Below are positions 1 through 64,000 of a stretch of 64,000 nt of DNA, one piece after another. Position 1 is the first letter of the stretch, and each line of letters starts with the position of its first letter. The notes under the pieces were generated by a model that was given only the letters and a program-made list of their open reading frames with translations, did no database searches and had not been told where the DNA came from. This stretch comes from Gracilaria domingensis. Lineage: Eukaryota > Rhodophyta > Florideophyceae > Gracilariales > Gracilariaceae. The translations under genes were made by a program, and so were the position numbers. The stretch spans positions 124,001 to 188,000 of the forward strand of contig VCMS01000063.1 of NCBI GenBank assembly GCA_022539475.1. Reading direction: 5' to 3'.

Positions 1-1
1 T

Positions 2-1642
2 TCTCATTTCGACGTCGACCACAATGGGTACCTCATCAGACGCTCACCTTTAGACGGAGCTCTCCAGAAGGTCGTACCTGAGTCATTAAGACAAAGGGTG
101 TTATATCTGTCACACAATCCACGGCTTTCGGGACACCCTGGAGCCACGCGGTTGTACTATACCCTTCGGAGGCAATTCTACTGGCCGCATATGGCTAACG
201 ATGTATATACCTATGTGGCGCAATGCAATTCGTGCATTAAGACCCGAGGTGGTGTGGCGAAGCACAGGAAGTACCTAAAGCTATTCCCGGCGGCGGGGCC
301 CCTGGAATTCGTAGCAATCGACATACTGGGGCCCCTGCCTAAGACCTCAGAGGGTTACCGCTTTGTAGTAGTCATAACCGACAGGTTCACAAAGCTCACC
401 AGAGCCATACCTCTGAAGAACCAAACGGCAACGACACTAGCGACAGCCTTCCTGGAGAATTGGGTCTACCCGTACGGTGCTCCCATGTACCTACTGACCG
501 ATAACGGTTCGAACCTAGCTTCTAAGTTCTTCGAGGCGGTTTGTACAATGCTAGGGGTCAAGCACTACTTTACCACGGCCTATCATCCGCAAACAAACGG
601 CCAAGTGGAACGCTTCAATAAGACCCTAGTGGCACGCCTACGGCACTATGTCGAAGAGCACCAAACCACATGGTCTGAGTATGTCCAACCATTGACATAT
701 GCGTACAACCTCCAGGTCCACAGGGTCACTCAAACAACCCCATTCGACCTGGTACTTTCGCGAACACCACATGGTATTATCGTCCAGCCCGGACCTGACC
801 GCTCGGAAGCGGCCGGGACACTCACACCGGCGAAGGTCAAGAGAAACATACTCCAGAAGTTACGCGCCACTTTGGCTGCTGCCAAAGTTAAGATGACAGC
901 AGCCCAAGAACGGTATAAAGCGGACTATGACCGAACGGTGAGCAAAGTGACCAAAGTGGTAGCAGGAGACATGGTCTTCCTTGACGTGCCACCAAAAGGT
1001 AAGCGACCAACCCCAGCGGAGATGGAAGAGGACATCCGCCTTGAGGAGGATATCAATTCTAAACTACTACCCAAGTCCACGGGACCATACAAGGTGATTC
1101 GCTCCGATGAGCATACCGCTACGGTCATAATGGAAGGTTTGGAGAACACGGTCTCCATCGACAGGATTGTCAAGGCCGCACAACCGACGACAGCGAATAC
1201 ACAACCAATAGGTGAGCCAACGCAGCAAGAAGCGGAGAGGGAGCAAACGTCTCCCATACCCCCTCCTATGATGAGTCAGCCGAGCGGTCAACCTTCCACC
1301 AGAGCCGTAACGGCTGACCCCACGACCCAAGCGGCACAGGAGATCGAGCCTCGGCAAGACCAACGGGTCACACCACCCACGGGGAGCCACGCACCCCATG
1401 ACCAAATGGAAGAGTCACACCCTCAAGTAGACACTCAGGAGTGCGCTATTGACACCATTGTAGGTCACGAACACACCACAAAGGGTATGCGCTACCGGGT
1501 AAGATGGTATGGATGGTCGCCCGAGCACGACTCTATGGAACCACCTGGTCATATCCCTAACAACTTCATCATCCGATACTGGCGCAAACAAGGGCGAACG
1601 CCCCCACCAACTGGTATTGCTTCGCGTGGTACGCGTCGCTAA
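2..1642 (+). CDS. pol: Pol polyprotein C-terminus: integrase and chromodomain (copy A), 5' partial
   Basis: The frame is open from base 2, so this is the end of a longer polyprotein. It contains the HHCC zinc-binding region (final pair CNSC), then the integrase core with DDE residues in VAIDILG, LLTDNGSN and GQVERFNK. A basic C-terminal domain, a Pro/Thr/Gln-rich linker and a chromodomain near the end (YRVRWYGW ... PPGHIPNNF) follow. Integrase inserts the cDNA; a chromodomain usually directs insertion to modified chromatin. The frame has no internal stop over 546 codons, unlike copies C and D, so A is the youngest-looking family member here. The stop TAA overlaps the purine tract at 1641. Confidence 0.93.
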   Translation, partial: SHFDVDHNGYLIRRSPLDGALQKVVPESLRQRVLYLSHNPRLSGHPGATRLYYTLRRQFYWPHMANDVYTYVAQCNSCIKTRGGVAKHRKYLKLFPAAGPLEFVAIDILGPLPKTSEGYRFVVVITDRFTKLTRAIPLKNQTATTLATAFLENWVYPYGAPMYLLTDNGSNLASKFFEAVCTMLGVKHYFTTAYHPQTNGQVERFNKTLVARLRHYVEEHQTTWSEYVQPLTYAYNLQVHRVTQTTPFDLVLSRTPHGIIVQPGPDRSEAAGTLTPAKVKRNILQKLRATLAAAKVKMTAAQERYKADYDRTVSKVTKVVAGDMVFLDVPPKGKRPTPAEMEEDIRLEEDINSKLLPKSTGPYKVIRSDEHTATVIMEGLENTVSIDRIVKAAQPTTANTQPIGEPTQQEAEREQTSPIPPPMMSQPSGQPSTRAVTADPTTQAAQEIEPRQDQRVTPPTGSHAPHDQMEESHPQVDTQECAIDTIVGHEHTTKGMRYRVRWYGWSPEHDSMEPPGHIPNNFIIRYWRKQGRTPPPTGIASRGTRR

Positions 1643-1654
1643 GGAAGGGGGGGG
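1641..1654 (+). other. Purine tract directly after pol (PPT-like)
   Basis: AAGGAAGGGGGGGG begins within the pol stop codon, 3.9 kb before the LTR. A second, LTR-adjacent tract exists at 5503-5515. This one may be an internal plus-strand primer, or the ancestral PPT from before the antisense region was gained. Confidence 0.5.
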
Positions 1655-1792
1655 TTATCGAAGCCGTTGAACGCCACGCTACACGAAAAGCTAACTAACT
1701 AACCTAACAGGAAAACAAAAGAAGATCAGAGATCACAATGCAAGACACTTTATTAGTCGAGAAGAATCCACGAGAGCGAACGACGAGGTGAC

Positions 1793-2911
1793 TTAGGAGG
1801 CCTTGGAGGACCCACGGCCACGTCCGCGTCCACGACCGGTTCCACGACCGCGACCACGTCCACGAGAGGTCCCGCGAGATAAAGCGGAACCTCCACGACC
1901 AGAGGACACCGACACAGGTCCGGCGGAGCTTCCGCCCCCGCCGCTAGCCGCGCTCGCTGGCGCACCACCACTTGGTAAGGGAGCAGAAGTACCAGCAGGT
2001 CCCGCAGGGGTACCGCTGCTGACTACCGGCATGGTATTCGCAGGACCAGTGGGTGGATGGAAGGAAGGCGGTAAGCTAGACGGAGGGATGCCACCAGAGG
2101 TCGGAGGAGCAAGACCACTAGACGGCCCTGCACCGGGGGTCAGACCAGTAGGCGGCATAGGAGCACCGGACGTCGACGGAACCGGAGCCGAACGGAAACC
2201 AGTTGAGAAACCACTGGGTGCTCCTGTCCCAGTACTTGCTGGAGGAAGAGGAACGTTGTGAGGACCAAGCGGAGTATGGAAAGGTGCCGAAGGATCACCA
2301 CCAGGAGGTCCACCAGGGAGTTGATACGTACCAAGGCCACCAAAGCCTACCATTGGGGTCGCAGGTTGCTGTGACGCAGGAGCGTACGGGTTGAAACTTT
2401 CCACAGGGGGTCGATGTAACGGCGCGTGGCCTTCCACAAGGTTGCTCAACTGACCAACATAGGCTGTCACCTCACGGTAGAGATTGCGCTGGAAGTAGTC
2501 GCGGAACTGTCGCAGCTCAGAAGTGCGCCGCTCGTGGTGAGCAACCACGGGGTGCAAGTTGGTAAGAGTATCTACAGCGGTGAGGATGTCATTTGGACCA
2601 GGACGGTTGAAGTGCACCATCGAGGCGTGGTTGAGACGAGCCAGAGCGCTCCGTATCGCGCCACTATCACCACCAGGGGGCACCGGATTCACCGGAAGCG
2701 ACTGGAAACCAACCCGAAGAGGCCCCTGGGCAGCCCGTCCGGGAGGGTGAGCAGCCGCCTGAGGGTTCGCCGGACCACTTGGAACAGGCGCAGCCACGCT
2801 GGTCGGAGGAGTAGCCTGTACAGGTGCCGACGGAGGCAATGCGGGGGACTCATAGTTCTCGGCAGCCACCATCACGGTATCGTCATTACCAAATGGGTCT
2901 TCGCCAGCCAT
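1793..2911 (-). CDS. Antisense ORF2: Pro/Gly-rich protein with C-terminal RG repeats
   Basis: 372 codons from ATG at 2909-2911. Three parts are visible: an N-terminal Pro/Ala-rich stretch; a helical-looking stretch at about residues 85-170 (contains NHASMVHFNRPGPNDI); and a long Pro/Gly/Ser-rich tail that ends in repeated Arg-Gly pairs (RGRGRGRGTGRGRGRGRG), a composition typical of RNA-binding RGG boxes. It is in the same frame as antisense ORF1, separated only by a TAG and two codons, so it may be the readthrough tail of one 896-codon protein or a separately started protein. I know no family for it. The low-complexity coding sequence on the opposite strand gives shadow frames that I discarded. 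Confidence 0.6.
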   Translation of the reverse strand: MAGEDPFGNDDTVMVAAENYESPALPPSAPVQATPPTSVAAPVPSGPANPQAAAHPPGRAAQGPLRVGFQSLPVNPVPPGGDSGAIRSALARLNHASMVHFNRPGPNDILTAVDTLTNLHPVVAHHERRTSELRQFRDYFQRNLYREVTAYVGQLSNLVEGHAPLHRPPVESFNPYAPASQQPATPMVGFGGLGTYQLPGGPPGGDPSAPFHTPLGPHNVPLPPASTGTGAPSGFSTGFRSAPVPSTSGAPMPPTGLTPGAGPSSGLAPPTSGGIPPSSLPPSFHPPTGPANTMPVVSSGTPAGPAGTSAPLPSGGAPASAASGGGGSSAGPVSVSSGRGGSALSRGTSRGRGRGRGTGRGRGRGRGSSKAS

Positions 2912-2917
2912 GTGCTG

Positions 2918-4483
2918 CTATTGGAGAGGCACGATGCTATGAACCTCCGGGTCGTAGACATCCCAACCCTGTTCAGGCCCCCAATTGTGGTTACTTACCG
3001 CAGTGAGGTAACCATCCAACTGCTGCGCAGTATATTTGGTGCCCTCCACGATGTTGGAGAGCCCCATGGCACGAATGTCGCCGACCACATCGTTGGGAAT
3101 ATTGAAGATACGACCAACTGGTTGAGTTCCGCTGATCCCGACAGACTTGTCAGGGCAGCGCGTGTCCCAAGTCACACCTTCCACGGAAGCCTGAAGGGCG
3201 AGGATAGCCACCATGACGGCCCACTCGCTGCGCGCGACCGACCAAACGGCATACGCGTTGTTCCTCTCGAGGGAGATGCTACTACCAAAGTACGCAAGGA
3301 CCGGCGGGGTCGGCACTTCTAGCCACTGACATACTTCATAGTGGTCCCACCAAGAGGGTCGATTGACATACCATGTCCGGCGGTTGTGGTCGCTCTGCGA
3401 CCAATACTCAACGTTGTGGAACAGGAACATGGTCCGCGTACGGTTGTTACGGTGACGAACACGGCTCTCAGCCATCGCATCGGTCGCCCACCTCCCACGG
3501 TCAGTCCAATAATTGGTATCTAAAGGGCGCTCAAACGCGACGTACTCCAGATCGACCTCGATGTGCGTAGCAGGTTCGTCCAAGCGGTGAAGGATATCTA
3601 CCAAACGGCGGAAGTAGTGGACCTCTCCATCGCAGCGGATGAAGGGGAGATCCGATGGTATGGCCACGGGGATGTAGTATAGAAACTTCGTGTGTCGCTG
3701 CCGCGCATGGAAACACTGTTGTCGACCGAACCGGCTCTGCTTCTCGCCCTTGCGTGGTGGAGGAGGTGCCATAGGCACCGCCTCCAACCGGCGACAATCC
3801 CAACGGGCAATTGCGGTATACTGCGTGAGACCCATGTGGCGGAACCGCAAGGGACAGAATGAGGAACTGATGTGGAAAGGCCAGTTCCCCAGAGCGACCA
3901 ATTCGGCGGAGATATCGGCAAAGCGTGCACCATAGTGGGCATGCGGCTGCCCGTGCGTCCTATTAAGGTCATGAGGATTCAGCTGTTGAGCCTCCACCGT
4001 ACCGGCTACCACAAGAGGGTTAACATTGCTCGGACCCGCGACGGCCGCGTAGGGATCATACCCACCGCGACCGTAAGGGTCTTGACGAGAGCGCGTATTC
4101 GACCGCGTGTTAGGCTTGAAGATGCCACCGCCGCGGCCGCGCGCTACCCCAGGGGTCTTGCCAGACATCCTCGACCGGGAGGCAACAGTTTCGCGAACCG
4201 AACGGTTGACCTCCGCCGAGGGGGAGACTTCAGAAGCCGAATATCCCTTTATAGGGTCGTAGTGCCGCTCCTCCAATACCAAGTGGTTGGCCTCCACGGG
4301 AGCCTCGGCGCCCGATGGAAAGGACACGGGTGTACCGGTCTGGGACGGCAGACAGGGCTGCGAAGAGTCAACCACGTGGTAATTCGATTGAAACGGCGCC
4401 GTCTCACCCCCGGGGTCCACCACACCGGGAAGGGCGCGCGTGATGCCCTCCTCGGCACCGTCTTCACGGCGTTCGAACGTCAT
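2918..4483 (-). CDS. Antisense ORF1: unknown protein shared by two gypsy families
   Basis: 521 codons from ATG at 4481-4483. The first 200 residues look disordered (GRGGG and repeated Arg/Ser). Residues about 200-520 look folded and Trp/Tyr-rich (WSVARSEWAVMVAILALQA). Residues about 270-520 align by eye with residues about 205-460 of the antisense frame of element B (9575-11392). Shared points are the Arg-Arg/Thr strand, the Pro-rich turn, the Trp-Ser...Glu-Trp-x-Val helix, an IPN/IPE helix and the final VYDP / VYFDP segment. The homologous part stops exactly at the TAG (2918-2920; context CAA TAG CAG CAC). It carries no retroviral motif that I recognise. A role such as an extra structural or silencing-related protein is only a guess. 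Confidence 0.72.
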   Translation of the reverse strand: MTFERREDGAEEGITRALPGVVDPGGETAPFQSNYHVVDSSQPCLPSQTGTPVSFPSGAEAPVEANHLVLEERHYDPIKGYSASEVSPSAEVNRSVRETVASRSRMSGKTPGVARGRGGGIFKPNTRSNTRSRQDPYGRGGYDPYAAVAGPSNVNPLVVAGTVEAQQLNPHDLNRTHGQPHAHYGARFADISAELVALGNWPFHISSSFCPLRFRHMGLTQYTAIARWDCRRLEAVPMAPPPPRKGEKQSRFGRQQCFHARQRHTKFLYYIPVAIPSDLPFIRCDGEVHYFRRLVDILHRLDEPATHIEVDLEYVAFERPLDTNYWTDRGRWATDAMAESRVRHRNNRTRTMFLFHNVEYWSQSDHNRRTWYVNRPSWWDHYEVCQWLEVPTPPVLAYFGSSISLERNNAYAVWSVARSEWAVMVAILALQASVEGVTWDTRCPDKSVGISGTQPVGRIFNIPNDVVGDIRAMGLSNIVEGTKYTAQQLDGYLTAVSNHNWGPEQGWDVYDPEVHSIVPLQ

Positions 4484-5502
4484 CGATCACCCCGTTGGGG
4501 AAGCGGGTTGATCACCCATGAGGTATAAAAGGCGCGAGTTGGAGCGAGAGCGTGCCACGGAGGATACCAACCGAGAGGGGGAACACCACCAATTGGATGA
4601 CTAGATGAAACCTGGGGGGTCACAGAGAACGGGCACGCCGCTCGAGCGAGCTGACACACCGTGAAAATGACCAGGGTTGTGCGCCGGCTGGACGGGTTCC
4701 GTGAACAAGGGAGGTCACAACCACCCCAGAGGGAACCTGAGGGACGGAAGGAGACCGCGAGGAACCAGGTGAAGGGGCGCTGAACGCCGCGCAGTCGGGT
4801 AAACCCCTCGGCTGGACCTGAATCAAGCCTGAACACCACGATGAGGCAGACCACTAGGTAGAAGCGGCGTCAGCACCGGTACGGTCACGAAGTCTGAAGA
4901 GCCACGGGCAGGAGTCTCCTCACCCTCGACGCGGCCGCCCAAGGCAACGACACCCCAGTGGCGCCCTCACTCAAGCAGAGAGACAGTACGTGTCGGAACC
5001 AACGAGGTATCACCTCAGTACGGCACAAGACCAAGTGGCCAACAAAGAATAGGAGCGACACCACGAGGGGGCGGTGTGCCGATCGGTTGACAACTGCGAA
5101 CCCCACCGAAGGGAGGCTCGAAACCAACTGGTAAGCCGGGACTAACCCGCCCAGGGGGAGGACGGACAGGGGAAGATGGAGTGGCGGACTCCTCCGGGAG
5201 GGACCGAAGAGGCGAAGACAACCACGTGGTACCAGGCGCGCGACAAGATCAACCTAAATGGTCGCGGTTCGCGGTTTTGCGTCCCAATACCACGAGGGAT
5301 GTAAGGTACGGTCGCACCTACCACAGGGGGTACGGCGGCGTGGGTAATGGCGCTGCAGTGCATGTGGCGAACCGCGCCGTGCACCGCGCCGTCTTCGCGT
5401 CATCGCGAGACGCGCCGTGCGCCAGGCGATGCGCGCCGACGACCGTTTGGCGAAAAGGCGGCCAACGCCGTGGGAACTTCGCAGCCACGGGGCGTGCCTG
5501 TC
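4484..5502. other. Noncoding region between antisense ORF start and PPT (copy A)
   Basis: About 1 kb, GC-rich, no convincing frame on either strand. It would hold the 5' leader and promoter of the antisense transcript. It contains ACCANNTGGT palindromes at 5123-5132 and 5221-5230. TATAAAAGG at 4523-4531 reads on the plus strand, the wrong way to serve the antisense frame. Confidence 0.5.
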
Positions 5503-5515
5503 GGTAGGAGGGGGG
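5503..5515 (+). other. Polypurine tract of copy A
   Basis: A G-rich purine run (GGTAGGAGGGGGG) ends two bases before the TG that starts the LTR. This is the expected position of the plus-strand primer. Confidence 0.8.
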
Positions 5516-5517
5516 TT

Positions 5518-6089
5518 TGTAGTATAGCTCGGCCAGATCAACGGGGGCTCTACAAGACCAAGTGGTGACGTCACGGGCTCCCGGGCACGTGTGCCTACTG
5601 TACCACGTGGGACGCGTAAGCGCAGGCTTGGACAAGACTAATTAGTCTATTTTCGTTAATTTAGAATTAATATTTACTCGGTAGTGTAGATATGTGGCCG
5701 GGGTGGTGCACCACAAATGCACCTCCCGGTGGCCCACGTGGCACTAGGCCCGTGAGAGCCGGAGGGGCGCTCGGGTGTACTAAACCCCCGAGACGCCAAC
5801 CTCCCACACCAAATGGTAAAGTCAAGCACCAACTAGGCTGATTTGACACCAGTTCGGTTCTACAGTCACCAATTGGTAAGTCTAGTAGTCCTCTAATAGT
5901 TTTGCTGACCTCGAGGGTTATACGTGCCTGCCGCACACCAGTGCAGGCGTATTTACCACTTGGTCACCGTGCACTATAGGCAAAGGTGGGTGCTGCCGAC
6001 CTATTAGGTGTCACGCGTTTCACTCCTCCGCCGGGTCGAGCCCACGCGGGGCTCCCCACTAGCAGCTCGCACCGATCGGTTATACCACA
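5518..6089 (+). repeat. 3' LTR of copy A (572 bp)
   Basis: Starts TGTAGTATAG and ends TTATACCACA. The whole length matches the 5' LTR of D (33299-33869) with few differences, and the LTR of C with more. It holds four ACCANNTGGT palindromes (5557, 5808, 5868, 5955). The boundaries are fixed by comparing three copies. Confidence 0.92.
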
Positions 6090-9056
6090 CTGATGCACTG
6101 TCCCGCTTGGAAACAGCTATTAAAGCTGCGCCAGTCGATGATGACCTGAATATACCGTGCTTCCTCGCGGAAGACGGCTGGAGCGATGCCGATGAAGATT
6201 CAGAAGGATGGAAAATCTACGATGCTGTTTTAGCCGCTGCAGACACGCGCCCAGAACCGGGTTCTTTCGTACCGAACAAGCCGGAAGAACGCACCAAGGG
6301 GCAGCACACGGACCGTTTTTGTACGGAGATTCGTAGCCGTCTGAACGGCGGAGCACGACTGCCTTTCGTCGAGAACGACCAAGGATTCCTCATCCGAACT
6401 ATCGGGCGCAGGCCACAGATTGTGGTTCCTCAGTCACTTCAGTCACTAGTACTGCATCTGTCGCACTATGCAAAGCTTTCAGCCCACCCTGGTGACAGGA
6501 AGTTGTACTACACCTTGAGGAAGGACTTCTACTGGCCAGCGATGGCTTTTTGATGCGTATGCCACTGTTCGTGGATGTTCTGATTGTGCAAAAAACCGCG
6601 TCAAACTGCGGAAGTATTCCAAGAAGTTGGTACTCTTCCCTGCTAGGGCTCCACTCGAGTGCGTGGCTATCGACTTGCTCGGCGAGTTTATTCGCACTCG
6701 CCAGGGAAACCGGTTCCTACTTGTGATCACCGACCGCTTTTCAAAGCTGGTACGGACTGTGCCTTTGAAGAAGGTTACTGCCAGTGCGGTCGCCCAAGCT
6801 TTCGTTACACACTGGGTTTTTGTCTACGGACCGCCGATTGATTTGTTATCGGATAATGGAAAGCATTTTGCAGCTAAGTTCTTTCAAGACGTCTGCCGCA
6901 TCTTGCGGATCCAAAACTGGTTCACGACAACATATCATCCCCAGAGTAATGGGCAGGTTGAAAGCTTTAACCGCACAATGCTCAATGCATTACGGACGTT
7001 CGTGGCCGAGCATTCGTCGGAATGGGATCAATACACCGATGCGGTGACGTATGCCTACAATACGCAGGTTCATCGTACTACTCAGATCTCGCCGTTCGAG
7101 CTTGTGCTATCACGCGTTCCACCGTCGGTGGTCATCGAGCCACAGCCAGTACTGGACAAATTCCCGTCGCCCCGCCTGCATAGGAACGCGTGGAAGGGAT
7201 GGCTCACGAAGATCATTCCTACGGTTAGGCAGAATATCGCTAAGGCACAAGCCGCCTACAAGCGGAATTTTGACGCCAGAGTGCGCAAACCTGCCCCTCT
7301 GATCAGGGAAGCCAGCTATGCCTTCATACGCAAGAAATACTACAATCTCGAGAAGGAGAAGCGCCACAAGCTTTCTGCTATCGCGGATAGTCCCTACCGG
7401 GTCATTTCAGTTACCGACACTATGGCTGTCCTTGACATCAACGGAGAGCACAAGGGTTTCTCGCGGGATCGCGTAACGCCTGCACCAACGCCTGCTTCTC
7501 AGAAAACGCAACTGGAAACGCCAGACGCCGCTACGCCTACTGTGGAACCAGCCGCCGAAGTGGGAGCGCGCACTTCGTTGTGCGTATTGCCGCATCCCAA
7601 ACGCGGACTTGCTGATTTGCCGGCTGAGCCGGAATCTCACCAGTCAGTCTCGGCTGCCGCTCACGTACGCACGCGGATACTGGCCCCTCCGGGGATACTG
7701 AGCACCGCCCCCGACGCTCCAAATGAGGAGAGGGAGGGGGAGGCAAATCGCTCGCTGTCGTTGTCGCCGTCGTCGACGGAATCGCTGATGCGGGCCTCAA
7801 TGTCGCACGCAAGCCGTGGTGAACGCGCGAGGACGCCCGACGGACAGCCGAACAATCGGAGAGACGCTAACAACGCGCAGTTATCGCGGAAGCCTGAGGA
7901 GGAACGCACCACTTCGGTGGAGCACAAAGCCGGACACCCGGAAGAGTACCAGAGTGTAGCTGCTGCAGAAATTGCCGCTTTGCCCGCGGATGGTACTGTA
8001 CTGCCGTCACAGACTGAAGGACAGGAGCCTGTCCCAGCTGTGCACTGTGAGACCGGCACGCCGGAAAAGAGTGTCGTAAACACAACAACAGCCGCATCAA
8101 ATGCGGAACATACACGCTTGCCGCAGCCGGAGCCCGACAGCGGTAGCGCACCTGCGCTGAGGAAAGCCGGAAGTCCGGAAGAAAAGTTAGTCAAAAGAGA
8201 CCGTGCTGTTACGGCAGACCAGACTTCGGGAGATCTTAGCGAAGCATCGGGTGATGAAGCCGTTGAAAACACGGAGGAAACCGCCGATATGGCGAGCCGA
8301 TACGCCACAGTAAGTCGGCAGCAGCACAACGCTGCACGCACGCACACAACGCGCCAAGTGTCCGGCTTCGCCGGCGATCCGCCTCCAGTGGAGGACAACA
8401 GCACACGAGCCGGGCACGTGCTTGCTGTAAGGCTCGCGGCCGCCGAAAACGAAAATCCCGAATTTGAATCGGCATCGCACAGCCGTGCAACGGCGCATAC
8501 GCAGTTGAGTGGCGAAGCGCCGCCACGGCGCGCACAGCAGCACCACTGGCTGGCGCACCGCAATGCGGACCGTTCACCCTCACGACGGAAGAGCCCGCCG
8601 GAACGCCGGAAGCTCGCTGTTCGAAAAGACCGAAGTAAGGTCACAGCCCGACAACACGGGAAGGAAAGCCAGAAATCTGGAAGCCTGAAGGATAGGAGCA
8701 CGCAATCGTCACCAGAACCACCTGGCATACAGAACGCACTCCTGTCAGGACGGAAGCCGTTTGGCAGCGATGCCCACGACAGGAAAGCAATCAACGACAC
8801 CTCAGAAAAGGGCACAATAACCGAACCGCACACTGAGTGGCGTGTCCTCCACAGGGAGTACGTTATGGACCGTCTGATTAGTCACGGCTACGCCTCTGAT
8901 GGAGAGCTTTTGTATCGAGTCCGTTGGTACGGCTGTCCTTCGTCGAAGGACACACATGAGCCTATCGAGCATTTGCCTCGCTCTGAGATTCTACAGTACC
9001 ACCGTCGCACATGGACACCGATACCGGCTACGCTGGACAAAGCCCAAGTAGGTTGA
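6090..9056 (+). pseudogene. pol: Pol C-terminus of element B: integrase, 500-residue linker and chromodomain, one frameshift
   Basis: The first frame (to 6553) holds the end of RNase H and the start of the HHCC finger (LSHYAKLSAHPG). A run of five T at about 6549 shifts the frame by one; reading resumes with GCSDCAKNR. The core has DDE residues in VAIDLLGE, LLSDNGKH and GQVESFNR. After the integrase comes an unusually long hydrophilic linker, about residues 280-735 of the second frame, with repeated AGxPEE-like units (AGHPEEY, TGTPEKS, AGSPEEK). The chromodomain (LLYRVRWYGCPSSKD ... IEHLP) ends the protein. The frameshift lies in the zinc finger, so this copy is probably inactive; it could also be a homopolymer sequencing error. 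Confidence 0.88.
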
Positions 9057-9078
9057 CCACCAACAACTTGTGAGTCAT

Positions 9079-9484
9079 GCCGTTCCCGACGGAATATGCC
9101 GCTTCACGCGGATGGAATTGCATCATGCAAGACGTGCGGCTTCACGCGGATGCAACGACGTTGATACTAACAAGCCGCCCTAGGCGGACGCTACTGAAAG
9201 GCAGCAACATGCCGCTCTATGCGGACAGTCTCTGTCTGAACAGACAAGCCGCGAAACGCGGAAGCCACTTACAGTGGGGAAGAAGATGAAGAAGAAAGAA
9301 GCCTAAGAAGAAGGAGAAGAAGCCAGAACACTGGAAGGAAGACTACGAAGTTTTATCGCTACAGCCGCTTCTGCGGAAAGTTAGCCCTCTATTGTGGGCC
9401 ACTCGCAACAGCCTCGAACGAGGCATTGTCCCCTGAGGAGGGGCAGAACAAGAAGAAAAATTTGAACCAAGCCAGCATGGCTGG
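9079..9484. repeat. Array of 14 or more non-identical mini-hairpins in element B
   Basis: Short perfect palindromes with stems of 4-6 bp and loops of 2-8 nt at 9080-9092, 9099-9111, 9118-9130, 9175-9187, 9212-9224, 9233-9246, 9249-9261, 9265-9277, 9323-9334, 9365-9376, 9384-9399, 9411-9424, 9430-9443 and 9472-9484. Several stems are CCGC/GCGG, but others are unrelated (TTGCA, TGTCTG, CCACT, GCCTCG, CCAGC). A purine-rich stretch at 9278-9320 separates two groups. There is no protein frame here. Confidence 0.8.
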
Positions 9485-9574
9485 AGAAGTTTACCTCTAA
9501 CTATTGAGTTTTTCCCTCATCATCAGGGTCTATTACGGACTACTACAGCCCGTCAGGGATCTGGAGCCGGTGAA

Positions 9575-11392
9575 TTACAAGCCGGACGGCCCAGCACCTG
9601 GGGTGCCCCCACTACCGGGAGCCCCGGAGAAGCGCTGGGCCGCTATCGCTTGCAATTCCGACTCGTCGGTCACCATATCGGGAACGGCCACTCCCACGCC
9701 TCGAAGGAAGTCGCGAATGACCGCCGCTCGCGGAATGAGAGAGGGACTGCCGCCCCCGGCGGATGCTACATCCTGAGCCCATGGGCCGGTCGGAGCGGGA
9801 GCCGCTACAGCGGGTGGGACAACAACCACGACTTCGTCGTCATCTCCCGTAGCTTCGGGCTCCGATACAACCCCCACGCCCTCTGGGCTCCCCGCATCCA
9901 TGGCGCTTCCTTCCTCTGCAGGGTCATCACCGTCATCGTTGACGTATACGAATCCTCGCGGGTGCCCTTCCGGGATATGACGCTCCTCTCGGCGGCGACC
10001 AGCCGCCTCAGCGGGACCAATTATCTCCCAAATCCATGGGTCAAAGTATACGAAGTCGCCGGCATTGGCGTTCCATCCCGAAGAACGGTCCGACTGCCGA
10101 CGAACCCCGTCGGAAATCTGGCTAGCAGGCACCTCGTTCCAGTCAATCTGGTCGATGACGTCCACCAACGCAGTGGCTTCGCGCGCATTGCGGACCGAGC
10201 CGAGTACTTCGGAGAGATCCAGCGCTCGGATTGCTTGCCGGATGAGCTCCGGGATGAACCAAACCCGGTACGAATCATATGCCTCGATGAGGAGGAAAGC
10301 CGCAACGCGGACGTTCCATTCTGTTGCAAGGATGCTCCACAGGCCGCAAGGCGGATCGTTCATGAAATACGAGTCTATGTAAGTTAGGCAGGGCGGTAGC
10401 TCTACTTGACACCCTCGTGGGACTTCGACCGCAGGCCAGAATGACGGCAGCGGTAGGTATCGCCCAGTATGGGAGTGACGCGCGATGCGCTCAACCTCCG
10501 TGCACTGGTACGGCACCAGTACCGTGAAGCGGGAACGCCATTTCCTCTCGAAACGGAGGCCTTCATGAAATTGAGACCGTGCAGAACGGCGAAGAACCGG
10601 GAGCTCGGCACGAAGAATGGGCCGCGCCCACAGGATCAACTCCTGCTGCGGCTGAACGGTGTCCGAATATCGGTCGATTTCGTCCAACGCGTTGGCTAGA
10701 TCGTCGCCGTAGCCGACCTTGCCGAAAGTTCGGTAACGTGCCACGTCATACTGGTACTGGGCCGGCACCGGATGCTCATTCGGAGCTCGGAAGTGTCGCG
10801 CGTACCCAATGCGGGCCATCTCATTGCGAGCAAATTGTCTCGTCTCGTTTCGACCTACAAACAGGCAACTCGGTGTGACCGCAACGCGGGCGATCCAGTC
10901 CCATGAACGGGTAACGTCAGCAGAAAGCCCACCAGGGAGTTGACCGTCGACAGCGTACGAGTCGACGAGCTCGGTATCCTGAACGGCCTCGGCGTCAAGC
11001 CAGGGAGCCTGGGCAAAAAGGAAACTGTGCCGGTGGGGATCCCAGATGCGTAACGCGCCTGCGGTAGGCCACCCACCCAGCGTAGCTGGCATCTCGGCGT
11101 TGAAGCAATCCCATACGGGCGCGGGACCAGCCTGATCTGGAGCGTGATCTTGTCCGGAAGAACCCGGCTGGGAGGCAGCCGCCGACTGCGGGAGAGGTAC
11201 AGACCGGAACGGCGGGTTGGAAACTTGCATACGTGCCGTCGAAGACGGATCGGCGTTCGGTTTGTTGGATATAGCGGGAGGGCTCGAGATGGCGAGGTTC
11301 GCTATTGACACCGGAGGTGTTGGTGGTTCCGAACAGTTCTCGGCAGACCCGTCTTGGGAGACTTCCTTATATACCTCCATCGCGAGGCGCAT
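9575..11392 (-). CDS. Antisense ORF of element B, homologous to antisense ORF1 of copy A
   Basis: 605 codons, ATG at 11390-11392, only 41 bp from the inferred LTR start. The N-terminus (about residues 1-95) is Ser/Pro/Ala-rich. Residues about 100-460 look folded and Trp-rich (GLWSILATEWNVRVAAFLL). Residues about 460-605 are acidic and then Gly/Pro-rich, ending GGTPGAGPSGL. Its residues about 205-460 align by eye with residues about 270-520 of antisense ORF1 in A, up to VYFDP. Unlike A, there is no stop between the folded part and the tail. An intact 605-codon frame in an element whose pol carries a frameshift suggests selection or youth. Function unknown. Confidence 0.72.
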   Translation of the reverse strand: MRLAMEVYKEVSQDGSAENCSEPPTPPVSIANLAISSPPAISNKPNADPSSTARMQVSNPPFRSVPLPQSAAASQPGSSGQDHAPDQAGPAPVWDCFNAEMPATLGGWPTAGALRIWDPHRHSFLFAQAPWLDAEAVQDTELVDSYAVDGQLPGGLSADVTRSWDWIARVAVTPSCLFVGRNETRQFARNEMARIGYARHFRAPNEHPVPAQYQYDVARYRTFGKVGYGDDLANALDEIDRYSDTVQPQQELILWARPILRAELPVLRRSARSQFHEGLRFERKWRSRFTVLVPYQCTEVERIARHSHTGRYLPLPSFWPAVEVPRGCQVELPPCLTYIDSYFMNDPPCGLWSILATEWNVRVAAFLLIEAYDSYRVWFIPELIRQAIRALDLSEVLGSVRNAREATALVDVIDQIDWNEVPASQISDGVRRQSDRSSGWNANAGDFVYFDPWIWEIIGPAEAAGRRREERHIPEGHPRGFVYVNDDGDDPAEEGSAMDAGSPEGVGVVSEPEATGDDDEVVVVVPPAVAAPAPTGPWAQDVASAGGGSPSLIPRAAVIRDFLRGVGVAVPDMVTDESELQAIAAQRFSGAPGSGGTPGAGPSGL

Positions 11393-11420
11393 CGAGCCGA
11401 CGGAGTCGGTGTCTCAGCCT

Positions 11421-11433
11421 GAGAAGGGGGAGA
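11421..11433 (+). other. Polypurine tract of element B
   Basis: GAGAAGGGGGAGA lies directly before TGTAG, the inferred LTR start. The LTR of family A also begins TGTAG. Confidence 0.65.
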
Positions 11434-12287
11434 TGTAGAGCAAAACGCCCTTCGTGGGGATGCACCGAGGTGTTTTTCATAGTTTGTTGATCCGTTACCG
11501 GCTTCGACACTTCAGGTTATGAGAGGTTACTGTAATGATGGCCCCATTTTGGGGTATGCCTCAGAAGGGTAGTGTTTCCGCACACGTGTGCTGAGTTGGC
11601 CCGATGACGGGTGCGATGTGGCAAGCCTGCCACGGTTTCACACGTGTAGGATGGTGGCCAGCAGCACCGGATAGTTAGATATTTTTAGTTGATATTTTCA
11701 AGTGCCCTATATAGGTGGCGGCACTTGCCGCCACTGTACGGGAAGTAAACCTCAAGGAGGCTTCTGGCTCTGACTTTCTTGCCGCTTGTGAACGGTTTTC
11801 GTCCCTAATCGGGCAAGCCGCCGCAATTCCGGGCTAGTCATCCGACCTCTACCACTGAGGAGTTCTAGTCCGTCGTTACGGCATCTTTTCTGTTGTTTTA
11901 TTGTTATTATTTCCGTCATACGGCTCCTATCACTCTGCCCTGTTAAGCAGGTTTGACCCACATTGTCTGGGAAAATTTCTTGATGTAACGAGTCAGTGCA
12001 CCCCCGCGCGGCTCGTTCGCTGTCTGTTTTGCCCAACACCGTTGGCCTGGATATCTCCACCCGCTGTGGCTCGCCGGAATTACGCGGATTCTACGCCGAT
12101 TCTACCGACCCCAACCTCCGGCTGCACGCCCAGGACGGGGCTGCCCGGATTTACAGCCGGCCTTTGTCAGCCCTACCGGAGGGTTCTACCACCGTCCCTA
12201 CCCCTATAGGGAGCGGGGCTCGAACACCCTGTCGGTGCGTTTTCCACGACGCGGCTCTTGTTTGCGCACTCGTGGGATTGCACCACA
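11434..12287 (+). repeat. Probable 3' LTR of element B (about 854 bp)
   Basis: Starts TGTAGAGC after a purine tract and contains the palindromic TATA motif CCTATATAGG (11704-11713). It is taken to end at ACCACA, like the LTR of A. Directly after 12287 an unrelated transposase frame starts. Only one copy is in the window, so the ends are inferred rather than shown. Confidence 0.55.
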
Positions 12288-12805
12288 CGAAACGCCCTTT
12301 TGCTTCCTCCCATTGAATGCAAGGACTGTGTACCGAGATCCAGCAGGTGTCGACAGTGCCATATTTTTGCAGTGGGTAGAAGTTTTTGTGGAGGAAACAA
12401 ATACACTGCGGAAGAAACATAAGTTTATTCTACTGACAATGGACGGCTATGGTGCTCATTGTACTTATCGTTCACTCCAATTGATGCTTCAGAACAACAT
12501 TGTCGCAATCGGCCTCCCCGCCCACACGAGTCATCGTACGCAGGTCCTCGACTACTCTGTGTTTTCTCCATTTAAGAACAGATTCCGAAACCTGCTTAAT
12601 GAACGAACGTTACAAAACAAGGCCACACGAAACGACATATACACACTGTGTGAGATACTCAACCATTCGTACAATTACGCCGTACGTTACACAAACATAG
12701 TTAATGGCTTCTCAGCTTGTGGAATATGGGACAATCAAACGAAAGGGCCTAATCACAGGGTCAGAATGCATAACGATATCACAAACATCGGTGAACATGG
12801 CAGGA
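12288..12805 (+). pseudogene. pogo/Tigger-like DDE transposase, C-terminal catalytic fragment
   Basis: The frame reads FLQWVEVFVEE, then LLTMDGYGAHCTYRS, then GLPAHTSHRTQVLDYSVFSP. These are the second and third acidic positions of the DDE_1 superfamily (pogo, Tigger, jerky). The part with the first Asp is missing because element B occupies the left side. On the right the frame is cut at about 12805 by the truncated end of retrotransposon C. It is a relic of an older DNA transposon that served as target for later insertions. Confidence 0.7.
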
Positions 12806-15565
12806 CATCAAGGAAGACCATGTCTCCCTCTACCACTTTGGTTACTCTGCTCACCTGACGGTCATAGTCCGCTTTGTATCGCTCCTGGGCCGCTGTCATC
12901 TTGACCTTGGCGTGCGCCAGGGCGGTGCGGAGCTTCTGGAGTATCGTCTTTTTGACCTTCGCGGGGGTAAACCTACCTGCCGCTTCGGAGAGTTCTGGTC
13001 CCGCCTGGACAATGATACCCTGTGGTGTGCGCGACAGTGCCAGGTCAAAGGGGGTCGTTTGCGTCACCCTATGGACCTGGAGGTTGTACGCGAACCTCAG
13101 TGGCTGTACGTACACCGACCACGAGTTTTGATGTTCCTCCACATAATGACGTAGGCGCGCCATGCGAATCTTGTTAAACCTCTCCACTTGGCCGTTAGTT
13201 TGTGGGTGATAGGCCGTAGTGAAGCAGTGCTTCATTCCTAACATGGTGAAAACGGCTTCGAAGAACTTCGAAGCTAAGTTTGAACCGTTATCGGGCAGTA
13301 AGTAGATCGGAGCGCCATACGGGTAGTCCAGTTTTCTAAGAAGGCTGTTGCCAAGGTGGTCGCTGTTTGGTTCTTGAGGGGTATCGCTTTTTTCAGTTTC
13401 GTGAACCTATCGGTTATGACTATCACAAAGCGGTAACCCTCTGAGGTCTTAGGCAGGGGCCCTAGTATGTCGATGGCCACAAACTCCAGTGGTCCCGGCG
13501 CCGGGAAGAGCTTCAGGTACTTCCTGTGCTTCCTAACACCACCTCGGGTCTTGATGCACGAGTTGCATTACGCCACATAGGTGTATACGTCGTTAGCCAT
13601 ATGCAGCCAGTAAAATTGCCTCCTTAGGGTGTAGTACAACTGCGTGGCTCCGGGGTGTCCAGACAGCCGCCGGTGGTGCGAGAGATATAACACCCTTTGT
13701 CTCAATGACTCTGGTACAACCTTCTAGAGGGCTCCGTCTAAGGGCGAGCGTCGGACCAGGTACCCATTGTGGTCTATGTCGAACTGGGAGTTCTTCTTTC
13801 CCAGCACGTCGACGAGCGTCTTACACCATCTATCGGTCGATTGCTCTCGTAGAAATTCCTCACGGGTGATTGGGGCGTGCCCTCCTTCCTCCACAGGGAT
13901 GAGGACCTCCTCTACCACTTGGTACGTGCTGTCATCATCCCAATAACCCTTGAGAACTTCGTAGACCTCTCGGTTTGTCGTCTCCACCGTGAAGCACGGG
14001 ATATCGTCTTCCACGGGGTCTGTATCTAACCCATTGGTGTTTAAGCGCGACATAGCGTCGGCTACCTGGTGTTTGATTTCCGGGCGGTACTGTACATCGT
14101 ACTCAAACTCTGAGAGTCTCAGGCGCCATTAAGGTAAACGGCCCGATGCGTCTGCCAAACCTAATATACATCTCAAGGAGCCTTGATGCGTTCGGAGCGT
14201 GAAGCGTACACCATATATGTAAGGACGCAGCATGAGCATACTCCAGACAACCGCTAGGCAATCTTTTTCCGTTACGGTGTAGTTCTATTCCGCTTGGTTC
14301 AAAGCTCTGCTCCAATACCCGATCGGTGCTACCGTGCCGTCCTGCTGCTCCTGCATGAGGCAGCAACCTATTTGGGCGTCTGATACGTTTGTGTCCAGCG
14401 TATATGGGAGACCCGTCTTGTGCAGTGCCAGTACCGGTTGGGAGAGATGCGCTGCTTTCAGTGTGTAGAAGGCCTCTACCTCCTCCTCCTCCAAGTGGTC
14501 AAAGTGGGTGGGTTGCCCCTTCTGTAATCTCCGGTTCAGGGGTTCAGCTATCTTTGCAAATCTCTTTATGAACCGGCGGTAGACGCTACATAGACCTATA
14601 AAGGATCGTATGTCTGTCTGCGACGTAGGGAGCTTCGATTCTTGCACCGCTCGGATATTCCGTTTGGTTACTTCGAGTTTCCCGGGGCTTATGGTGTGGC
14701 CTAGGTACTCTACCTCTTGGTTGAAGAACATATATTTCCTTAACTTGAGGGTCACGCCTGCTTTCCGTAGCAATGCTAGCACCACTTGGACGTGCGAGAA
14801 GTGCTCTTCAATGGACTTCGAGTGGATGACTACGTCGTCGATATATACCAGTGCGATCGTTCACTTCACCTTGGACAGTATAATGTCCAAAGCCCGTTGA
14901 AAGGTGGCTGGGGCGTTCCTTAGACCGAACGGCATGCGTAAAAAACGATTAAGCCCCGCGTGGCATGTAAACGCAGTCTTGTCACGGTCTCATTCTAGTA
15001 TTTCGATCTGCGAATAACCGCCGTTCGCGTCCAGTGTGGTGAAGATGTTGGCATCTTCCAGGGAGTCAATTCATTCATCCATCCTCGGGATGGGGTATGA
15101 GTCCCTCACCCTTACGGCGTTCAGTTTTCTGTAGTCAATACAGAACCTCATACGGGTCTCCCCTCGTTTCTGGACTAGCAGGACCGGGCTAGCCCATTCC
15201 GAGTTAGCCGGCTCTATCATCCCCTCGCGGAGCATTCGTTCCATCTCTTCCAGGTCCACCTCTCGTGCCTTGCGTCCCGCGCGGTATGGCTGTTGGTGGA
15301 TGGGACGGGAATCCGGTTTGAGGTCAATCCTATGCTGGGTGGCCTTAATGGCTCCAAGCTTCCCAGACCACATGGTACTAAATGGCTGCAAGAGTCGGAG
15401 GATCTGAGCTCCAAGCTCTTCGCCTTCGAGGCCTATATTCACCTCCGCTTTCCAATTGGTAACTGGATCGAGCTTCAATTTCTGGTCTTCTCGCTCGGCT
15501 AATTGCCGCGCTCTATAGTCTGTTTGCGGCAAATTGGCGCTGCCTCCTCCCTCCTTAGCGTCCAC
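12806..15565 (-). pseudogene. pol: Copy C pol: reverse transcriptase, RNase H and integrase remnants
   Basis: Fragments in order: RT N-terminus (15565-15071; RFCIDYRKLNAV), RT centre with the catalytic YIDD, RT thumb and start of RNase H (14785-14285; YTLDTNVSDAQIG), the RNase H-integrase spacer (14053-13724), integrase core (from 13480; AIDILG) and integrase end (13244-12806; GQVERFNK). Compared with D and A I see nonsense changes at DEC (TGC to TGA, 15071), in the GD/DR segment, before the YIDD (TGG to TGA) and in the zinc finger (CAA to TAA). A frameshift follows FLENW. It cannot make a working enzyme. Confidence 0.85.
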
Positions 15566-15580
15566 GACCTCGTGGGGCCA

Positions 15581-16384
15581 TTATAGTGTAATCGTTAAGA
15601 TCATACGAGAGGCTGGTAGAGCCAGACCAATTATAGTGTGCTTTGGCAACTTGACCGGGCGGTTGCTGAAATTACTGAGGTAGACCTGAAACCGTTTCAT
15701 CGGTATATTATCGACTATGCCATTTGCCATAATGGTCATATGTCGTTCGGCCAGCCGTGAATGGTTCTGAATGGATAACAAGCCGGGTTGTTGGCATGTT
15801 ACGTTCACGACCACGTGGTTCATAGGTGGTATAGTCAGCGCCTTTGCTAGTCGCACCTTGTTGGAGAGTGCATTTTCCGAGACCGGTTGGTGTCTTATGC
15901 CCTTCTTCGTCGGAGAGGCACCTTTGTGGTTACCAATAATGGCGATACGGGGACCATTATGGAACAGTACCGTCTTGGAGCGTGGGAAGATTGCTTTGAC
16001 GCGCTGATCTATAAACGTTCTCCCCAGAATACGGTCTGTTGCCAATTGGTTGACCACTATGAAGCGAGCTCGGACCTTCATGGTGTCGATTAATACCATT
16101 ATGGTAAGCGCTCTCATGACAGTTAGTGGTCTATTGTTAGCGTCCACCAGTGGGTTAGTTAGTGTACATGGCCGAAGCTTATCAAGTTGTCGGTTAGTTA
16201 GTAGTTTGGCATTAACCAGATTAGGTTCTGCCCCGGTATCCTGGACAGTGACGCACGGTACCAAGTGGTTAGAAGTAAACCCGAGGGTGACGTTTACCTT
16301 ATAGTTACTATGCTTGAGAAAGCATATTGGTTCGGTGCCACTCGTGAGGCTCTCCTCCCCTGTAACCAATGGGTAATTGTCCAT
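15581..16384 (-). CDS. Copy C aspartic protease region of pol
   Basis: 267 codons from ATG at 16382-16384. The active-site triad reads DTGAEPN, and a typical second motif is DRILGRTFID. It starts 56 nt after the gag stop, in the -1 frame relative to gag, the same spacing as in copy D. Retroviral-type proteases mature Gag and Pol. The frame ends just before the reverse-transcriptase frame and is probably part of a longer polyprotein. Copy D has DTGAGPN; both differ from the usual DTGA-S/T pattern at the fifth position. Confidence 0.8.
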   Translation of the reverse strand: MDNYPLVTGEESLTSGTEPICFLKHSNYKVNVTLGFTSNHLVPCVTVQDTGAEPNLVNAKLLTNRQLDKLRPCTLTNPLVDANNRPLTVMRALTIMVLIDTMKVRARFIVVNQLATDRILGRTFIDQRVKAIFPRSKTVLFHNGPRIAIIGNHKGASPTKKGIRHQPVSENALSNKVRLAKALTIPPMNHVVVNVTCQQPGLLSIQNHSRLAERHMTIMANGIVDNIPMKRFQVYLSNFSNRPVKLPKHTIIGLALPASRMILTITL

Positions 16385-16440
16385 ACTTGCAGCACTTGGT
16401 TCCGGAAGGCCTTCCGCATTCGGACATTTGGGGATGGCCT

Positions 16441-18396
16441 CTATCCCAACTGCTCGGCGTTATCCGCCTGCCAGGCGGAGTCCGGTTGGTCATGCTCCGT
16501 GATGATGTGTACCTGATGGGGTGTGGAGGCGTTGGAGCTCGCATTTGCCTTTCCAGTGCCTGCGCTCAGCGCCGTGGGCCCGAATATGTCCTGGTGGTTC
16601 TGGTGGCGAGCAGTCAGGAGCGCATTCCTGTTCTGCGGCGCCACGCTTGGACACCCTGTTGCCAAGTGGTGCGGCGACAAGCAAAACCAGCGTAGAAGAT
16701 TTCCCGTAGCGTGGTCTTTAAGTGCGAGTGAGGACGCGCGCGAAGGGGGACGACCTCCTGTGGGTGCCGCGCTCCGTTGCGGCGGAGGGAGTCCGCCTCC
16801 ATATCGGTTTACTGGCACCGCTACAACCGGACTGACCGGCGCGGATGCCTGGGATGATGGAGTTGGGGTTTGCCTCGAGGGGGGCTCGCTTGACAGCGAG
16901 CTAGACCAAGAGGTATTACCGCGCGATCGGGTGTTCGTCGGTGCATGCACCAAGTGGACTGGATGACCCTCCGAAGCATATTGTGTGGACGCCTCGTCCA
17001 TAGTGGTCTCTCCTTCTTCCACGTCGAACACGGACCGCCTGGTTTTTCCTTTCTCCTTCGATGTTTTGCCAAGTGGTACGGAATACCTCCGGGCGCCTGA
17101 CCGAACGGTATCGCGTAGCCCTTGAGCGTGGCGGGCTAGTGCGTTAGAGTCGACCGTGCGGTTCTTGGCTAGGTAGTTGCGAGCCTGTGATCGGATGGAT
17201 CTCGCCACGTTGTCGGCGTACATCGATTTCAACCTCTTGGTAGTAAAGACGCTTCCACCGCGGGAGGCTAGCGCCCATAGGGAGCGAGCAAATTCCAGTT
17301 CGGTCTGTCCCGCGCCCTGACGATACGCGTGGACCTCTGCGTACCCCTCCTGAACTACCTCATCGGTCGCATAGGTTTCCAGTAGGAAGTTAACCACCTG
17401 TGGATATGTCGTCAACATTTCCGTTTGGTTTTCGTCCACCGCCATGGTATTCCCTTGGAGGCGGCTATGGAGCAAAGCTCCGGCTTGACCGTTTAGGTAA
17501 AATTGAAACAGCCACATGGCTGCTGCTTCTGAAAACCCGTTCTGGTCACACGCGATCTTAAACCTCTGAAGGAAGTCAATGATCGCGATAGGGTCATCCC
17601 CGCTGAAGCGAGTCTCACCCAATAGGAAACGAAGCTTCCTATGATGCTTCGTTATCTTCTGGGCTACCTCTTTGGTATACTCAGCCTGTCTGTTCTCCAA
17701 CCTATAGGTGCGATAGTCAACCGCTTTGGTGAATAAATCATTTAGCGGTGTAAGTACCTCTAGGTCAGTCTCCTCGTCGGAAGTTGAGTCCGAATCATTA
17801 TACCGTTTGTTTTTACCCTTGCGGGAGTTCTTTCCCCTCTTCAAGCGAGAGTCCTTCCTCTTGCGTCTAGAACCTTTACGGTCGTCGTCTCCTGACGAGT
17901 CCGAATCGGTGTCTGAGGACGAAGAGTCCGAGTCCGATCGGCGACTCTTCCTCTTTCCCCTGTTGGTCTTCTTCTTCTTACTAGTTGGTTTACGTCGACG
18001 CTCGTCTTCTGAGCTTGACGAATTCCCACCAGGATCTCCACCACTTGGTCCTGACGGAGCTACACCAGTGGGTTGGGGGAGGTACTCTTGAGAGTCTCGA
18101 TCAACAACCACTCGGGTGACCTCGTTCAGGTCCAGCCGCGGCCCGAGTAGGACCTCCATTTGGTCTACCACTGTTACTGGAACGGGCTCCTCCGTTGCGG
18201 AGCCTGCTCCTTCGTCCACTTGGTAAGCCCGGGGAAGGGTCGAGGGGCCCCCAGCCTCTCGGTCTACCTTCTTCCCCTTAGGTGGGCGTTCCTTCCGAAT
18301 TAGGTCCTCCGTGTTATCCAACACCGGATAAGACACTGAACCCCGTACAGAGTAACCACTTGGTGGAGCGCTCGGCGCCCTTTTCAGGTGACGCAC
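16441..18396 (-). CDS. gag: Copy C Gag
   Basis: 651 codons, one open frame. Parts: Pro-rich N-terminus; a Ser/Asp/Lys/Arg-rich charged region (SDSDSSSSDTDSDSSGDDD); the capsid-like domain (FSGDDPIAIIDFLQRFKIAC; AMWLFQFYLNGQAG); a Ser/Pro linker; and a CCHC knuckle near the end. The knuckle reads RWFCLSPHHLATGC, so the first Cys is Arg here, while copy D keeps that Cys but loses the last one. The ATG used by D (34002) is ATC in C, so the natural start is lost. C also lacks about 95 residues present in D between VVVDR and YLPQPTG. It is probably non-functional despite the open frame. Confidence 0.82.
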   Translation of the reverse strand: MRHLKRAPSAPPSGYSVRGSVSYPVLDNTEDLIRKERPPKGKKVDREAGGPSTLPRAYQVDEGAGSATEEPVPVTVVDQMEVLLGPRLDLNEVTRVVVDRDSQEYLPQPTGVAPSGPSGGDPGGNSSSSEDERRRKPTSKKKKTNRGKRKSRRSDSDSSSSDTDSDSSGDDDRKGSRRKRKDSRLKRGKNSRKGKNKRYNDSDSTSDEETDLEVLTPLNDLFTKAVDYRTYRLENRQAEYTKEVAQKITKHHRKLRFLLGETRFSGDDPIAIIDFLQRFKIACDQNGFSEAAAMWLFQFYLNGQAGALLHSRLQGNTMAVDENQTEMLTTYPQVVNFLLETYATDEVVQEGYAEVHAYRQGAGQTELEFARSLWALASRGGSVFTTKRLKSMYADNVARSIRSQARNYLAKNRTVDSNALARHAQGLRDTVRSGARRYSVPLGKTSKEKGKTRRSVFDVEEGETTMDEASTQYASEGHPVHLVHAPTNTRSRGNTSWSSSLSSEPPSRQTPTPSSQASAPVSPVVAVPVNRYGGGLPPPQRSAAPTGGRPPSRASSLALKDHATGNLLRWFCLSPHHLATGCPSVAPQNRNALLTARHQNHQDIFGPTALSAGTGKANASSNASTPHQVHIITEHDQPDSAWQADNAEQLG

Positions 18397-18525
18397 GCCC
18401 CGTTTCTCGATTTAGGGAACTGGTGTCGGGGCAAATTGCTTCGGCAACGGGAACCAAACCACTCGAGTATTTCGTGACTTCCAAATCCTCCCTTTCCAAA
18501 ACCACTTGGTATTACACAAATTCTA

Positions 18526-18538
18526 GGTCGGGAGACCA
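18526..18538 (-). promoter_or_regulatory. Putative primer-binding site, copy C
   Basis: On the minus strand TGGTCTCCCGACC starts five bases after the LTR end. The same place in D has TGGTCTCCGGACC. The TGG start fits pairing with a tRNA CCA end; I cannot name the tRNA. Confidence 0.5.
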
Positions 18539-18543
18539 AAAGA

Positions 18544-19112
18544 TGTGGTATAACCGGTCGGTGCGAGCTGTGAATGGGGAGCCCTACGTGGGCTCGACCC
18601 GGCGGAGGGTTGAAACGCGTGACACCTAATAGGTCGGTAACACCCACCGTTGCCTATAGTGCACGGTGACCAAGTTGTAAATACGCCGGCACTGGTGAGC
18701 GTCAGGTTCGCATAACCCGCGAGGTCAGCAAAACTAAGAGGACTACTAGACTTACCAATTGGTGACGGTAGAACCGAACTGGTTTCGAATTAGCCCAGTT
18801 GGTGCTTAACTTGACCATTTGGTGTGGGAGATTGGCGTCTCGGGGGTCTAGTACCCCCGCGCGCCACTCTGGCTCTCACGGGCGGAGTGCCACGTGGGCC
18901 ACCGGGAGGTGCAATTGTGGTGCGCCACCCCGGCCACATATCTATACTACCTAGCAAATGTTAATTCTAAATTACTAAAAATAAACTAATTGGTCATTGC
19001 CATGCTTTTGCATACGCGTTCCACGTGGTACAGTAGACACCCGTGCTCAGAGCCAGGTGACGTCACCATTTGATCGAATAGAGCTCTCGCCGATCGGGCG
19101 CACTATACTACA
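18544..19112 (-). repeat. 5' LTR of copy C (569 bp)
   Basis: On the minus strand it runs from TGTAGTATAG (19112) to TTATACCACA (18544) and aligns along its whole length with the LTRs of A and D, with more substitutions. The first palindrome (ACCAAGTGGT in A) is degraded here, while ACCAATTGGT and ACCATTTGGT remain at 18754 and 18814. Confidence 0.9.
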
Positions 19113-19569
19113 GGTAAATTCTCCTATCAAGCCTTTTATACCGATTTCACCGAGTGACATCGAAAAGGTGATAAAAGTATGGAACGATGGAAGTAGTATT
19201 CGAGGGATTCTTCCGCTTCGTCTTCTCAGCGACGCAAAAAGCCGGTCTAGGCTTCTTACAGGATATTCAAATCATATTTGGGCTAATGGTGCGCAGAATA
19301 GTGCTTTTAAGAGGTACAAAAAGCTGGTGTATCTGTATCGAAGTTGGCGCCGGTTTCGTTCGATATCTATGAGGATAATGATCTTCCTGCTTGGAGTCAA
19401 GCACTGATTGGCTTCCACCAAGTCTATGATATTGATGGAAAGCCAAGGTGTCTAACTGCTGTGATAAAAACTTACAACTCCAACGACTTATGAAGCTAAG
19501 TTACGAAGGCATTCATTAACTGTTCCGATGCTGTTTTACATCAATAAGATTGCAGTAAACTGTGGCATT
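19113..19569 (+). other. Coding-like fragment of unknown origin beside LTR C
   Basis: A plus-strand frame reads out of the LTR into SDIEKVIKVWNDGSS and continues to 19407. It looks like amino-acid sequence of a helical, basic protein (FKRYKKLVYLYRSW). I do not recognise it. It could be the flank of the site into which C inserted. Confidence 0.3.
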
Positions 19570-20755
19570 CCTATCTCTCTAGAACAGCCGTTACAAAAGC
19601 TGCTCTGCTGCCTTGTAAGTACGCGGTGTCGACGGCGAAGCGCATGGGCGAGCGGGCGGTCTTGGGCGAAAAGAGCACGGACACGGTGTCAGAGCGGCGT
19701 CGAAGCCAGTGGCGGTCAGCCACATCAGCGCCAGCGTGGGGCGGCAGTCCGGCGACGAGAAGAGCAGGATGGCGTCGGTGGCGGCGGACGTCATGGCGCG
19801 GGCACGCAGAACGATGCGCCTCTGGATATTCTAGATGCCGTTGTGCTGCTCCGCTGCACCCACTGGTGACCAATGCGCGCCCCCCAACCGTGCGCCCCAA
19901 CTTAGCGTTGAACGTCACGAGCGCAAGAAATCCGCGCGCACCGCGCGCCCCCCCGCGCCAAGTGCGGCTATAAGACAGCCGCGCTTCACCGCTTTGCTTG
20001 CTGCGCCTCTCGTCGCGTGGCGCACGTAGCGCGGAATTAGCGCCGCGCCGCAGAGCCACGCGCGTGGCACGCGCCGCAGCGCGTGCAGATGAACGAACGC
20101 GCTGAGCGTCTACCGCGCGTCTGACGCACATCTTCGTCGCTCACAGCGCCCACCCAGTGGCTGGTGCCACGACGTCTTGCACGCTCCCAGCCGCCACGCC
20201 GCGCCCACGCCTATGCTGCCTGCCCCTCCCCCTCTTACAGCATGTCCGCCGAGGCAGAGTGGGACATGCTGTGGCGGAAGCGGTCGCGGCAGGCGCAGCG
20301 GCGGCGAAGCATGGTGACGACGGATTATGAAGGTGAGAGCAGTGGCGGTGGCGGCGGCCGGGGCAGTCGCGGGAGTTGCTTCAGTCATAATGCACGGACT
20401 CTCGGCATTATGACTATGGCATCCGGGCCTCGGAGAAGCCTGGTGGCGGCAAAAGCCATGACGCGCGGCGGCGCGCGATGGCGGCAGATGCAAAATCAAC
20501 GGCGGTGGGCGGCGGTCGTGATGATTGATGGCGGCGTCGCACTGCCGCCGCCGTCACCACGCGCGTGCGCCCGCGTCCCTAAAGTTTTCGGCGCTGTAAG
20601 CGTCGCTGTCTGCCTGCACTTCCCGCGCTGTGGCGGCACCCGCGCCGCCGGAAACGCTGCTTGTTTTCGCGCGATGCTGATATACGCGAGGTCCACTAAG
20701 CAATGCGCCACAGTCTCCTCTGCTGCACCGTCCACGCGCCTGCTACCTTCCTAAC
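19570..20755. other. GC-rich block with CGG/GCG-rich runs, no convincing gene
   Basis: About 1.2 kb, much richer in G+C than both flanks and full of GCG/CGG triplets. Long open frames appear on both strands (for example 186 codons on minus, 196 on plus), which is expected from GC-rich DNA with few stops. None shows a domain. Its edges at about 19620 and 20760 are sharp. Confidence 0.4.
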
Positions 20756-20972
20756 CTCCTGCCTCCCTTTTCTGCTCTGAAAGATCTGCTTCTCTTCCCC
20801 GCACCTCTTTCGCAATCAGCCACCTCGTCGAGGGCAAAGACATTTCTCTACCTCACATGGAAAGTTACCAAGACGCAATTCGATCTTCGCACTTAGGCAC
20901 GAGTATTTCGGAACTCCACGATATGCTACTCCGTTTAAATATATCTTCAGGAGGGGATAAAGTTTTTTACGC

Positions 20973-21416
20973 ATGTGCAGTCGAGCGTCAGAAGTCGTAA
21001 ACGATGTACCGGATGAAATACAACAAGAGTTAAAAGAATGCCGTTCGCGTTCGACAAATTCTAATCGGGTAACTAACGCGGTCAAGAAAATTTTGGGGAG
21101 CTTTTGGAGAGGACTTCGCGGCCTCCCTACGACGCAAAGAATTGAAGAGCTCAATGGCAAGAAGAGTTTGGGGAAGGAAGCTGCTCTAGTGATATCGTGG
21201 ATTTATAAGCTAAAGGAAACATGTCCTTCTTGGATCTGTGACTTGCCGTTGATGTTTCTAGCATGTGCTACTGGTTTTCAGTGGTATGTTCTAACTTTTA
21301 TGTACCGCGAAATTGCGACCTGGCTGCCGGAAGATGGAGACATGAAAATAATTTGGATGTCTAAACTGAAGGCAAAGCATGAGAAGGACTTTATGAAGTT
21401 ATTTCTGACAAGTTGA
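20973..21416 (+). CDS. Unknown 147-residue ORF
   Basis: From ATG 20973. The same frame is open upstream apart from a TAA at 20958-20960. It is Lys/Arg-rich at the start, with a hydrophobic segment near the C-terminus (DLPLMFLACATGFQW). Downstream the sequence stays coding-like in another frame for about 80 nt, which suggests a frameshift. I recognise no domain; it may be a fragment of a degraded gene. Confidence 0.3.
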   Translation: MCSRASEVVNDVPDEIQQELKECRSRSTNSNRVTNAVKKILGSFWRGLRGLPTTQRIEELNGKKSLGKEAALVISWIYKLKETCPSWICDLPLMFLACATGFQWYVLTFMYREIATWLPEDGDMKIIWMSKLKAKHEKDFMKLFLTS

Positions 21417-22674
21417 AAGGATCATATTCCCAGAATTCCGCTGTAAACCTTGGTTATGACCCATTTTGCAGCGAGTGAAGTCCGAAAAATGTTCAAAAAA
21501 TTAAATATGTGGCCAAAATGTAGGCACAATGTTGTCTCATGTCTCGAACCAATTTTCGAAAAAACAATTCATGGTATGGTTCATGGTCGAATTTACACCG
21601 CAACGACAGGGCTACTAATGAAGCCGTTTCTGGCCCATATTTGGTATGTTCGATATCATTGAGAATGGTCAACAAATGGGACGCTCAGAAGCCGCGGTGA
21701 TATATGGTTACCTCTGCCAGTAATGCTGTGTGTGCATGGTCAGTGTTAGGCCCATAGACTGGCTCCGGCATGGAACCGTGTATGGAGCTGTCTGCCATGG
21801 CTCGACAATTTAGCTCTACAAGGCTGGCAGGATTGCAGACGCATCACAACGATACAAGCATTTGCAGCTTGTACCAACGCCTCTCATGCTCCTGTCGGCA
21901 GGATACACCCGTTTGAAAGGGTTGTGTCGTTGGACATCACTTGCGGGAAGCCATACCAGTCTCCTCACTTTCCCTACGCACACATGTCGATAAGAATGGG
22001 GGAGAGTGCGTCAGCAGCGAAAGACGGGGGGCTATCGCCATGCCGCCTCTGCGACCACATCCCGACATATATATCTTCTTGATTTGGGAGCACCGCCGAT
22101 CGCTCAACCCGAGCAACCTCTCTCTCTCTGACCGGCAGGAAATAGTTCAGTACAAGAGCGCCAACCGTTTCCCTACAATCTCCTCAGCACAAACCGCTGA
22201 ATGATGATGATACCGAGACCGAAGGAATGTTTTGAGGATCTCAGCGTCAGTTCGTTAGGATTTGCGAGTTGTCCTTTGGTCAAAACCGAGCGCACGTGGG
22301 AGAATGTGAAGAGACTGGATGAGAGAACTGTGCTCAAAGCGACTACTGTTCCAGATGAGAGAGTTAGATCTAGCACCAAATTGTCAACGCTTGATTCACA
22401 ATGTTCGTTTTCTGTCCGCTTGAGATTCTCGGAGTGCAAGCAATTGACAATGTGAACTTGACATGATGCAATTCATCAAATTTGTGCTCTGTTTGGGACA
22501 GCCTGATCAGATTAGCCAGCCACGGACACTAGCCGATACGGCTATACGAGCGCATCGCAGAAGCAAGCTAGTTCACCTTCGATGACCCAAAGACTCACCT
22601 ATCTTACTCCCCATTGGCAGTATTTCGTCTGTTTGTGCTAAAGTTGCATCAGCCCACAAGAGCTCTCCACCAGC
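21417..22674. other. No gene seen
   Basis: Only short frames (up to 88 codons) without recognisable motifs on either strand. Contains a short CT repeat at about 22121-22130. Confidence 0.4.
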
Positions 22675-23558
22675 ATGATGATCCTCGTTTTTATGCTTTT
22701 GCTGCTGTCGACTGCGCTTTGGCTTGTTAGAAAGCCCCTGCATCCGCTCCATTTTTTCGGCGAGCAGCCCCCCTCCTTGTCTCAAGTCGAATCTAACACA
22801 GGAATCTGAACCCAGAACGATCTACTAGCATCCGCAATCAAGCTACCACAAAACCCAAAGCTTGTTTCACCAGAAACTGCATTTGTTCGCGATTCTGACT
22901 GCAAGAAATTCGTCACTGACGCGCGTGGAATCATCTGGACCGTAGCTCAAAACAGGTCAGCATATAAACCTTACGCAGTTACTGGGGGTGCATTGCTAGG
23001 CGATGCTTTTGATCCCTAAACTGGGGCCCTCTATGTACGCGACTCTACACATGGCATTCTTCGGGTGCCGCCCGATCCGAGCAAAGCTCATACAGAGATT
23101 GTGGCTCCTGCATTGTCGTCCGATCCATTAGATGAAATCACCTATTGCGATGACGTACATGTAACCTCTGATGGGAAAGTGTACTTCACATCTGTCACCA
23201 AGCTGTTCCCACAACGCGACATGCATATCCTTCATTCTAACACGTACGGAACATATGTCTCAGACGTCTTGTACGGCTCTCCATCTGTGCGCCTACTTCT
23301 GTATGATCCAGAAACAATGGAAACCACACAACTTGCAGACGGTATAGCCTTTGCCAACGGAATTGCGGTACATCCTAGCGGCAACTACGCTCTCTTTGCA
23401 GAAACTACGACCATGAAAATTTGGAAGGTATGGCTCCGAGGTGACAAGTGTGGCGAGAGACAAGTGCTGGTAGAACTGCTAGGTTTTCCTGATGGAATCT
23501 CATATGACTCTGTGGGAAAGCAGTTTTGGGTAACCCTCTACGGCGTCTGTCTCTTGCA
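22675..23558 (+). pseudogene. Strictosidine-synthase-like / APMAP-like protein, N-terminal half
   Basis: ATG 22675 starts a membrane anchor (MMILVFMLLLLSTALWLV), as in strictosidine-synthase-like and APMAP proteins. Beta-propeller motifs follow: GALLGDAFDP, GALYVRDSTHGILRV, YCDDVHVTSDGKVYFT, FANGIAVHPSGNYALFAET and LLGFPDGISYDS. The frame holds from 22675 to about 23558 with no indel, but has two in-frame stops (TGA 22807, TAA 23017). After FWVTLYG the homology ends; the C-terminal part lies at 32486-32737, 8.9 kb away, beyond the transposons. Enzyme activity should not be assumed, since most family members are not strictosidine synthases. Confidence 0.75.
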
Positions 23559-24172
23559 GATGCTAGTTTTTGGCGAGGGTCGTCCAGAAATTGGCAAGGG
23601 TCGTCCAGTAAATTTTTTGAAAAAATATCGAGATCAATTATTTCAAAATCTGCAGATAATTGCTTGGGTCGTCCAGAATCGCTGTGCAGTAAATACTGGT
23701 GGGTTTTCCACTCGTGCTAGTTCTTTAGTCGAGGGCTACCTGAACTGTATTTCGCGAAGCCTAGGTTCAGTTTCCATTAAGGTGCACATTACACGATACC
23801 TTCTGCGGAATGATACCCTGCAACGCATGGAATACTAGTGCTAGTACAGATGATGCCCATTATGAAATCATACCGTTTTATTCGTATCTATTCTTCTATC
23901 GACCGCTTCTGCTAACCACTACTTCGCTATATTACATGTACCATTTCCCCATGATGGATCGGGTGTAGGCGCAATCTGCGGCAGATGCCGCAGAGGGCAC
24001 CTGCACCAAATTGCGGTAACGGTAGAACACATACGCACTCCGAGAGGATGAGGCGCGAAGCGCCTCATCCTCTCCGTTCGTCATGTAGGGAACCATGCCC
24101 AGATGCATGGTTCCCTACTTGAGAAACCTGCACCTGCAACTCGTGAGCTACGTACGCATCAAAAGTCATTTA
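23559..24172. other. Spacer with three strong hairpins
   Basis: No gene. Hairpins: 23976-23993 (8-bp stem, 2-nt loop), 24042-24074 (15-bp perfect stem, loop GAA) and 24085-24118 (14-bp perfect stem, 6-nt loop). Near 23570-23670 the words GGTCGTCCAG and TCGTCCAGAA recur three to four times. Confidence 0.6.
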
Positions 24173-25065
24173 CCTGTATACGCAAGCGGAAAGTATCCAT
24201 AAGTTAGTCAATGATCCGTTGGATACATTTGAAATGCGATGGAACGTACCATTGATAAAGCAAAACAGAAACGTTGCGCTAGAAAAGTCGAGGGACCTAG
24301 TAACTCGCAAAATGAAAAAGAAGAAGGAAAGGGATCGGTTAGATTACCAGCCCACCATCATCGTAAAGCGCGAAAGGTGTCGAAGCGAGAACTCACAACC
24401 AAGGACACCAAGAATGTCCATGCAGCAAACATACCTCAAGATGCGATAAACGAAAGAGCAGCCTATGTCCCAACCAAGTACCAGAATCGCCTATCCCGAA
24501 CAGCCAGAGATCGATCTTGAGAGACGAAATGAAATTGGTCGTTTTCCTGTATACGCAAGCAGAAAGTATCCATAAGTTAGTCAATGATCCGTTGGATACA
24601 GTTGAAATGCGATCGAACGTACCATTGATAAGGGCAAAACAGAAACGTTGCACTAGAAAAGTCGAGGGACCTAGTAACTCGCAAACGGAAGAAGAAGCAG
24701 GAAAGGGATCGGTTAGATTACCAGCCCACCATCATCGTAAAGCGCGAAAAGGTGTCGAAGCGAGAACTCACAAACAAGGACACCAAGAATGCCCAAGCAG
24801 CAAACATACCGCAAGATGCGATAAACGAGAGAGCAGCCTATGTCCCAACCAAGTACCAGAATCGCCTATCCCGAACAGCCAGAGATCGATTTTGAGAGAC
24901 GAAATGAAATTGGTCGTTTTCCTGTATACGCAAGCAGAAAGTATCCATAAATTAGTCAATGCTCCGTTGGATACAGTTGAAATGCGATAGAACGTACCAT
25001 TGGTAAGAGCAAAACAGAAACGTTGCACTAGAAAAGTCGAGGGACCTAGAAACTCGCAAAAGTAA
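24173..25065 (+). repeat. Tandem repeat, period about 374 bp, 2.4 copies
   Basis: Units start with CCTGTATACGCAAGC at 24173, 24546 and 24921; the third ends after about 145 bp. The copies are highly similar. One frame is open through most of units 1-2 and again from unit 2 into 3 (157 codons), but the protein (HHHRKARK ... Lys/Arg-rich) resembles nothing I know, so I treat it as satellite-like DNA. Confidence 0.8.
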
Positions 25066-25323
25066 CCCAAAGCCTTTTTCCTGCCGTTTACATGTCGCAG
25101 AGCGCGAAGAGACGTGGTGAAGATTGGTTAGTTTAGAACAAAGATACGTAGAAGGAAATGGAAGCACGTACGAAAAGACTGCACGGAAAGACTGCACGGA
25201 ATACATCCGTGAGATACGGATGCTGTCCGCTTTATGGAGGCGTCCGACGAGGGCGGAGAAAGAGAATGAGGTACGCTTCATGTCCGCTTAATGGAATCCA
25301 TTCTCAGCACGCTACTTCGTAAT

Positions 25324-25387
25324 CCGTCGTACTTTTTTCCGCCCTCGCACTTCGTAGCGAGTGCGAGGGCGGAAAAACGTACGACGG
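25324..25387. repeat. Long hairpin (about 27-bp stem)
   Basis: Left arm 25324-25351 pairs with 25360-25387 around an 8-nt loop, with one imperfect spot in the T/A run. The centre pairs CCGCCCTCGCACT with AGTGCGAGGGCGG. A direct repeat (ACTGCACGGAA) lies upstream near 25183-25200. This may be a remnant of a palindromic transposon end. Confidence 0.65.
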
Positions 25388-25752
25388 AGCGGAGTAGAAC
25401 GCGAGGATGGCACGGATCACGACAGTAACAAAAGATCGGACGTCGGACGGGCGGGGGCGGCGGCGGAGGGAAGAGATTTATTTTTCTGTGCGAGATTGGA
25501 CAAGTGTACAGCGTACAACGTTGGGAAACCACAGGTTTATAACCAGTGGTAGATAATACGAGAAGTACACCCTTGTATTGAGGTCGACGTGTACCTACGT
25601 TCCTTTTTGAACGAAAGCACGTGATTTAAACTCAAAATATATTCTCCGTTCTGAGCAACACGTCGATATTGACTGTCGCTCGACCTCCTTCTCCCTTCGG
25701 ACGCCCTTCCCTTGCAGTCTTTGTCGTCGTTTCTCGTTCATTTCTTCTTCCC

Positions 25753-28700
25753 ATGGTCTACTACTGTACACATAAGAAGCGTGGGTGGCCCTTCCTTACT
25801 CGCCGAGGAGTCTTATCTCTTCAACAGCATGTCAACCATTGCCCGTTTCGTCTGAAAGCAGCGCTGGAAGACGACAATAGCCGGGCAATTCGGAGAAGCA
25901 AGCGTCTCAAGCTTTCCGCGCCCGCGCCCGCATCTTCCGAAACGGTCACTGCCCCTTGTCGCCTTCCCGAGCCTCCAGTGTCCGAGGACATCGTCGACCC
26001 CACTCCGTGCGCCCCTCCCATTCCGGACACTTCGCATTGTGTTTCTCCTTCCCCGGGTCCCGCGTCATTAGAGCGAGAACACGGAAGCAGTTCCCGCCCA
26101 GTGCCTTCTGAGGAGGCCCTTGGTGATTTGCATATGGATTATCTCACGGTTTGTCTGGCTTCAGTAGCTTCCAACCTTGGTCATCGTGAGGCGGACGAGC
26201 TAATTGGGCTACTTCGGGACCCGCGATTCTCGCAAAAGCGATTCAACGAGACCATAACAAGTTCCAAGCGCTGTACAGAACTGAAGAACGCCATTTTCGA
26301 ACGATACGCCTCAAAGGACGGTTTCAATCGCAGAACTGTCTCGCCAGAAGGATGTAAGTTCAGCGCCACCCTCTACACGAGAGACCCCGTTCAGACACTT
26401 GTGAAACAGCCCCAGTTGGCTAACAACGAAAACACATTCTTCCACCCTATACCTCAGACCCACTCCACGAAAATATCTCACCCCATGTCCGGCTCTCTCG
26501 CAAGAGACGCCACCTCAAAACTTAAGGAAATGGTCATGGGCTCTTTGGATAGTAGAATAGTGTGGTACTCCCAAGAAATAAGTTACAGTGAATCTTTCGT
26601 AGGTCTTCTGCAGGTATACACCGATAAGTCTTCAACAACTCTAAAGCAAACATCGGTTACCGCCTACCCTCTTCACCTCATATTTCTCAACTTCTCCGAC
26701 GAGCTTCGCCGTAAGTGTATCCGTGATGACCTCACAGTAGTGGCATACTTCCCTACCACACTGATCGAGGTTTCCGCATCTGAAGCAGACGCAATGCCAT
26801 TCGTTTCTAGCAAGTCTCTACGCGAGTCCAGGATGCAAATCCTTCAAGAATCTCTTCGTCAAGTCCTGGAGCCCATTCTAAATCTCACGCAGAAAGGTTT
26901 TCAGTTCATCGGCGAAGACAAAATAAGTCGAGTGTGCCATCCTCTGCTTGCAAGTTATTGTGCGGATATTCCTGAGGCTAAGGACATTCTGTCCATTCTT
27001 CATGGGACCAAAACGGAAAGCCCGTGTCATAGATGCAAAGCCCCTCGCTCATCTTTATGCAGTCCTATTCCCACCTCATTCAACGGACGTTCTCAAAAGC
27101 ACACGAAAAGCATCCGAAAGACATACACAGCTATCTTGCAACATGCACAAAAAGACGAGGCGGAAAGACGTCCACGTCGTGCGAGGGAGAGGAGATCTCA
27201 AGCGGATACTCTGATGCGTTCAAATTCCATATCTCTCATTCCTTCGTTCCTCGAAACTTCCGTAAGCCTTGGAATGATCCCGGGATTGTCTCCATACAGT
27301 CTGATCTCATTCGAACCATTACACAACTTGCATCTCGGCATCTCAAAGTTGATAAAAACGGCCACAATCGAGAGACTGCAGTCAGACACCCTGTGCACCA
27401 CAATAGGAACATCTGCATCGCGTTCATTTCGAACGATACGCACCCAACTCCTCAACCATGCAAACGCAATTCTAGCTGCCATAGAACGCGATTCTCCTGC
27501 CAAAGGTTTACATATCGATTTCTCCACGCAGGAGAAAGGCAAATCTTTGAATGGTATCTTCACGAAAGACGGTCTCCGTGGAATGCTGGAGGCCAAAAAC
27601 TACAAAGCACTTGACATGGTCTTTCCCTTCATAGGAGCATTCTTTGACATATGCTGTGGAGAACAGGACGTTGCCCCAATCACAACCGTTTTCTCTCAGT
27701 ATTCGGACTTGCTCTCGACCTTATTCAGATACAATCGTGACCCGTATTGGACTGAAAGCTGTCTCCTGTGTCTTAGTTCGGAGATTGAAGCCTTCAAGCG
27801 TTCCGCAACAAAGACTCTGGCGGATTTTCATCCCTCCAGACTGGGAACTCTGAAGTTTCATCTTCTCGATCATCTCGTGGACGATATTCGCCGTCTGGGA
27901 AGTATCAAGTACTACGACGCAGGCATATACGACCATGCACACCTGCTATTTAAGAGACACTACAAAAAGACGTCCAGAAGAACAGCAACGGCTGTGGAGG
28001 AGACTATTCGCTCCATTGAGCACGGACATGTTAGAAAGCAATGGAATGGCAATACTCCTTACCAGCGTAATCCAGGTTTACCAGGAACTTCCACACAGCT
28101 TCCTCGGTTTGCAATGAGAGGGCGTTCTTTCACTTTACGAGCTCTTCAACATTGTGTTTCAAGTATGTCCAGTTCAAAAACATGGACTGCTGTTAGAGAG
28201 ATGTTCTCAAGTACGGACACAAGGTCGATTCTTGATCAGATTGGTGAACAGGCCCTTCCTCCTTTCCTCAGTCTCGTGAAAGAAACACTGGATGAGCACT
28301 CTATTACATACTTCCCAGAAAAGACAAGGATAACTCTGGTGAATTCGGCCCTCGTCAAAGGCGGTTTCGTTCCGACTCTTGAACACTTCGATTCGTCTTC
28401 TAAGGCACTTAAGCTGGGACGACCCAAATACCCCATCATCCAACGTGTCTTCGCTTCTCCAGCATTTGGTCCCAGTAGAAAGCCAAAGTTTTCCACTGTA
28501 TTGGTAAGCGGAGAAGATTCAGAGACTTGGGTTGCCCAGGTAGTAGCTCTGATGTCGGCCACGTCGCGATTCGGAGCTATTGCAAAGGTCGCGTATTGTG
28601 CTAAAAGTCGCGGATCAAGTGGGTGTGAAGCGCTAGTTTTCTCTAGTTTGATATGTGTGCACGGCGTGTGCAGCGAAATCACTGCCAGAAGAGCCGGGAG

Positions 28701-28779
28701 GAGTGCTTTCGAAGGTCTCCGGAGGGTGCCAAAATGTGGCCAGAACGTGCCCGCGGGAGGAGGGGGTCGGTCGTGTTAG
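25753..28779 (+). CDS. Plavaka/CACTA-type transposase (1008 codons)
   Basis: I start at ATG 25753 (MVYYCTHKKRGW), because it opens a Cys/His N-terminal finger (YYCTHKKRG ... LQQHVNHC); the same frame is open further upstream without ATG. Family features in order: a strand with a likely catalytic Asp (LLQVYTDKSSTTL), DELRRKCIRDDLTVVAYFPT, CHPLLASYCADIPEAK, the second finger SPCHRCKAPRSSL, FEPLHNLHLGI, and a long C-terminal part. Such transposases cut CMC-superfamily (CACTA/Plavaka) DNA transposons. The frame has no stop. Its last 35-40 codons run into the inverted-repeat element at 28668, so the natural end is shorter or was altered by that insertion. Best candidate here for a recently active transposase. 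Confidence 0.75.
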   Translation: MVYYCTHKKRGWPFLTRRGVLSLQQHVNHCPFRLKAALEDDNSRAIRRSKRLKLSAPAPASSETVTAPCRLPEPPVSEDIVDPTPCAPPIPDTSHCVSPSPGPASLEREHGSSSRPVPSEEALGDLHMDYLTVCLASVASNLGHREADELIGLLRDPRFSQKRFNETITSSKRCTELKNAIFERYASKDGFNRRTVSPEGCKFSATLYTRDPVQTLVKQPQLANNENTFFHPIPQTHSTKISHPMSGSLARDATSKLKEMVMGSLDSRIVWYSQEISYSESFVGLLQVYTDKSSTTLKQTSVTAYPLHLIFLNFSDELRRKCIRDDLTVVAYFPTTLIEVSASEADAMPFVSSKSLRESRMQILQESLRQVLEPILNLTQKGFQFIGEDKISRVCHPLLASYCADIPEAKDILSILHGTKTESPCHRCKAPRSSLCSPIPTSFNGRSQKHTKSIRKTYTAILQHAQKDEAERRPRRARERRSQADTLMRSNSISLIPSFLETSVSLGMIPGLSPYSLISFEPLHNLHLGISKLIKTATIERLQSDTLCTTIGTSASRSFRTIRTQLLNHANAILAAIERDSPAKGLHIDFSTQEKGKSLNGIFTKDGLRGMLEAKNYKALDMVFPFIGAFFDICCGEQDVAPITTVFSQYSDLLSTLFRYNRDPYWTESCLLCLSSEIEAFKRSATKTLADFHPSRLGTLKFHLLDHLVDDIRRLGSIKYYDAGIYDHAHLLFKRHYKKTSRRTATAVEETIRSIEHGHVRKQWNGNTPYQRNPGLPGTSTQLPRFAMRGRSFTLRALQHCVSSMSSSKTWTAVREMFSSTDTRSILDQIGEQALPPFLSLVKETLDEHSITYFPEKTRITLVNSALVKGGFVPTLEHFDSSSKALKLGRPKYPIIQRVFASPAFGPSRKPKFSTVLVSGEDSETWVAQVVALMSATSRFGAIAKVAYCAKSRGSSGCEALVFSSLICVHGVCSEITARRAGRSAFEGLRRVPKCGQNVPAGGGGRSC

Positions 28780-29601
28780 GGTAGCTACCCTACCACGACC
28801 GGACCCCCCCGCCCGCGGGCACGTTTTGGGCGATGTTTTGAAAAATGTGCGATATTATGCCCGCGGGCGGAGTGGGGTCGGTCGTGTTAGGGTAGCTACC
28901 CTAACACGACCGGACCCCCCCGCCCGCGGGCACGTTTTGGACGATTTTTTGAAAAATGTGCGATTTTATGCCCGCGGGCGGGGGGGGTCAGTCGTGTTAG
29001 GGTAGCTACCCTAACAGGACCGGACCCTCCCGCCCGCGAGCACGTTTTGAATGATTTTTTGAAAAATGTGCGATTTTATGCCCGCGGGCGGGGGGGTCGG
29101 TCGTGTTAGGGTAGCTACCCTAACACGACCGGACCCCCCCGCCCGCTGGCATGTTTTGGACGATTTTTTGAAAAATGTGCGATTTTATGCCCGCGGGCGC
29201 GGAGGGTCGGTCGTGTTAGGGTAGCTACCCTAACACGAACGGACCCCCCCGCCCGCGGGCACGTTTTGGACGATTTTTTGAAAAATGTGCGATTTTATGC
29301 CCGCGGGCACGTTTTGGACGATTTTTTGAAAAATGTGCGATTTTATGCCCGCGGGCGCGGGGAGTCGGTCGTGTTAGGGTAGCTACCCTAACACGACCGG
29401 ACCCCCCCGCCCGCGGGCACGTTTTGGACGATTTTTTGAAAAATGTGCGATTTTATGCCCGCGGGCGGGGGGGTCCGGTCGTGTTAGGGTACCTACCCTA
29501 ACACGACCGACCCCTCCCCGCTCGCGGGCACGTTTTGGCCACATTTCGGCGCCTTCCCGGGACCTCCCAAAACACGCCGCCCCGCAGTGATTTCGCTACA
29601 C
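28668..29601. repeat. 934-bp inverted-repeat element with seven palindromic 110-bp units
   Basis: The ends are inverted copies starting GTGYAGCGAAATCACTGC; similarity extends inward for about 100 bp, through ATGTGGCC and the first palindrome. Inside, a unit repeats at about 28771, 28881, 28991, 29101, 29211, 29369 and 29479: period 110 bp, plus one extra partial unit of 48 bp near 29285-29335. Each unit holds a near-perfect palindrome centred on TAGCTA with TTAGGG and CCCTAA arms, flanked by GCCCGCGGGC and followed by an A/T-rich linker. No protein. The structure resembles a non-autonomous (MITE-like) element; I see no clear target duplication. Confidence 0.8.
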
Positions 29602-29874
29602 CCGGCCGCCGGTACGTTGGCGCCGCTGTCCACGTGTATTCGCGGGAGTAGGCTGTACATGGAAGTAAATGAGTGTTCTCTTGACTACTATGCAAAGCAT
29701 TTGAAGAGCATGATTAGAGAGCGCGACCATTGCTCGCGTGAGTCATCATTGCGCGAACTCCACGACTCTAAAGCGTACAATCAGCGTGCGAGCGGCCACG
29801 GACAGGACACGGACGAGACTGGCAGTGCGCTGGGAGGAGCTGCCGAAAGCGGGGGTGCCCAGCGTAAGTCGCCA

Positions 29875-29883
29875 TTTAAAAGG
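29875..29883 (+). promoter_or_regulatory. Possible TATA box
   Basis: TTTAAAAGG lies 75 bp before the ATG at 29958. Position and sequence fit a core promoter, but there is no other evidence. Confidence 0.3.
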
Positions 29884-29957
29884 CTCGCATCCGTTCTTGT
29901 ATCGTCCAGAGCGAACGTATTGTTGATATACACCTTTCACTGCAATAGCTGTTCAAC

Positions 29958-31108
29958 ATGAAGCCAACTCGTGTTCGAAAGCGTACGCAAAGCGTGACTC
30001 CTCGCACTCGGCGGAGCACTCGATTATTGCAAGGTGGAATGCGGGTTTCTCTGCAGATGGATATTGAGAATGAAGGAAAGGTGATAGTGGGGTAAGCGTT
30101 TTTGCATGGAATTGGAAGTGTTCTACGCCGCGAGTTGCTCGGGAAGCAATTGGACCCAGGTCTTGTGATGGTTCATAATATTCTCATCATTCGAAGCGGT
30201 CAGACGTTCTACCCTTACCGGGCGGAGGGCCTGGATCTTCCACAATATATCCAGGATCTCCGGAAGGCCGCTCCTTGGGATGGGAAAATGATGGAACCGG
30301 TGGCAGCCAGCATTCCGGCGTCCAAGCGAGGAACGGTGAGCGCTATGAGTGAGGTGATGACGCCGACAAGCCGCACGGAGCCAATTCGAAGTTCATCAAC
30401 ACCGAGAGGTAGCGCATCAGTAGCACCTCCACGGGCAGGTCCGTCGTCTGTTACGAAGCGGTCTATGAAGACGAGAGCATCCCCAGCTACGAAGCGGACA
30501 GGTCAAACAAAGTCTACCTCCGTTACGAAGCCCACTGCGTCGAAAAGGGCTTCTCCTGCGATGAATCAAACGTCGACACAAGGGGATCTTCTGCGTCGAA
30601 ACAGACGGTTCAGCAGGGGACGGCTGTGCAAGAGGAGGAAGATGAGATCATAAAAGGTCCCCTTCCAGACGCGGATGCGCAATCCGCACAAGGAGCTGGT
30701 CCATCTGTACCCCAAACTGCACCAGAAACTGCGGAGCAGCAGGACGATGACGTTGTGCTTCTGTCCGCAAGAATGGCACGTTCAAGTGTTTCTGGCGAGC
30801 GGTCTGGAACACAAGGGACACCTACTCGGAGCAAGACGTACAGACGAATTCGTCAGAAGGTACCAAAGGTGAACCTCAATTCCAATTTCGTGTACAACAA
30901 ACTGTGGCAGTGGAGAGACGAAGTGGATTCTGCTATTGGAGACCTGTTGCAGAAGATGGATGCGTTTGTTATCTATCCCGGCGATAAAAGTTGCGAAATT
31001 GTGGATAACTTCCGGTTTTCACTTCGACAGTCCATTGTACGTGAAGTTAGGGAACAGGTCATTTCTACTTCTTCTTCTGAAGATGTCGAACGGATACGTG
31101 AAGGATGA
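29958..31108 (+). pseudogene. Unknown basic Ser/Thr/Lys-rich protein gene, broken
   Basis: ATG 29958 starts MKPTRVRKRTQSVTPRTRR. The frame has a TAA at 30093 and continues open to 30653 (LHGIGSVLRRELLGKQ; GQTFYPYRAEGLDLPQYI), then a repeated Ser/Thr/Lys/Pro tract (SVTKRS, SPATKR, SVTKPT). A frame change near 30640 leads to an acidic stretch and a helical segment (YNKLWQWRDEVDSAIGDLL) ending at 31108. The layout (basic head, compact N-terminal domain, low-complexity middle, helical end) could be a DNA- or RNA-binding protein or the first frame of a retroelement. I know no family. Confidence 0.4.
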
Positions 31109-31331
31109 GGAGCTGTTGGCGCTGTTGGAGGGGAAGGAGGTAACGCCGACGCCGTCACCAAAGCGGGAAGAGGACGTGATTACGGCGGCTGGTCGGATGT
31201 CGCAGAAGAAGGAAGTGGCCGATGAAGGAAAGAAGTGTGAGGCGAGGAGAGGGGATGGTGATGAGGTGGAGGGGGTCGCAATGGAGAGAAGGGCTGCGGC
31301 GCATCTGAGTCAGTTAGAGGTTGGAGACTAG
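31083..31331 (+). CDS. Short ORF overlapping the end of the preceding frame
   Basis: 82 codons starting MSNGYVKDEELLALLEGKEV; Lys/Glu-rich. It overlaps the previous frame by 26 nt in a different frame, so it may be its frameshifted continuation. No recognised domain. Confidence 0.35.
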   Translation: MSNGYVKDEELLALLEGKEVTPTPSPKREEDVITAAGRMSQKKEVADEGKKCEARRGDGDEVEGVAMERRAAAHLSQLEVGD

Positions 31332-31369
31332 ACCAGATAGAGAGTGGGGGTGGCGAGGGTGACAGGGAG

Positions 31370-31993
31370 ATGCGGTTTGTGTGGCAGATGAAGGCGAGGG
31401 TGGGGATGTTGGGGTTGGTGATGAAGGAGAAACTGTACGATGGAATTGTGGAGATTGTAACGGAAATGTGCGGTGTGGTGCTGAGTGGGGAGGGTAGTGG
31501 TGTTTCGGTTGAGGCGATTTCGAGCTTGCGGAATTCGTTGTCGGTATTGGGAGTGGAGATGAGAAATCATGTGTATGGGATAGTAGATTGTGCGGGAAGG
31601 GAGGTTGGAGAGTTGCGGGAGGAGAATAGGGTTCTGAACGAGAGGTTGGACGTGCTGGAGAAGGAGGTGAAGGAGCTGGTCAAGAGGCAAAGATTGGTGG
31701 AAGAGGAGACGGTGAAAGCAGGTGTGGAGGGAAAGACGGAGAAGGGAAGTGTGGGAAGGGTGGGGGTGCAGAAGGGGTCCCCTGTGACACCGAAGACAAA
31801 GGGTGATGGGGTTGGGGATGGGAAGAGCCGTCTGAAGAAAAGGCGTAAGGAGATGAAGAAGGTGGTGAAGGAGGTGCCGCGGGAGGGAGTCGGAGCTCCG
31901 GTGGTGACTGGGTTTAGGAGTGCGGCGGAGGTAGCGCGGACTGCGAAGGGGATTCTGAGGGGACAGGAGGAGAGAAGGATGGGAGGGATTTGA
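31370..31993 (+). CDS. Unknown coiled-coil protein, 207 codons
   Basis: ATG 31370 to TGA. A clear heptad region (ELREENRVLNERLDVLEKEV) is followed by a basic C-terminal part (KSRLKKRRKEMKKVVKEV). The plus strand is strongly purine-rich (G and A) from about 31100 to 32100, so the opposite strand also carries a long Pro/His-rich frame that I regard as an artefact. With the two upstream frames this may be one locus of three adjacent proteins. Function unknown. Confidence 0.4.
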   Translation: MRFVWQMKARVGMLGLVMKEKLYDGIVEIVTEMCGVVLSGEGSGVSVEAISSLRNSLSVLGVEMRNHVYGIVDCAGREVGELREENRVLNERLDVLEKEVKELVKRQRLVEEETVKAGVEGKTEKGSVGRVGVQKGSPVTPKTKGDGVGDGKSRLKKRRKEMKKVVKEVPREGVGAPVVTGFRSAAEVARTAKGILRGQEERRMGGI

Positions 31994-32485
31994 AGCCGTT
32001 TTGGGGCGAGGCGGGTATACGAAAAGGGGGAGGGTTGTCCACCTGACTTCTACAAAATGACGTTTGCGGAGACGGAGAGAGAGGATGCGAAAGCGTGATG
32101 GGCGAGAAATGGGTAAATAGCGGGGGTGGTGTGGACTGGGAAGAAGTGATGGGATGATTGAGGTGGGATGAGTTGCGATTGGCATTGCAACATGGGAGAA
32201 AATGGAAACGCAAACTAGCACGAGTGCAGTTTTGAGAGAGGGTCGCGGAAAAGAGTGAATGGGACCATGCGGCGAAGTAGAACCTCTACAAAAACTAGGG
32301 GACCCAAGAACTAAACTGCGCGAGATGGAATTTAATATTCCAAAATTTCTTGATTTTTTGAGTGCCAGCCTCTGCTACCCCCTCGCGCGCCCCAAATAGA
32401 CCCAAAACTAGCTTAGTTTCCAAAGCGAACAGACTATATTCCACTTTGCAGAACACAGACGGGCCCGGCAGTGTTCACATCACGA
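31994..32485. other. Noncoding spacer
   Basis: Purine-rich at first, then A/T-rich from about 32320. No supported gene. It contains the right border of the insertion that splits the strictosidine-synthase-like gene. Confidence 0.4.
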
Positions 32486-32737
32486 ATGGTCCCGCGAGTG
32501 CCGGTTTTTATCCGCCGACTTGCTGCAAATCTTCCTCCGAAGCTTCTAATTCCCAGCAAGCCTGCCAGCATGGTGGCAGCTATTGATGAAGAAACGGGAA
32601 AAGTGAGCGTACAGTATGGTGACCCATCCAAGACTCATGGATTGGTTGCAGCGGCTCATCGATGTGGAGACGACTTATGGTTGGGTATCCTTCATGGGAG
32701 CACAATTTCTCGGTTTCGACTACCCGACACTGCGTAG
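32486..32737 (+). pseudogene. Strictosidine-synthase-like protein, C-terminal end
   Basis: The frame reads VFIRRLAANLPPKLLIPSKP, then AAIDEETGKVSVQYGDP and DDLWLGILHGSTISRFRLP, which is the normal end of the same family as 22675-23558. Same strand, same order, non-overlapping parts: the two are most simply halves of one gene split by transposon insertions. The stop TAG follows at 32735. A few residues may be missing at the joint. Confidence 0.7.
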
Positions 32738-33298
32738 GGACGACAAACCATTTCCATAAGCTGTTCGCTGCCCATATGCGTAAAGGGCCCGTACGCCTCA
32801 TGGCCATTGATGATGAATCAGTCACGAAGATGTTAATTTCCGAAAACTCTGCAACGTCACCCACAAACACGTGAATTGCATAGAGGCAAGAGTGCGAACA
32901 TTTGACTCAGGAGAAGACAACAAAACGTATTATACTTCGCCGTGGATATCGCTAATTCGCAAAGTACAGTACTCAGCAGAAAGGGATGCCCAAAAGTTAC
33001 AAGTGTGACGATGGGTGGCCCTCTCTCTGAAGAAAGACTAACCCTTTAGTTTTGAGATAGTGAGTTACATTGATTCGAAGGCTAAGAAGGCCTGGAACAA
33101 GGAAGCGCCAGAATGTTCGCTGCATTTTCCGGTGCAGCGACAAGGTCGCATTACGATGCACATATCGAAGCTGCAGTTCACCAGCATGCTACTAATCAAG
33201 TCTACCAATAGTTTACATCCATGGAAGATCGAGGTTTTGCAGTCTGTCTAGGAAACACGTCAGGGTAAGACAATCAGGGCTCGATTTCGAATGGTATT
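32738..33298. other. No gene seen; left flank of element D
   Basis: Only short frames. The last five bases before the LTR are GTATT; the matching duplication cannot be checked because the 3' end of D is lost. Confidence 0.4.
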
Positions 33299-33869
33299 TG
33301 TAGTATAGTTTGCCGGATCAACGGGGGCTCTACAAGACTAAGTGGTGACGTTTCGGGCATCTGGGCACGTGTGGATACTGTAACACGTGGGACGCTCAAG
33401 CAAAGGCATGGCAAGGACTAATTAGTTTATTTTCGTTAATTTAGAATTAATATTTACTAGGTAGTGTAGATATCTGGCCGGGGTGGTGCACCACAAATGC
33501 ACCTCCCGGTGGCCCACGTGGCATTAGGTCCGTGAGAGCCGGAGGGGCGCTCGGGTATACTAAACCCCCGAGACGCCAACTTCCCACACCAAATGGTAAA
33601 GGCAAGCACCAACTAGGCTAATTTGACACCAGTTCGGTTCTACAGACACCAATTGGTAAGTCTAGTAGTCCTCTAATAGTTTTGCTGACCTCGAGGGTTA
33701 TACGTGCCTGCCGCACACCAGTGCAGGCGTATTTACCACTTGGTCACCGTGCAATATAGGCAACGGCGGGTGCTGCTGACCTATTAGGTGTCACGCGTTT
33801 CACTCCTCCGCAGGGTCGAGCCCACGCAGGGCTCCCCACAAGCAGCTCGCACCGATCGGTTATACCACA
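33299..33869 (+). repeat. 5' LTR of copy D (571 bp)
   Basis: TGTAGTATAG to TTATACCACA, aligning along its whole length with the LTR of A with few differences. Palindromes ACCANNTGGT at 33588, 33648 and 33735; the first of the four in A is ACTAAGTGGT here. Confidence 0.92.
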
Positions 33870-33874
33870 TATTT

Positions 33875-33887
33875 TGGTCTCCGGACC
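33875..33887 (+). promoter_or_regulatory. Putative primer-binding site, copy D
   Basis: TGGTCTCCGGACC starts five bases after the LTR, the same offset as in copy C. Confidence 0.5.
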
Positions 33888-34001
33888 AAAAATTTGTGGA
33901 TTACCAAGTGGTTTTGGAAAGGCAGGATTTGGAAGTCACGAGATATCTGAGTGGTTTGGTTCTCGTTGCCGAAGCAATTTACTCCGACACCAGTTACCTA
34001 A

Positions 34002-36268
34002 ATGGAGAAGCGGGGCGTGCGTCACCCGAAAAGGGCGCCGAGCGCTCCACCAAGTGGCCACCTAGTACGGGGTTCAGTGTCCTATCCGGTATTGGATAAA
34101 CCGGAGGACCTGATTTGGAAGGAAGGCCCACCGAGGGGGAAGAAAGTAGACCGAGAGGCTGGGGGCCCCTCGACCCTTCCCCGGGCTGACCAAGTGGACG
34201 GAGGAGCAGGTTCCGCAACGGAGGAGCCCGCTCCTGTAACAACCCCAGTGGTAGACCAAATAGAGGTGCCAGTCGGGCCGCGACTGGACCTGGACGAGGT
34301 CACCCGAGTGGTAGTTGATCGAGCCCCCCAGGAGGTCCTCGACAAGGTACCCGTGGTGGTGTTACAGTACCTAGAGAACGAGGTACGAAGACACATTGAC
34401 CGAATGGTTATGCTGGCTTTGCAGAAGCAGGGGGCCAAGCTTCAACCTAAGGTGGTAGCCCAGGCCGCCCTCATGAAGCATGCTCCCTTGCCAGCTGTAG
34501 ATCCCACGAAACGACTTGGTACTCTCCATCCTACCATTCCTACACAACCGATTGGTGAAGGATTTATCGACCGCATGGGGAAAGGGGCAGAGCCTCCGGG
34601 CATGGAGGGCCCGAGGTACGTATACCTCCCTCAACCTACTGGTGTAGCTCCGTCAGGACCACGTGGTGGAGACCCTGATGAAGATTCGTCGAGCTCAGAA
34701 GACGAGCGTTGACGTAAACCAAATGATAAGAAGAAGAAAACCAAAATGGGAAAGAGAAAGAGTCGCCGGTCGGACTCGGAATCTTCGTCCTCAGACACCA
34801 ATTCGGATTTGTCAGGAAACGACAACCGTGTGGGTTCACGACGCAAGAGGAAAGACTCTCGCCAGAAGAAAGGAAAGAATGCCCTCAAGGGTAAGACCGA
34901 AAGGTACAATGATTCGGACTCAACTTCCGAGGAAGAGACTGACCTAGAAGTGCTTACACCGCTCAACGATTTATTCACCAAAGCGGTTGACTATCGTTCT
35001 TATAGATTGGAGAACATACAGGCTGAGTATACCAAAGAGGTAGCTCAGAAGATAACGAAGCATCATAGGAAGCTTCGTTTCCAACTGGGTGAGACTCGCT
35101 TTAGCGGGGATGACCCTATTGCCATCATTGATTTCCTTCAAAGGTTCAAGATCGCTTGTGACCAGAATGGGTTTTCAGAGGCAGCTGCCATGTGGTTGTT
35201 TCAATTCTACCTAACTGGTCAAGCTTGAACGTTGCTCCATAGCCGCTTCCAAGGGAACACCATGGGGTGGACGAAGACCAAACGGAAATGTTGACGACAT
35301 ACCCACAGGTGGTCAACTTCCTACTGGAAACCTATGCAACCGATGAGGTTATTCAGGAAGCGTACGCAGACGTGCTTGCGTACCGCCAGCACGCGAGAAA
35401 AACCGGATTGGAATTCGCTCGCTCCCTATGGGCATTAGCCTCCCGCTGTGGAAGCGTCTTTACTACCAAAAGGTTGAAATCGATGTACGCCGACAACGTG
35501 GCGAAGTCTATCCGATCACAGGTTCGCAACTACCTAGCCACCAACCGCACGGTCGATTACAACGCACTAGCCCGCCATGCACAGGGACTAGGCGACAACG
35601 TTCGGTCAGGGGCCAGGAAAGACTCCGCACCACTTGGCAAACCATCGAAGGAGAAAGAAAAAACCAGGCGGTCAGTGTTTGACGTAGAAGAAGAGGAGAC
35701 CACTACGGATCAGGCATCCACACAATATGCCTCCCAGGGTCACCCAGTCCACTTGGTGCACGCACAACCGACAACTCGATCGCACGGTAACACCTCCTGG
35801 TCCAGCTCGCTATCCAGCGAGCCCCCCTCGAGGCAATCCTCAGCTCCCCCATCACAGGTATCCATACCGGTCAGCCCGATTGTAGCGGTGCCATTCAGCC
35901 AATATGATGATAGAGGACCACCCCCGCAACAACGGAATGCAGTACCCACGGGAGGTCGTCCCCAATCGCGCGCGTCGTCGCTCGCGATGAAGGACCCCAC
36001 AACCGGTAATCTCCTCTGTTGGTTCTGTTTGTCGCCTCACCACTTGGCAACAACCTTCCCAAGCGTGGCTCTGCAGAACAGGAACGCTCTCCTCACTGCT
36101 CGCCAGCAGAACCACCAGGATATATTTGGGCCCACTGCGCGGAGCGCAGGCACGGGACACGCAAATGCCCGACCCAACGATGCCACACCTCATCAGGTAC
36201 ACATCATTACGGAGCAGGACCAAACGAATCCCGCCCTGCAGGCGGATAACGCCGAACAGTTGGGATAG
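34002..36268 (+). pseudogene. gag: Copy D Gag, broken
   Basis: ATG 34002. Frame 1 runs to a TGA at 34710 (CGA in C), reopens and reaches a TGA at 35226 (GGA in C). A one-base deletion near 35265 then moves the frame, which stays open to TAG 36266. It has the same domains as Gag of C: charged Ser/Asp/Lys region, capsid-like part (FSGDDPIAIIDFLQRFKIAC) and a zinc knuckle CWFCLSPHHLATTF whose last Cys is replaced. It keeps about 95 residues near the N-terminus (AKLQPKVVAQAALMKH region) that C has lost. Confidence 0.85.
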
Positions 36269-36324
36269 AGGCCTTCCCCAACTGTCCGAAGACGGAAGGC
36301 CTTCCAGAACCCAGTGGTGCAAGT

Positions 36325-37230
36325 ATGGACAATTACCCATTGGTTACAGGGGAGGAGAGCCTCATGGACGGCACCGAACCGATATGCTTTCTCAAGCATA
36401 GTAACTATAAGGTAAGCGTCACCCTCGGGTTTACTTCTAACCACTTGGTACCATGCGTCACTGTTCTGGACACCGGGGCAGGACCTAATCTGGTGAATGC
36501 CAAACTACTAACTAACAGACAACTTAACAAGCATCAGCCATGTACATTAACTAACCCACTGGTTGACGATAACAATAGACCACTAACCGTCATGGGAGCG
36601 CTTACCATAATGGTATTGATTGACACCATGAAGGTCCGAGTTCGCTTCATAGTCGTTAACCAACTGGCAACAGACTGTATCCTCGGAACAACCTTTATAG
36701 ACCAGCACGTCAGGGCAATTTTCCCACGCTCTAAGACAGTTCTGTTCCATAATGGACCGCGGATCGCCATTATTGGTAACCACAAGGGTGCCTCTCCAAG
36801 AGAGAACAGCACTCGACACCAACCGGTACCAGAAAATGCACTCTCCAACAAGGTGCGACTAGCGAAGGCGGTAACAATACCGCGTATGAACCACTTGGTA
36901 GCGAAGGTGACATGCCAACAACCAAGCCTGTTATCTATTCAGAACCATTCACGGTTGGCCGAACGACATATGACCTTAATGGCGAATGGTATAGTCGACA
37001 ACATACCAACGAAACCGTTTCAGATCTACCTGAGTAACTTCAGCAACCGCCCGGTCAAGCTGCCAAAGCACACCGTAATTGGTCTTGCCCTACCGGCTCC
37101 CCATACAATCTTTACCATCACACCGCAATGGTCCCACGAGGTCGTGGACGCTAAGGAAGGGGGTCAGCGCCAATTCGTCAAATTCGTCGAATTCGTCGCG
37201 GCCAGACCATATGGTGCAGCAACTAGGTGA
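36325..37230 (+). pseudogene. Copy D aspartic protease region of pol
   Basis: 301 codons from ATG 36325, 56 nt after the gag stop and in the -1 frame. Its frame is also open upstream through the end of gag, so a -1 shift could join the two. Active site DTGAGPN; second motif DCILGTTFID. The last 20 codons (FVKFVEFVAARPYG) are out of register with copy C because of an indel, after which the RT frame continues in another phase. Confidence 0.8.
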
Positions 37231-38285
37231 TCGAGAAGACCAGAAACTGGAGCTCGACCCAGTGACCAATTGGAAGACGGAGGTGAATATAGGACTTGAA
37301 GGGGAAGAGTTCAGAGCTCGGATCCTCGGACTCCTGGAGCCATTCAGTACCATGTAGTCTGGCAAGCTGGGAGCCATTAAGGCCACCCAGCATAGGATTG
37401 ACCTCAAACCGGACTCCCGTCCCATCCACCAACAGCCATACCGCGCGGGACATAAGGCCCGTGAGGTAGAGCTGGAGAAGGTGGAGCGAATGCTCCGCGA
37501 GGGGGTTATAGAACCGGCAAACTCGGAATGGGATAGCCCTGTAGTGCTAGTCCAAAAACGAGGAGAGACCCGTATGAGGTTCTGTACTGACTACAGAAAA
37601 CTTAATGCCGTAACGGTGAGGGACTCGTATCCCATCCCGAGGATGGACGAATGCATCGACTCCCTAGGAGATGCGAACATCTTTACCACACTGGACGCGA
37701 ACTGCGGATATTTGCAGATCGAAACACCAGAGGGTGACCGTGATAAGACTGCGTTTACATGCCATGCAGGCCTGTATCGCTTCTTACGCATGCCGTTTGG
37801 TTTACGAAACGCCCCCGCTACCTTCCAAAGGGCATTCGACATTATACTGTCTAAAGTGCAGTGGACAACCGCATTGGTACATAGCGATGATGTAGTCATC
37901 TACTCGAGATCTATTGAGGAGCACTTCTCGCATGTCCACGTGGTATTGCAGTTGCTACAGGAGGCAGGCGTAACTTTTAAACTACGAAAGTGTATGTTCT
38001 TCAACCAAGAGGTAGAGTACCTAGGGCATACAATAAGCCCCGGAAAACTCGAAGTGACCAAACGGAATATCAGAGCGGTACAGGAAGCGAAGCTCCCTAT
38101 GTCACAGACGGACATACGATCCTTTATAGGTCTATGCAACGTCAACCGACGGTTCATCAAGGGGTTTGCAAAGATAGCCGCACCCCTGAACCGGAGGTTG
38201 CAGAAGAGGCAGCCCACACACTTTGACCACTTGAAAGAAGACGAGGTAGAGGCTTTCCATACACTGAAAGCAGCGCTTCTCTCCC
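37203..38285 (+). pseudogene. pol: Copy D reverse transcriptase, truncated
   Basis: The start of RT (DPVTNWKTEVNIGLEGEEF) ends at a TAG at 37355 (TGG in C). The same protein resumes and is open from 37481: [41 protein letters not shown] and GHTISPGKLEVTKRNI. The catalytic motif is HSDD, where C has YIDD, so the Tyr-x-Asp-Asp signature is damaged. Homology stops in the RNase H linker at about 38285, and the frame then reads foreign sequence to 38320. Confidence 0.85.
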
Positions 38286-38299
38286 CTTATCGCTCATCT

Positions 38300-39540
38300 C
38301 CGCCACGCAGATTGTGGTGAACAGGTTTCTTTCCACGGCAGCTGCAGGAGAAAACAAGGTGTTTGCGGTCGTTTCCAGCTCGGCGAAGTCTTCAATCGCC
38401 TTTGGTCTCACGTACAATAATGTGGTCAAAGCGGTCGTGGGCTGGGAACAATCGTTCCTCAAGAGCGCCGCTGGGGCAAATATTGCATCAAACAGGTCAC
38501 GTCAGTGACGATTGGCCCGGATGCCAAGTATTACATGAGCTCGCTCGCGGAATTGTGTACCAACTGTACGTTGACAAAGCGCTGTTTTTCACGAGCCAAT
38601 GCAAATCGGCCAAGATTGGCGACATCCTTGGCATTCTCAGTATAGCGTTCAATCCGAAGTCGACAGACCTCCGGGTGTACGTGACCACACCCTTGCTGTG
38701 CTGGGATTTTGAGGGGACGCTGTCCGGCTCGTCAGGCTGGGCCAATGGTGCGGTAGAAACGCTGGTTGCCGGCTGTGGCGGTCTGTGCTATGAGAAGCAG
38801 ATCATTTCAGGTTGCCGGTCTCGAATCATGACCGCGGTGCCAATTCATTCCTGTTCTTAAATAACGGCGATATTCTCATTGCGGTAGTCGGTGACACTAA
38901 TGCCAGGCACATACGCCAGGCAAAAAGCTCGGCGGCAAGCCGTGGTCTACGGCGAATGTGGTGACCATTTTCTAGGGCGGCGCGTTCAACGCCAAGATTA
39001 CTTACAACCAGCATGCGCAACCTGAAAAGTCGGTTCTAACCAGGGGCGACGTTTCCGCGTACGCCTCTGGGCTGCGCAACTGTTTCGGCATCGCGCTCCG
39101 TACGAATGGGCAAGTGTGGGCCACAGACTAGTTGGCAACTTTGGATACGGTGACATCAGCACCTCCTGCAGATGTCAAGTTTTCGAAGTAGTTTCACGAG
39201 CTAAATCTGATCTTGTGCCTGGAAGTTACTACGCGCACCCCAACCACAACAGGAAGGATTTCTCGTTTGGCACGGGTGTCGACCACAAGGCGAGGATGAT
39301 GCGCGCGACGACGGTAGTGCTCGAGTACACGTCAAACGTGTTCCACCGTGATCTTAAAGATGAGCTGATTCTGTGCAAGTACGCCGACTCGGGTTCAGGT
39401 ACAACGTGGAGAACAACAACGTGAGCTTGATTCAGATGACCGGCAACTCCGGAATCAATGTGATCAACGTGTTGTATGGTGAGCTGATCATGGCGCGAGT
39501 TCAGCAAGGCTTTGTGGCTGCGCTAAGGCCCCAAATATTC
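38300..39540 (+). pseudogene. Glucose/sorbosone-dehydrogenase-like protein with upstream IPT/TIG-like part
   Basis: Recognisable pieces in shifting frames: GDILGILSIAFNPKS and RVYVTTPLLCWDFEG; LSGSSGWANGAVETLVAG; SNHDRGANSFLFLNNGDIL; VSAYASGLRNCFGIALRTNG and QVWATD followed by a stop; then a reading-frame piece with GSYYAHPNHNRKD and the final blades (ELILCKYADSG). This is the order of a soluble sugar-dehydrogenase beta-propeller. Several frameshifts and stops. The left end is cut by element D. A second fragment of this kind of protein is at 57889-58090. Confidence 0.6.
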
Positions 39541-39943
39541 CGCTGATAATGCACCATTTGTTATCGCTGTGACTCGAAGAAGAGGCGTGGTCGGTAGCCA
39601 AGCGTACATTTCTGGCCAAGAATTGGTGGAAGCGTCCCCAGGTGATCTTTTGCCAGGTACATGCCGTATGTATCGGGTGTCTGCATTACTGTTGTGTGGA
39701 CATCTGATGACTAACAAGTGCTTGGTATGTGCCTGTTGTGTCATATGCGACATACATATGACATAACACAAGTTTCTACCAGATTATGAACCCCTCTGAA
39801 TGCCTCAGAGAGCCTTCCCGGTTGCTTTGACATAGACCAGGCATAACGTGACATTCGAATGCACGAGGGATCTCATTTATTCAGTGGAGATTGTCACGTT
39901 AACATATTATATTCATTCTAACGTTGAAGATGGTACTCAATCG
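39541..39943. other. No gene seen
   Basis: Only short frames. There is a 9-bp-stem hairpin built on TGTCATATG / CATATGACA at about 39738-39762. Confidence 0.4.
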
Positions 39944-42900
39944 CTAGGCATCTTTCTCAATCACGGCAGTTCTTTGCGGATAGCACATGTTAGACGAGAG
40001 TTGGATTGAATAATCCGACACATTCACCAGATATCTGTCAATTCCATCTAGAGACGGAGTACCTTTTTTCAGTAGGTTGTGGACTCTCTGCTGCGTATCG
40101 ATGAAATACGTTCGCCGCCACCGTTCCCTAGGACTGTGGTGTTCAATCATTCCGATCCCATGAGAGATAGTTCCAACCCATTCAATATACCGTTCATTGT
40201 TGGACACACGTTCTCCGAGCTTCTCTGTATAAACCTCATCCATTCTATCGCGACGGAGCCCGGATACCCACTCAGCCAGGTAGAGATAATGCGTTTCCTC
40301 CTCCCCATCAATACGAAAGTTGTACTCGAGAAAGAGAAGAACACGACCATAAAATATCTGGCGCTCGTTCTCATCGGCATCAAGATGCGCAGCAATGAGA
40401 TAGTCACAGCGTTTGCGTTTCTCTCTTTTCATCGTCATAGAACCAAGATCCATCTCGCCAGCCTCGCATCACTTCTTTGCCCTGCCATAAACGATAATCC
40501 TCTCACAGGACAGAGCTGCTTGCAGATCTGCAGGGGTACAGCTACACCATTTATGTGTTGCGTAACGCATTAGCAAGTCTCTTATATTCCACCGTCCAAA
40601 AATACTTGAGTCAAGGGTGACGGTTCTTTGGGGAGTTAGAAAGAGAGTTCCGGCCGCACTTCCAATTTCAGCTCCCATGCCTTCGTAATCACCGCTTTCG
40701 CCATTCTCCCCACAGTTCCCCACAAAAGGATCTTCAAAGAAAAGTCGATACGATTCAAGAAGCTTTGAATTCTCCGTTAAGGATTCTGCTGCTCTGTTTG
40801 TAGCGTTCAATCGTTGCTTCACGAATCCTACCTAGCGTTCCATCCAAAACTGACTGCAAAGCAAAAGCGGCCCGCATCTTTCAATGTTCTAGGCAAGATG
40901 TAATAGCGCATGAACGGTAGATCTGCAGAGATGCACGCGCTGTTCTTCATATCTGTAATAGTTCTTCTCGTAGTGTTCGAAGAATTCCCCTGAAAGTCGG
41001 TACACCTGCTCTAGATCAGCATCGGAAAGCTGAGGTCGAAAGAAGAGTTCCAACAGATCGGATAGCTTGCGGATTCCTAGAAGATACTTGTGGGGAATAT
41101 GACCATTCAATAGCATGACCGCATAGTAGATAATGAACATTCGGCATTCTTCAGCTTTCCACTGATTATAGTATAATGTCTCCCGCATCTTTCTCCCGAA
41201 CACGGACTCTGACGTTTTGCAACCAAGGGCTTTAATCTCTGCATCAATACTACGCCACGATCGTTCGTGAACAACGAATTCCTCCGACATGTTTGGACTC
41301 GATTCAGTAGCGTTCACCGCGACCACAAGATCCCCCTTCCAGAGTGGCATCATTATCGAACGTACCACGTTCATCGTAAGGTGCATGATATCCAGTGGTA
41401 GGGAATGAAAGGTAACCATCGTTTCAATATCATATAAAGATGTGCGTCGAATGATTCCACAACTTCTGATGATTTCCTTACGACGATTATCGGATATGTT
41501 ATTCTCTGCAAGTTCACTCCACTTTCGCTCAATATTTGATTTAGAACGCGCAGGGAGCCGTGAGGGATCGTAGCATCTTTTCCAACGCAATCGTCTTCTA
41601 GAACGATCATCTGCCACTTTAACCTTCGAAGGAAAGTAATATGACTTGCGTGGTAAACAATAATGTCCCTCAATATCACAGAAGCGACACATCCGCTTTC
41701 CATTAGGTCCAACCAAACCTCCGACTTTCTGTAACGCTGGACCGTCACCCTTTGCCCAAAGAAGGTGTACTTTAACATTCCTTTCCGTTCCATCCGCAAA
41801 CTTTATCGTGGAGCCCAGACCAGTATTAATGGACTTCAGTTCTTCTATTAGCGGCAACAGAAACTTATCCAAACGAACAGGCTCTCTTGGGCCCTTTAGG
41901 AATCCCAAAGGGACGACATTGCGCATGAAAAATCTTAACAAAGGATGAAGATTGTGTACCATGGCAATTATGGGCCAACAGTCGTACTGAGTTCTGGAGA
42001 ACACTTCGAATCCATCAGTCGACACATCCAGTAAGATGTCGAATTCTGCCATTTGTTCACCACCTCGAGTACTTAATACAGACTTGAAAAGTGTGCCGTC
42101 GTAGCATTCTTCGTAGTAGTTCCCATATGATTCCTTATTTGCTCTACGAACGCTAAACTGCTTCCTGTACTCGAAAAGGTGCTTCACGGTATGAGCAGAA
42201 GAGACCCATTTCCGCAAACGAGGCAGCAGTGGTATGTACTCTAAGACATCAGGAGCAGGTGGAGTTAGACCTAGTTTGAGGCATACAGAGCAAGGCCCTA
42301 CATGTGCCCAAGTTCCCTCGTCATTTTGCACGTTTTCCACGGTGAGAAGTTCATGCCCAGGGCAAGCCAAGTACTACACTGTTTGAAGTTCTACGTATTT
42401 GATCATATTGCGCTTGATTGTGAGCCAAGACTTGTATGGTGCATCAATGTTTTGGAGGATCTTTCCCATTACCGTTGCCTTCAAACCAAACTCGACGCCA
42501 AGTTCAATCCATTTCTTATTCTCGCTGCACCAATCCATAAACGATGCAAATGAGTCCCCCTTCCAGACCCCCGCTCCCATTCACAGTCCTCAAGTCTTGC
42601 TCCATATTGTTCCATCACCAACGAAATTGATTCGGTCTCCGACTCCTCGCTGCTTTCTCTATTAACGGATTGTGAAGGTTCCTCGTATAAGGCCTTTTCA
42701 GTTTGTTCACAGCTTTGAGATACATGATGTTGAACAGCACCGGCTGCTTCGATAGCACTGTTACTATTGATATCATAGTATTGATCATCAATGGGATTGA
42801 CATCGTTCAAACTTTCAACTTGTTCGTTCTCACCTCCTACATCACTCGTTACTGCCTGGTCACCATCGCTCTTCCCAAAGGCATCAGGGTCATGATGAGC

Positions 42901-42957
42901 AATTTGAGACGCTCCGACTGTTGTTTTGAGAGAGATGTTAAGGGTTCGATAATGCAT
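39944..42957 (-). pseudogene. Element E transposase, tnp2/CACTA type, broken mainly by in-frame stops
   Basis: Minus strand. Order: acidic N-terminal part (42957-42481), a frameshift in a G run near 42570, then one constant frame from 42580 to 39944. In it: a Cys/His pair (ACPGHELL ... GPCSVC), the catalytic-Asp segment ILLDVSTDGFEVF, VVPLGFLKGPREPVRLDKF, a zinc motif (GKRMCRFCDIEG), PLDIMHLTMNVVRS, and a C-terminal domain (IFYGRVLLFLEYNF). Four in-frame stops interrupt it: TAG 42374, TAG 40889, TAG 40832 and TGA 40469. Compare transposase F (61171-63981), a homologue with the same order. Transposases of this group move CACTA (EnSpm) elements. Confidence 0.75.
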
Positions 42958-43032
42958 TTGGTGTTAATGATTCACAGTATTGAAAAGAATGACCAAAATA
43001 TGTCAGCCATATGAACAGTTGGTGTGAAGTTG

Positions 43033-43515
43033 TCATGCGAACAGAGAAAATAATGAGATGGCCTCACCTTCTGGGCATGAAATACGATCATTGTTTGCCC
43101 CTGTAAACGAACCATTGATCAAAGCTGGTGGGCGGGCGTCAAGGTCAGACAGTGGTGGAGAGTAGTCTCCCACGCGGACTACTACTTGAGACTTTCCCGT
43201 ACGAAATGACACACATCTAAGATCGTCGTCAGCTGTGAATATATAGTTGGAGAACAACTGCCTGTGAAGTGCTTGCTGTATATCTGCAGAGTTCTGTGTG
43301 AACTTCGGACCCCTCGGTGAAGGTTGTAGGCCAAATCTATGTCGTTGTTCGTTAGCTATTCCCCGGTGCCTTTTCAAAGTACTCAAGGAGACGGGTTTTC
43401 CAGGTGGCAGGCAAACGCAGTTGTACGATGCAAGACAGATATAAGATTCAGTCATCGTCCTTGATACTGCGTTCTGAGGAGAAATTGAACAACAACCAAA
43501 CAATGATCTTAACAT
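43033..43515 (-). CDS. Probable 5' exon of the element E transposase: Cys/His finger
   Basis: 160 codons. The N-terminal part has CVCLPPGKPVSLSTLKRH, resembling the finger at the start of the Plavaka-type protein at 25753. It lies just upstream of the tnp2-like frames on the same strand. A GT donor (AAG|GTGAGG near 43060) and an AG acceptor (AACAACAG near 42928) could join it to the next frame by an intron of about 130 nt. The splice sites are by eye only. Confidence 0.45.
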   Translation of the reverse strand: MLRSLFGCCSISPQNAVSRTMTESYICLASYNCVCLPPGKPVSLSTLKRHRGIANEQRHRFGLQPSPRGPKFTQNSADIQQALHRQLFSNYIFTADDDLRCVSFRTGKSQVVVRVGDYSPPLSDLDARPPALINGSFTGANNDRISCPEGEAISLFSLFA

Positions 43516-43801
43516 GCAGATGGAAGTATTGTTCTACCTGTTTTTCAAAGTGCGCAACGTCCGGATATCGCCCACCATATGAAAAGAAAGATGTAAAAAC
43601 GCATCACGTATTGAAATAACATCGAAAGGAAAGTAAACTGTACTATGTTATAACCATACACAAAACTCACCTTTGTCGATATATTGATCACTTCTACGCC
43701 ATTTCCGTTTCTGCTCGTCGCGCAGGAACCTACTTGACTGCATCGACTAATTCCCTTATACGTGACAGTGCATAGATCTTAGTTCTCGAAATCCTGGAAA
43801 T
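43516..43801. promoter_or_regulatory. Divergent intergenic region of element E
   Basis: 286 bp, A/T-rich, between the minus-strand transposase and the plus-strand ORF at 43802. It probably carries both promoters. I see no TATA box that I trust. Confidence 0.35.
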
Positions 43802-44404
43802 ATGCCACGCAAGAAGGCCAAAACAGCGTATGAACGTCAGCAAGAGCGAAGAGTGCATTACAAAATGCCAAGAATAGAAGGAAGTCCACCAGTTATGCGC
43901 GAGCGGGCACGAATTTCATCCGGTGCACTGCGTCCTGGTGAGAAGGATTGGGCCAAGAACATTCATGTGGCCGACTACTATGAATGGGTCGCACAGAAAT
44001 GGAATGCAGATCATCCGGATAACAAGTTTCCTCTCTTCGCTGATGGATATGATGTTGAGAGAAGGAACGAAATGCACAAATGTCAGATTGGGGAAGTTCT
44101 CGCATCCAAACTTGAAGGCATTTATCGTCGCAAAACGTTCAGTCGAGCACGTATTCAAGATTACCAAATGCTGGGGGATGCAATGCAGCAAGTGTATCGC
44201 ATATCGGACCTTGCGTATTACACTGCACACAGTCATAATAATTGGATCGTCAAACGGCTTACTGAGCAACACATGGAGGCGGTCTCTCGTGCCAGTCGTC
44301 GATCAAAAGGTAAAGCGAAAGGTAGAGATTCGCATGATACGCATCAAGGCACCTTCACACAATCTTTGTCCAGAGAAGACCTTCGTCGTCCAGGAGGAGA
44401 ATAA
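43802..44404 (+). CDS. Unknown basic protein of element E, 200 codons
   Basis: ATG 43802, MPRKKAKTAYERQQERR, intact. It is rich in Arg/Lys at both ends, with a central part (ADYYEWVAQKWNADHPDNKFPLF) that may be a helical DNA-binding domain. Divergent from the transposase. CACTA elements often carry a second gene for a DNA-binding protein; I suggest that role by position only. Confidence 0.5.
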   Translation: MPRKKAKTAYERQQERRVHYKMPRIEGSPPVMRERARISSGALRPGEKDWAKNIHVADYYEWVAQKWNADHPDNKFPLFADGYDVERRNEMHKCQIGEVLASKLEGIYRRKTFSRARIQDYQMLGDAMQQVYRISDLAYYTAHSHNNWIVKRLTEQHMEAVSRASRRSKGKAKGRDSHDTHQGTFTQSLSREDLRRPGGE

Positions 44405-44509
44405 GAAGGCTCGGATATGAATGTAAAGAGCAGGAATGAAACAGAAGAAGGTCAGTCCAGCTTTGTCAAAGAAAGCGTTGAAGATCAAAGAGCGTCATGA
44501 GAATACGTT

Positions 44510-45181
44510 GTGGATACCAATGCGATGCGGGTTACAACACCTACGTCCTCACCTCCTGAGAAAGTTTTGCTTACGTTTCGTACATCGCAACCAGTAGGTA
44601 ATATAGCAACTGCTCAGGAGCCACCTTCTCAAACTACAGCAGAAGACACGAACCAGAACGATGTGAAAGGCCCTGAAGAGGAACAAGAAGTGATTGGGGA
44701 TATTCGACAGGGTCTACTCGTGTCCGGTGACTCCAGCAACATACCGACTTCGGTGTTCCGATATAATGAGTATCCTGTACGCGATACTTTGAAGCTAAGC
44801 ATCGTTCGAAGCTCCCAAGGAAAAAAGCGAAAGCAAATGGAAGAGAACGATGCAGATGAAAACGAAGTTAGACCACAACTACAGCGGGGAAATAAGAACG
44901 AAGAAGCATTTGAACTTCTGGAGAAGTCCAATTCATCTGGGTCTTCGAAAAAATTATCGAAGGCCGTGACAAAAAGGTGTCCCAACTCGGGAACGTACTT
45001 AACTTTTGATGAAGTACGAAGAAATCGTTCCAGGGTTGTACAGAGACGTAACAATCATAACCGTGGATATAAAAGTAGAGATTTGAACTCTCAGCAGATA
45101 TCTACTTCGCTGAAACCTGTTCAAAATAATCCTTTTCCGATACAGAGCCTAGAAAGGGCATTGAATTCCCACATGTTGTAA
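44510..45181 (+). CDS. Unknown acidic/basic protein, 223 codons
   Basis: The frame is intact over 224 codons (first ATG at 44519, ten bases in). Asp/Glu-rich in the middle, then a basic part with a Lys/Arg cluster (GKKRKQMEENDADENE) and RSRVVQRRNNHNRGYKSRD. It lies 105 bp after the previous gene on the same strand, and may be the continuation of that gene through an intron or an independent one. No known domain. Confidence 0.4.
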   Translation: MDTNAMRVTTPTSSPPEKVLLTFRTSQPVGNIATAQEPPSQTTAEDTNQNDVKGPEEEQEVIGDIRQGLLVSGDSSNIPTSVFRYNEYPVRDTLKLSIVRSSQGKKRKQMEENDADENEVRPQLQRGNKNEEAFELLEKSNSSGSSKKLSKAVTKRCPNSGTYLTFDEVRRNRSRVVQRRNNHNRGYKSRDLNSQQISTSLKPVQNNPFPIQSLERALNSHML

Positions 45182-45201
45182 TGACGGTGCATAACAGAGA
45201 C

Positions 45202-45291
45202 ATGGAAGGAAATGATGATGAAATAGACTCCATTGATGAACAGATCCAGATTCTCTTGGCCAAACGACAGAAGTTAGAAAGACAAGGCTAG
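45202..45291 (+). CDS. Small ORF, 29 residues, zipper-like
   Basis: MEGNDDEIDSIDEQIQILLA then KRQKLERQG: a short acidic start followed by a Leu/Ile heptad and a basic end. It follows the 44510 frame by 20 bp. It could be its last exon; as a free gene it is uncertain. Confidence 0.3.
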   Translation: MEGNDDEIDSIDEQIQILLAKRQKLERQG

Positions 45292-45698
45292 CTCATAGAG
45301 GTTGGTGGTGGGTTGTTTGGGTTCTACAAACATTCAAAACCAGTTCTTGTGAAATGTTGGAAAGAAATATTCATTCCTCTTGAATTGATTGGAGGGCGAA
45401 TATTGTTATTGAAGCCCATAAACACAATAGAATCTCTATCAAGGGAACTTCGACAAGAAAACAGCTCCATACCACCTCGTGATGCACCGAAGATACGCGA
45501 ACTAGATTCTGTGTGTGTTCCATGTGAGCGGTAAACGCATACAACGCTTCATTAGCAGTGAAAGTCGTTAGTTATGACCCGTTGACTGATAGGTACGGTT
45601 AAGAGGAGAAATTATGTATTCGTCTTTCCATCCTCTTCCAAGCTTAAAGAATGTTTGTACAGAAGTTTCAAATGTCGTAAAACCAGCAATAATGCTCA

Positions 45699-46247
45699 TT
45701 ATGTTCCTGGCATAGCAACTACGTGCGAAAGAGGTCGTACAGTTAGCTTCTTTGTGATAAAGGTTGCCACTGTACGGTATTGAACAGGGATTGATTGAAA
45801 TATATTACCAGCTTGAAATGGAGCATAATCCTCATCAAAAGTGCACTTTCCAGAAGAAAGAGTATGTAAACCAAGCAAGTAATCAAAGATATAAGGGGCT
45901 AATCCTGAGAACCGACATATGCAGTGGCATAGCTTAATACATGTGATTTGATCGCTTATGTAAATTATATTGCCAAACACTCTGTAACAACTCCGTGATG
46001 CTGTAAGAGATAAACGATTGTAATCTGGGGATTGGTAAATACATGTGATGTACAGCACAGGTAGTTTTCGAATTACTTCCCTCTTGTTTCCCGAAAGTGA
46101 ACAACAATCATCAATAGTAAAACCTATTCCTTTTGGTATGGTACAGGTTACAACCAAAACAAATGGCATTGGAACGTGCGTTGAAATTAGTGGTACGAAT
46201 AATGAAGCCAAAGGTGAAAGAGAGAACAGAGTGGTTCTCAAAACCAT
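45699..46247 (-). CDS. Unknown ORF, 182 codons
   Basis: ATG 46245-46247. Cys-rich (FTIDDCCSLSG; CIKLCHCICRF) with hydrophobic stretches. No motif known to me; the opposite strand is poor in long frames, which mildly favours this one. It may be a fragment of a mobile element. Confidence 0.28.
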   Translation of the reverse strand: MVLRTTLFSLSPLASLFVPLISTHVPMPFVLVVTCTIPKGIGFTIDDCCSLSGNKREVIRKLPVLYITCIYQSPDYNRLSLTASRSCYRVFGNIIYISDQITCIKLCHCICRFSGLAPYIFDYLLGLHTLSSGKCTFDEDYAPFQAGNIFQSIPVQYRTVATFITKKLTVRPLSHVVAMPGT

Positions 46248-47081
46248 TGAAGATCATTAGTAGCTTCAAATGTTTGAAAAACTCAAGACGTTCGAATACG
46301 TTGGTACGTGGGCGTGGTTGAACCTCAGCTTGACGAGAAACATAGATTTCGATATTTACAGAACATGTCATGGTCGTGAGAAGAGTCATCATCGCTTGTC
46401 ATCCTCTGGTTAGCCGTATAGAAGAGTTCATGCATGGATCTTGCGTATCACAATTGAATCTTCCAGAACGGCGTACAAAGCGCCAAAAAGAATATAATAT
46501 ACAAAGGGTAGATAGACGATCCAACGTTATGAGTGAATCCAGAACCAAGAAGTTCGTATTCTCTGACTCTTTGTAGCTGAATTTAGTTGCAACCAAGTTG
46601 TAGAAAAGATTGAAAACCCAGAGCACGCCTGACTTCAAAACATAACATATAGTTTGCCGCATCGTAATATGGGTTTGGATTCCTGGCTTAGTTGTGGGCA
46701 ACTTATCTTCGTAGAGCAAGATGATTGTGCGCTCTACAAGGTTGAGGAGGAAGACAGTGATATTGAATCTGTTTCCATGTGCGACCAGTATATATCTGCG
46801 AAGGAACCGCTGTATTTTGAAAATATTTGCGGGGCGTGGGGGGGGGGGGGGGGGGGGGTGACGATATTGAGATCATTTTATTGGCTCTGGGTGCTGACGA
46901 TAAAATCACACGTTCCAGACATCGATTTCTGCTGTACTCTGCGCATGAACGCTCAACATTCCTGCTTTCGATATGGTCCTTCGCGCATCTTAACCCTGAA
47001 CTGCTTTCTTTTCCGCCTCTTTGGAACGTCAGCGGTACCTTTCGAACAAAAATTGGTAACCTAAAGCGAAAGTGCAGAGTG
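46248..47081. other. Spacer with a G21 homopolymer
   Basis: No supported gene. 46838-46858 is an unbroken run of 21 G. Frames that cross it (for example one on plus that reads Gly repeats) are not credible as protein starts. Confidence 0.5.
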
Positions 47082-47990
47082 GAAATGAAACGAAAAAATT
47101 CAAGACCGATACAAGACTGTGTAGAACATTGGAAAGGTCAGTGTCGCATTGGAAATGGTGTTATCGGGACGAACCCCAGCCACTACTGCCCAGTTTATAA
47201 GGCCCCAGTTCACAGTGTTTGTGGATCTACTCCAAGTGAAAATGAGAGAGCAACGTATGCTCCAGGATCCGCAGAAGAGGGTTCTGGGGCCCCGGTTCTG
47301 TGTAGCAATTGTAAAAAACGTGGGAAAGTAGAAGAGCGAACGACAATGTCCAGCATCCATTCGCGTAAAACTGAGCAATTTCGCATCGTTGCAGATTTGA
47401 TACCAGACTGGGTGAAAACGTTTCAGTATACCGAGAGCAAGGATAAGCCTGTGCAGAAATCATTCAATGACAGCATTCACTACGTTTGTAAATCAGATGC
47501 GAATCCTTTTCTGGATGTTTTGCAGTGTGATCGAGATCAGATTATACTGCCGGGCCCCAGACAAAATGCTTTCTGTTCCGACAATAATTTGAAAGTAGCA
47601 CGTAAGCAAAGGGTGGCGGAGAAATGAAGCAGATATCGACAAAGGCACCGCGAAAAATATAATAGAACAGCAAGAGCCAGATATCATGAGAAGAAAAATC
47701 AAGCTTCTGCTGCAAGCTCCAAGCATTCCGGTCAAGGAAAAGATGGTATTAGTTCCAACTCCTTTTTTCTGCCAACAGTACCAGAAGCAGGTCAGTTCGC
47801 TTGTTTCGATGTCGTACAGGGTCACTGTCATGTCCACAACGTCACTGACGTCTATACAGTCAACCGAACCTTCCATGTTTTCAAGCCCTATCCTGCCAAG
47901 CGAATGAGTGGAGTTTGTTTGGGTGTTGAAAATGATCATAGGGGTGAAATAGTGATTCGACGTCTGCTTGCAGCAGGTTTTGAGAACTAA
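47082..47990 (+). pseudogene. Unknown Cys-rich (PHD-like) protein, one in-frame TGA
   Basis: From ATG 47082 to TAA 47988, 302 codons in a single frame with one TGA at 47625. The N-terminal part has a Cys/His cluster (QCRIGNGVIGTNPSHYC; HSVCGST; VLCSNCKKRG) that could bind zinc like a PHD or PARP-type finger. After the stop a basic stretch (SRYRQRHREKYNRTARARY) leads to a folded C-terminal part (ACFDVVQGHCHVHNV ... VFKPYPAKRMSG). The residue before the missing codon is Lys and the next are Ser-Arg; CGA to TGA is one possible origin. Function unknown. Confidence 0.5.
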
Positions 47991-48174
47991 CCGACAGCTT
48001 GCATACCATCCTTCTTTCGAGAGTAAATCCCATAGGATACATTCTGCTTGTCTTGCTGTTGCTCGAGGTACACATTTGCAAGTCGGTATTCCCTTTAAAA
48101 GACGGATTTTGAAAGTTTTGCAGCGCCTTAGCTCGGTCTGTCTAGAACGAGTAGCATCGGATACTTGAAAGGCA

Positions 48175-48447
48175 TCAGCAGCTAGCCTCGTCAAAGACAG
48201 AGAAAACTATGACGAAAAGGATGGCGAAAAGGAACACGAGGTAGGCGAAAATGTCGACAAAGGTATAGCGCCGTCCAGCTCGAGCTCCGCACCGTACTGA
48301 ACCAGCAGAGCTGAGAGTGACAGCAACAGTAAAAGAAACGACGAATGACCCGATGAAAACAGCGTGGTGGGAGGAGTTGCGAGTGATAATCGAAATCAGG
48401 CAACTTGCGTTGAGGCGCTTGTATGGCCCCGCTACTATCCTTGGCAT
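48175..48447 (-). CDS. Possible small membrane protein, 90 codons
   Basis: ATG 48445-48447. Two hydrophobic stretches (AVFIGSFVVSFTVAVTL and FAYLVFLFAILFVIVF) separated by a basic loop. It starts 17 bp after the stop of the next gene upstream on the same strand. No family recognised. Low confidence because it is short. Confidence 0.3.
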   Translation of the reverse strand: MPRIVAGPYKRLNASCLISIITRNSSHHAVFIGSFVVSFTVAVTLSSAGSVRCGARAGRRYTFVDIFAYLVFLFAILFVIVFSVFDEASC

Positions 48448-48463
48448 CAGGTTCGAAGATGAG

Positions 48464-49170
48464 CTAATACTTCTGCTTGCGCAAACTCCGCTTTGCAGCT
48501 TCGCTTTGAATCACTTGCTCTCCGCGTCGGATCACTTCCCGCACCCTGAGTTGAGAATGTGCTCTATCATGCAATGGCAGGTCGAGCACTGGCATGCCGA
48601 GTGGGCTTACTTTGCACAGAGTTCGAGGCGATATCTTACTCCGTTAGAACTACCATCCGCGACAGAAAATATCGAGGCTTTCGCTCTTCCGATCGAATCA
48701 TCGACAATTGTGACTATATGCTCTTTGCCGTCCTCAGTGACACCGTGCGTTACAAACTCATTTCCATCAGCCGACTGCAAAGCTTCTGGAACTTTGTCCT
48801 CCTCTAACAAGAGATCCTGGACACTATTGACTTCAAAATGGACAAGAGTACAAGAAGAAAGACTTACAATATGTTGCGCACGAGTACACCATGCAGCAGT
48901 TATTTGTGAGGGAACAGGTGGCTTCCTACTCCGTAGTATAACAGGGCCTTCTTCCAGGAACATATCAGACCCCCTGTTTATGAACCTGAACAATTGAGGA
49001 GACGCCCATCTTGGCAACGCAGAGTGTTGGTCCTTTGAGTTCAAAGCCTGAGTCAGTCGTCCCCTCAATCCTTCTAGCCCCCAATTTTCGATATAACTCC
49101 TCGCTTAGTTACATTCGATGGTAACGCTTTCCAGTACGTGAAACATACTCAGAACGGGCATCATCCAGGT
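48464..49170 (-). pseudogene. C-terminal part of an unrecognised host-type protein, with a spliceable intron
   Basis: Minus-strand coding pieces: SYLDDARSEYVSRTGKRY, a TAA, SEELYRKLGARRIEG ... LCVAKMGVSSIVQVHK, an extra G in a G run near 48984 (frame change), then FLEEGPVILRSRKPPVP ... YRLELCA. An intron (48546-48610) then joins to VREVIRRGEQVIQ and KRSLRKQKY, stop TAG at 48464. The start, further upstream, is not identified. The C-terminus made through the intron looks natural, which argues that this was a real host gene. Confidence 0.45.
48546..48610 (-). other. 65-nt GT-AG intron
   Basis: Donor AAA|GTAAGC, acceptor CTCAACTCAG|GGTG. Splicing keeps the frame (Lys codon split AA|G) and exchanges an immediate stop for 22 more residues ending RKQKY. 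It is the best-supported intron in the window. Confidence 0.6.
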
Positions 49171-49258
49171 AACTTCGAGTCGTTCATGGATTTATCACAT
49201 CAGCAGATATAAATCCTGTCATTGTTATCTAATAAGCATCTTACATACTTCTCCAACT

Positions 49259-52059
49259 TCATTGAGCTTGTCTGAATTCTTTTCTATTAGCAGCAAAGTT
49301 GTAACATCCCTGAAAGAGCATCTCCTTCACATTTCTATCCAGTCCTTCCCTTGGCACCCTATCCCCAACAAATGCAGATTTCAAACAATCTCCCAGTTCT
49401 GTATTCTCATCCAGTTCCCCTGAAATTATTCGGCACGTGGCAAACAGGACGTCCGCAATATCATGCGCACATCGGGAAATCTGCGCTGCACATAGTGCTT
49501 CGGCTGAGACTCCATTTGTTCCGCTCGCGACGCTCAAAATCGTCTGCTGTAAGGGGGCCCCAGCTCTTCTCGAAAAGAGAGCTTTCCAGAAGTGGAGGCT
49601 CTCCGTCACAATCACCACGTTGCTGCACTGCAACGTACTCAAAGCCGCTCGCGAAATCTCTTGTGCCACTGGAAGTAGAGTTCCACTTGCTCGTGATGTC
49701 ACTGTTCTCAGAAGCTTGAGTAACATTCGCGTTATTTCTGGTTTGGTGTCGTAATTCACCCCAGAAAAAGTGTTGGGGCCAAGTACTTCGCACAGGGGGC
49801 TTTCTGTGACGCAGTACAACGCTCCAACGTTACAGGAACCAAATAAATCCTCTACGCCAGTCACAAGATCAGGAATAAGCTTATTCATTGTCTCCAGCCA
49901 TACGCACTCTCCAACAGACCCGGAGTGCTTGAAGCAATCTCCAAGAAGCTTGGTAGTAGCCACTATCGATTGAAGTCGTGACTTTTCATATCGATCAAAA
50001 ACTCGATCCCCGCTGGCCTCATCTTCTTCGTCGAAGAGTGCTGGCACTGCATTGATTAGGTTGCATATGGCTTCGGAAATTATCCCATTTCCACAATGCC
50101 TCCAGGCCAGGAGGAACAAAGGCTCCTTTATGCCTTGGAACACAAAAGCAACTGCTTCATGATCATTTTAAACACCCATAGCGGCGTTGAGCAGCGTTAG
50201 GTCTCGGCACAGAACGGATTCATTCAAAGACGCTTCTGCTCGCCCTACGGCCGCGACACGCAATCTTTCACAGGGCTTCCTCATCATTTCTTCCAGAGCG
50301 TTGACTCTTTCTTGTCGCAGTCGCAGTAAGCTCGCGACACTGGCTACTGTGTCTGTGACATTTTCAGCGGCACTTGTCGAAAAACTTGAAACGGACCGGT
50401 TCAGCGCTGTAATCAAATCCCGCAGGAATGGTAGGAGAGAGTGAGCTTGTATCTCTGACAAGCTTTGGAGCAGCGCCGCACCTCTATCAGCTAAATCTCG
50501 TCGTTGCAAGGCATTCACGGCACAAACTGCGGTTCTGTAGAAAAGCTTTTCGTCCTTTCGCACCAGCAATCCATGCGACGCTAATGCACTAGGAGCAGAA
50601 TTTTGTACAACTGTGCGCCAATGCAGACTTCCTTCGCTTGTATCTGACAAAACATCACCAGACCTAACTTCGCCAAGCCGAAGTACGCTGTCAAGGACTT
50701 GATGAAGACTGTCCCATTCTTTTTCGTTGATACGAGCGTCTTCAACAAAATCCTTGCTGGCTCCTTATGCTTCCAGAGCTGCACATATTTGGTCTGGCGG
50801 TGTATTGTTATCGGACAGAAATTGGAATACCAGGTCTAGGTACTTCTGATGACCAACAGAAAGCGCCCCTGTGGCAAGAAGTTCAAGAACTGAGCTTTTC
50901 TCATCTTCACTCTCGAAGTCGTCCAGATCGGGACTGAAGTGGTTGTGAATAAAAGAGAGCGATTCCATTCGCTTAATGACGACAGAAAGAACTGCACAAA
51001 CTCGTTCGGACTCAAGCCAAGCCTGGTCTTCTTGCATGAGATGATCCACAGGTACCCATTCCATCCACCCTTCTATAGCTGCGAAGAATGACGGCTTATC
51101 AGGCGCGTTAAGACAAGTCCATAGCAAGTCAATGACGTTTCGGATAACTTCGTCACTCTGCTCTGTCTGTTGCTCCATTAGTTCGTCGGCATTCCATTCG
51201 GATAAAGAGCAAACGACTTCTGAAACTCCGTGATGTATAACATGAGCGTCTGGGCCACTGACTGCGTGAAAAGCTGGTGTCAGACCTTTGGTGGTGGTGA
51301 GCAGAAGGGAAAGGCTTGTGCCGCTATACCCTACGAATCATGCAAGGCTTCTGTCGCCGACTGGGCAAGTTTAGGTATAGTTATCACTTCTAGAAGCGCG
51401 TTTGCGATTTGCATTTTGTCGGCGTAGGGCGTCCAATCTTGTAGACATTGTATTGCATCTTTCAACTGCTCCATTTGCTCCTCGGAAAGCGCTCCGTTTC
51501 GGCGACATGACGCCAACATAAAGACTGCGTCTGGCACCACTTGATGAGCCTTAGATCGACAAAACGCACGTATCTGAACATAGTTTGCGACGTGACTTGT
51601 GGCATTCTGATTCATTTCCGTGGCGATGGCAGCCATAGTACCGCACTCCAAAGCTGGCTTATTCCGCAGTTTTAGAATGAGCATTTCCCACACAGGCTCT
51701 TGGAAATCCATTGGCGACCGAGACACTGCGCAGCCTAGTGTCTTGCCAAAGTCATACACTCTAGAACTACGCGTAGCTTGACTCTGTCGAGCTAAAGTCG
51801 AGTTAAACAGAGCTTCCGCAGCTAACGAAACCGCATTTGAACGAGCGTTATTATCCATTACCAACCAATCGGCACGAATACGTGTACACAGAGCTTGAGA
51901 GGCGAAAAGGAGCTGTGGCTGCAACCGAGAGTTGAGCAGCGCTGGTAGGACATGCCAGACCTGTGGCGAAGCCCTAGCTTGAGCTAGAAAGCGATCAGCT
52001 TGCGAAACGCGCTGGTCTCCTCGGTGGAGAATCGAAAGAGCATTGAGGATGTTCTCCAT
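49259..52059 (-). pseudogene. Transportin-3 / importin-13-like nuclear import receptor
   Basis: Start ATG 52057-52059 (MENILNALSILHRG). The N-terminal importin-beta pattern is clear: a short helix, ADRFLAQARASPQVWHV, then LLFASQALCTRIRADW. The whole reads as a HEAT-repeat superhelix of about 930 residues, the usual size of transportin-3, which imports SR splicing factors. Breaks: loss of frame between 51330 and about 51280 (intron or frameshift), then in-frame TAA at 50765 and TAA at 50168, with the same frame from about 51280 to the TAG at 49259. The C-terminal parts (QSIVATTKLLGDCFKHSG; CYNFAANRKEFRQAQ) fit the family less obviously. Confidence 0.65.
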
Positions 52060-52889
52060 CGTGATTGGGACGTTGAGGTCTCCATTTTCCTGCATCGTTG
52101 CCGCGAAGCAATCGATTGGAGCCTGCAAAGGAATTACATGCGGATAGCTCTCGTTTGCAGCGATAAGAGAGACACATTGAGCGTACCGGATGACTCCGAG
52201 CTGGCCGCAAGGTATAGTCCGGCACCTACGTCACGTATCACCCAAGTGCTCGCTCGGTCGTATGAACTTGATAGAAGCACCAACCTGCGTGGGCTCCTCG
52301 GCTCCGAAAGTGGCACAATTTCTGCTGTTCTGTGCTGCTTCTGACGGGCCTATACGGGATCAAAAAAATCGAATATACAAACCCAGAAATATGCAAAGTT
52401 TTGCAGTTTTTCTCGATTCCCCCGCCGGTACTGCCTCGGCTACCTTTGTACACCAAAATGAAAGCCTAACGCTGTAGCTTGCGTGCCCTCGAGGACACGT
52501 TGAAGCCGCTTTCTCAACTCTTGAACTTCTGCATTCATTTACCATATACCGGTGCCCGTATCGAAGATCGTTGCTGAGGTTAAGCAAACTGAATTATCGG
52601 AGAATCGCAGACGTCGGAATCTCAGGCATCTTCCCGATACGAACATTCCGAGGACAAGCGAGTTGACCTCTGCTTTCCCGATACAGCTCAAGGGAAAAGG
52701 AGAACGGTGCTATGCACTCTGCCGCTATACGCAAGCCACACCTGCGTTTGTGAGGAATCCCGCATGTCTGCTCCTGTTCTGAGTAATTCGAAGTTATCAT
52801 AAACCGCACTTGAGCGCTCAAGATACTTGCCGTGCCCTCTGTCCTTCATGGTTTGGTTCTTTTCACAGTCAAGAGCAGAACTTGCTACT
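52060..52889. other. Divergent spacer between transportin-3-like and reductase genes
   Basis: No supported gene. The two genes point away from each other, so both promoters would lie here. Short frames only. Confidence 0.4.
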
Positions 52890-54390
52890 CCGACACAAGC
52901 GACGCAGATATACCTTGCGAAGCGGCCGAAAGATCACATCGATGACGAGACTTTTTCCTTGCGATACATTCCACTCCCAGACGACCTCCACCCGGGCACA
53001 TTTTTGTAAAAGTCCTATATCTCTCGTGCGATCCTGCTATGAGGGGTTGGCTGAGCACGCGCAAATCATATATCGAACCTGTAGCTACTGGTGCAACGAT
53101 GAGAGCGATGGGTGCAGGAACGGTGGTACGTGAAGCGGGAGGTTTTCAAGTCGGACAGCTCGTCACAGGCATATTTGGATGGACAGATTATAGTATCATG
53201 ACAGTCGAACGGGTGACTCGAGTAAGACTGCCCGCTGATATGTCCAAGTCTGTTGCACTCGGTGTATTGGGTACCACAGACATGATCGCTTACCCAGGAA
53301 AACACTTTGATATCAGCTTGATATTCCTTAGATGTGCTTTGGATATCCGATTGATTTCTTGGATATCCATCTGATTTTCGATGTTGGATAAACGGTCGAT
53401 GCACATAAGATACACGACAATGCTCACAATATCCATACCAATGATATTCGTCTGATTTCTGGATGTCCGAATGATGCCCGAGCAATTCCAAGAGAAGCAA
53501 CTTTGGTTTTCGAAATCATTCGTCATATCTACTGTTATATCTTTCAAAGTAGTTGATGCATGTCTCAAGGGCATGAAAAGAGTATCATTTGGTACATCAT
53601 CTGTCATATCTACTGGATGTCACAGGGATACCATGTATATACGTAAGATATCCAGATGATATCCGAAAGACATCCGGATTTCAAATCTACGGGGTATCAT
53701 TTGAGCATCTGTATACTTCTCTGGGTTATTTTGGATTGCTAAAGGTGCGCAAACCAAAAAAGAGCAATGTTGTCGTGGTATCTTCTGCTGCAGGTGCCAC
53801 CGACAGCATTGTAGCGCAGATTGCCAAGAACGTAATTGGATGCGAGGTGATTGGTATCGCTGGTGGCTTAGAGAGAAATGTCGCTATTTGAAAGAAGATC
53901 TTGGCATTAAGGCTGTAGACTACAAGAGCGAAGAAGGTGTAGATAAAGGCTTAAAGCGTGCTTCAGAAGAGGATGGAATTGACATCTACTTCGATAATGT
54001 TGGAGACAAAACCCTAGAGGCGGCTTTGAGAAGAATCAATATCGGCGCTAGAATAGTCGTTTGTGGGGCCATCAGCGGGTACAACAGCTGTCGTTTCGTG
54101 CCAGGGCCTGCAAATTATGTCACTCTAATATCCAAGCGTGCTTCGATGACAGGTTTCCTGTTGTAAGACTTTGAGAAACAGTTCCCCACAGCTAGTTACG
54201 ATTTCACGAAGTTACTCGCCTCCGGAAAGGTCAAGGGCAGAGAATATGAGATCGTCGGGTTGAAAAAGCACCTATGGCACTGAGGGCGCTGTTTGAAGGA
54301 AAGAACATTGGAAAAGTGATTGCGCGAGTGCTTGAAAACGAAAACAGTAGTGGACATGTTTCAAACGAGGAACGAACGGCAAAGTTATGA
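52890..54390 (+). pseudogene. NADP-dependent alkenal/prostaglandin reductase-like (PTGR/MDR family)
   Basis: Medium-chain reductase pieces: YLAKRPKDHIDDETFSLRY; VKVLYLSCDPAMRGWLS (after a lost base in a T run at about 53006); MGAGTVVREAGGFQVGQLV; LGVLGTTDMIAY. Then a 433-bp insertion (53293-53725), then FGLLKVRKPKKSNVVVV, SSAAGATDSIVAQIAKNVIG (nucleotide-binding fold), a frameshift near 53870, EKCRYLKEDLGIKAVDYKS, GIDIYFDNVGDKTLEAAL, a TAA at 54164, and the end LFEGKNIGKVIARVL. The start codon is uncertain. Such enzymes reduce alkenal double bonds with NADPH. Clearly inactivated. Confidence 0.75.
53293..53725. mobile_element. 433-bp MITE-like insertion with TTA target duplication
   Basis: Ends are inverted: CCCAGGAAAAC on the left and, inverted, CCCAGAGAAGT on the right. 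The base triplet TTA stands on both sides (53290-53292 and 53726-53728). Removing the insert and one TTA restores the codons for Ala-Tyr-Phe-Gly, as expected in this reductase family. The interior is A/T-rich with many GATATCC-like words. No gene. TTA duplications occur in PIF/Harbinger and some CMC elements; the class is not settled. Confidence 0.8.
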
Positions 54391-54464
54391 TACAGCGCTC
54401 AGGAAATTACGCTGGACTGTCGGTGCAGTGATATCACGCGCAAATGAAGTTACTTGTAGTTGGA

Positions 54465-55391
54465 TTAAGTTGGTTGAAGCGACGATGACTTGGTGAAGAT
54501 GTCGACGTGTGGAGCATAGTGAAGATCATGTCGTGACACGTATTCCGATATATCTAGTGCAACTGCAACAGATTCTCTAACAACTCGTTTCCGATCGGTT
54601 CGAAACTGTGACAGAATTTTCTCGGCAGTAACAGAATTAATGCTACCCAGCGCCTCGGCAGCTTCGTGGATAACCATCTAGTGCTCGTTCTGATCTCTGA
54701 GAAACTGTTGAAGCGTAGGAATTGAAGCTTGATGTTGCATTTGTCCCAAGACGTACGCAACCGCATGGCGGAACAAGGCGCTTTCCTTATCGGCTTGCAT
54801 ACCGGCACACAAGCCTAGTACTGCTTGTTCGCCACCTTTGTTTCTCAAGGCAAACATGGACTTGTCTCGTTCAAACAGGCGCTTTGAAGTATCACAAATA
54901 ACCGTCCGAAGTTGGTCCACGTCTTGTTCATGATGTGCAGGCGCTGGGTCCACCGAGGTATATGGTACGTCAGGTGCGTTTCCATGGGCGATCTGCGGCC
55001 ATTGGATTCCGTGGACGACGAGCAAACAAGTTTTTCTAATCTCCTGGGCGAGCGATTGATCCGACGCATATCGTTTGAACAGTGGCAGAGCTGAAGCGTG
55101 GGCTAATTCCCCCATGGCCTCTGCAGCCTCATGACGAACCATGAAATCCTCAGAAGCATCCTAAAGAACCTTTTCCAGAGTTGGAAGCGAGTCGGTGGCG
55201 CACATCTGACCCAGAACGTAGGTGACTTCATGACGAACGAGGGCGGACGGGTCAGACAGAAGAGAGCGCTCTAAGGCACGCACGGCTTCCGGGGTTGCCA
55301 GTCCCTTGAGACTGAAGATGGAGCGCATGCGAGCGGACACCGGGCTGTCGCTGCCACGAAGCTGCGCCACGATTCGGTCAACGGTGGTCAT
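54465..55391 (-). pseudogene. DOHH: Deoxyhypusine hydroxylase-like HEAT-repeat protein
   Basis: ATG 55389-55391 (MTTVDRIVAQLRGSD), 308 codons, close to the usual length of about 300. Four HEAT pairs with the iron-binding His-Glu motifs: VRHEVTYVLGQM, MVRHEAAEAMGE, LFRHAVAYVLGQ and MVIHEAAEALGS. The third has His-Ala instead of His-Glu. DOHH makes the hypusine of eIF5A. Two in-frame TAG codons (55161, 54678) break it, with no indel. After VVRESVAVALDISEY the tail changes to a segment shared with the GMC gene end at 55804, so the C-terminus looks replaced. With the missing Glu and the stops it is most likely an inactive copy. Confidence 0.85.
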
Positions 55392-55803
55392 GGTGAAGAA
55401 TGTAGAAGCTCGGTATCGAGTTTGCTGCCTTTGGTAACGGGAACGTTGTATTCTACCTGCGTATCGTCTGCGTAAAGGATGGCGGATCAAGAGCAAGATG
55501 CGAAGAGAAGCGATCAAACGGCCCAACATTTGGCATACGAACGGTGCAGCTATGTTCGCGCCGCTACGCGTGGCGAGTGGCGCGTCAATCATTCGGCGCG
55601 GATCCAGCGCGTGCTTGCCTTTGAAACTTGGCATTCACATCGAATCGTTTGGCCGCTTCGCATGTTCTGCCCCTACAGCTAGCTTCGGCTGTGGTTCATC
55701 CCCATCGCGCCGCCTTTGTCGAGTCGAAAGGATTCCGTACGGCGCCTTCATCGCTTCTGCGCTGCATTGATGTCACGCGCAAATGATTTGAGTTGTAGTT
55801 GGT
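55392..55803. other. Spacer upstream of DOHH relic; includes duplicated 3' segment
   Basis: No gene supported; the frame open upstream of the DOHH start to 55634 has no family features. 55765-55803 belongs to a segment of about 110 bp that is repeated at about 54425-54535. Confidence 0.4.
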
Positions 55804-57354
55804 TCAAGTTGGTTGAGTCAACGATGACTTGGTAACGAAGTCGGCATGTAGAGCATCGTAGATCACGAAAATGCGCGTGGTGCTCGTGACGCGCAGCCGG
55901 TCTTAGAGCATGGGCCCCATCGCAAACGCCGCCCTCTGCTCGATGAACTCGAGCGTGACCACGCCGCCGGGAGGCGCCACGAGGCGCAGCCCAATCTCGG
56001 GCGGGAATGCGTGGTAAATGGAGACCATGCGCTGCGCACAACCCCTCGCCCACAGCGTCTCGACGTGGCGCGCCAGCACGCCCAGCCAGACTTTGAGCGC
56101 GCTGAACAGATTGCGGTCGCGCACCTGCAGCGACCCGAAGGACGACGGATTTTTCAGACATATCAGCGCCAGCAGTCGCGGGTTATTCACAACCTCCGCT
56201 TGGCGGAATTGTGCAGGCGCCGAAAACGACCCAAGGAAGTACCTCTCGCGCAGCACGCGACCGTTCACCGCACCTACCCTGCCTCCAAGAGCACCACCAT
56301 TTTCCGATGGCCACCTTGCAATCGACTCTTGCGAAAGCGCCGTCGCATGGTTGGCAATGGGCTCCGGCGGAAGCGGTTCATCGTGCGTCGCGAGTGCTCT
56401 TGCCTGTGCCTGCGTCCCCACGCCAAACCGCTTCAAAAGCGTTACGTTCGTCTGAATCAGCACGTTGCGCGGCCCAAACCCGAACAACTGCAGCTACTTT
56501 GGTGATCCAAACAGCACAGCAGCCAAGATGATTCGCCGCCGAGCGCGGATGGACATTCGGTTCTTGGCTTCGATATCGTTATTGAACACATATTCGGCGC
56601 CATAGGCATCCCGTGTACGAGAGTACCACCGCCTTGGTTTGAACCAAACACGCGTGACCGTGATGCCTTGCACAAGACGAAAATTGTTTGCGCATACGCT
56701 ATTCTCAACGGGAGTCAGATACGCAGTGAAAGAGTTCTGGGGCGCACCGGAGGCATTCACCGCGACCCGGTTCTCAAATATGGTATTCGCAACCTTTCGA
56801 TCGAGCGGCCTACGGTCTGTATAAAAACCTGCGCTGGTTGCTTCGTTGAGAAGGTTATCAACGTAGATCTGACGAAACTCTCCTTGCTGAGAAGCCGCTC
56901 CGAGCTGATTTAGTGCACGCAGAATGTATTTGGCGACATTAAACTCGGTGAGTCTACGCACTTTCTACCTTCTGACGTCGCCAAACAACGGAGAGAAAAA
57001 CTTCATGCCATTGACGGAACCAGAGCCGCCCAAAGTGGCTCCAGTAGCGATGGAAAGAACACGATTTGCCAGGGAGGGTTCCGGCTCTGAATGCATGAGC
57101 TCAACCAGGTCAGGGTCGCCTAACGTGTCGAAGGAGCTACGAGGCGTGCGCACGGTAAAATCGGAAGCCTCAGATCTCGGTTCCGCTCTCTCAAGAAACG
57201 TAATGTGCATATCGGCAAGGCTGTCGCAAAGACGCGCGGCAAAAGCACAGCCAGAAGTACCGGCTCCGACGATGAGCACACCTGTGTCTGGGAGAGCTCT
57301 GGCGCAGTGTAAAAGGGTGAGAAGCGCAACGAATGTAGTAGAGGTTTGGAGCAT
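55804..57354 (-). pseudogene. GMC-type FAD oxidoreductase, secreted, three in-frame stops
   Basis: Start chosen at ATG 57352-57354, because it opens a signal peptide (MLQTSTTFVALLTLLHCARA) followed by the FAD-binding Rossmann motif VLIVGAGTSGCAFAARL, the acidic end of the second strand (FLERAEP) and ATGATLGGSGSVNGMKFF. Later come AAVLFGSPK, a stop and LQLFGFGPRNVL, the usual family motif. The end DRLRVTSTTRIFVIYDALHA resembles the C-terminal GMC signature. 516 codons in one unbroken frame with TAG 56965, TAG 56494 and TAA 55903. Such enzymes oxidise alcohols or sugars. The typical catalytic His region is not evident, so this may be a divergent or truncated end. Confidence 0.75.
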
Positions 57355-57480
57355 CGTGATGAGGCTAGGGTTTGATGCAGTTGTGAACGCGGAAGACGCG
57401 GGTACATGGCGAGAAGCGCAATCGCTGCAGCCCGCGTGAGCGAAAGGATAGTTCTCGTAGACCGTATCAAACTTTACCAT

Positions 57481-57888
57481 AATCTTGGCTCCTGTTGGGC
57501 GCCGATTATAACTTCATACTTCCATTCATAATGCACAGAAAGATGCAGATATCATATCTCAACATGCCCTATAACGTCAGATTAAAGAAATATCGATGGC
57601 GCATCTGATCAAAATGTAAAGCATTGAGCGGTGACAAAGCACTATATCCCACAATTGTCACTGAAAAACAGAGTGACAGCGGGTGACCGGCGTGTGAGCT
57701 CTGCAAACAGAACAACCACAGCACCATGCACAGAACAGACACAGAACAGCCACAGAATGAGCACCAATGAGCACCCGTAAATGCCTCACCGGTGCCTGTT
57801 GTATGCCTGTTATGTGCCCTTTCTATGTGAGGCACGGAACAGGCATATGGTATACATGTGACCCCCACATCAGGCATAAACCATACCT
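57481..57888. other. Spacer, no gene seen
   Basis: Contains short repeated words (CACAGAACA at 57725-57760; ATGAGCACC twice near 57756-57775). No frame with support. Confidence 0.4.
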
Positions 57889-58090
57889 GCACCAGGCAAA
57901 TGATTACCTGGGGTCTGTGGTGAAGTTTGGAGGAACAGCTGCCACAGTGAAGTCGTTTGTGAGCAAGAACGATATATTTGTGACTGTGGTGCCGGAGAAG
58001 GGAGCCGTGTCCGTGGTGGCTTCATACGGTGTGTCTTCTAGTACTGTGTATCTCGAATATGACTTTATCTACGTACATTGGCAATCTTAA
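57889..58090 (+). pseudogene. IPT/TIG-like domain fragment
   Basis: The frame reads GSVVKFGGTAATVKSFVSK then TVVPEKGAVSVVASYGVSS, the alternating strands of an immunoglobulin-like IPT/TIG domain. The upstream part is missing. It may be from the same family of extracellular proteins as the dehydrogenase relic at 38300-39540, which begins with a similar segment. Confidence 0.45.
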
Positions 58091-58187
58091 TGTAATCATT
58101 ACTGGCCAACGTTACGATGTGGCCATGTCCACAAATCCTAACATCATATTCTCGTAGTGGCTTTTTCCAAGTAATGAAGAGAATACC

Positions 58188-59068
58188 ATGCCCATGCCAT
58201 TGCTTGGTTCTTCAGCTGAAATAGAATCGAGAAAATCGGAGGCCGAAGCAATGTTGTCCAAGGTCGGGGATCGTTTTCGAAAGAGTGCCTACATACAGCA
58301 AGTTGAGAATATGGCCCAAAGTGATGATGATTCCCTGCCGACTGAAACGGACACTACTTCTGTAGCGCCTTCTCTTCTTCCGTCGGAGTCGGAAAATAAT
58401 GCTGAACAGAATCCGAAACCACAAGAAAAGGAGGACTTCGAAAAAATCCGGGATAAGGATCTCTTGCGACTTCTGCAAAGGGACCTGGATGAAGAGATTG
58501 GTGACAATGCTGTGAAAGAAAACGGCGTCTGTAACCATTCATAACGATGAAATGCGAAAAGATGGTGAAGATCCCACCCAGGCCGTACAAGTTGCGCCCG
58601 AACCTGAGAACGCGTCTCGTCTTTTTCAGAAAGAGAGGGAGAAGGCAATGAAGTTTTGTCAGGTCATCAATTAACCACCGCAGACTCACGAATTTTTGAT
58701 GCTACTACTCTCCAAAGCAATCGTAAACGCCTCAAAACTCAAACACTGACCAGATCTCAACCTCCGGAACCGTATGCAATGAAGGTCATGAAGAAGATAA
58801 GATGCAAAAAAGGGCTCGGCGCTCGAGTACACGGCTGCTCAGCTCAATTAGAGCCAAAAGTTAGGGCTTCTTGCCCAGAACTCGGTGTGAACCGATAGCA
58901 AGCACGTTTTTACGCAAGGCATTTACTTTCTGAATATGAGCGGAAACAAATTCAAAGCCATGGTCGATCCCAAGAACCCTTGAACATAGTGAATGTTGAT
59001 CCCGGTTCTATTGAGAGGGAGGATGTGCAGGACATTCGGACTGGAATACTGTTGCACAACGTAATATG
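58188..59068 (+). pseudogene. Unknown acidic, coiled-coil-prone protein, frames shift
   Basis: From ATG 58188 (MPMPLLGSSAEIESRKSEAE) 118 codons are open, ending after DLLRLLQRDLDEEIGD. Similar Glu/Lys-rich sequence continues in other frames (ENASRLFQKEREKAM; RFYARHLLSEYERKQIQ; GSIEREDVQDIRTGIL) to about 59068, so it is a decayed longer gene. Convergent with 59079-59847. No family known. Confidence 0.35.
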
Positions 59069-59078
59069 AGCATAATGG

Positions 59079-59847
59079 TTACGACCCGTTGATGTTGCTG
59101 TCTTCCTCGTTAGATTTGCTTGCGTCTACGGTCTCTTCGGTTATCTCCAGTACCACAGCATCAGGTGGGACACGCTCAATCGACTTCATATGATGAGTGT
59201 AGGTTTTGAAGACCTTCGTCTCGACCTCAATGCGATAAAGATACTGCGTAGATTTAGAGTCACTTTCACCCAGACTTAAGTTTTTCTGTCCACTGGAAAA
59301 GTCAGATTCGGAACTTTGGGAACATGACGCCACCAATACGTTTTGTTCCGAAGAATTCGAAGCAGAATGTTCTGCAATTTGTTGGACATTTGAGTCTCCA
59401 GCATCACTCTGGGTTCCAGAAGATGTCCCATCACTGCATTTTTCACAAGACCATGTACTATCGGTGAAATCACTACTAGAGCTCTCTGTAAGGTCACTTT
59501 CAAAGCTCTTAAGGGCCCTTTCTCGAGCATAACGTGCACGACGTCTAGCCAATCGTTTGTTACGGTCATGAGAAGACTCTCTGCCTTGAAAGTTTGTACC
59601 TTTCCCAGCTCAATTGGTTTTCTCTTTGTCTGTTTTTTGTATTACTTCTCCACAGAGCTTTTCGAAGCGCGTCGTTCAAAGTCTTATTCTTTATCTTGGC
59701 AATGTTTCTAGGCCTTTCGGGCAGGATATGAACCTCTTCACAATTCCCATTGCTTTCCTCGCATACCGTGTGCTCAAGTACCAGCACTGCGGCGGATTTT
59801 GGGAGCAGAACGGAGTTTACCGGAAACGATACTCCTTCTAAATCCAC
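59079..59847 (-). pseudogene. Unknown Ser/Arg-rich nuclear-type protein, one frameshift
   Basis: Two frames join near 59600: FPVNSVLLPKSAAVLVL ... NDALRKALWRSNTKN, then SHDRNKRLARRRARYARER, a Ser/Asp-rich middle (TESSSSDFTDSTWSCEKC) and a C-terminal part with RIEVETKVFKTYTHHMKS. The basic cluster could bind nucleic acid. I do not recognise it. Confidence 0.35.
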
Positions 59848-60124
59848 AGACGTGTAGTTGTTGGTACGTGCTGTTGGTAACTACATTTTAAACACGAGAA
59901 AAAACTTGCCTACTTCTCGAGATTCGCACTATTGAAGAACGAGGTTGGATCGGATAATTCAGGCTTCGGTCCCGTCCCAAAATTTGTGACGGGACCCAAA
60001 CGTGTAACTTTAGTGTACACGTTTTTCGTCGTAGCGGTGCCAGCCGACTTGATAGCCATTCATATGTCTTGAAAGAGAACAGCGCTGGAGTTTCGAAGTA
60101 CGAAGAAGAATTATCAGAAGGGCA
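59848..60124. other. No gene seen
   Basis: Short inverted words near 59968-60024 (GTCCCGTC / GACGGGAC; GTGTAACTTTAGTGTACACG). No supported frame. Confidence 0.35.
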
Positions 60125-60718
60125 GTGCGTTGGAGGCAGACCCTTCCATGGTCGGTGGTGCATGCACTTATGGCCTACGGATTGTCGCACTACACCGCCT
60201 TTTCACCGCCGACGTCTGAGCACCAGCCGCTATCCTTGTTCGAGTATTTGGCTGGCTGCCGTCGTCGTTTCTTCACGCTTTTTGCCTTGCGCGCCTGCGG
60301 GCCTGAGCGAGTCCATCAACGCGCCCTGCACCCTTCTCAGGGGTGCCGCCCGGCGCAACCCGACCTGGGGTACGTGAGATCGTTGCGCTTGCCACCGAAG
60401 GAGAAGCTACGTGGCGCCAGCGCCTGTTGAAATGGCGATCTGCGCGGGCTTGTGGTGCATTCGAGAGCCTTTTGCATATCTAATTCCATACCATTCAACA
60501 TCGGGGCTAAAGCTGTTGCGACGCACATAGACACCATTGATGTGATTTCACCATTTGTTTCACGGCTGCAGAAGTATCAGCCTCGACCGTTCGAACTCTT
60601 CGAAACACTAACGCCTTTCACGCTCGCAACACACCTGTGCCGAAAATGTCCCGCTCTTGGTATGATAGCTGAAAACGTTTGTTGTTCACATGGAACTTTT
60701 TGCGAAACCAGGTTTTGA
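60125..60718 (+). pseudogene. Unknown protein fragment, one in-frame TGA
   Basis: One frame from about 60125 to TGA 60716 with an internal TGA at 60428. Segments: HALMAYGLSHYTAFSPPTSE, SLFEYLAGCRRRFFTLFALR, then VVHSRAFCISNSIPFNIGAK and FELFETLTPFTLATHLCRKC. It reads like natural protein over 197 codons, but I recognise no family. No clear ATG start. Confidence 0.35.
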
Positions 60719-60721
60719 GCT

Positions 60722-61170
60722 TACGATCGGAAGCTCCTTTCCTTCTCTCATTTGGCGCAACGGTGTTTGAACTAGTTTCTCTGCGTACAACACACTATGA
60801 ACGCAGCGTCATATGATTGCGTCTTTGAATAGGATGCTTCTTTCCAACTAGTGCGGAACCTCTGAACACAATAGTATCACATCAAAGTGAGTTTTTTATG
60901 GTGCAACGTAATTGTTGCAAAGATGGCTCTGCTTGGACCTCGAGTTTGGAAGACGTACTATGAAGTTATCGCATCCTTCTACTACGCAACTTGATTCGCG
61001 ATCTCTTTCGGCTACAATACAGTTCTTTAGGGCAAACGTAGTATCGATTTATGCCGTTAACTTTCTAACATTCAACCAAACGGGTTTTTTCCATTCGTCC
61101 ATCATTGTTTCGTATGTGATCTGGAAATTGAAATTCGACAACATCATCTGACCGTATTTGCCATGAGATT
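60722..61170. other. No gene seen
   Basis: A/T-rich, short frames only; right flank of element F. Confidence 0.4.
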
Positions 61171-63981
61171 CTACTCTTGGCGGCTCCTTAGCCCTTTCAG
61201 ATTTTCTACAAACCCCTCCATTCTTTCCGAGTGGGGATGCTGTGGTTTATCAACATAGTACCGACGACTCGCTATTTCAATAATCCCAACACTTCGGTCA
61301 ATAACTTGGGCACTCTCGTTGGTTGTGCTAGTGACCTGTCTGCCTTCAGTGTAACGTAGATCATATTGTCTATGTTCAATTATGTCATACTGACAAAGAA
61401 AATCCGCGATAACGATGGTTATCTTTCTCCTTTCTCTATTTGTTATGGCAATAATTTCCACTTGGAAAATCTTCCTCACGCTTCCATAGTACAAGTCCCT
61501 TTGTTTTCTACGATCTTTGCTATTCACTGTCTCAATCTCGGAAGAAATGGAACCAATGGAAATGTCTTCTCCGACAAAAGTGGCTGCAATGAAGTGTTTC
61601 TGACGTCCGTTTTTCTGCTTTGCAGCTCGCTTTTGATACCGTTCAAAAGTCTCGATTGAAACAGCTCTGTTCTGGGTCATGACTATAGCTCTTTCATACT
61701 TCCTTGTACGCTCTATATGGAAATTTGTCTGCAACGGAAAATTCGATCTAAGAAACTCCCCTATGCATCTTTCGCGTCCAGGGAAAGCCAGCTTAAATGT
61801 GGATCGCAACCTCGCCCATTGCAATACACATTAATTCCAACTTTGGAGAGTGCACTTTCTCCCGTTTTTGTAGTCGAAGCAGACCGTGGAGCACTCAAAT
61901 ATGTGGACACAGTTGTAGGAATTCTGCCTTTGTTAGAGGGACGCAGTGAAAAGAGTCGAAAGTTCTTATGGAAGATATGGGCGGAAAGATGTGGACTATT
62001 CTGGTCACGTTTTCCGATCTCGCCTAGCAATCTTTCTACTATGAATTGCGAACATGATGGCAGTGGCCCGCATTCCTGTAGCATTTCCGGAATATGGAGA
62101 ATAGCATGAGTACTTGGTGTGAAACAAAAGGCTTTTGATTCGGAGTCGTACACCAGTTCAACAAACCTTGCATACGACTCATAACCTAGCGAACACAACG
62201 ATGACGCTCGCTCTTGTGAACAATCGTATCCGAAACTCTGCGTCACGATCCGAGAAGTGAGTATCCAGACACACATGATCCTTTTATCCACCTTGTAATA
62301 GTGAAAAAATAGAGTAAGATACAGTTCTGCGTGCCGTTTGAAATCCTCTGCTTTGCATGTCCCTAGATTGTCCAACGAGAGCGGTGGTCGCCCCCAGCAA
62401 CTCGGTATTCCTTTGGATGAGTCGTTCATAGCCCGATTAATCTTGGACATTGTATCAGATGGTATGCAAAAAGGAGGTAGAGGTCTTCTTCCGTTCTCGA
62501 GCCTCGCATGCGATCCAGTTATCAACCTGAGAGTCAGCATAACCCAGCCCAGAAGTATCAAATGCATAACGTCGTACGGAAACGAAGATACATAATTCAG
62601 GGTCTAACTGGGCCAAAGTCGGCTTCTTTTTGATTCCAGTTTCCTTCTCGATCTGCTTTCTAGAATTCTTTGTCAAACGCTTCTGACTGAGCTTTTGCCA
62701 TACTGCTTGAACGATTTGATTGGTTCTCTTATTTGGACACTCAAATTCTACCACGGCTTGAATTTTGCTCTTCTCGTTTCTTCGCAGGACATCTCTGAAC
62801 CGTTTGACCGCCAATTCAGGTACGGCATAAGAGGCTTCTAGACTTTTGAAGTACGTCTTCTCCTTGAAACAATGACGACAAAATCGACCGGCATTGTGCC
62901 CGGCGAACCCCAAAACCTTGGATGCGGCTGGCCAGTCGGCTGTGAAGAACATCATGAACGCTCTCAAAGTTCTTACCTTCCCATCACTGCAAGACAACTG
63001 AATTCCCTTCTCTAAATTTCTCAGGTCTTTCAGCAGTGGATCTAAGAAAGTTTCGAAATGATTCGAGGTATGCGTACCTGGAATGATAGCGTGAACGATC
63101 ATGTTTGAAGCCTTACTTCGAACCGACAATGGGAAGGTCAGCACAGATGAGACGACCGGCCATGTGGATACTGCGTTCCCAACCCGATCTCGTCCGCACT
63201 CAAAACCGTCAGTAGAAAACGACATAAAGACCAGAACCTCTTCTGATTCGTTCCAACTGAACAGCTTCTCCGCATGTTATCGGAAGAACAGATCCCCATG
63301 GTAGTAGTCATGTGGTGGTAGCTCATCGTTCTCGTTCAGCAGATACTGTTTCGCTTTTCGACATGCAACCATTATATGCGTGAATGATACAGTAGAATTG
63401 CAGAGCCCTCTGAGCGCAGAAGATGTTTTCAGGTACCAGAACTTCTTCCCTTTTTTCTCTACGGAGAGGCTGCAAGTTGGGCATATATCAACATTCCGAA
63501 GGAATCCAGCTTTTGCAAAATGCCCATTTGGACACATCGCAACGTTTGACTTCTCCAACAGAGAGCACTTAATTGAATGCGAAATTAAGGATCTGTACGA
63601 GAAAGATGATGATATTGGTCTTGCCTGCAGCAGACGTTGCGCCGCCCTTTGCGAGATGTTCGACCTTTCAGCACTGAATATGAATTCAATGAGGCGCTCA
63701 AACTCAGACTGAATATTGCTCTTCTCGCAATCAAACAATTGTTCCAGTGAAGCGTACTGTGAACTCAGACGAATTGAATTGAGACTTGAAAGTGACTGTG
63801 AGGAAAGGCTTATATCAAACTCTCTAGGGATGTCATTGAATGAATCTTCGTCATTTTTATTGCCACCCGTTGCCTCCTTTTGATCACATGCGGCTGAACT
63901 TGAGCTGGAATCAGACCCATTATCAATGGAACCTTGAGGCATTTCAATTACATCCTCAGAACGCTGGGATGGCTCCGACAC
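61171..63981 (-). pseudogene. Element F transposase, tnp2/CACTA type
   Basis: ATG 63979-63981, 19 bp from the window edge. Ser/Asp-rich start, a Cys/His pair (AMCPNGHFAKAG ... DICPTC), then the catalytic-Asp segment SFSTDGFECGRDRVG, a zinc motif (GRFCRHCFKEKTYF), SSFPYDVMHLILLGWVM, HAILHIPEMLQECGPLPSC and a C-terminal domain (LYYGSVRKIFQVEIIA). Breaks: TAA at 63277 in the same frame, a frameshift near 62590 (before the YDVMHL motif) and another near 61800. Same domain order as element E, so the two are members of one diverged group. Inactive copy. Confidence 0.75.
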
Positions 63982-64000
63982 TAAAGTGGTGCCTTCGTTC

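Follow-up and report, generated by a model that had tools for sequence, protein, structure and literature searches.

The window analysed here was a stretch of 64,000 nucleotides of Gracilaria domingensis DNA (contig VCMS01000063.1, positions 124,001 to 188,000 of the forward strand), in which two LTR retrotransposons, here called A and B, were found one inside the other (Table 1). Element A was assigned to the Ty3/gypsy chromoviruses from the order of its pol domains (Pfam RVT_1, RT_RNaseH, Integrase_H2C2, rve and Chromo) and the chromodomain at the end of its integrase. The full element had gag and pol frames of 754 and 1552 codons, and its 5′ LTR lay upstream of the window. Just within this 5′ LTR was a palindrome, TTTTGGTCTCCGGACCAAAA (L029 2945-2974), which may have a bearing on the priming of reverse transcription. 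A was nested in B: its insertion site was the pol of B, which continued directly after A, and the insertion was accompanied by a 4-bp duplication.

Table 1. Features of elements A and B in the window (position 1 is the first nucleotide of the window).
Feature	Position	Strand	Basis or remark
Element A, pol end (integrase zinc finger, core, chromodomain)	2..1642	+	Pfam Integrase_H2C2, rve, Chromo
Element A, antisense protein, C-terminal part, 374 codons, RG-rich end	1793..2917	-	ORF list
Element A, antisense protein, N-terminal part, 522 codons	2918..4486	-	homologous to B; first ATG 4483
Element A, purine-rich tract preceding 3′ LTR	5503..5516	+	sequence
Element A, 3′ LTR	5517..6089	+	573 bp, 98.4% identity with the 5′ LTR
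Target site duplication CTGA, A within B	6090..6093	+	4-bp repeat flanking A
Element B, pol end (integrase, chromodomain)	6090..9056	+	ORFs, Pfam rve and Chromo
Element B, antisense protein, 612 codons stop to stop	9575..11413	-	ATG 11380 or 11392
Element B, purine-rich tract	11422..11433	+	sequence
Element B, 3′ LTR	11434..12287	+	end from the drop-off of copies, start inferred from the purine-rich tract

The pol of B carried rve and Chromo domains (Pfam), and the reverse transcriptase region in the C44 copy of B was 47% identical to that of A. The pols of A and B were 38% identical over 366 residues, which places them in two different chromodomain gypsy families. In the window copy of B the pol reading frame was found to shift near 6520-6570. 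Its 3′ LTR, the single LTR copy of B located, was given an end at ~12287, the point where the alignment of most copies ceased, and an inferred start at ~11434, directly after the purine-rich tract.

Other mobile elements were also present in the window. An inverted gypsy copy related to A occupied 12753-19099 on the minus strand, with arms 79-90% complementary and matches to pol and gag, and its pol end met a DDE_1 transposase frame at 11989-12858. Another A-related gypsy copy, with gag and the beginning of pol, was located at 34002-38320, its matches ceasing at ~38.3 kb. At 25630-28779 there was a 1049-codon frame for a Plavaka transposase (Pfam 1.3e-18), and there were Transposase_21 (tnp2) frames at 40889-42373 and 62455-63276, and a gene fragment resembling Strictosidine synthase / SMP-30 at 23020-23838.

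In both elements a long frame was located on the minus strand between pol and the 3′ LTR, and the coordinates bore out the first-pass annotation of this DNA, which had described two gypsy families with antisense frames placed after pol and before a purine-rich tract and LTR. The annotation had split the frame of A into pieces of 1566 and 1119 nt; these positions held, but in 13 of the 87 A matches listed a single frame ran unbroken through exactly 935 codons (hand count), so that the window copy of A, with its two frames, appears to be interrupted. The frame of B, which had been described as 605 codons from position 11392, was present as well; its start, however, is likelier to be ATG 11380, since the residue equivalent to ATG 11392 was Ile in all nine of the B loci compared, out of 19 other B loci. 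This start codon lay ~40-55 nt from the inferred beginning of the LTR, while ~1 kb separated the start of the A protein from its 3′ LTR. The A protein ended in an RG-rich C-terminal tail. Whether the frame is open in other copies had been set as a test of the annotation, and no internal stop was found in 61 of the 87 A matches and 51 of the 72 B matches listed; a frame of 610 was given for 59 of the latter (all hand counts). In these searches of the 77.9-Mb genome the best 83 of 1034 candidates were scored for A and the best 72 of 1306 for B, and the copy numbers are therefore lower bounds.

The two antisense proteins were then compared. BLASTP aligned them over 256 columns with 22% identity (7e-12), and the Smith-Waterman score of 129 may be set beside a maximum of 63 in 150 shuffles and 43 with B reversed. 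A profile of 11 relatives, built without A, matched A over 215 columns with a score of 96 (Prob 97.6, E 4.2e-12), while in the same-protein controls reversed A scored 20 and 50 shuffles reached at most 28.6. The similarity is far above chance and indicates that the two proteins are homologous, so the claim of homology stood up to the profile-profile check.

Evidence for selection on the frame was obtained from its copies. The pN/pS ratio was 0.245 among 13 distinct ungapped A cores and 0.113 among 17 distinct B frames, and variable sites at codon positions 1, 2 and 3 numbered 25, 19 and 48 in A and 9, 8 and 33 in B. The window copy of B differed from another copy (L010) at 113 sites, with a pN/pS of 0.258 and no stop. 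When the same number of random differences was placed on this pair in 2000 neutral simulations, the mean ratio was 0.80 and the lowest 0.41, with 3.9 stops on average and only 1.9% of simulated pairs free of stops; the simulation covered this pair. Ratios of 0.11-0.26 indicate purifying selection on the antisense frame, and the dN/dS check proposed by the first-pass annotation thus supports a coding gene.

The window copy of B was also compared with the C44 copy. At the protein level the antisense protein was 91.5% identical and the integrase core 94.1%, while in the pol after the integrase core identity was 70.9% in the next stretch, 64.2% in the tail and 81.3% in the chromodomain stretch. 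At the DNA level the antisense frame was 93.4% identical, the LTR 80.9% (757 of 854 bases aligned) and the interval between the pol and the frame 81.2%. The synonymous distance of the frame between the window copy and 19 copies was 0.13-0.16, near the LTR difference (~19%, one copy), so constraint can explain the contrast between these parts. Many Trp, Tyr, Arg and Pro positions in the core of the protein were fully or almost fully conserved.

The annotation had suggested a search of the genome for further carriers, and three more families were recovered. The motif WSxxxxEWxV, searched as DNA, had 307 genomic occurrences and its backward control had 22, an excess of ~285, and family C (L051) was found through it. 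A search with the core of C gave 150 matches (the best 150 of 1100 candidates) in three groups, namely C itself and two further families, D (~51-56% identical to C among the matches listed) and E (~44-46%), the cores of D and E each being read from one copy. Further matches listed were to E and B in one search and to D and B in another. When the proteins were aligned, those of C, D and E were 41-46% identical to that of B, and the figure for A was 24-27%. Five families of a single genome thus encode the protein. The only relatives with a named source were proteins of Gracilariopsis chorda and Agarophyton chilense, two members of the Gracilariaceae (Rhodophyta). For P0007, which is the A. chilense protein, identity to its matches in the genome of the window did not exceed 40%. 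This genome also gave 11 matches to chlorophyll-binding protein genes. A single-sequence protein search with A returned no relative among the 7992 candidates scored, and alignment-based searches recovered relatives that the single A sequence had missed. The gene probably belongs to chromodomain gypsy elements of the red-algal order Gracilariales, and some 'hypothetical proteins' of Gracilariaceae, such as BWQ96_10156, may be retrotransposon genes.

The position of the frame relative to pol was followed in A, B and E, for E with respect to side and strand only. Frame and pol of A adjoined on opposite strands in eight of ten copies read out at length (C63, C183, C98, C181, C269, C65, C142 and C189); in the other two, C22 and C44, no A pol match was found beside the frame. 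Likewise, the A pol end was on the opposite strand in seven of eight loci and was not found in L004, which is the C22 copy, and the B pol end was on the opposite strand in all 20 loci (the best 20 of 72 matches). For E, the query was a segment matching the A pol ahead of RVT_1, without a Pfam domain, and the first 68 of 78 matches were used, the last 10 being left out as B frames. In 40 of these 68, the 6 kb 3′ of the frame held a pol segment on the opposite strand, at a distance of 3.5-5.4 kb (4,587-4,623 in 31 cases), and in none did this interval hold one on the same strand. On the 5′ side one pol segment was found within 6 kb, and one same-strand segment was 14 kb off. The remaining 28 had no listed pol segment on the 3′ side, which is expected as the best 105 of 2180 pol candidates were scored. 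When integrase positions from Pfam (the best 150 of 1868) were inspected by eye, the recognised neighbours of antisense frames were A, with none for C, D or E.

The first-pass annotation had left it undecided whether the gene was inherited or exchanged between families. For the pairs A and B, A and E, and B and E, identity over common columns was 37.5, 34.5 and 62.0% in the pol segments, compared with 25.7, 22.3 and 48.0% in the antisense proteins. The two sets of distances rank alike, which favours inheritance with the element in these three families and makes exchange the less favoured half of that claim. In a tree of 14 proteins, B was paired with the protein from G. chorda (100/100), C was paired with P0006 (100/100), and the partner of E was P0005 (97/97); A was on a very long branch, so we are unsure of its placement. 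If the hosts differ, the grouping of B with the G. chorda protein indicates that the B family predates the split of the two hosts or has moved between species.

The protein was also compared with known domains and structures. No credible domain match was found in Pfam, NCBIfam or PHROGs, the weak ones being E3_binding (0.029) and phrog_2279 (0.078), each in one of ten members. TRP28 (PF04195) matched none of ten members at E up to 5, and the Pfam matches included no domain indicating nucleic-acid binding. Neither the viral contigs nor a sequence search of the PDB yielded a credible relative; matches at chance level, one to a tail spike (E 1.5) and one to a MAGE protein (E 1.8), were discarded, and a weak local match to the UHRF1 tandem tudor had an E value of 0.0096 with 7 sequences and 0.071 with 10. 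The UHRF1-like stretch of the B core corresponds to window 10390-10549 (minus). Profile comparison gave no support for descent from either the Gag (that of A, Prob 0.1) or the Pol (Prob 1.2) of the element itself, and an origin from the Plavaka transposase of the window likewise found no support in the comparison. No recognisable catalytic pattern was seen in the core. The net charge of P0001, P0002 and P0004-P0011 was negative (-3 to -30), so non-specific binding of nucleic acid is not favoured. The highest 19-residue hydropathy over 15 sequences was 0.97-1.78, exceeding 1.6 in C only, in the conserved WS...EW region.

The AlphaFold models, with mean pLDDT of 31.6 and 37.6, were unusable as a whole. 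In model 1, which was otherwise poor, the C-terminal segment of B, RDFLRGVGVAVPDMVTDESELQ (window 9629-9733, minus), was predicted as two helices (pLDDT 76-83) and resembles a small module made of these helices; recognisable counterparts of this segment were present in P0004-P0010. In the literature on algal, red-algal and Gracilariaceae LTR elements and on antisense LTR frames, covered through titles and the beginnings of abstracts and mostly outside subscription journals, no description of the protein was found; passages of PMC12477816 and PMC5970526 mention only other accessory genes and repeat content. Within these searches, some of which scored part of the candidates, the protein is undescribed, as had been proposed.

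From the observed homology, the position in A, B and E, the selection, the breadth over families and the divergence parallel to pol in three families, we propose that the frame may be an old antisense gene of a chromodomain gypsy lineage, with an accessory protein that is most likely a trans-acting nuclear regulator; as a whole we consider this proposal evenly balanced between being right and wrong. The minus-strand frame would be a real and old gene, and its product an accessory protein of ~600-940 codons with a conserved core of ~250 residues, expressed from an antisense transcript of the element. In B this transcript would most likely start inside the 3′ LTR, and with the start codon 40-55 nt from the LTR an antisense promoter there would be the simplest source of the mRNA. 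The protein would be trans-acting and nuclear, with the nucleic acid or chromatin of its own element as its target, and would regulate transcription or integration, as has been proposed for the Retand/Grande proteins of plants. What we infer is that the frame is transcribed and translated and that its product is nuclear and regulatory; the regulatory role is our best guess by analogy with the plant antisense proteins and from the RG-rich tail in A.

The long core, rich in aromatic residues and arginine, its high conservation and its want of a recognised catalytic pattern would also suit a structural or packaging part of the element particle, such as a second coat or assembly protein, rather than a regulator. 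The Gag of A, however, is unlike the antisense protein in profile comparison, and structural proteins of LTR elements are normally produced from sense RNA, so we think a particle protein unlikely. The protein might instead counter host silencing by suppressing either RNA silencing or the marking of chromatin. An antisense transcript could pair with the sense RNA into double-stranded RNA (PMC7264820), and an element making one could gain from a suppressor. The very weak likeness to UHRF1 points the same way, yet it weakens with the broader alignment and is probably a chance match; we judge this role quite improbable.

Other readings concern the origin and the product of the frame. Between two copies of B, the antisense frame and the integrase core differ far less than the intervening parts do, a mosaic-like pattern that a module recently captured by, or exchanged between, unrelated elements would leave; a host gene captured independently belongs to the same class of explanation. 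Against this, the synonymous distance of the frame is close to the LTR difference, so that constraint can account for the contrast, and the pol and antisense-protein distances rank alike in A, B and E, which makes capture or exchange a poor prospect. There is also precedent for antisense non-coding retrotransposon transcripts (PMC7264820), and the useful product could be the RNA, with the open frame incidental. A pN/pS far under the neutral value and protein homology between families at 22-27% identity contradict this RNA-only reading, which is very improbable indeed. A broader statement would be that a lineage of red-algal chromoviruses has carried, since before its present families split, an antisense gene whose protein has no known relative outside these elements, is under almost as much constraint as the integrase core and is needed for propagation. 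On this view the gene arose independently of the TRP28 antisense genes of plant Retand elements, and antisense accessory genes beside the 3′ LTR would be a convergent answer to a problem that gypsy elements share. To this statement we give somewhat less than an even chance.

Antisense genes near the 3′ LTR are known from several systems. HTLV-1 HBZ and related retroviral antisense proteins are minus-strand products from near the 3′ LTR (PMC11963269), and in B, too, the start codon adjoins the LTR; the present protein differs from HBZ in having no match to bZIP or any other Pfam domain. Boty of Botrytis, a fungal LTR element, likewise has an antisense extra frame (PMC7264820). Env-like frames of plant LTR elements occupy the same site, from pol to the 3′ LTR (PMC7264820), but they lie on the sense strand, whereas the protein described here is encoded on the opposite strand and has no convincing membrane segment.

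The closest parallel in arrangement is found in plants, and the first-pass annotation was right to point to antisense or extra frames in plant gypsy elements: those of the Retand lineage (Grande gene23, RIRE2, Retand ORF4) encode antisense TRP28 proteins (PMC11963269, PMC7264820). According to these papers, one plant antisense protein is nuclear and a regulatory role has been proposed for the plant ones (PMC7264820, PMC11963269). The likeness is the place of the antisense frame, which in A and B, too, lies after pol and ahead of the 3′ LTR. Retand elements, however, are non-chromoviruses of flowering plants with TRP28 (PF04195), while A and B have chromodomains and red-algal relatives, and against the TRP28 domain of the plant proteins none of the ten members here gave a match. 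A second, apparently unrelated protein at the same site in distant chromoviruses suggests convergence. The many natural variants found here could be used for testing what antisense accessory proteins of this kind, whose genes lie near the 3′ LTR in flowering-plant and fungal elements as well, do. The antisense arrangement was thus already known from plant and fungal elements; what is new is a protein that looks unrelated to theirs, in a different lineage of elements.
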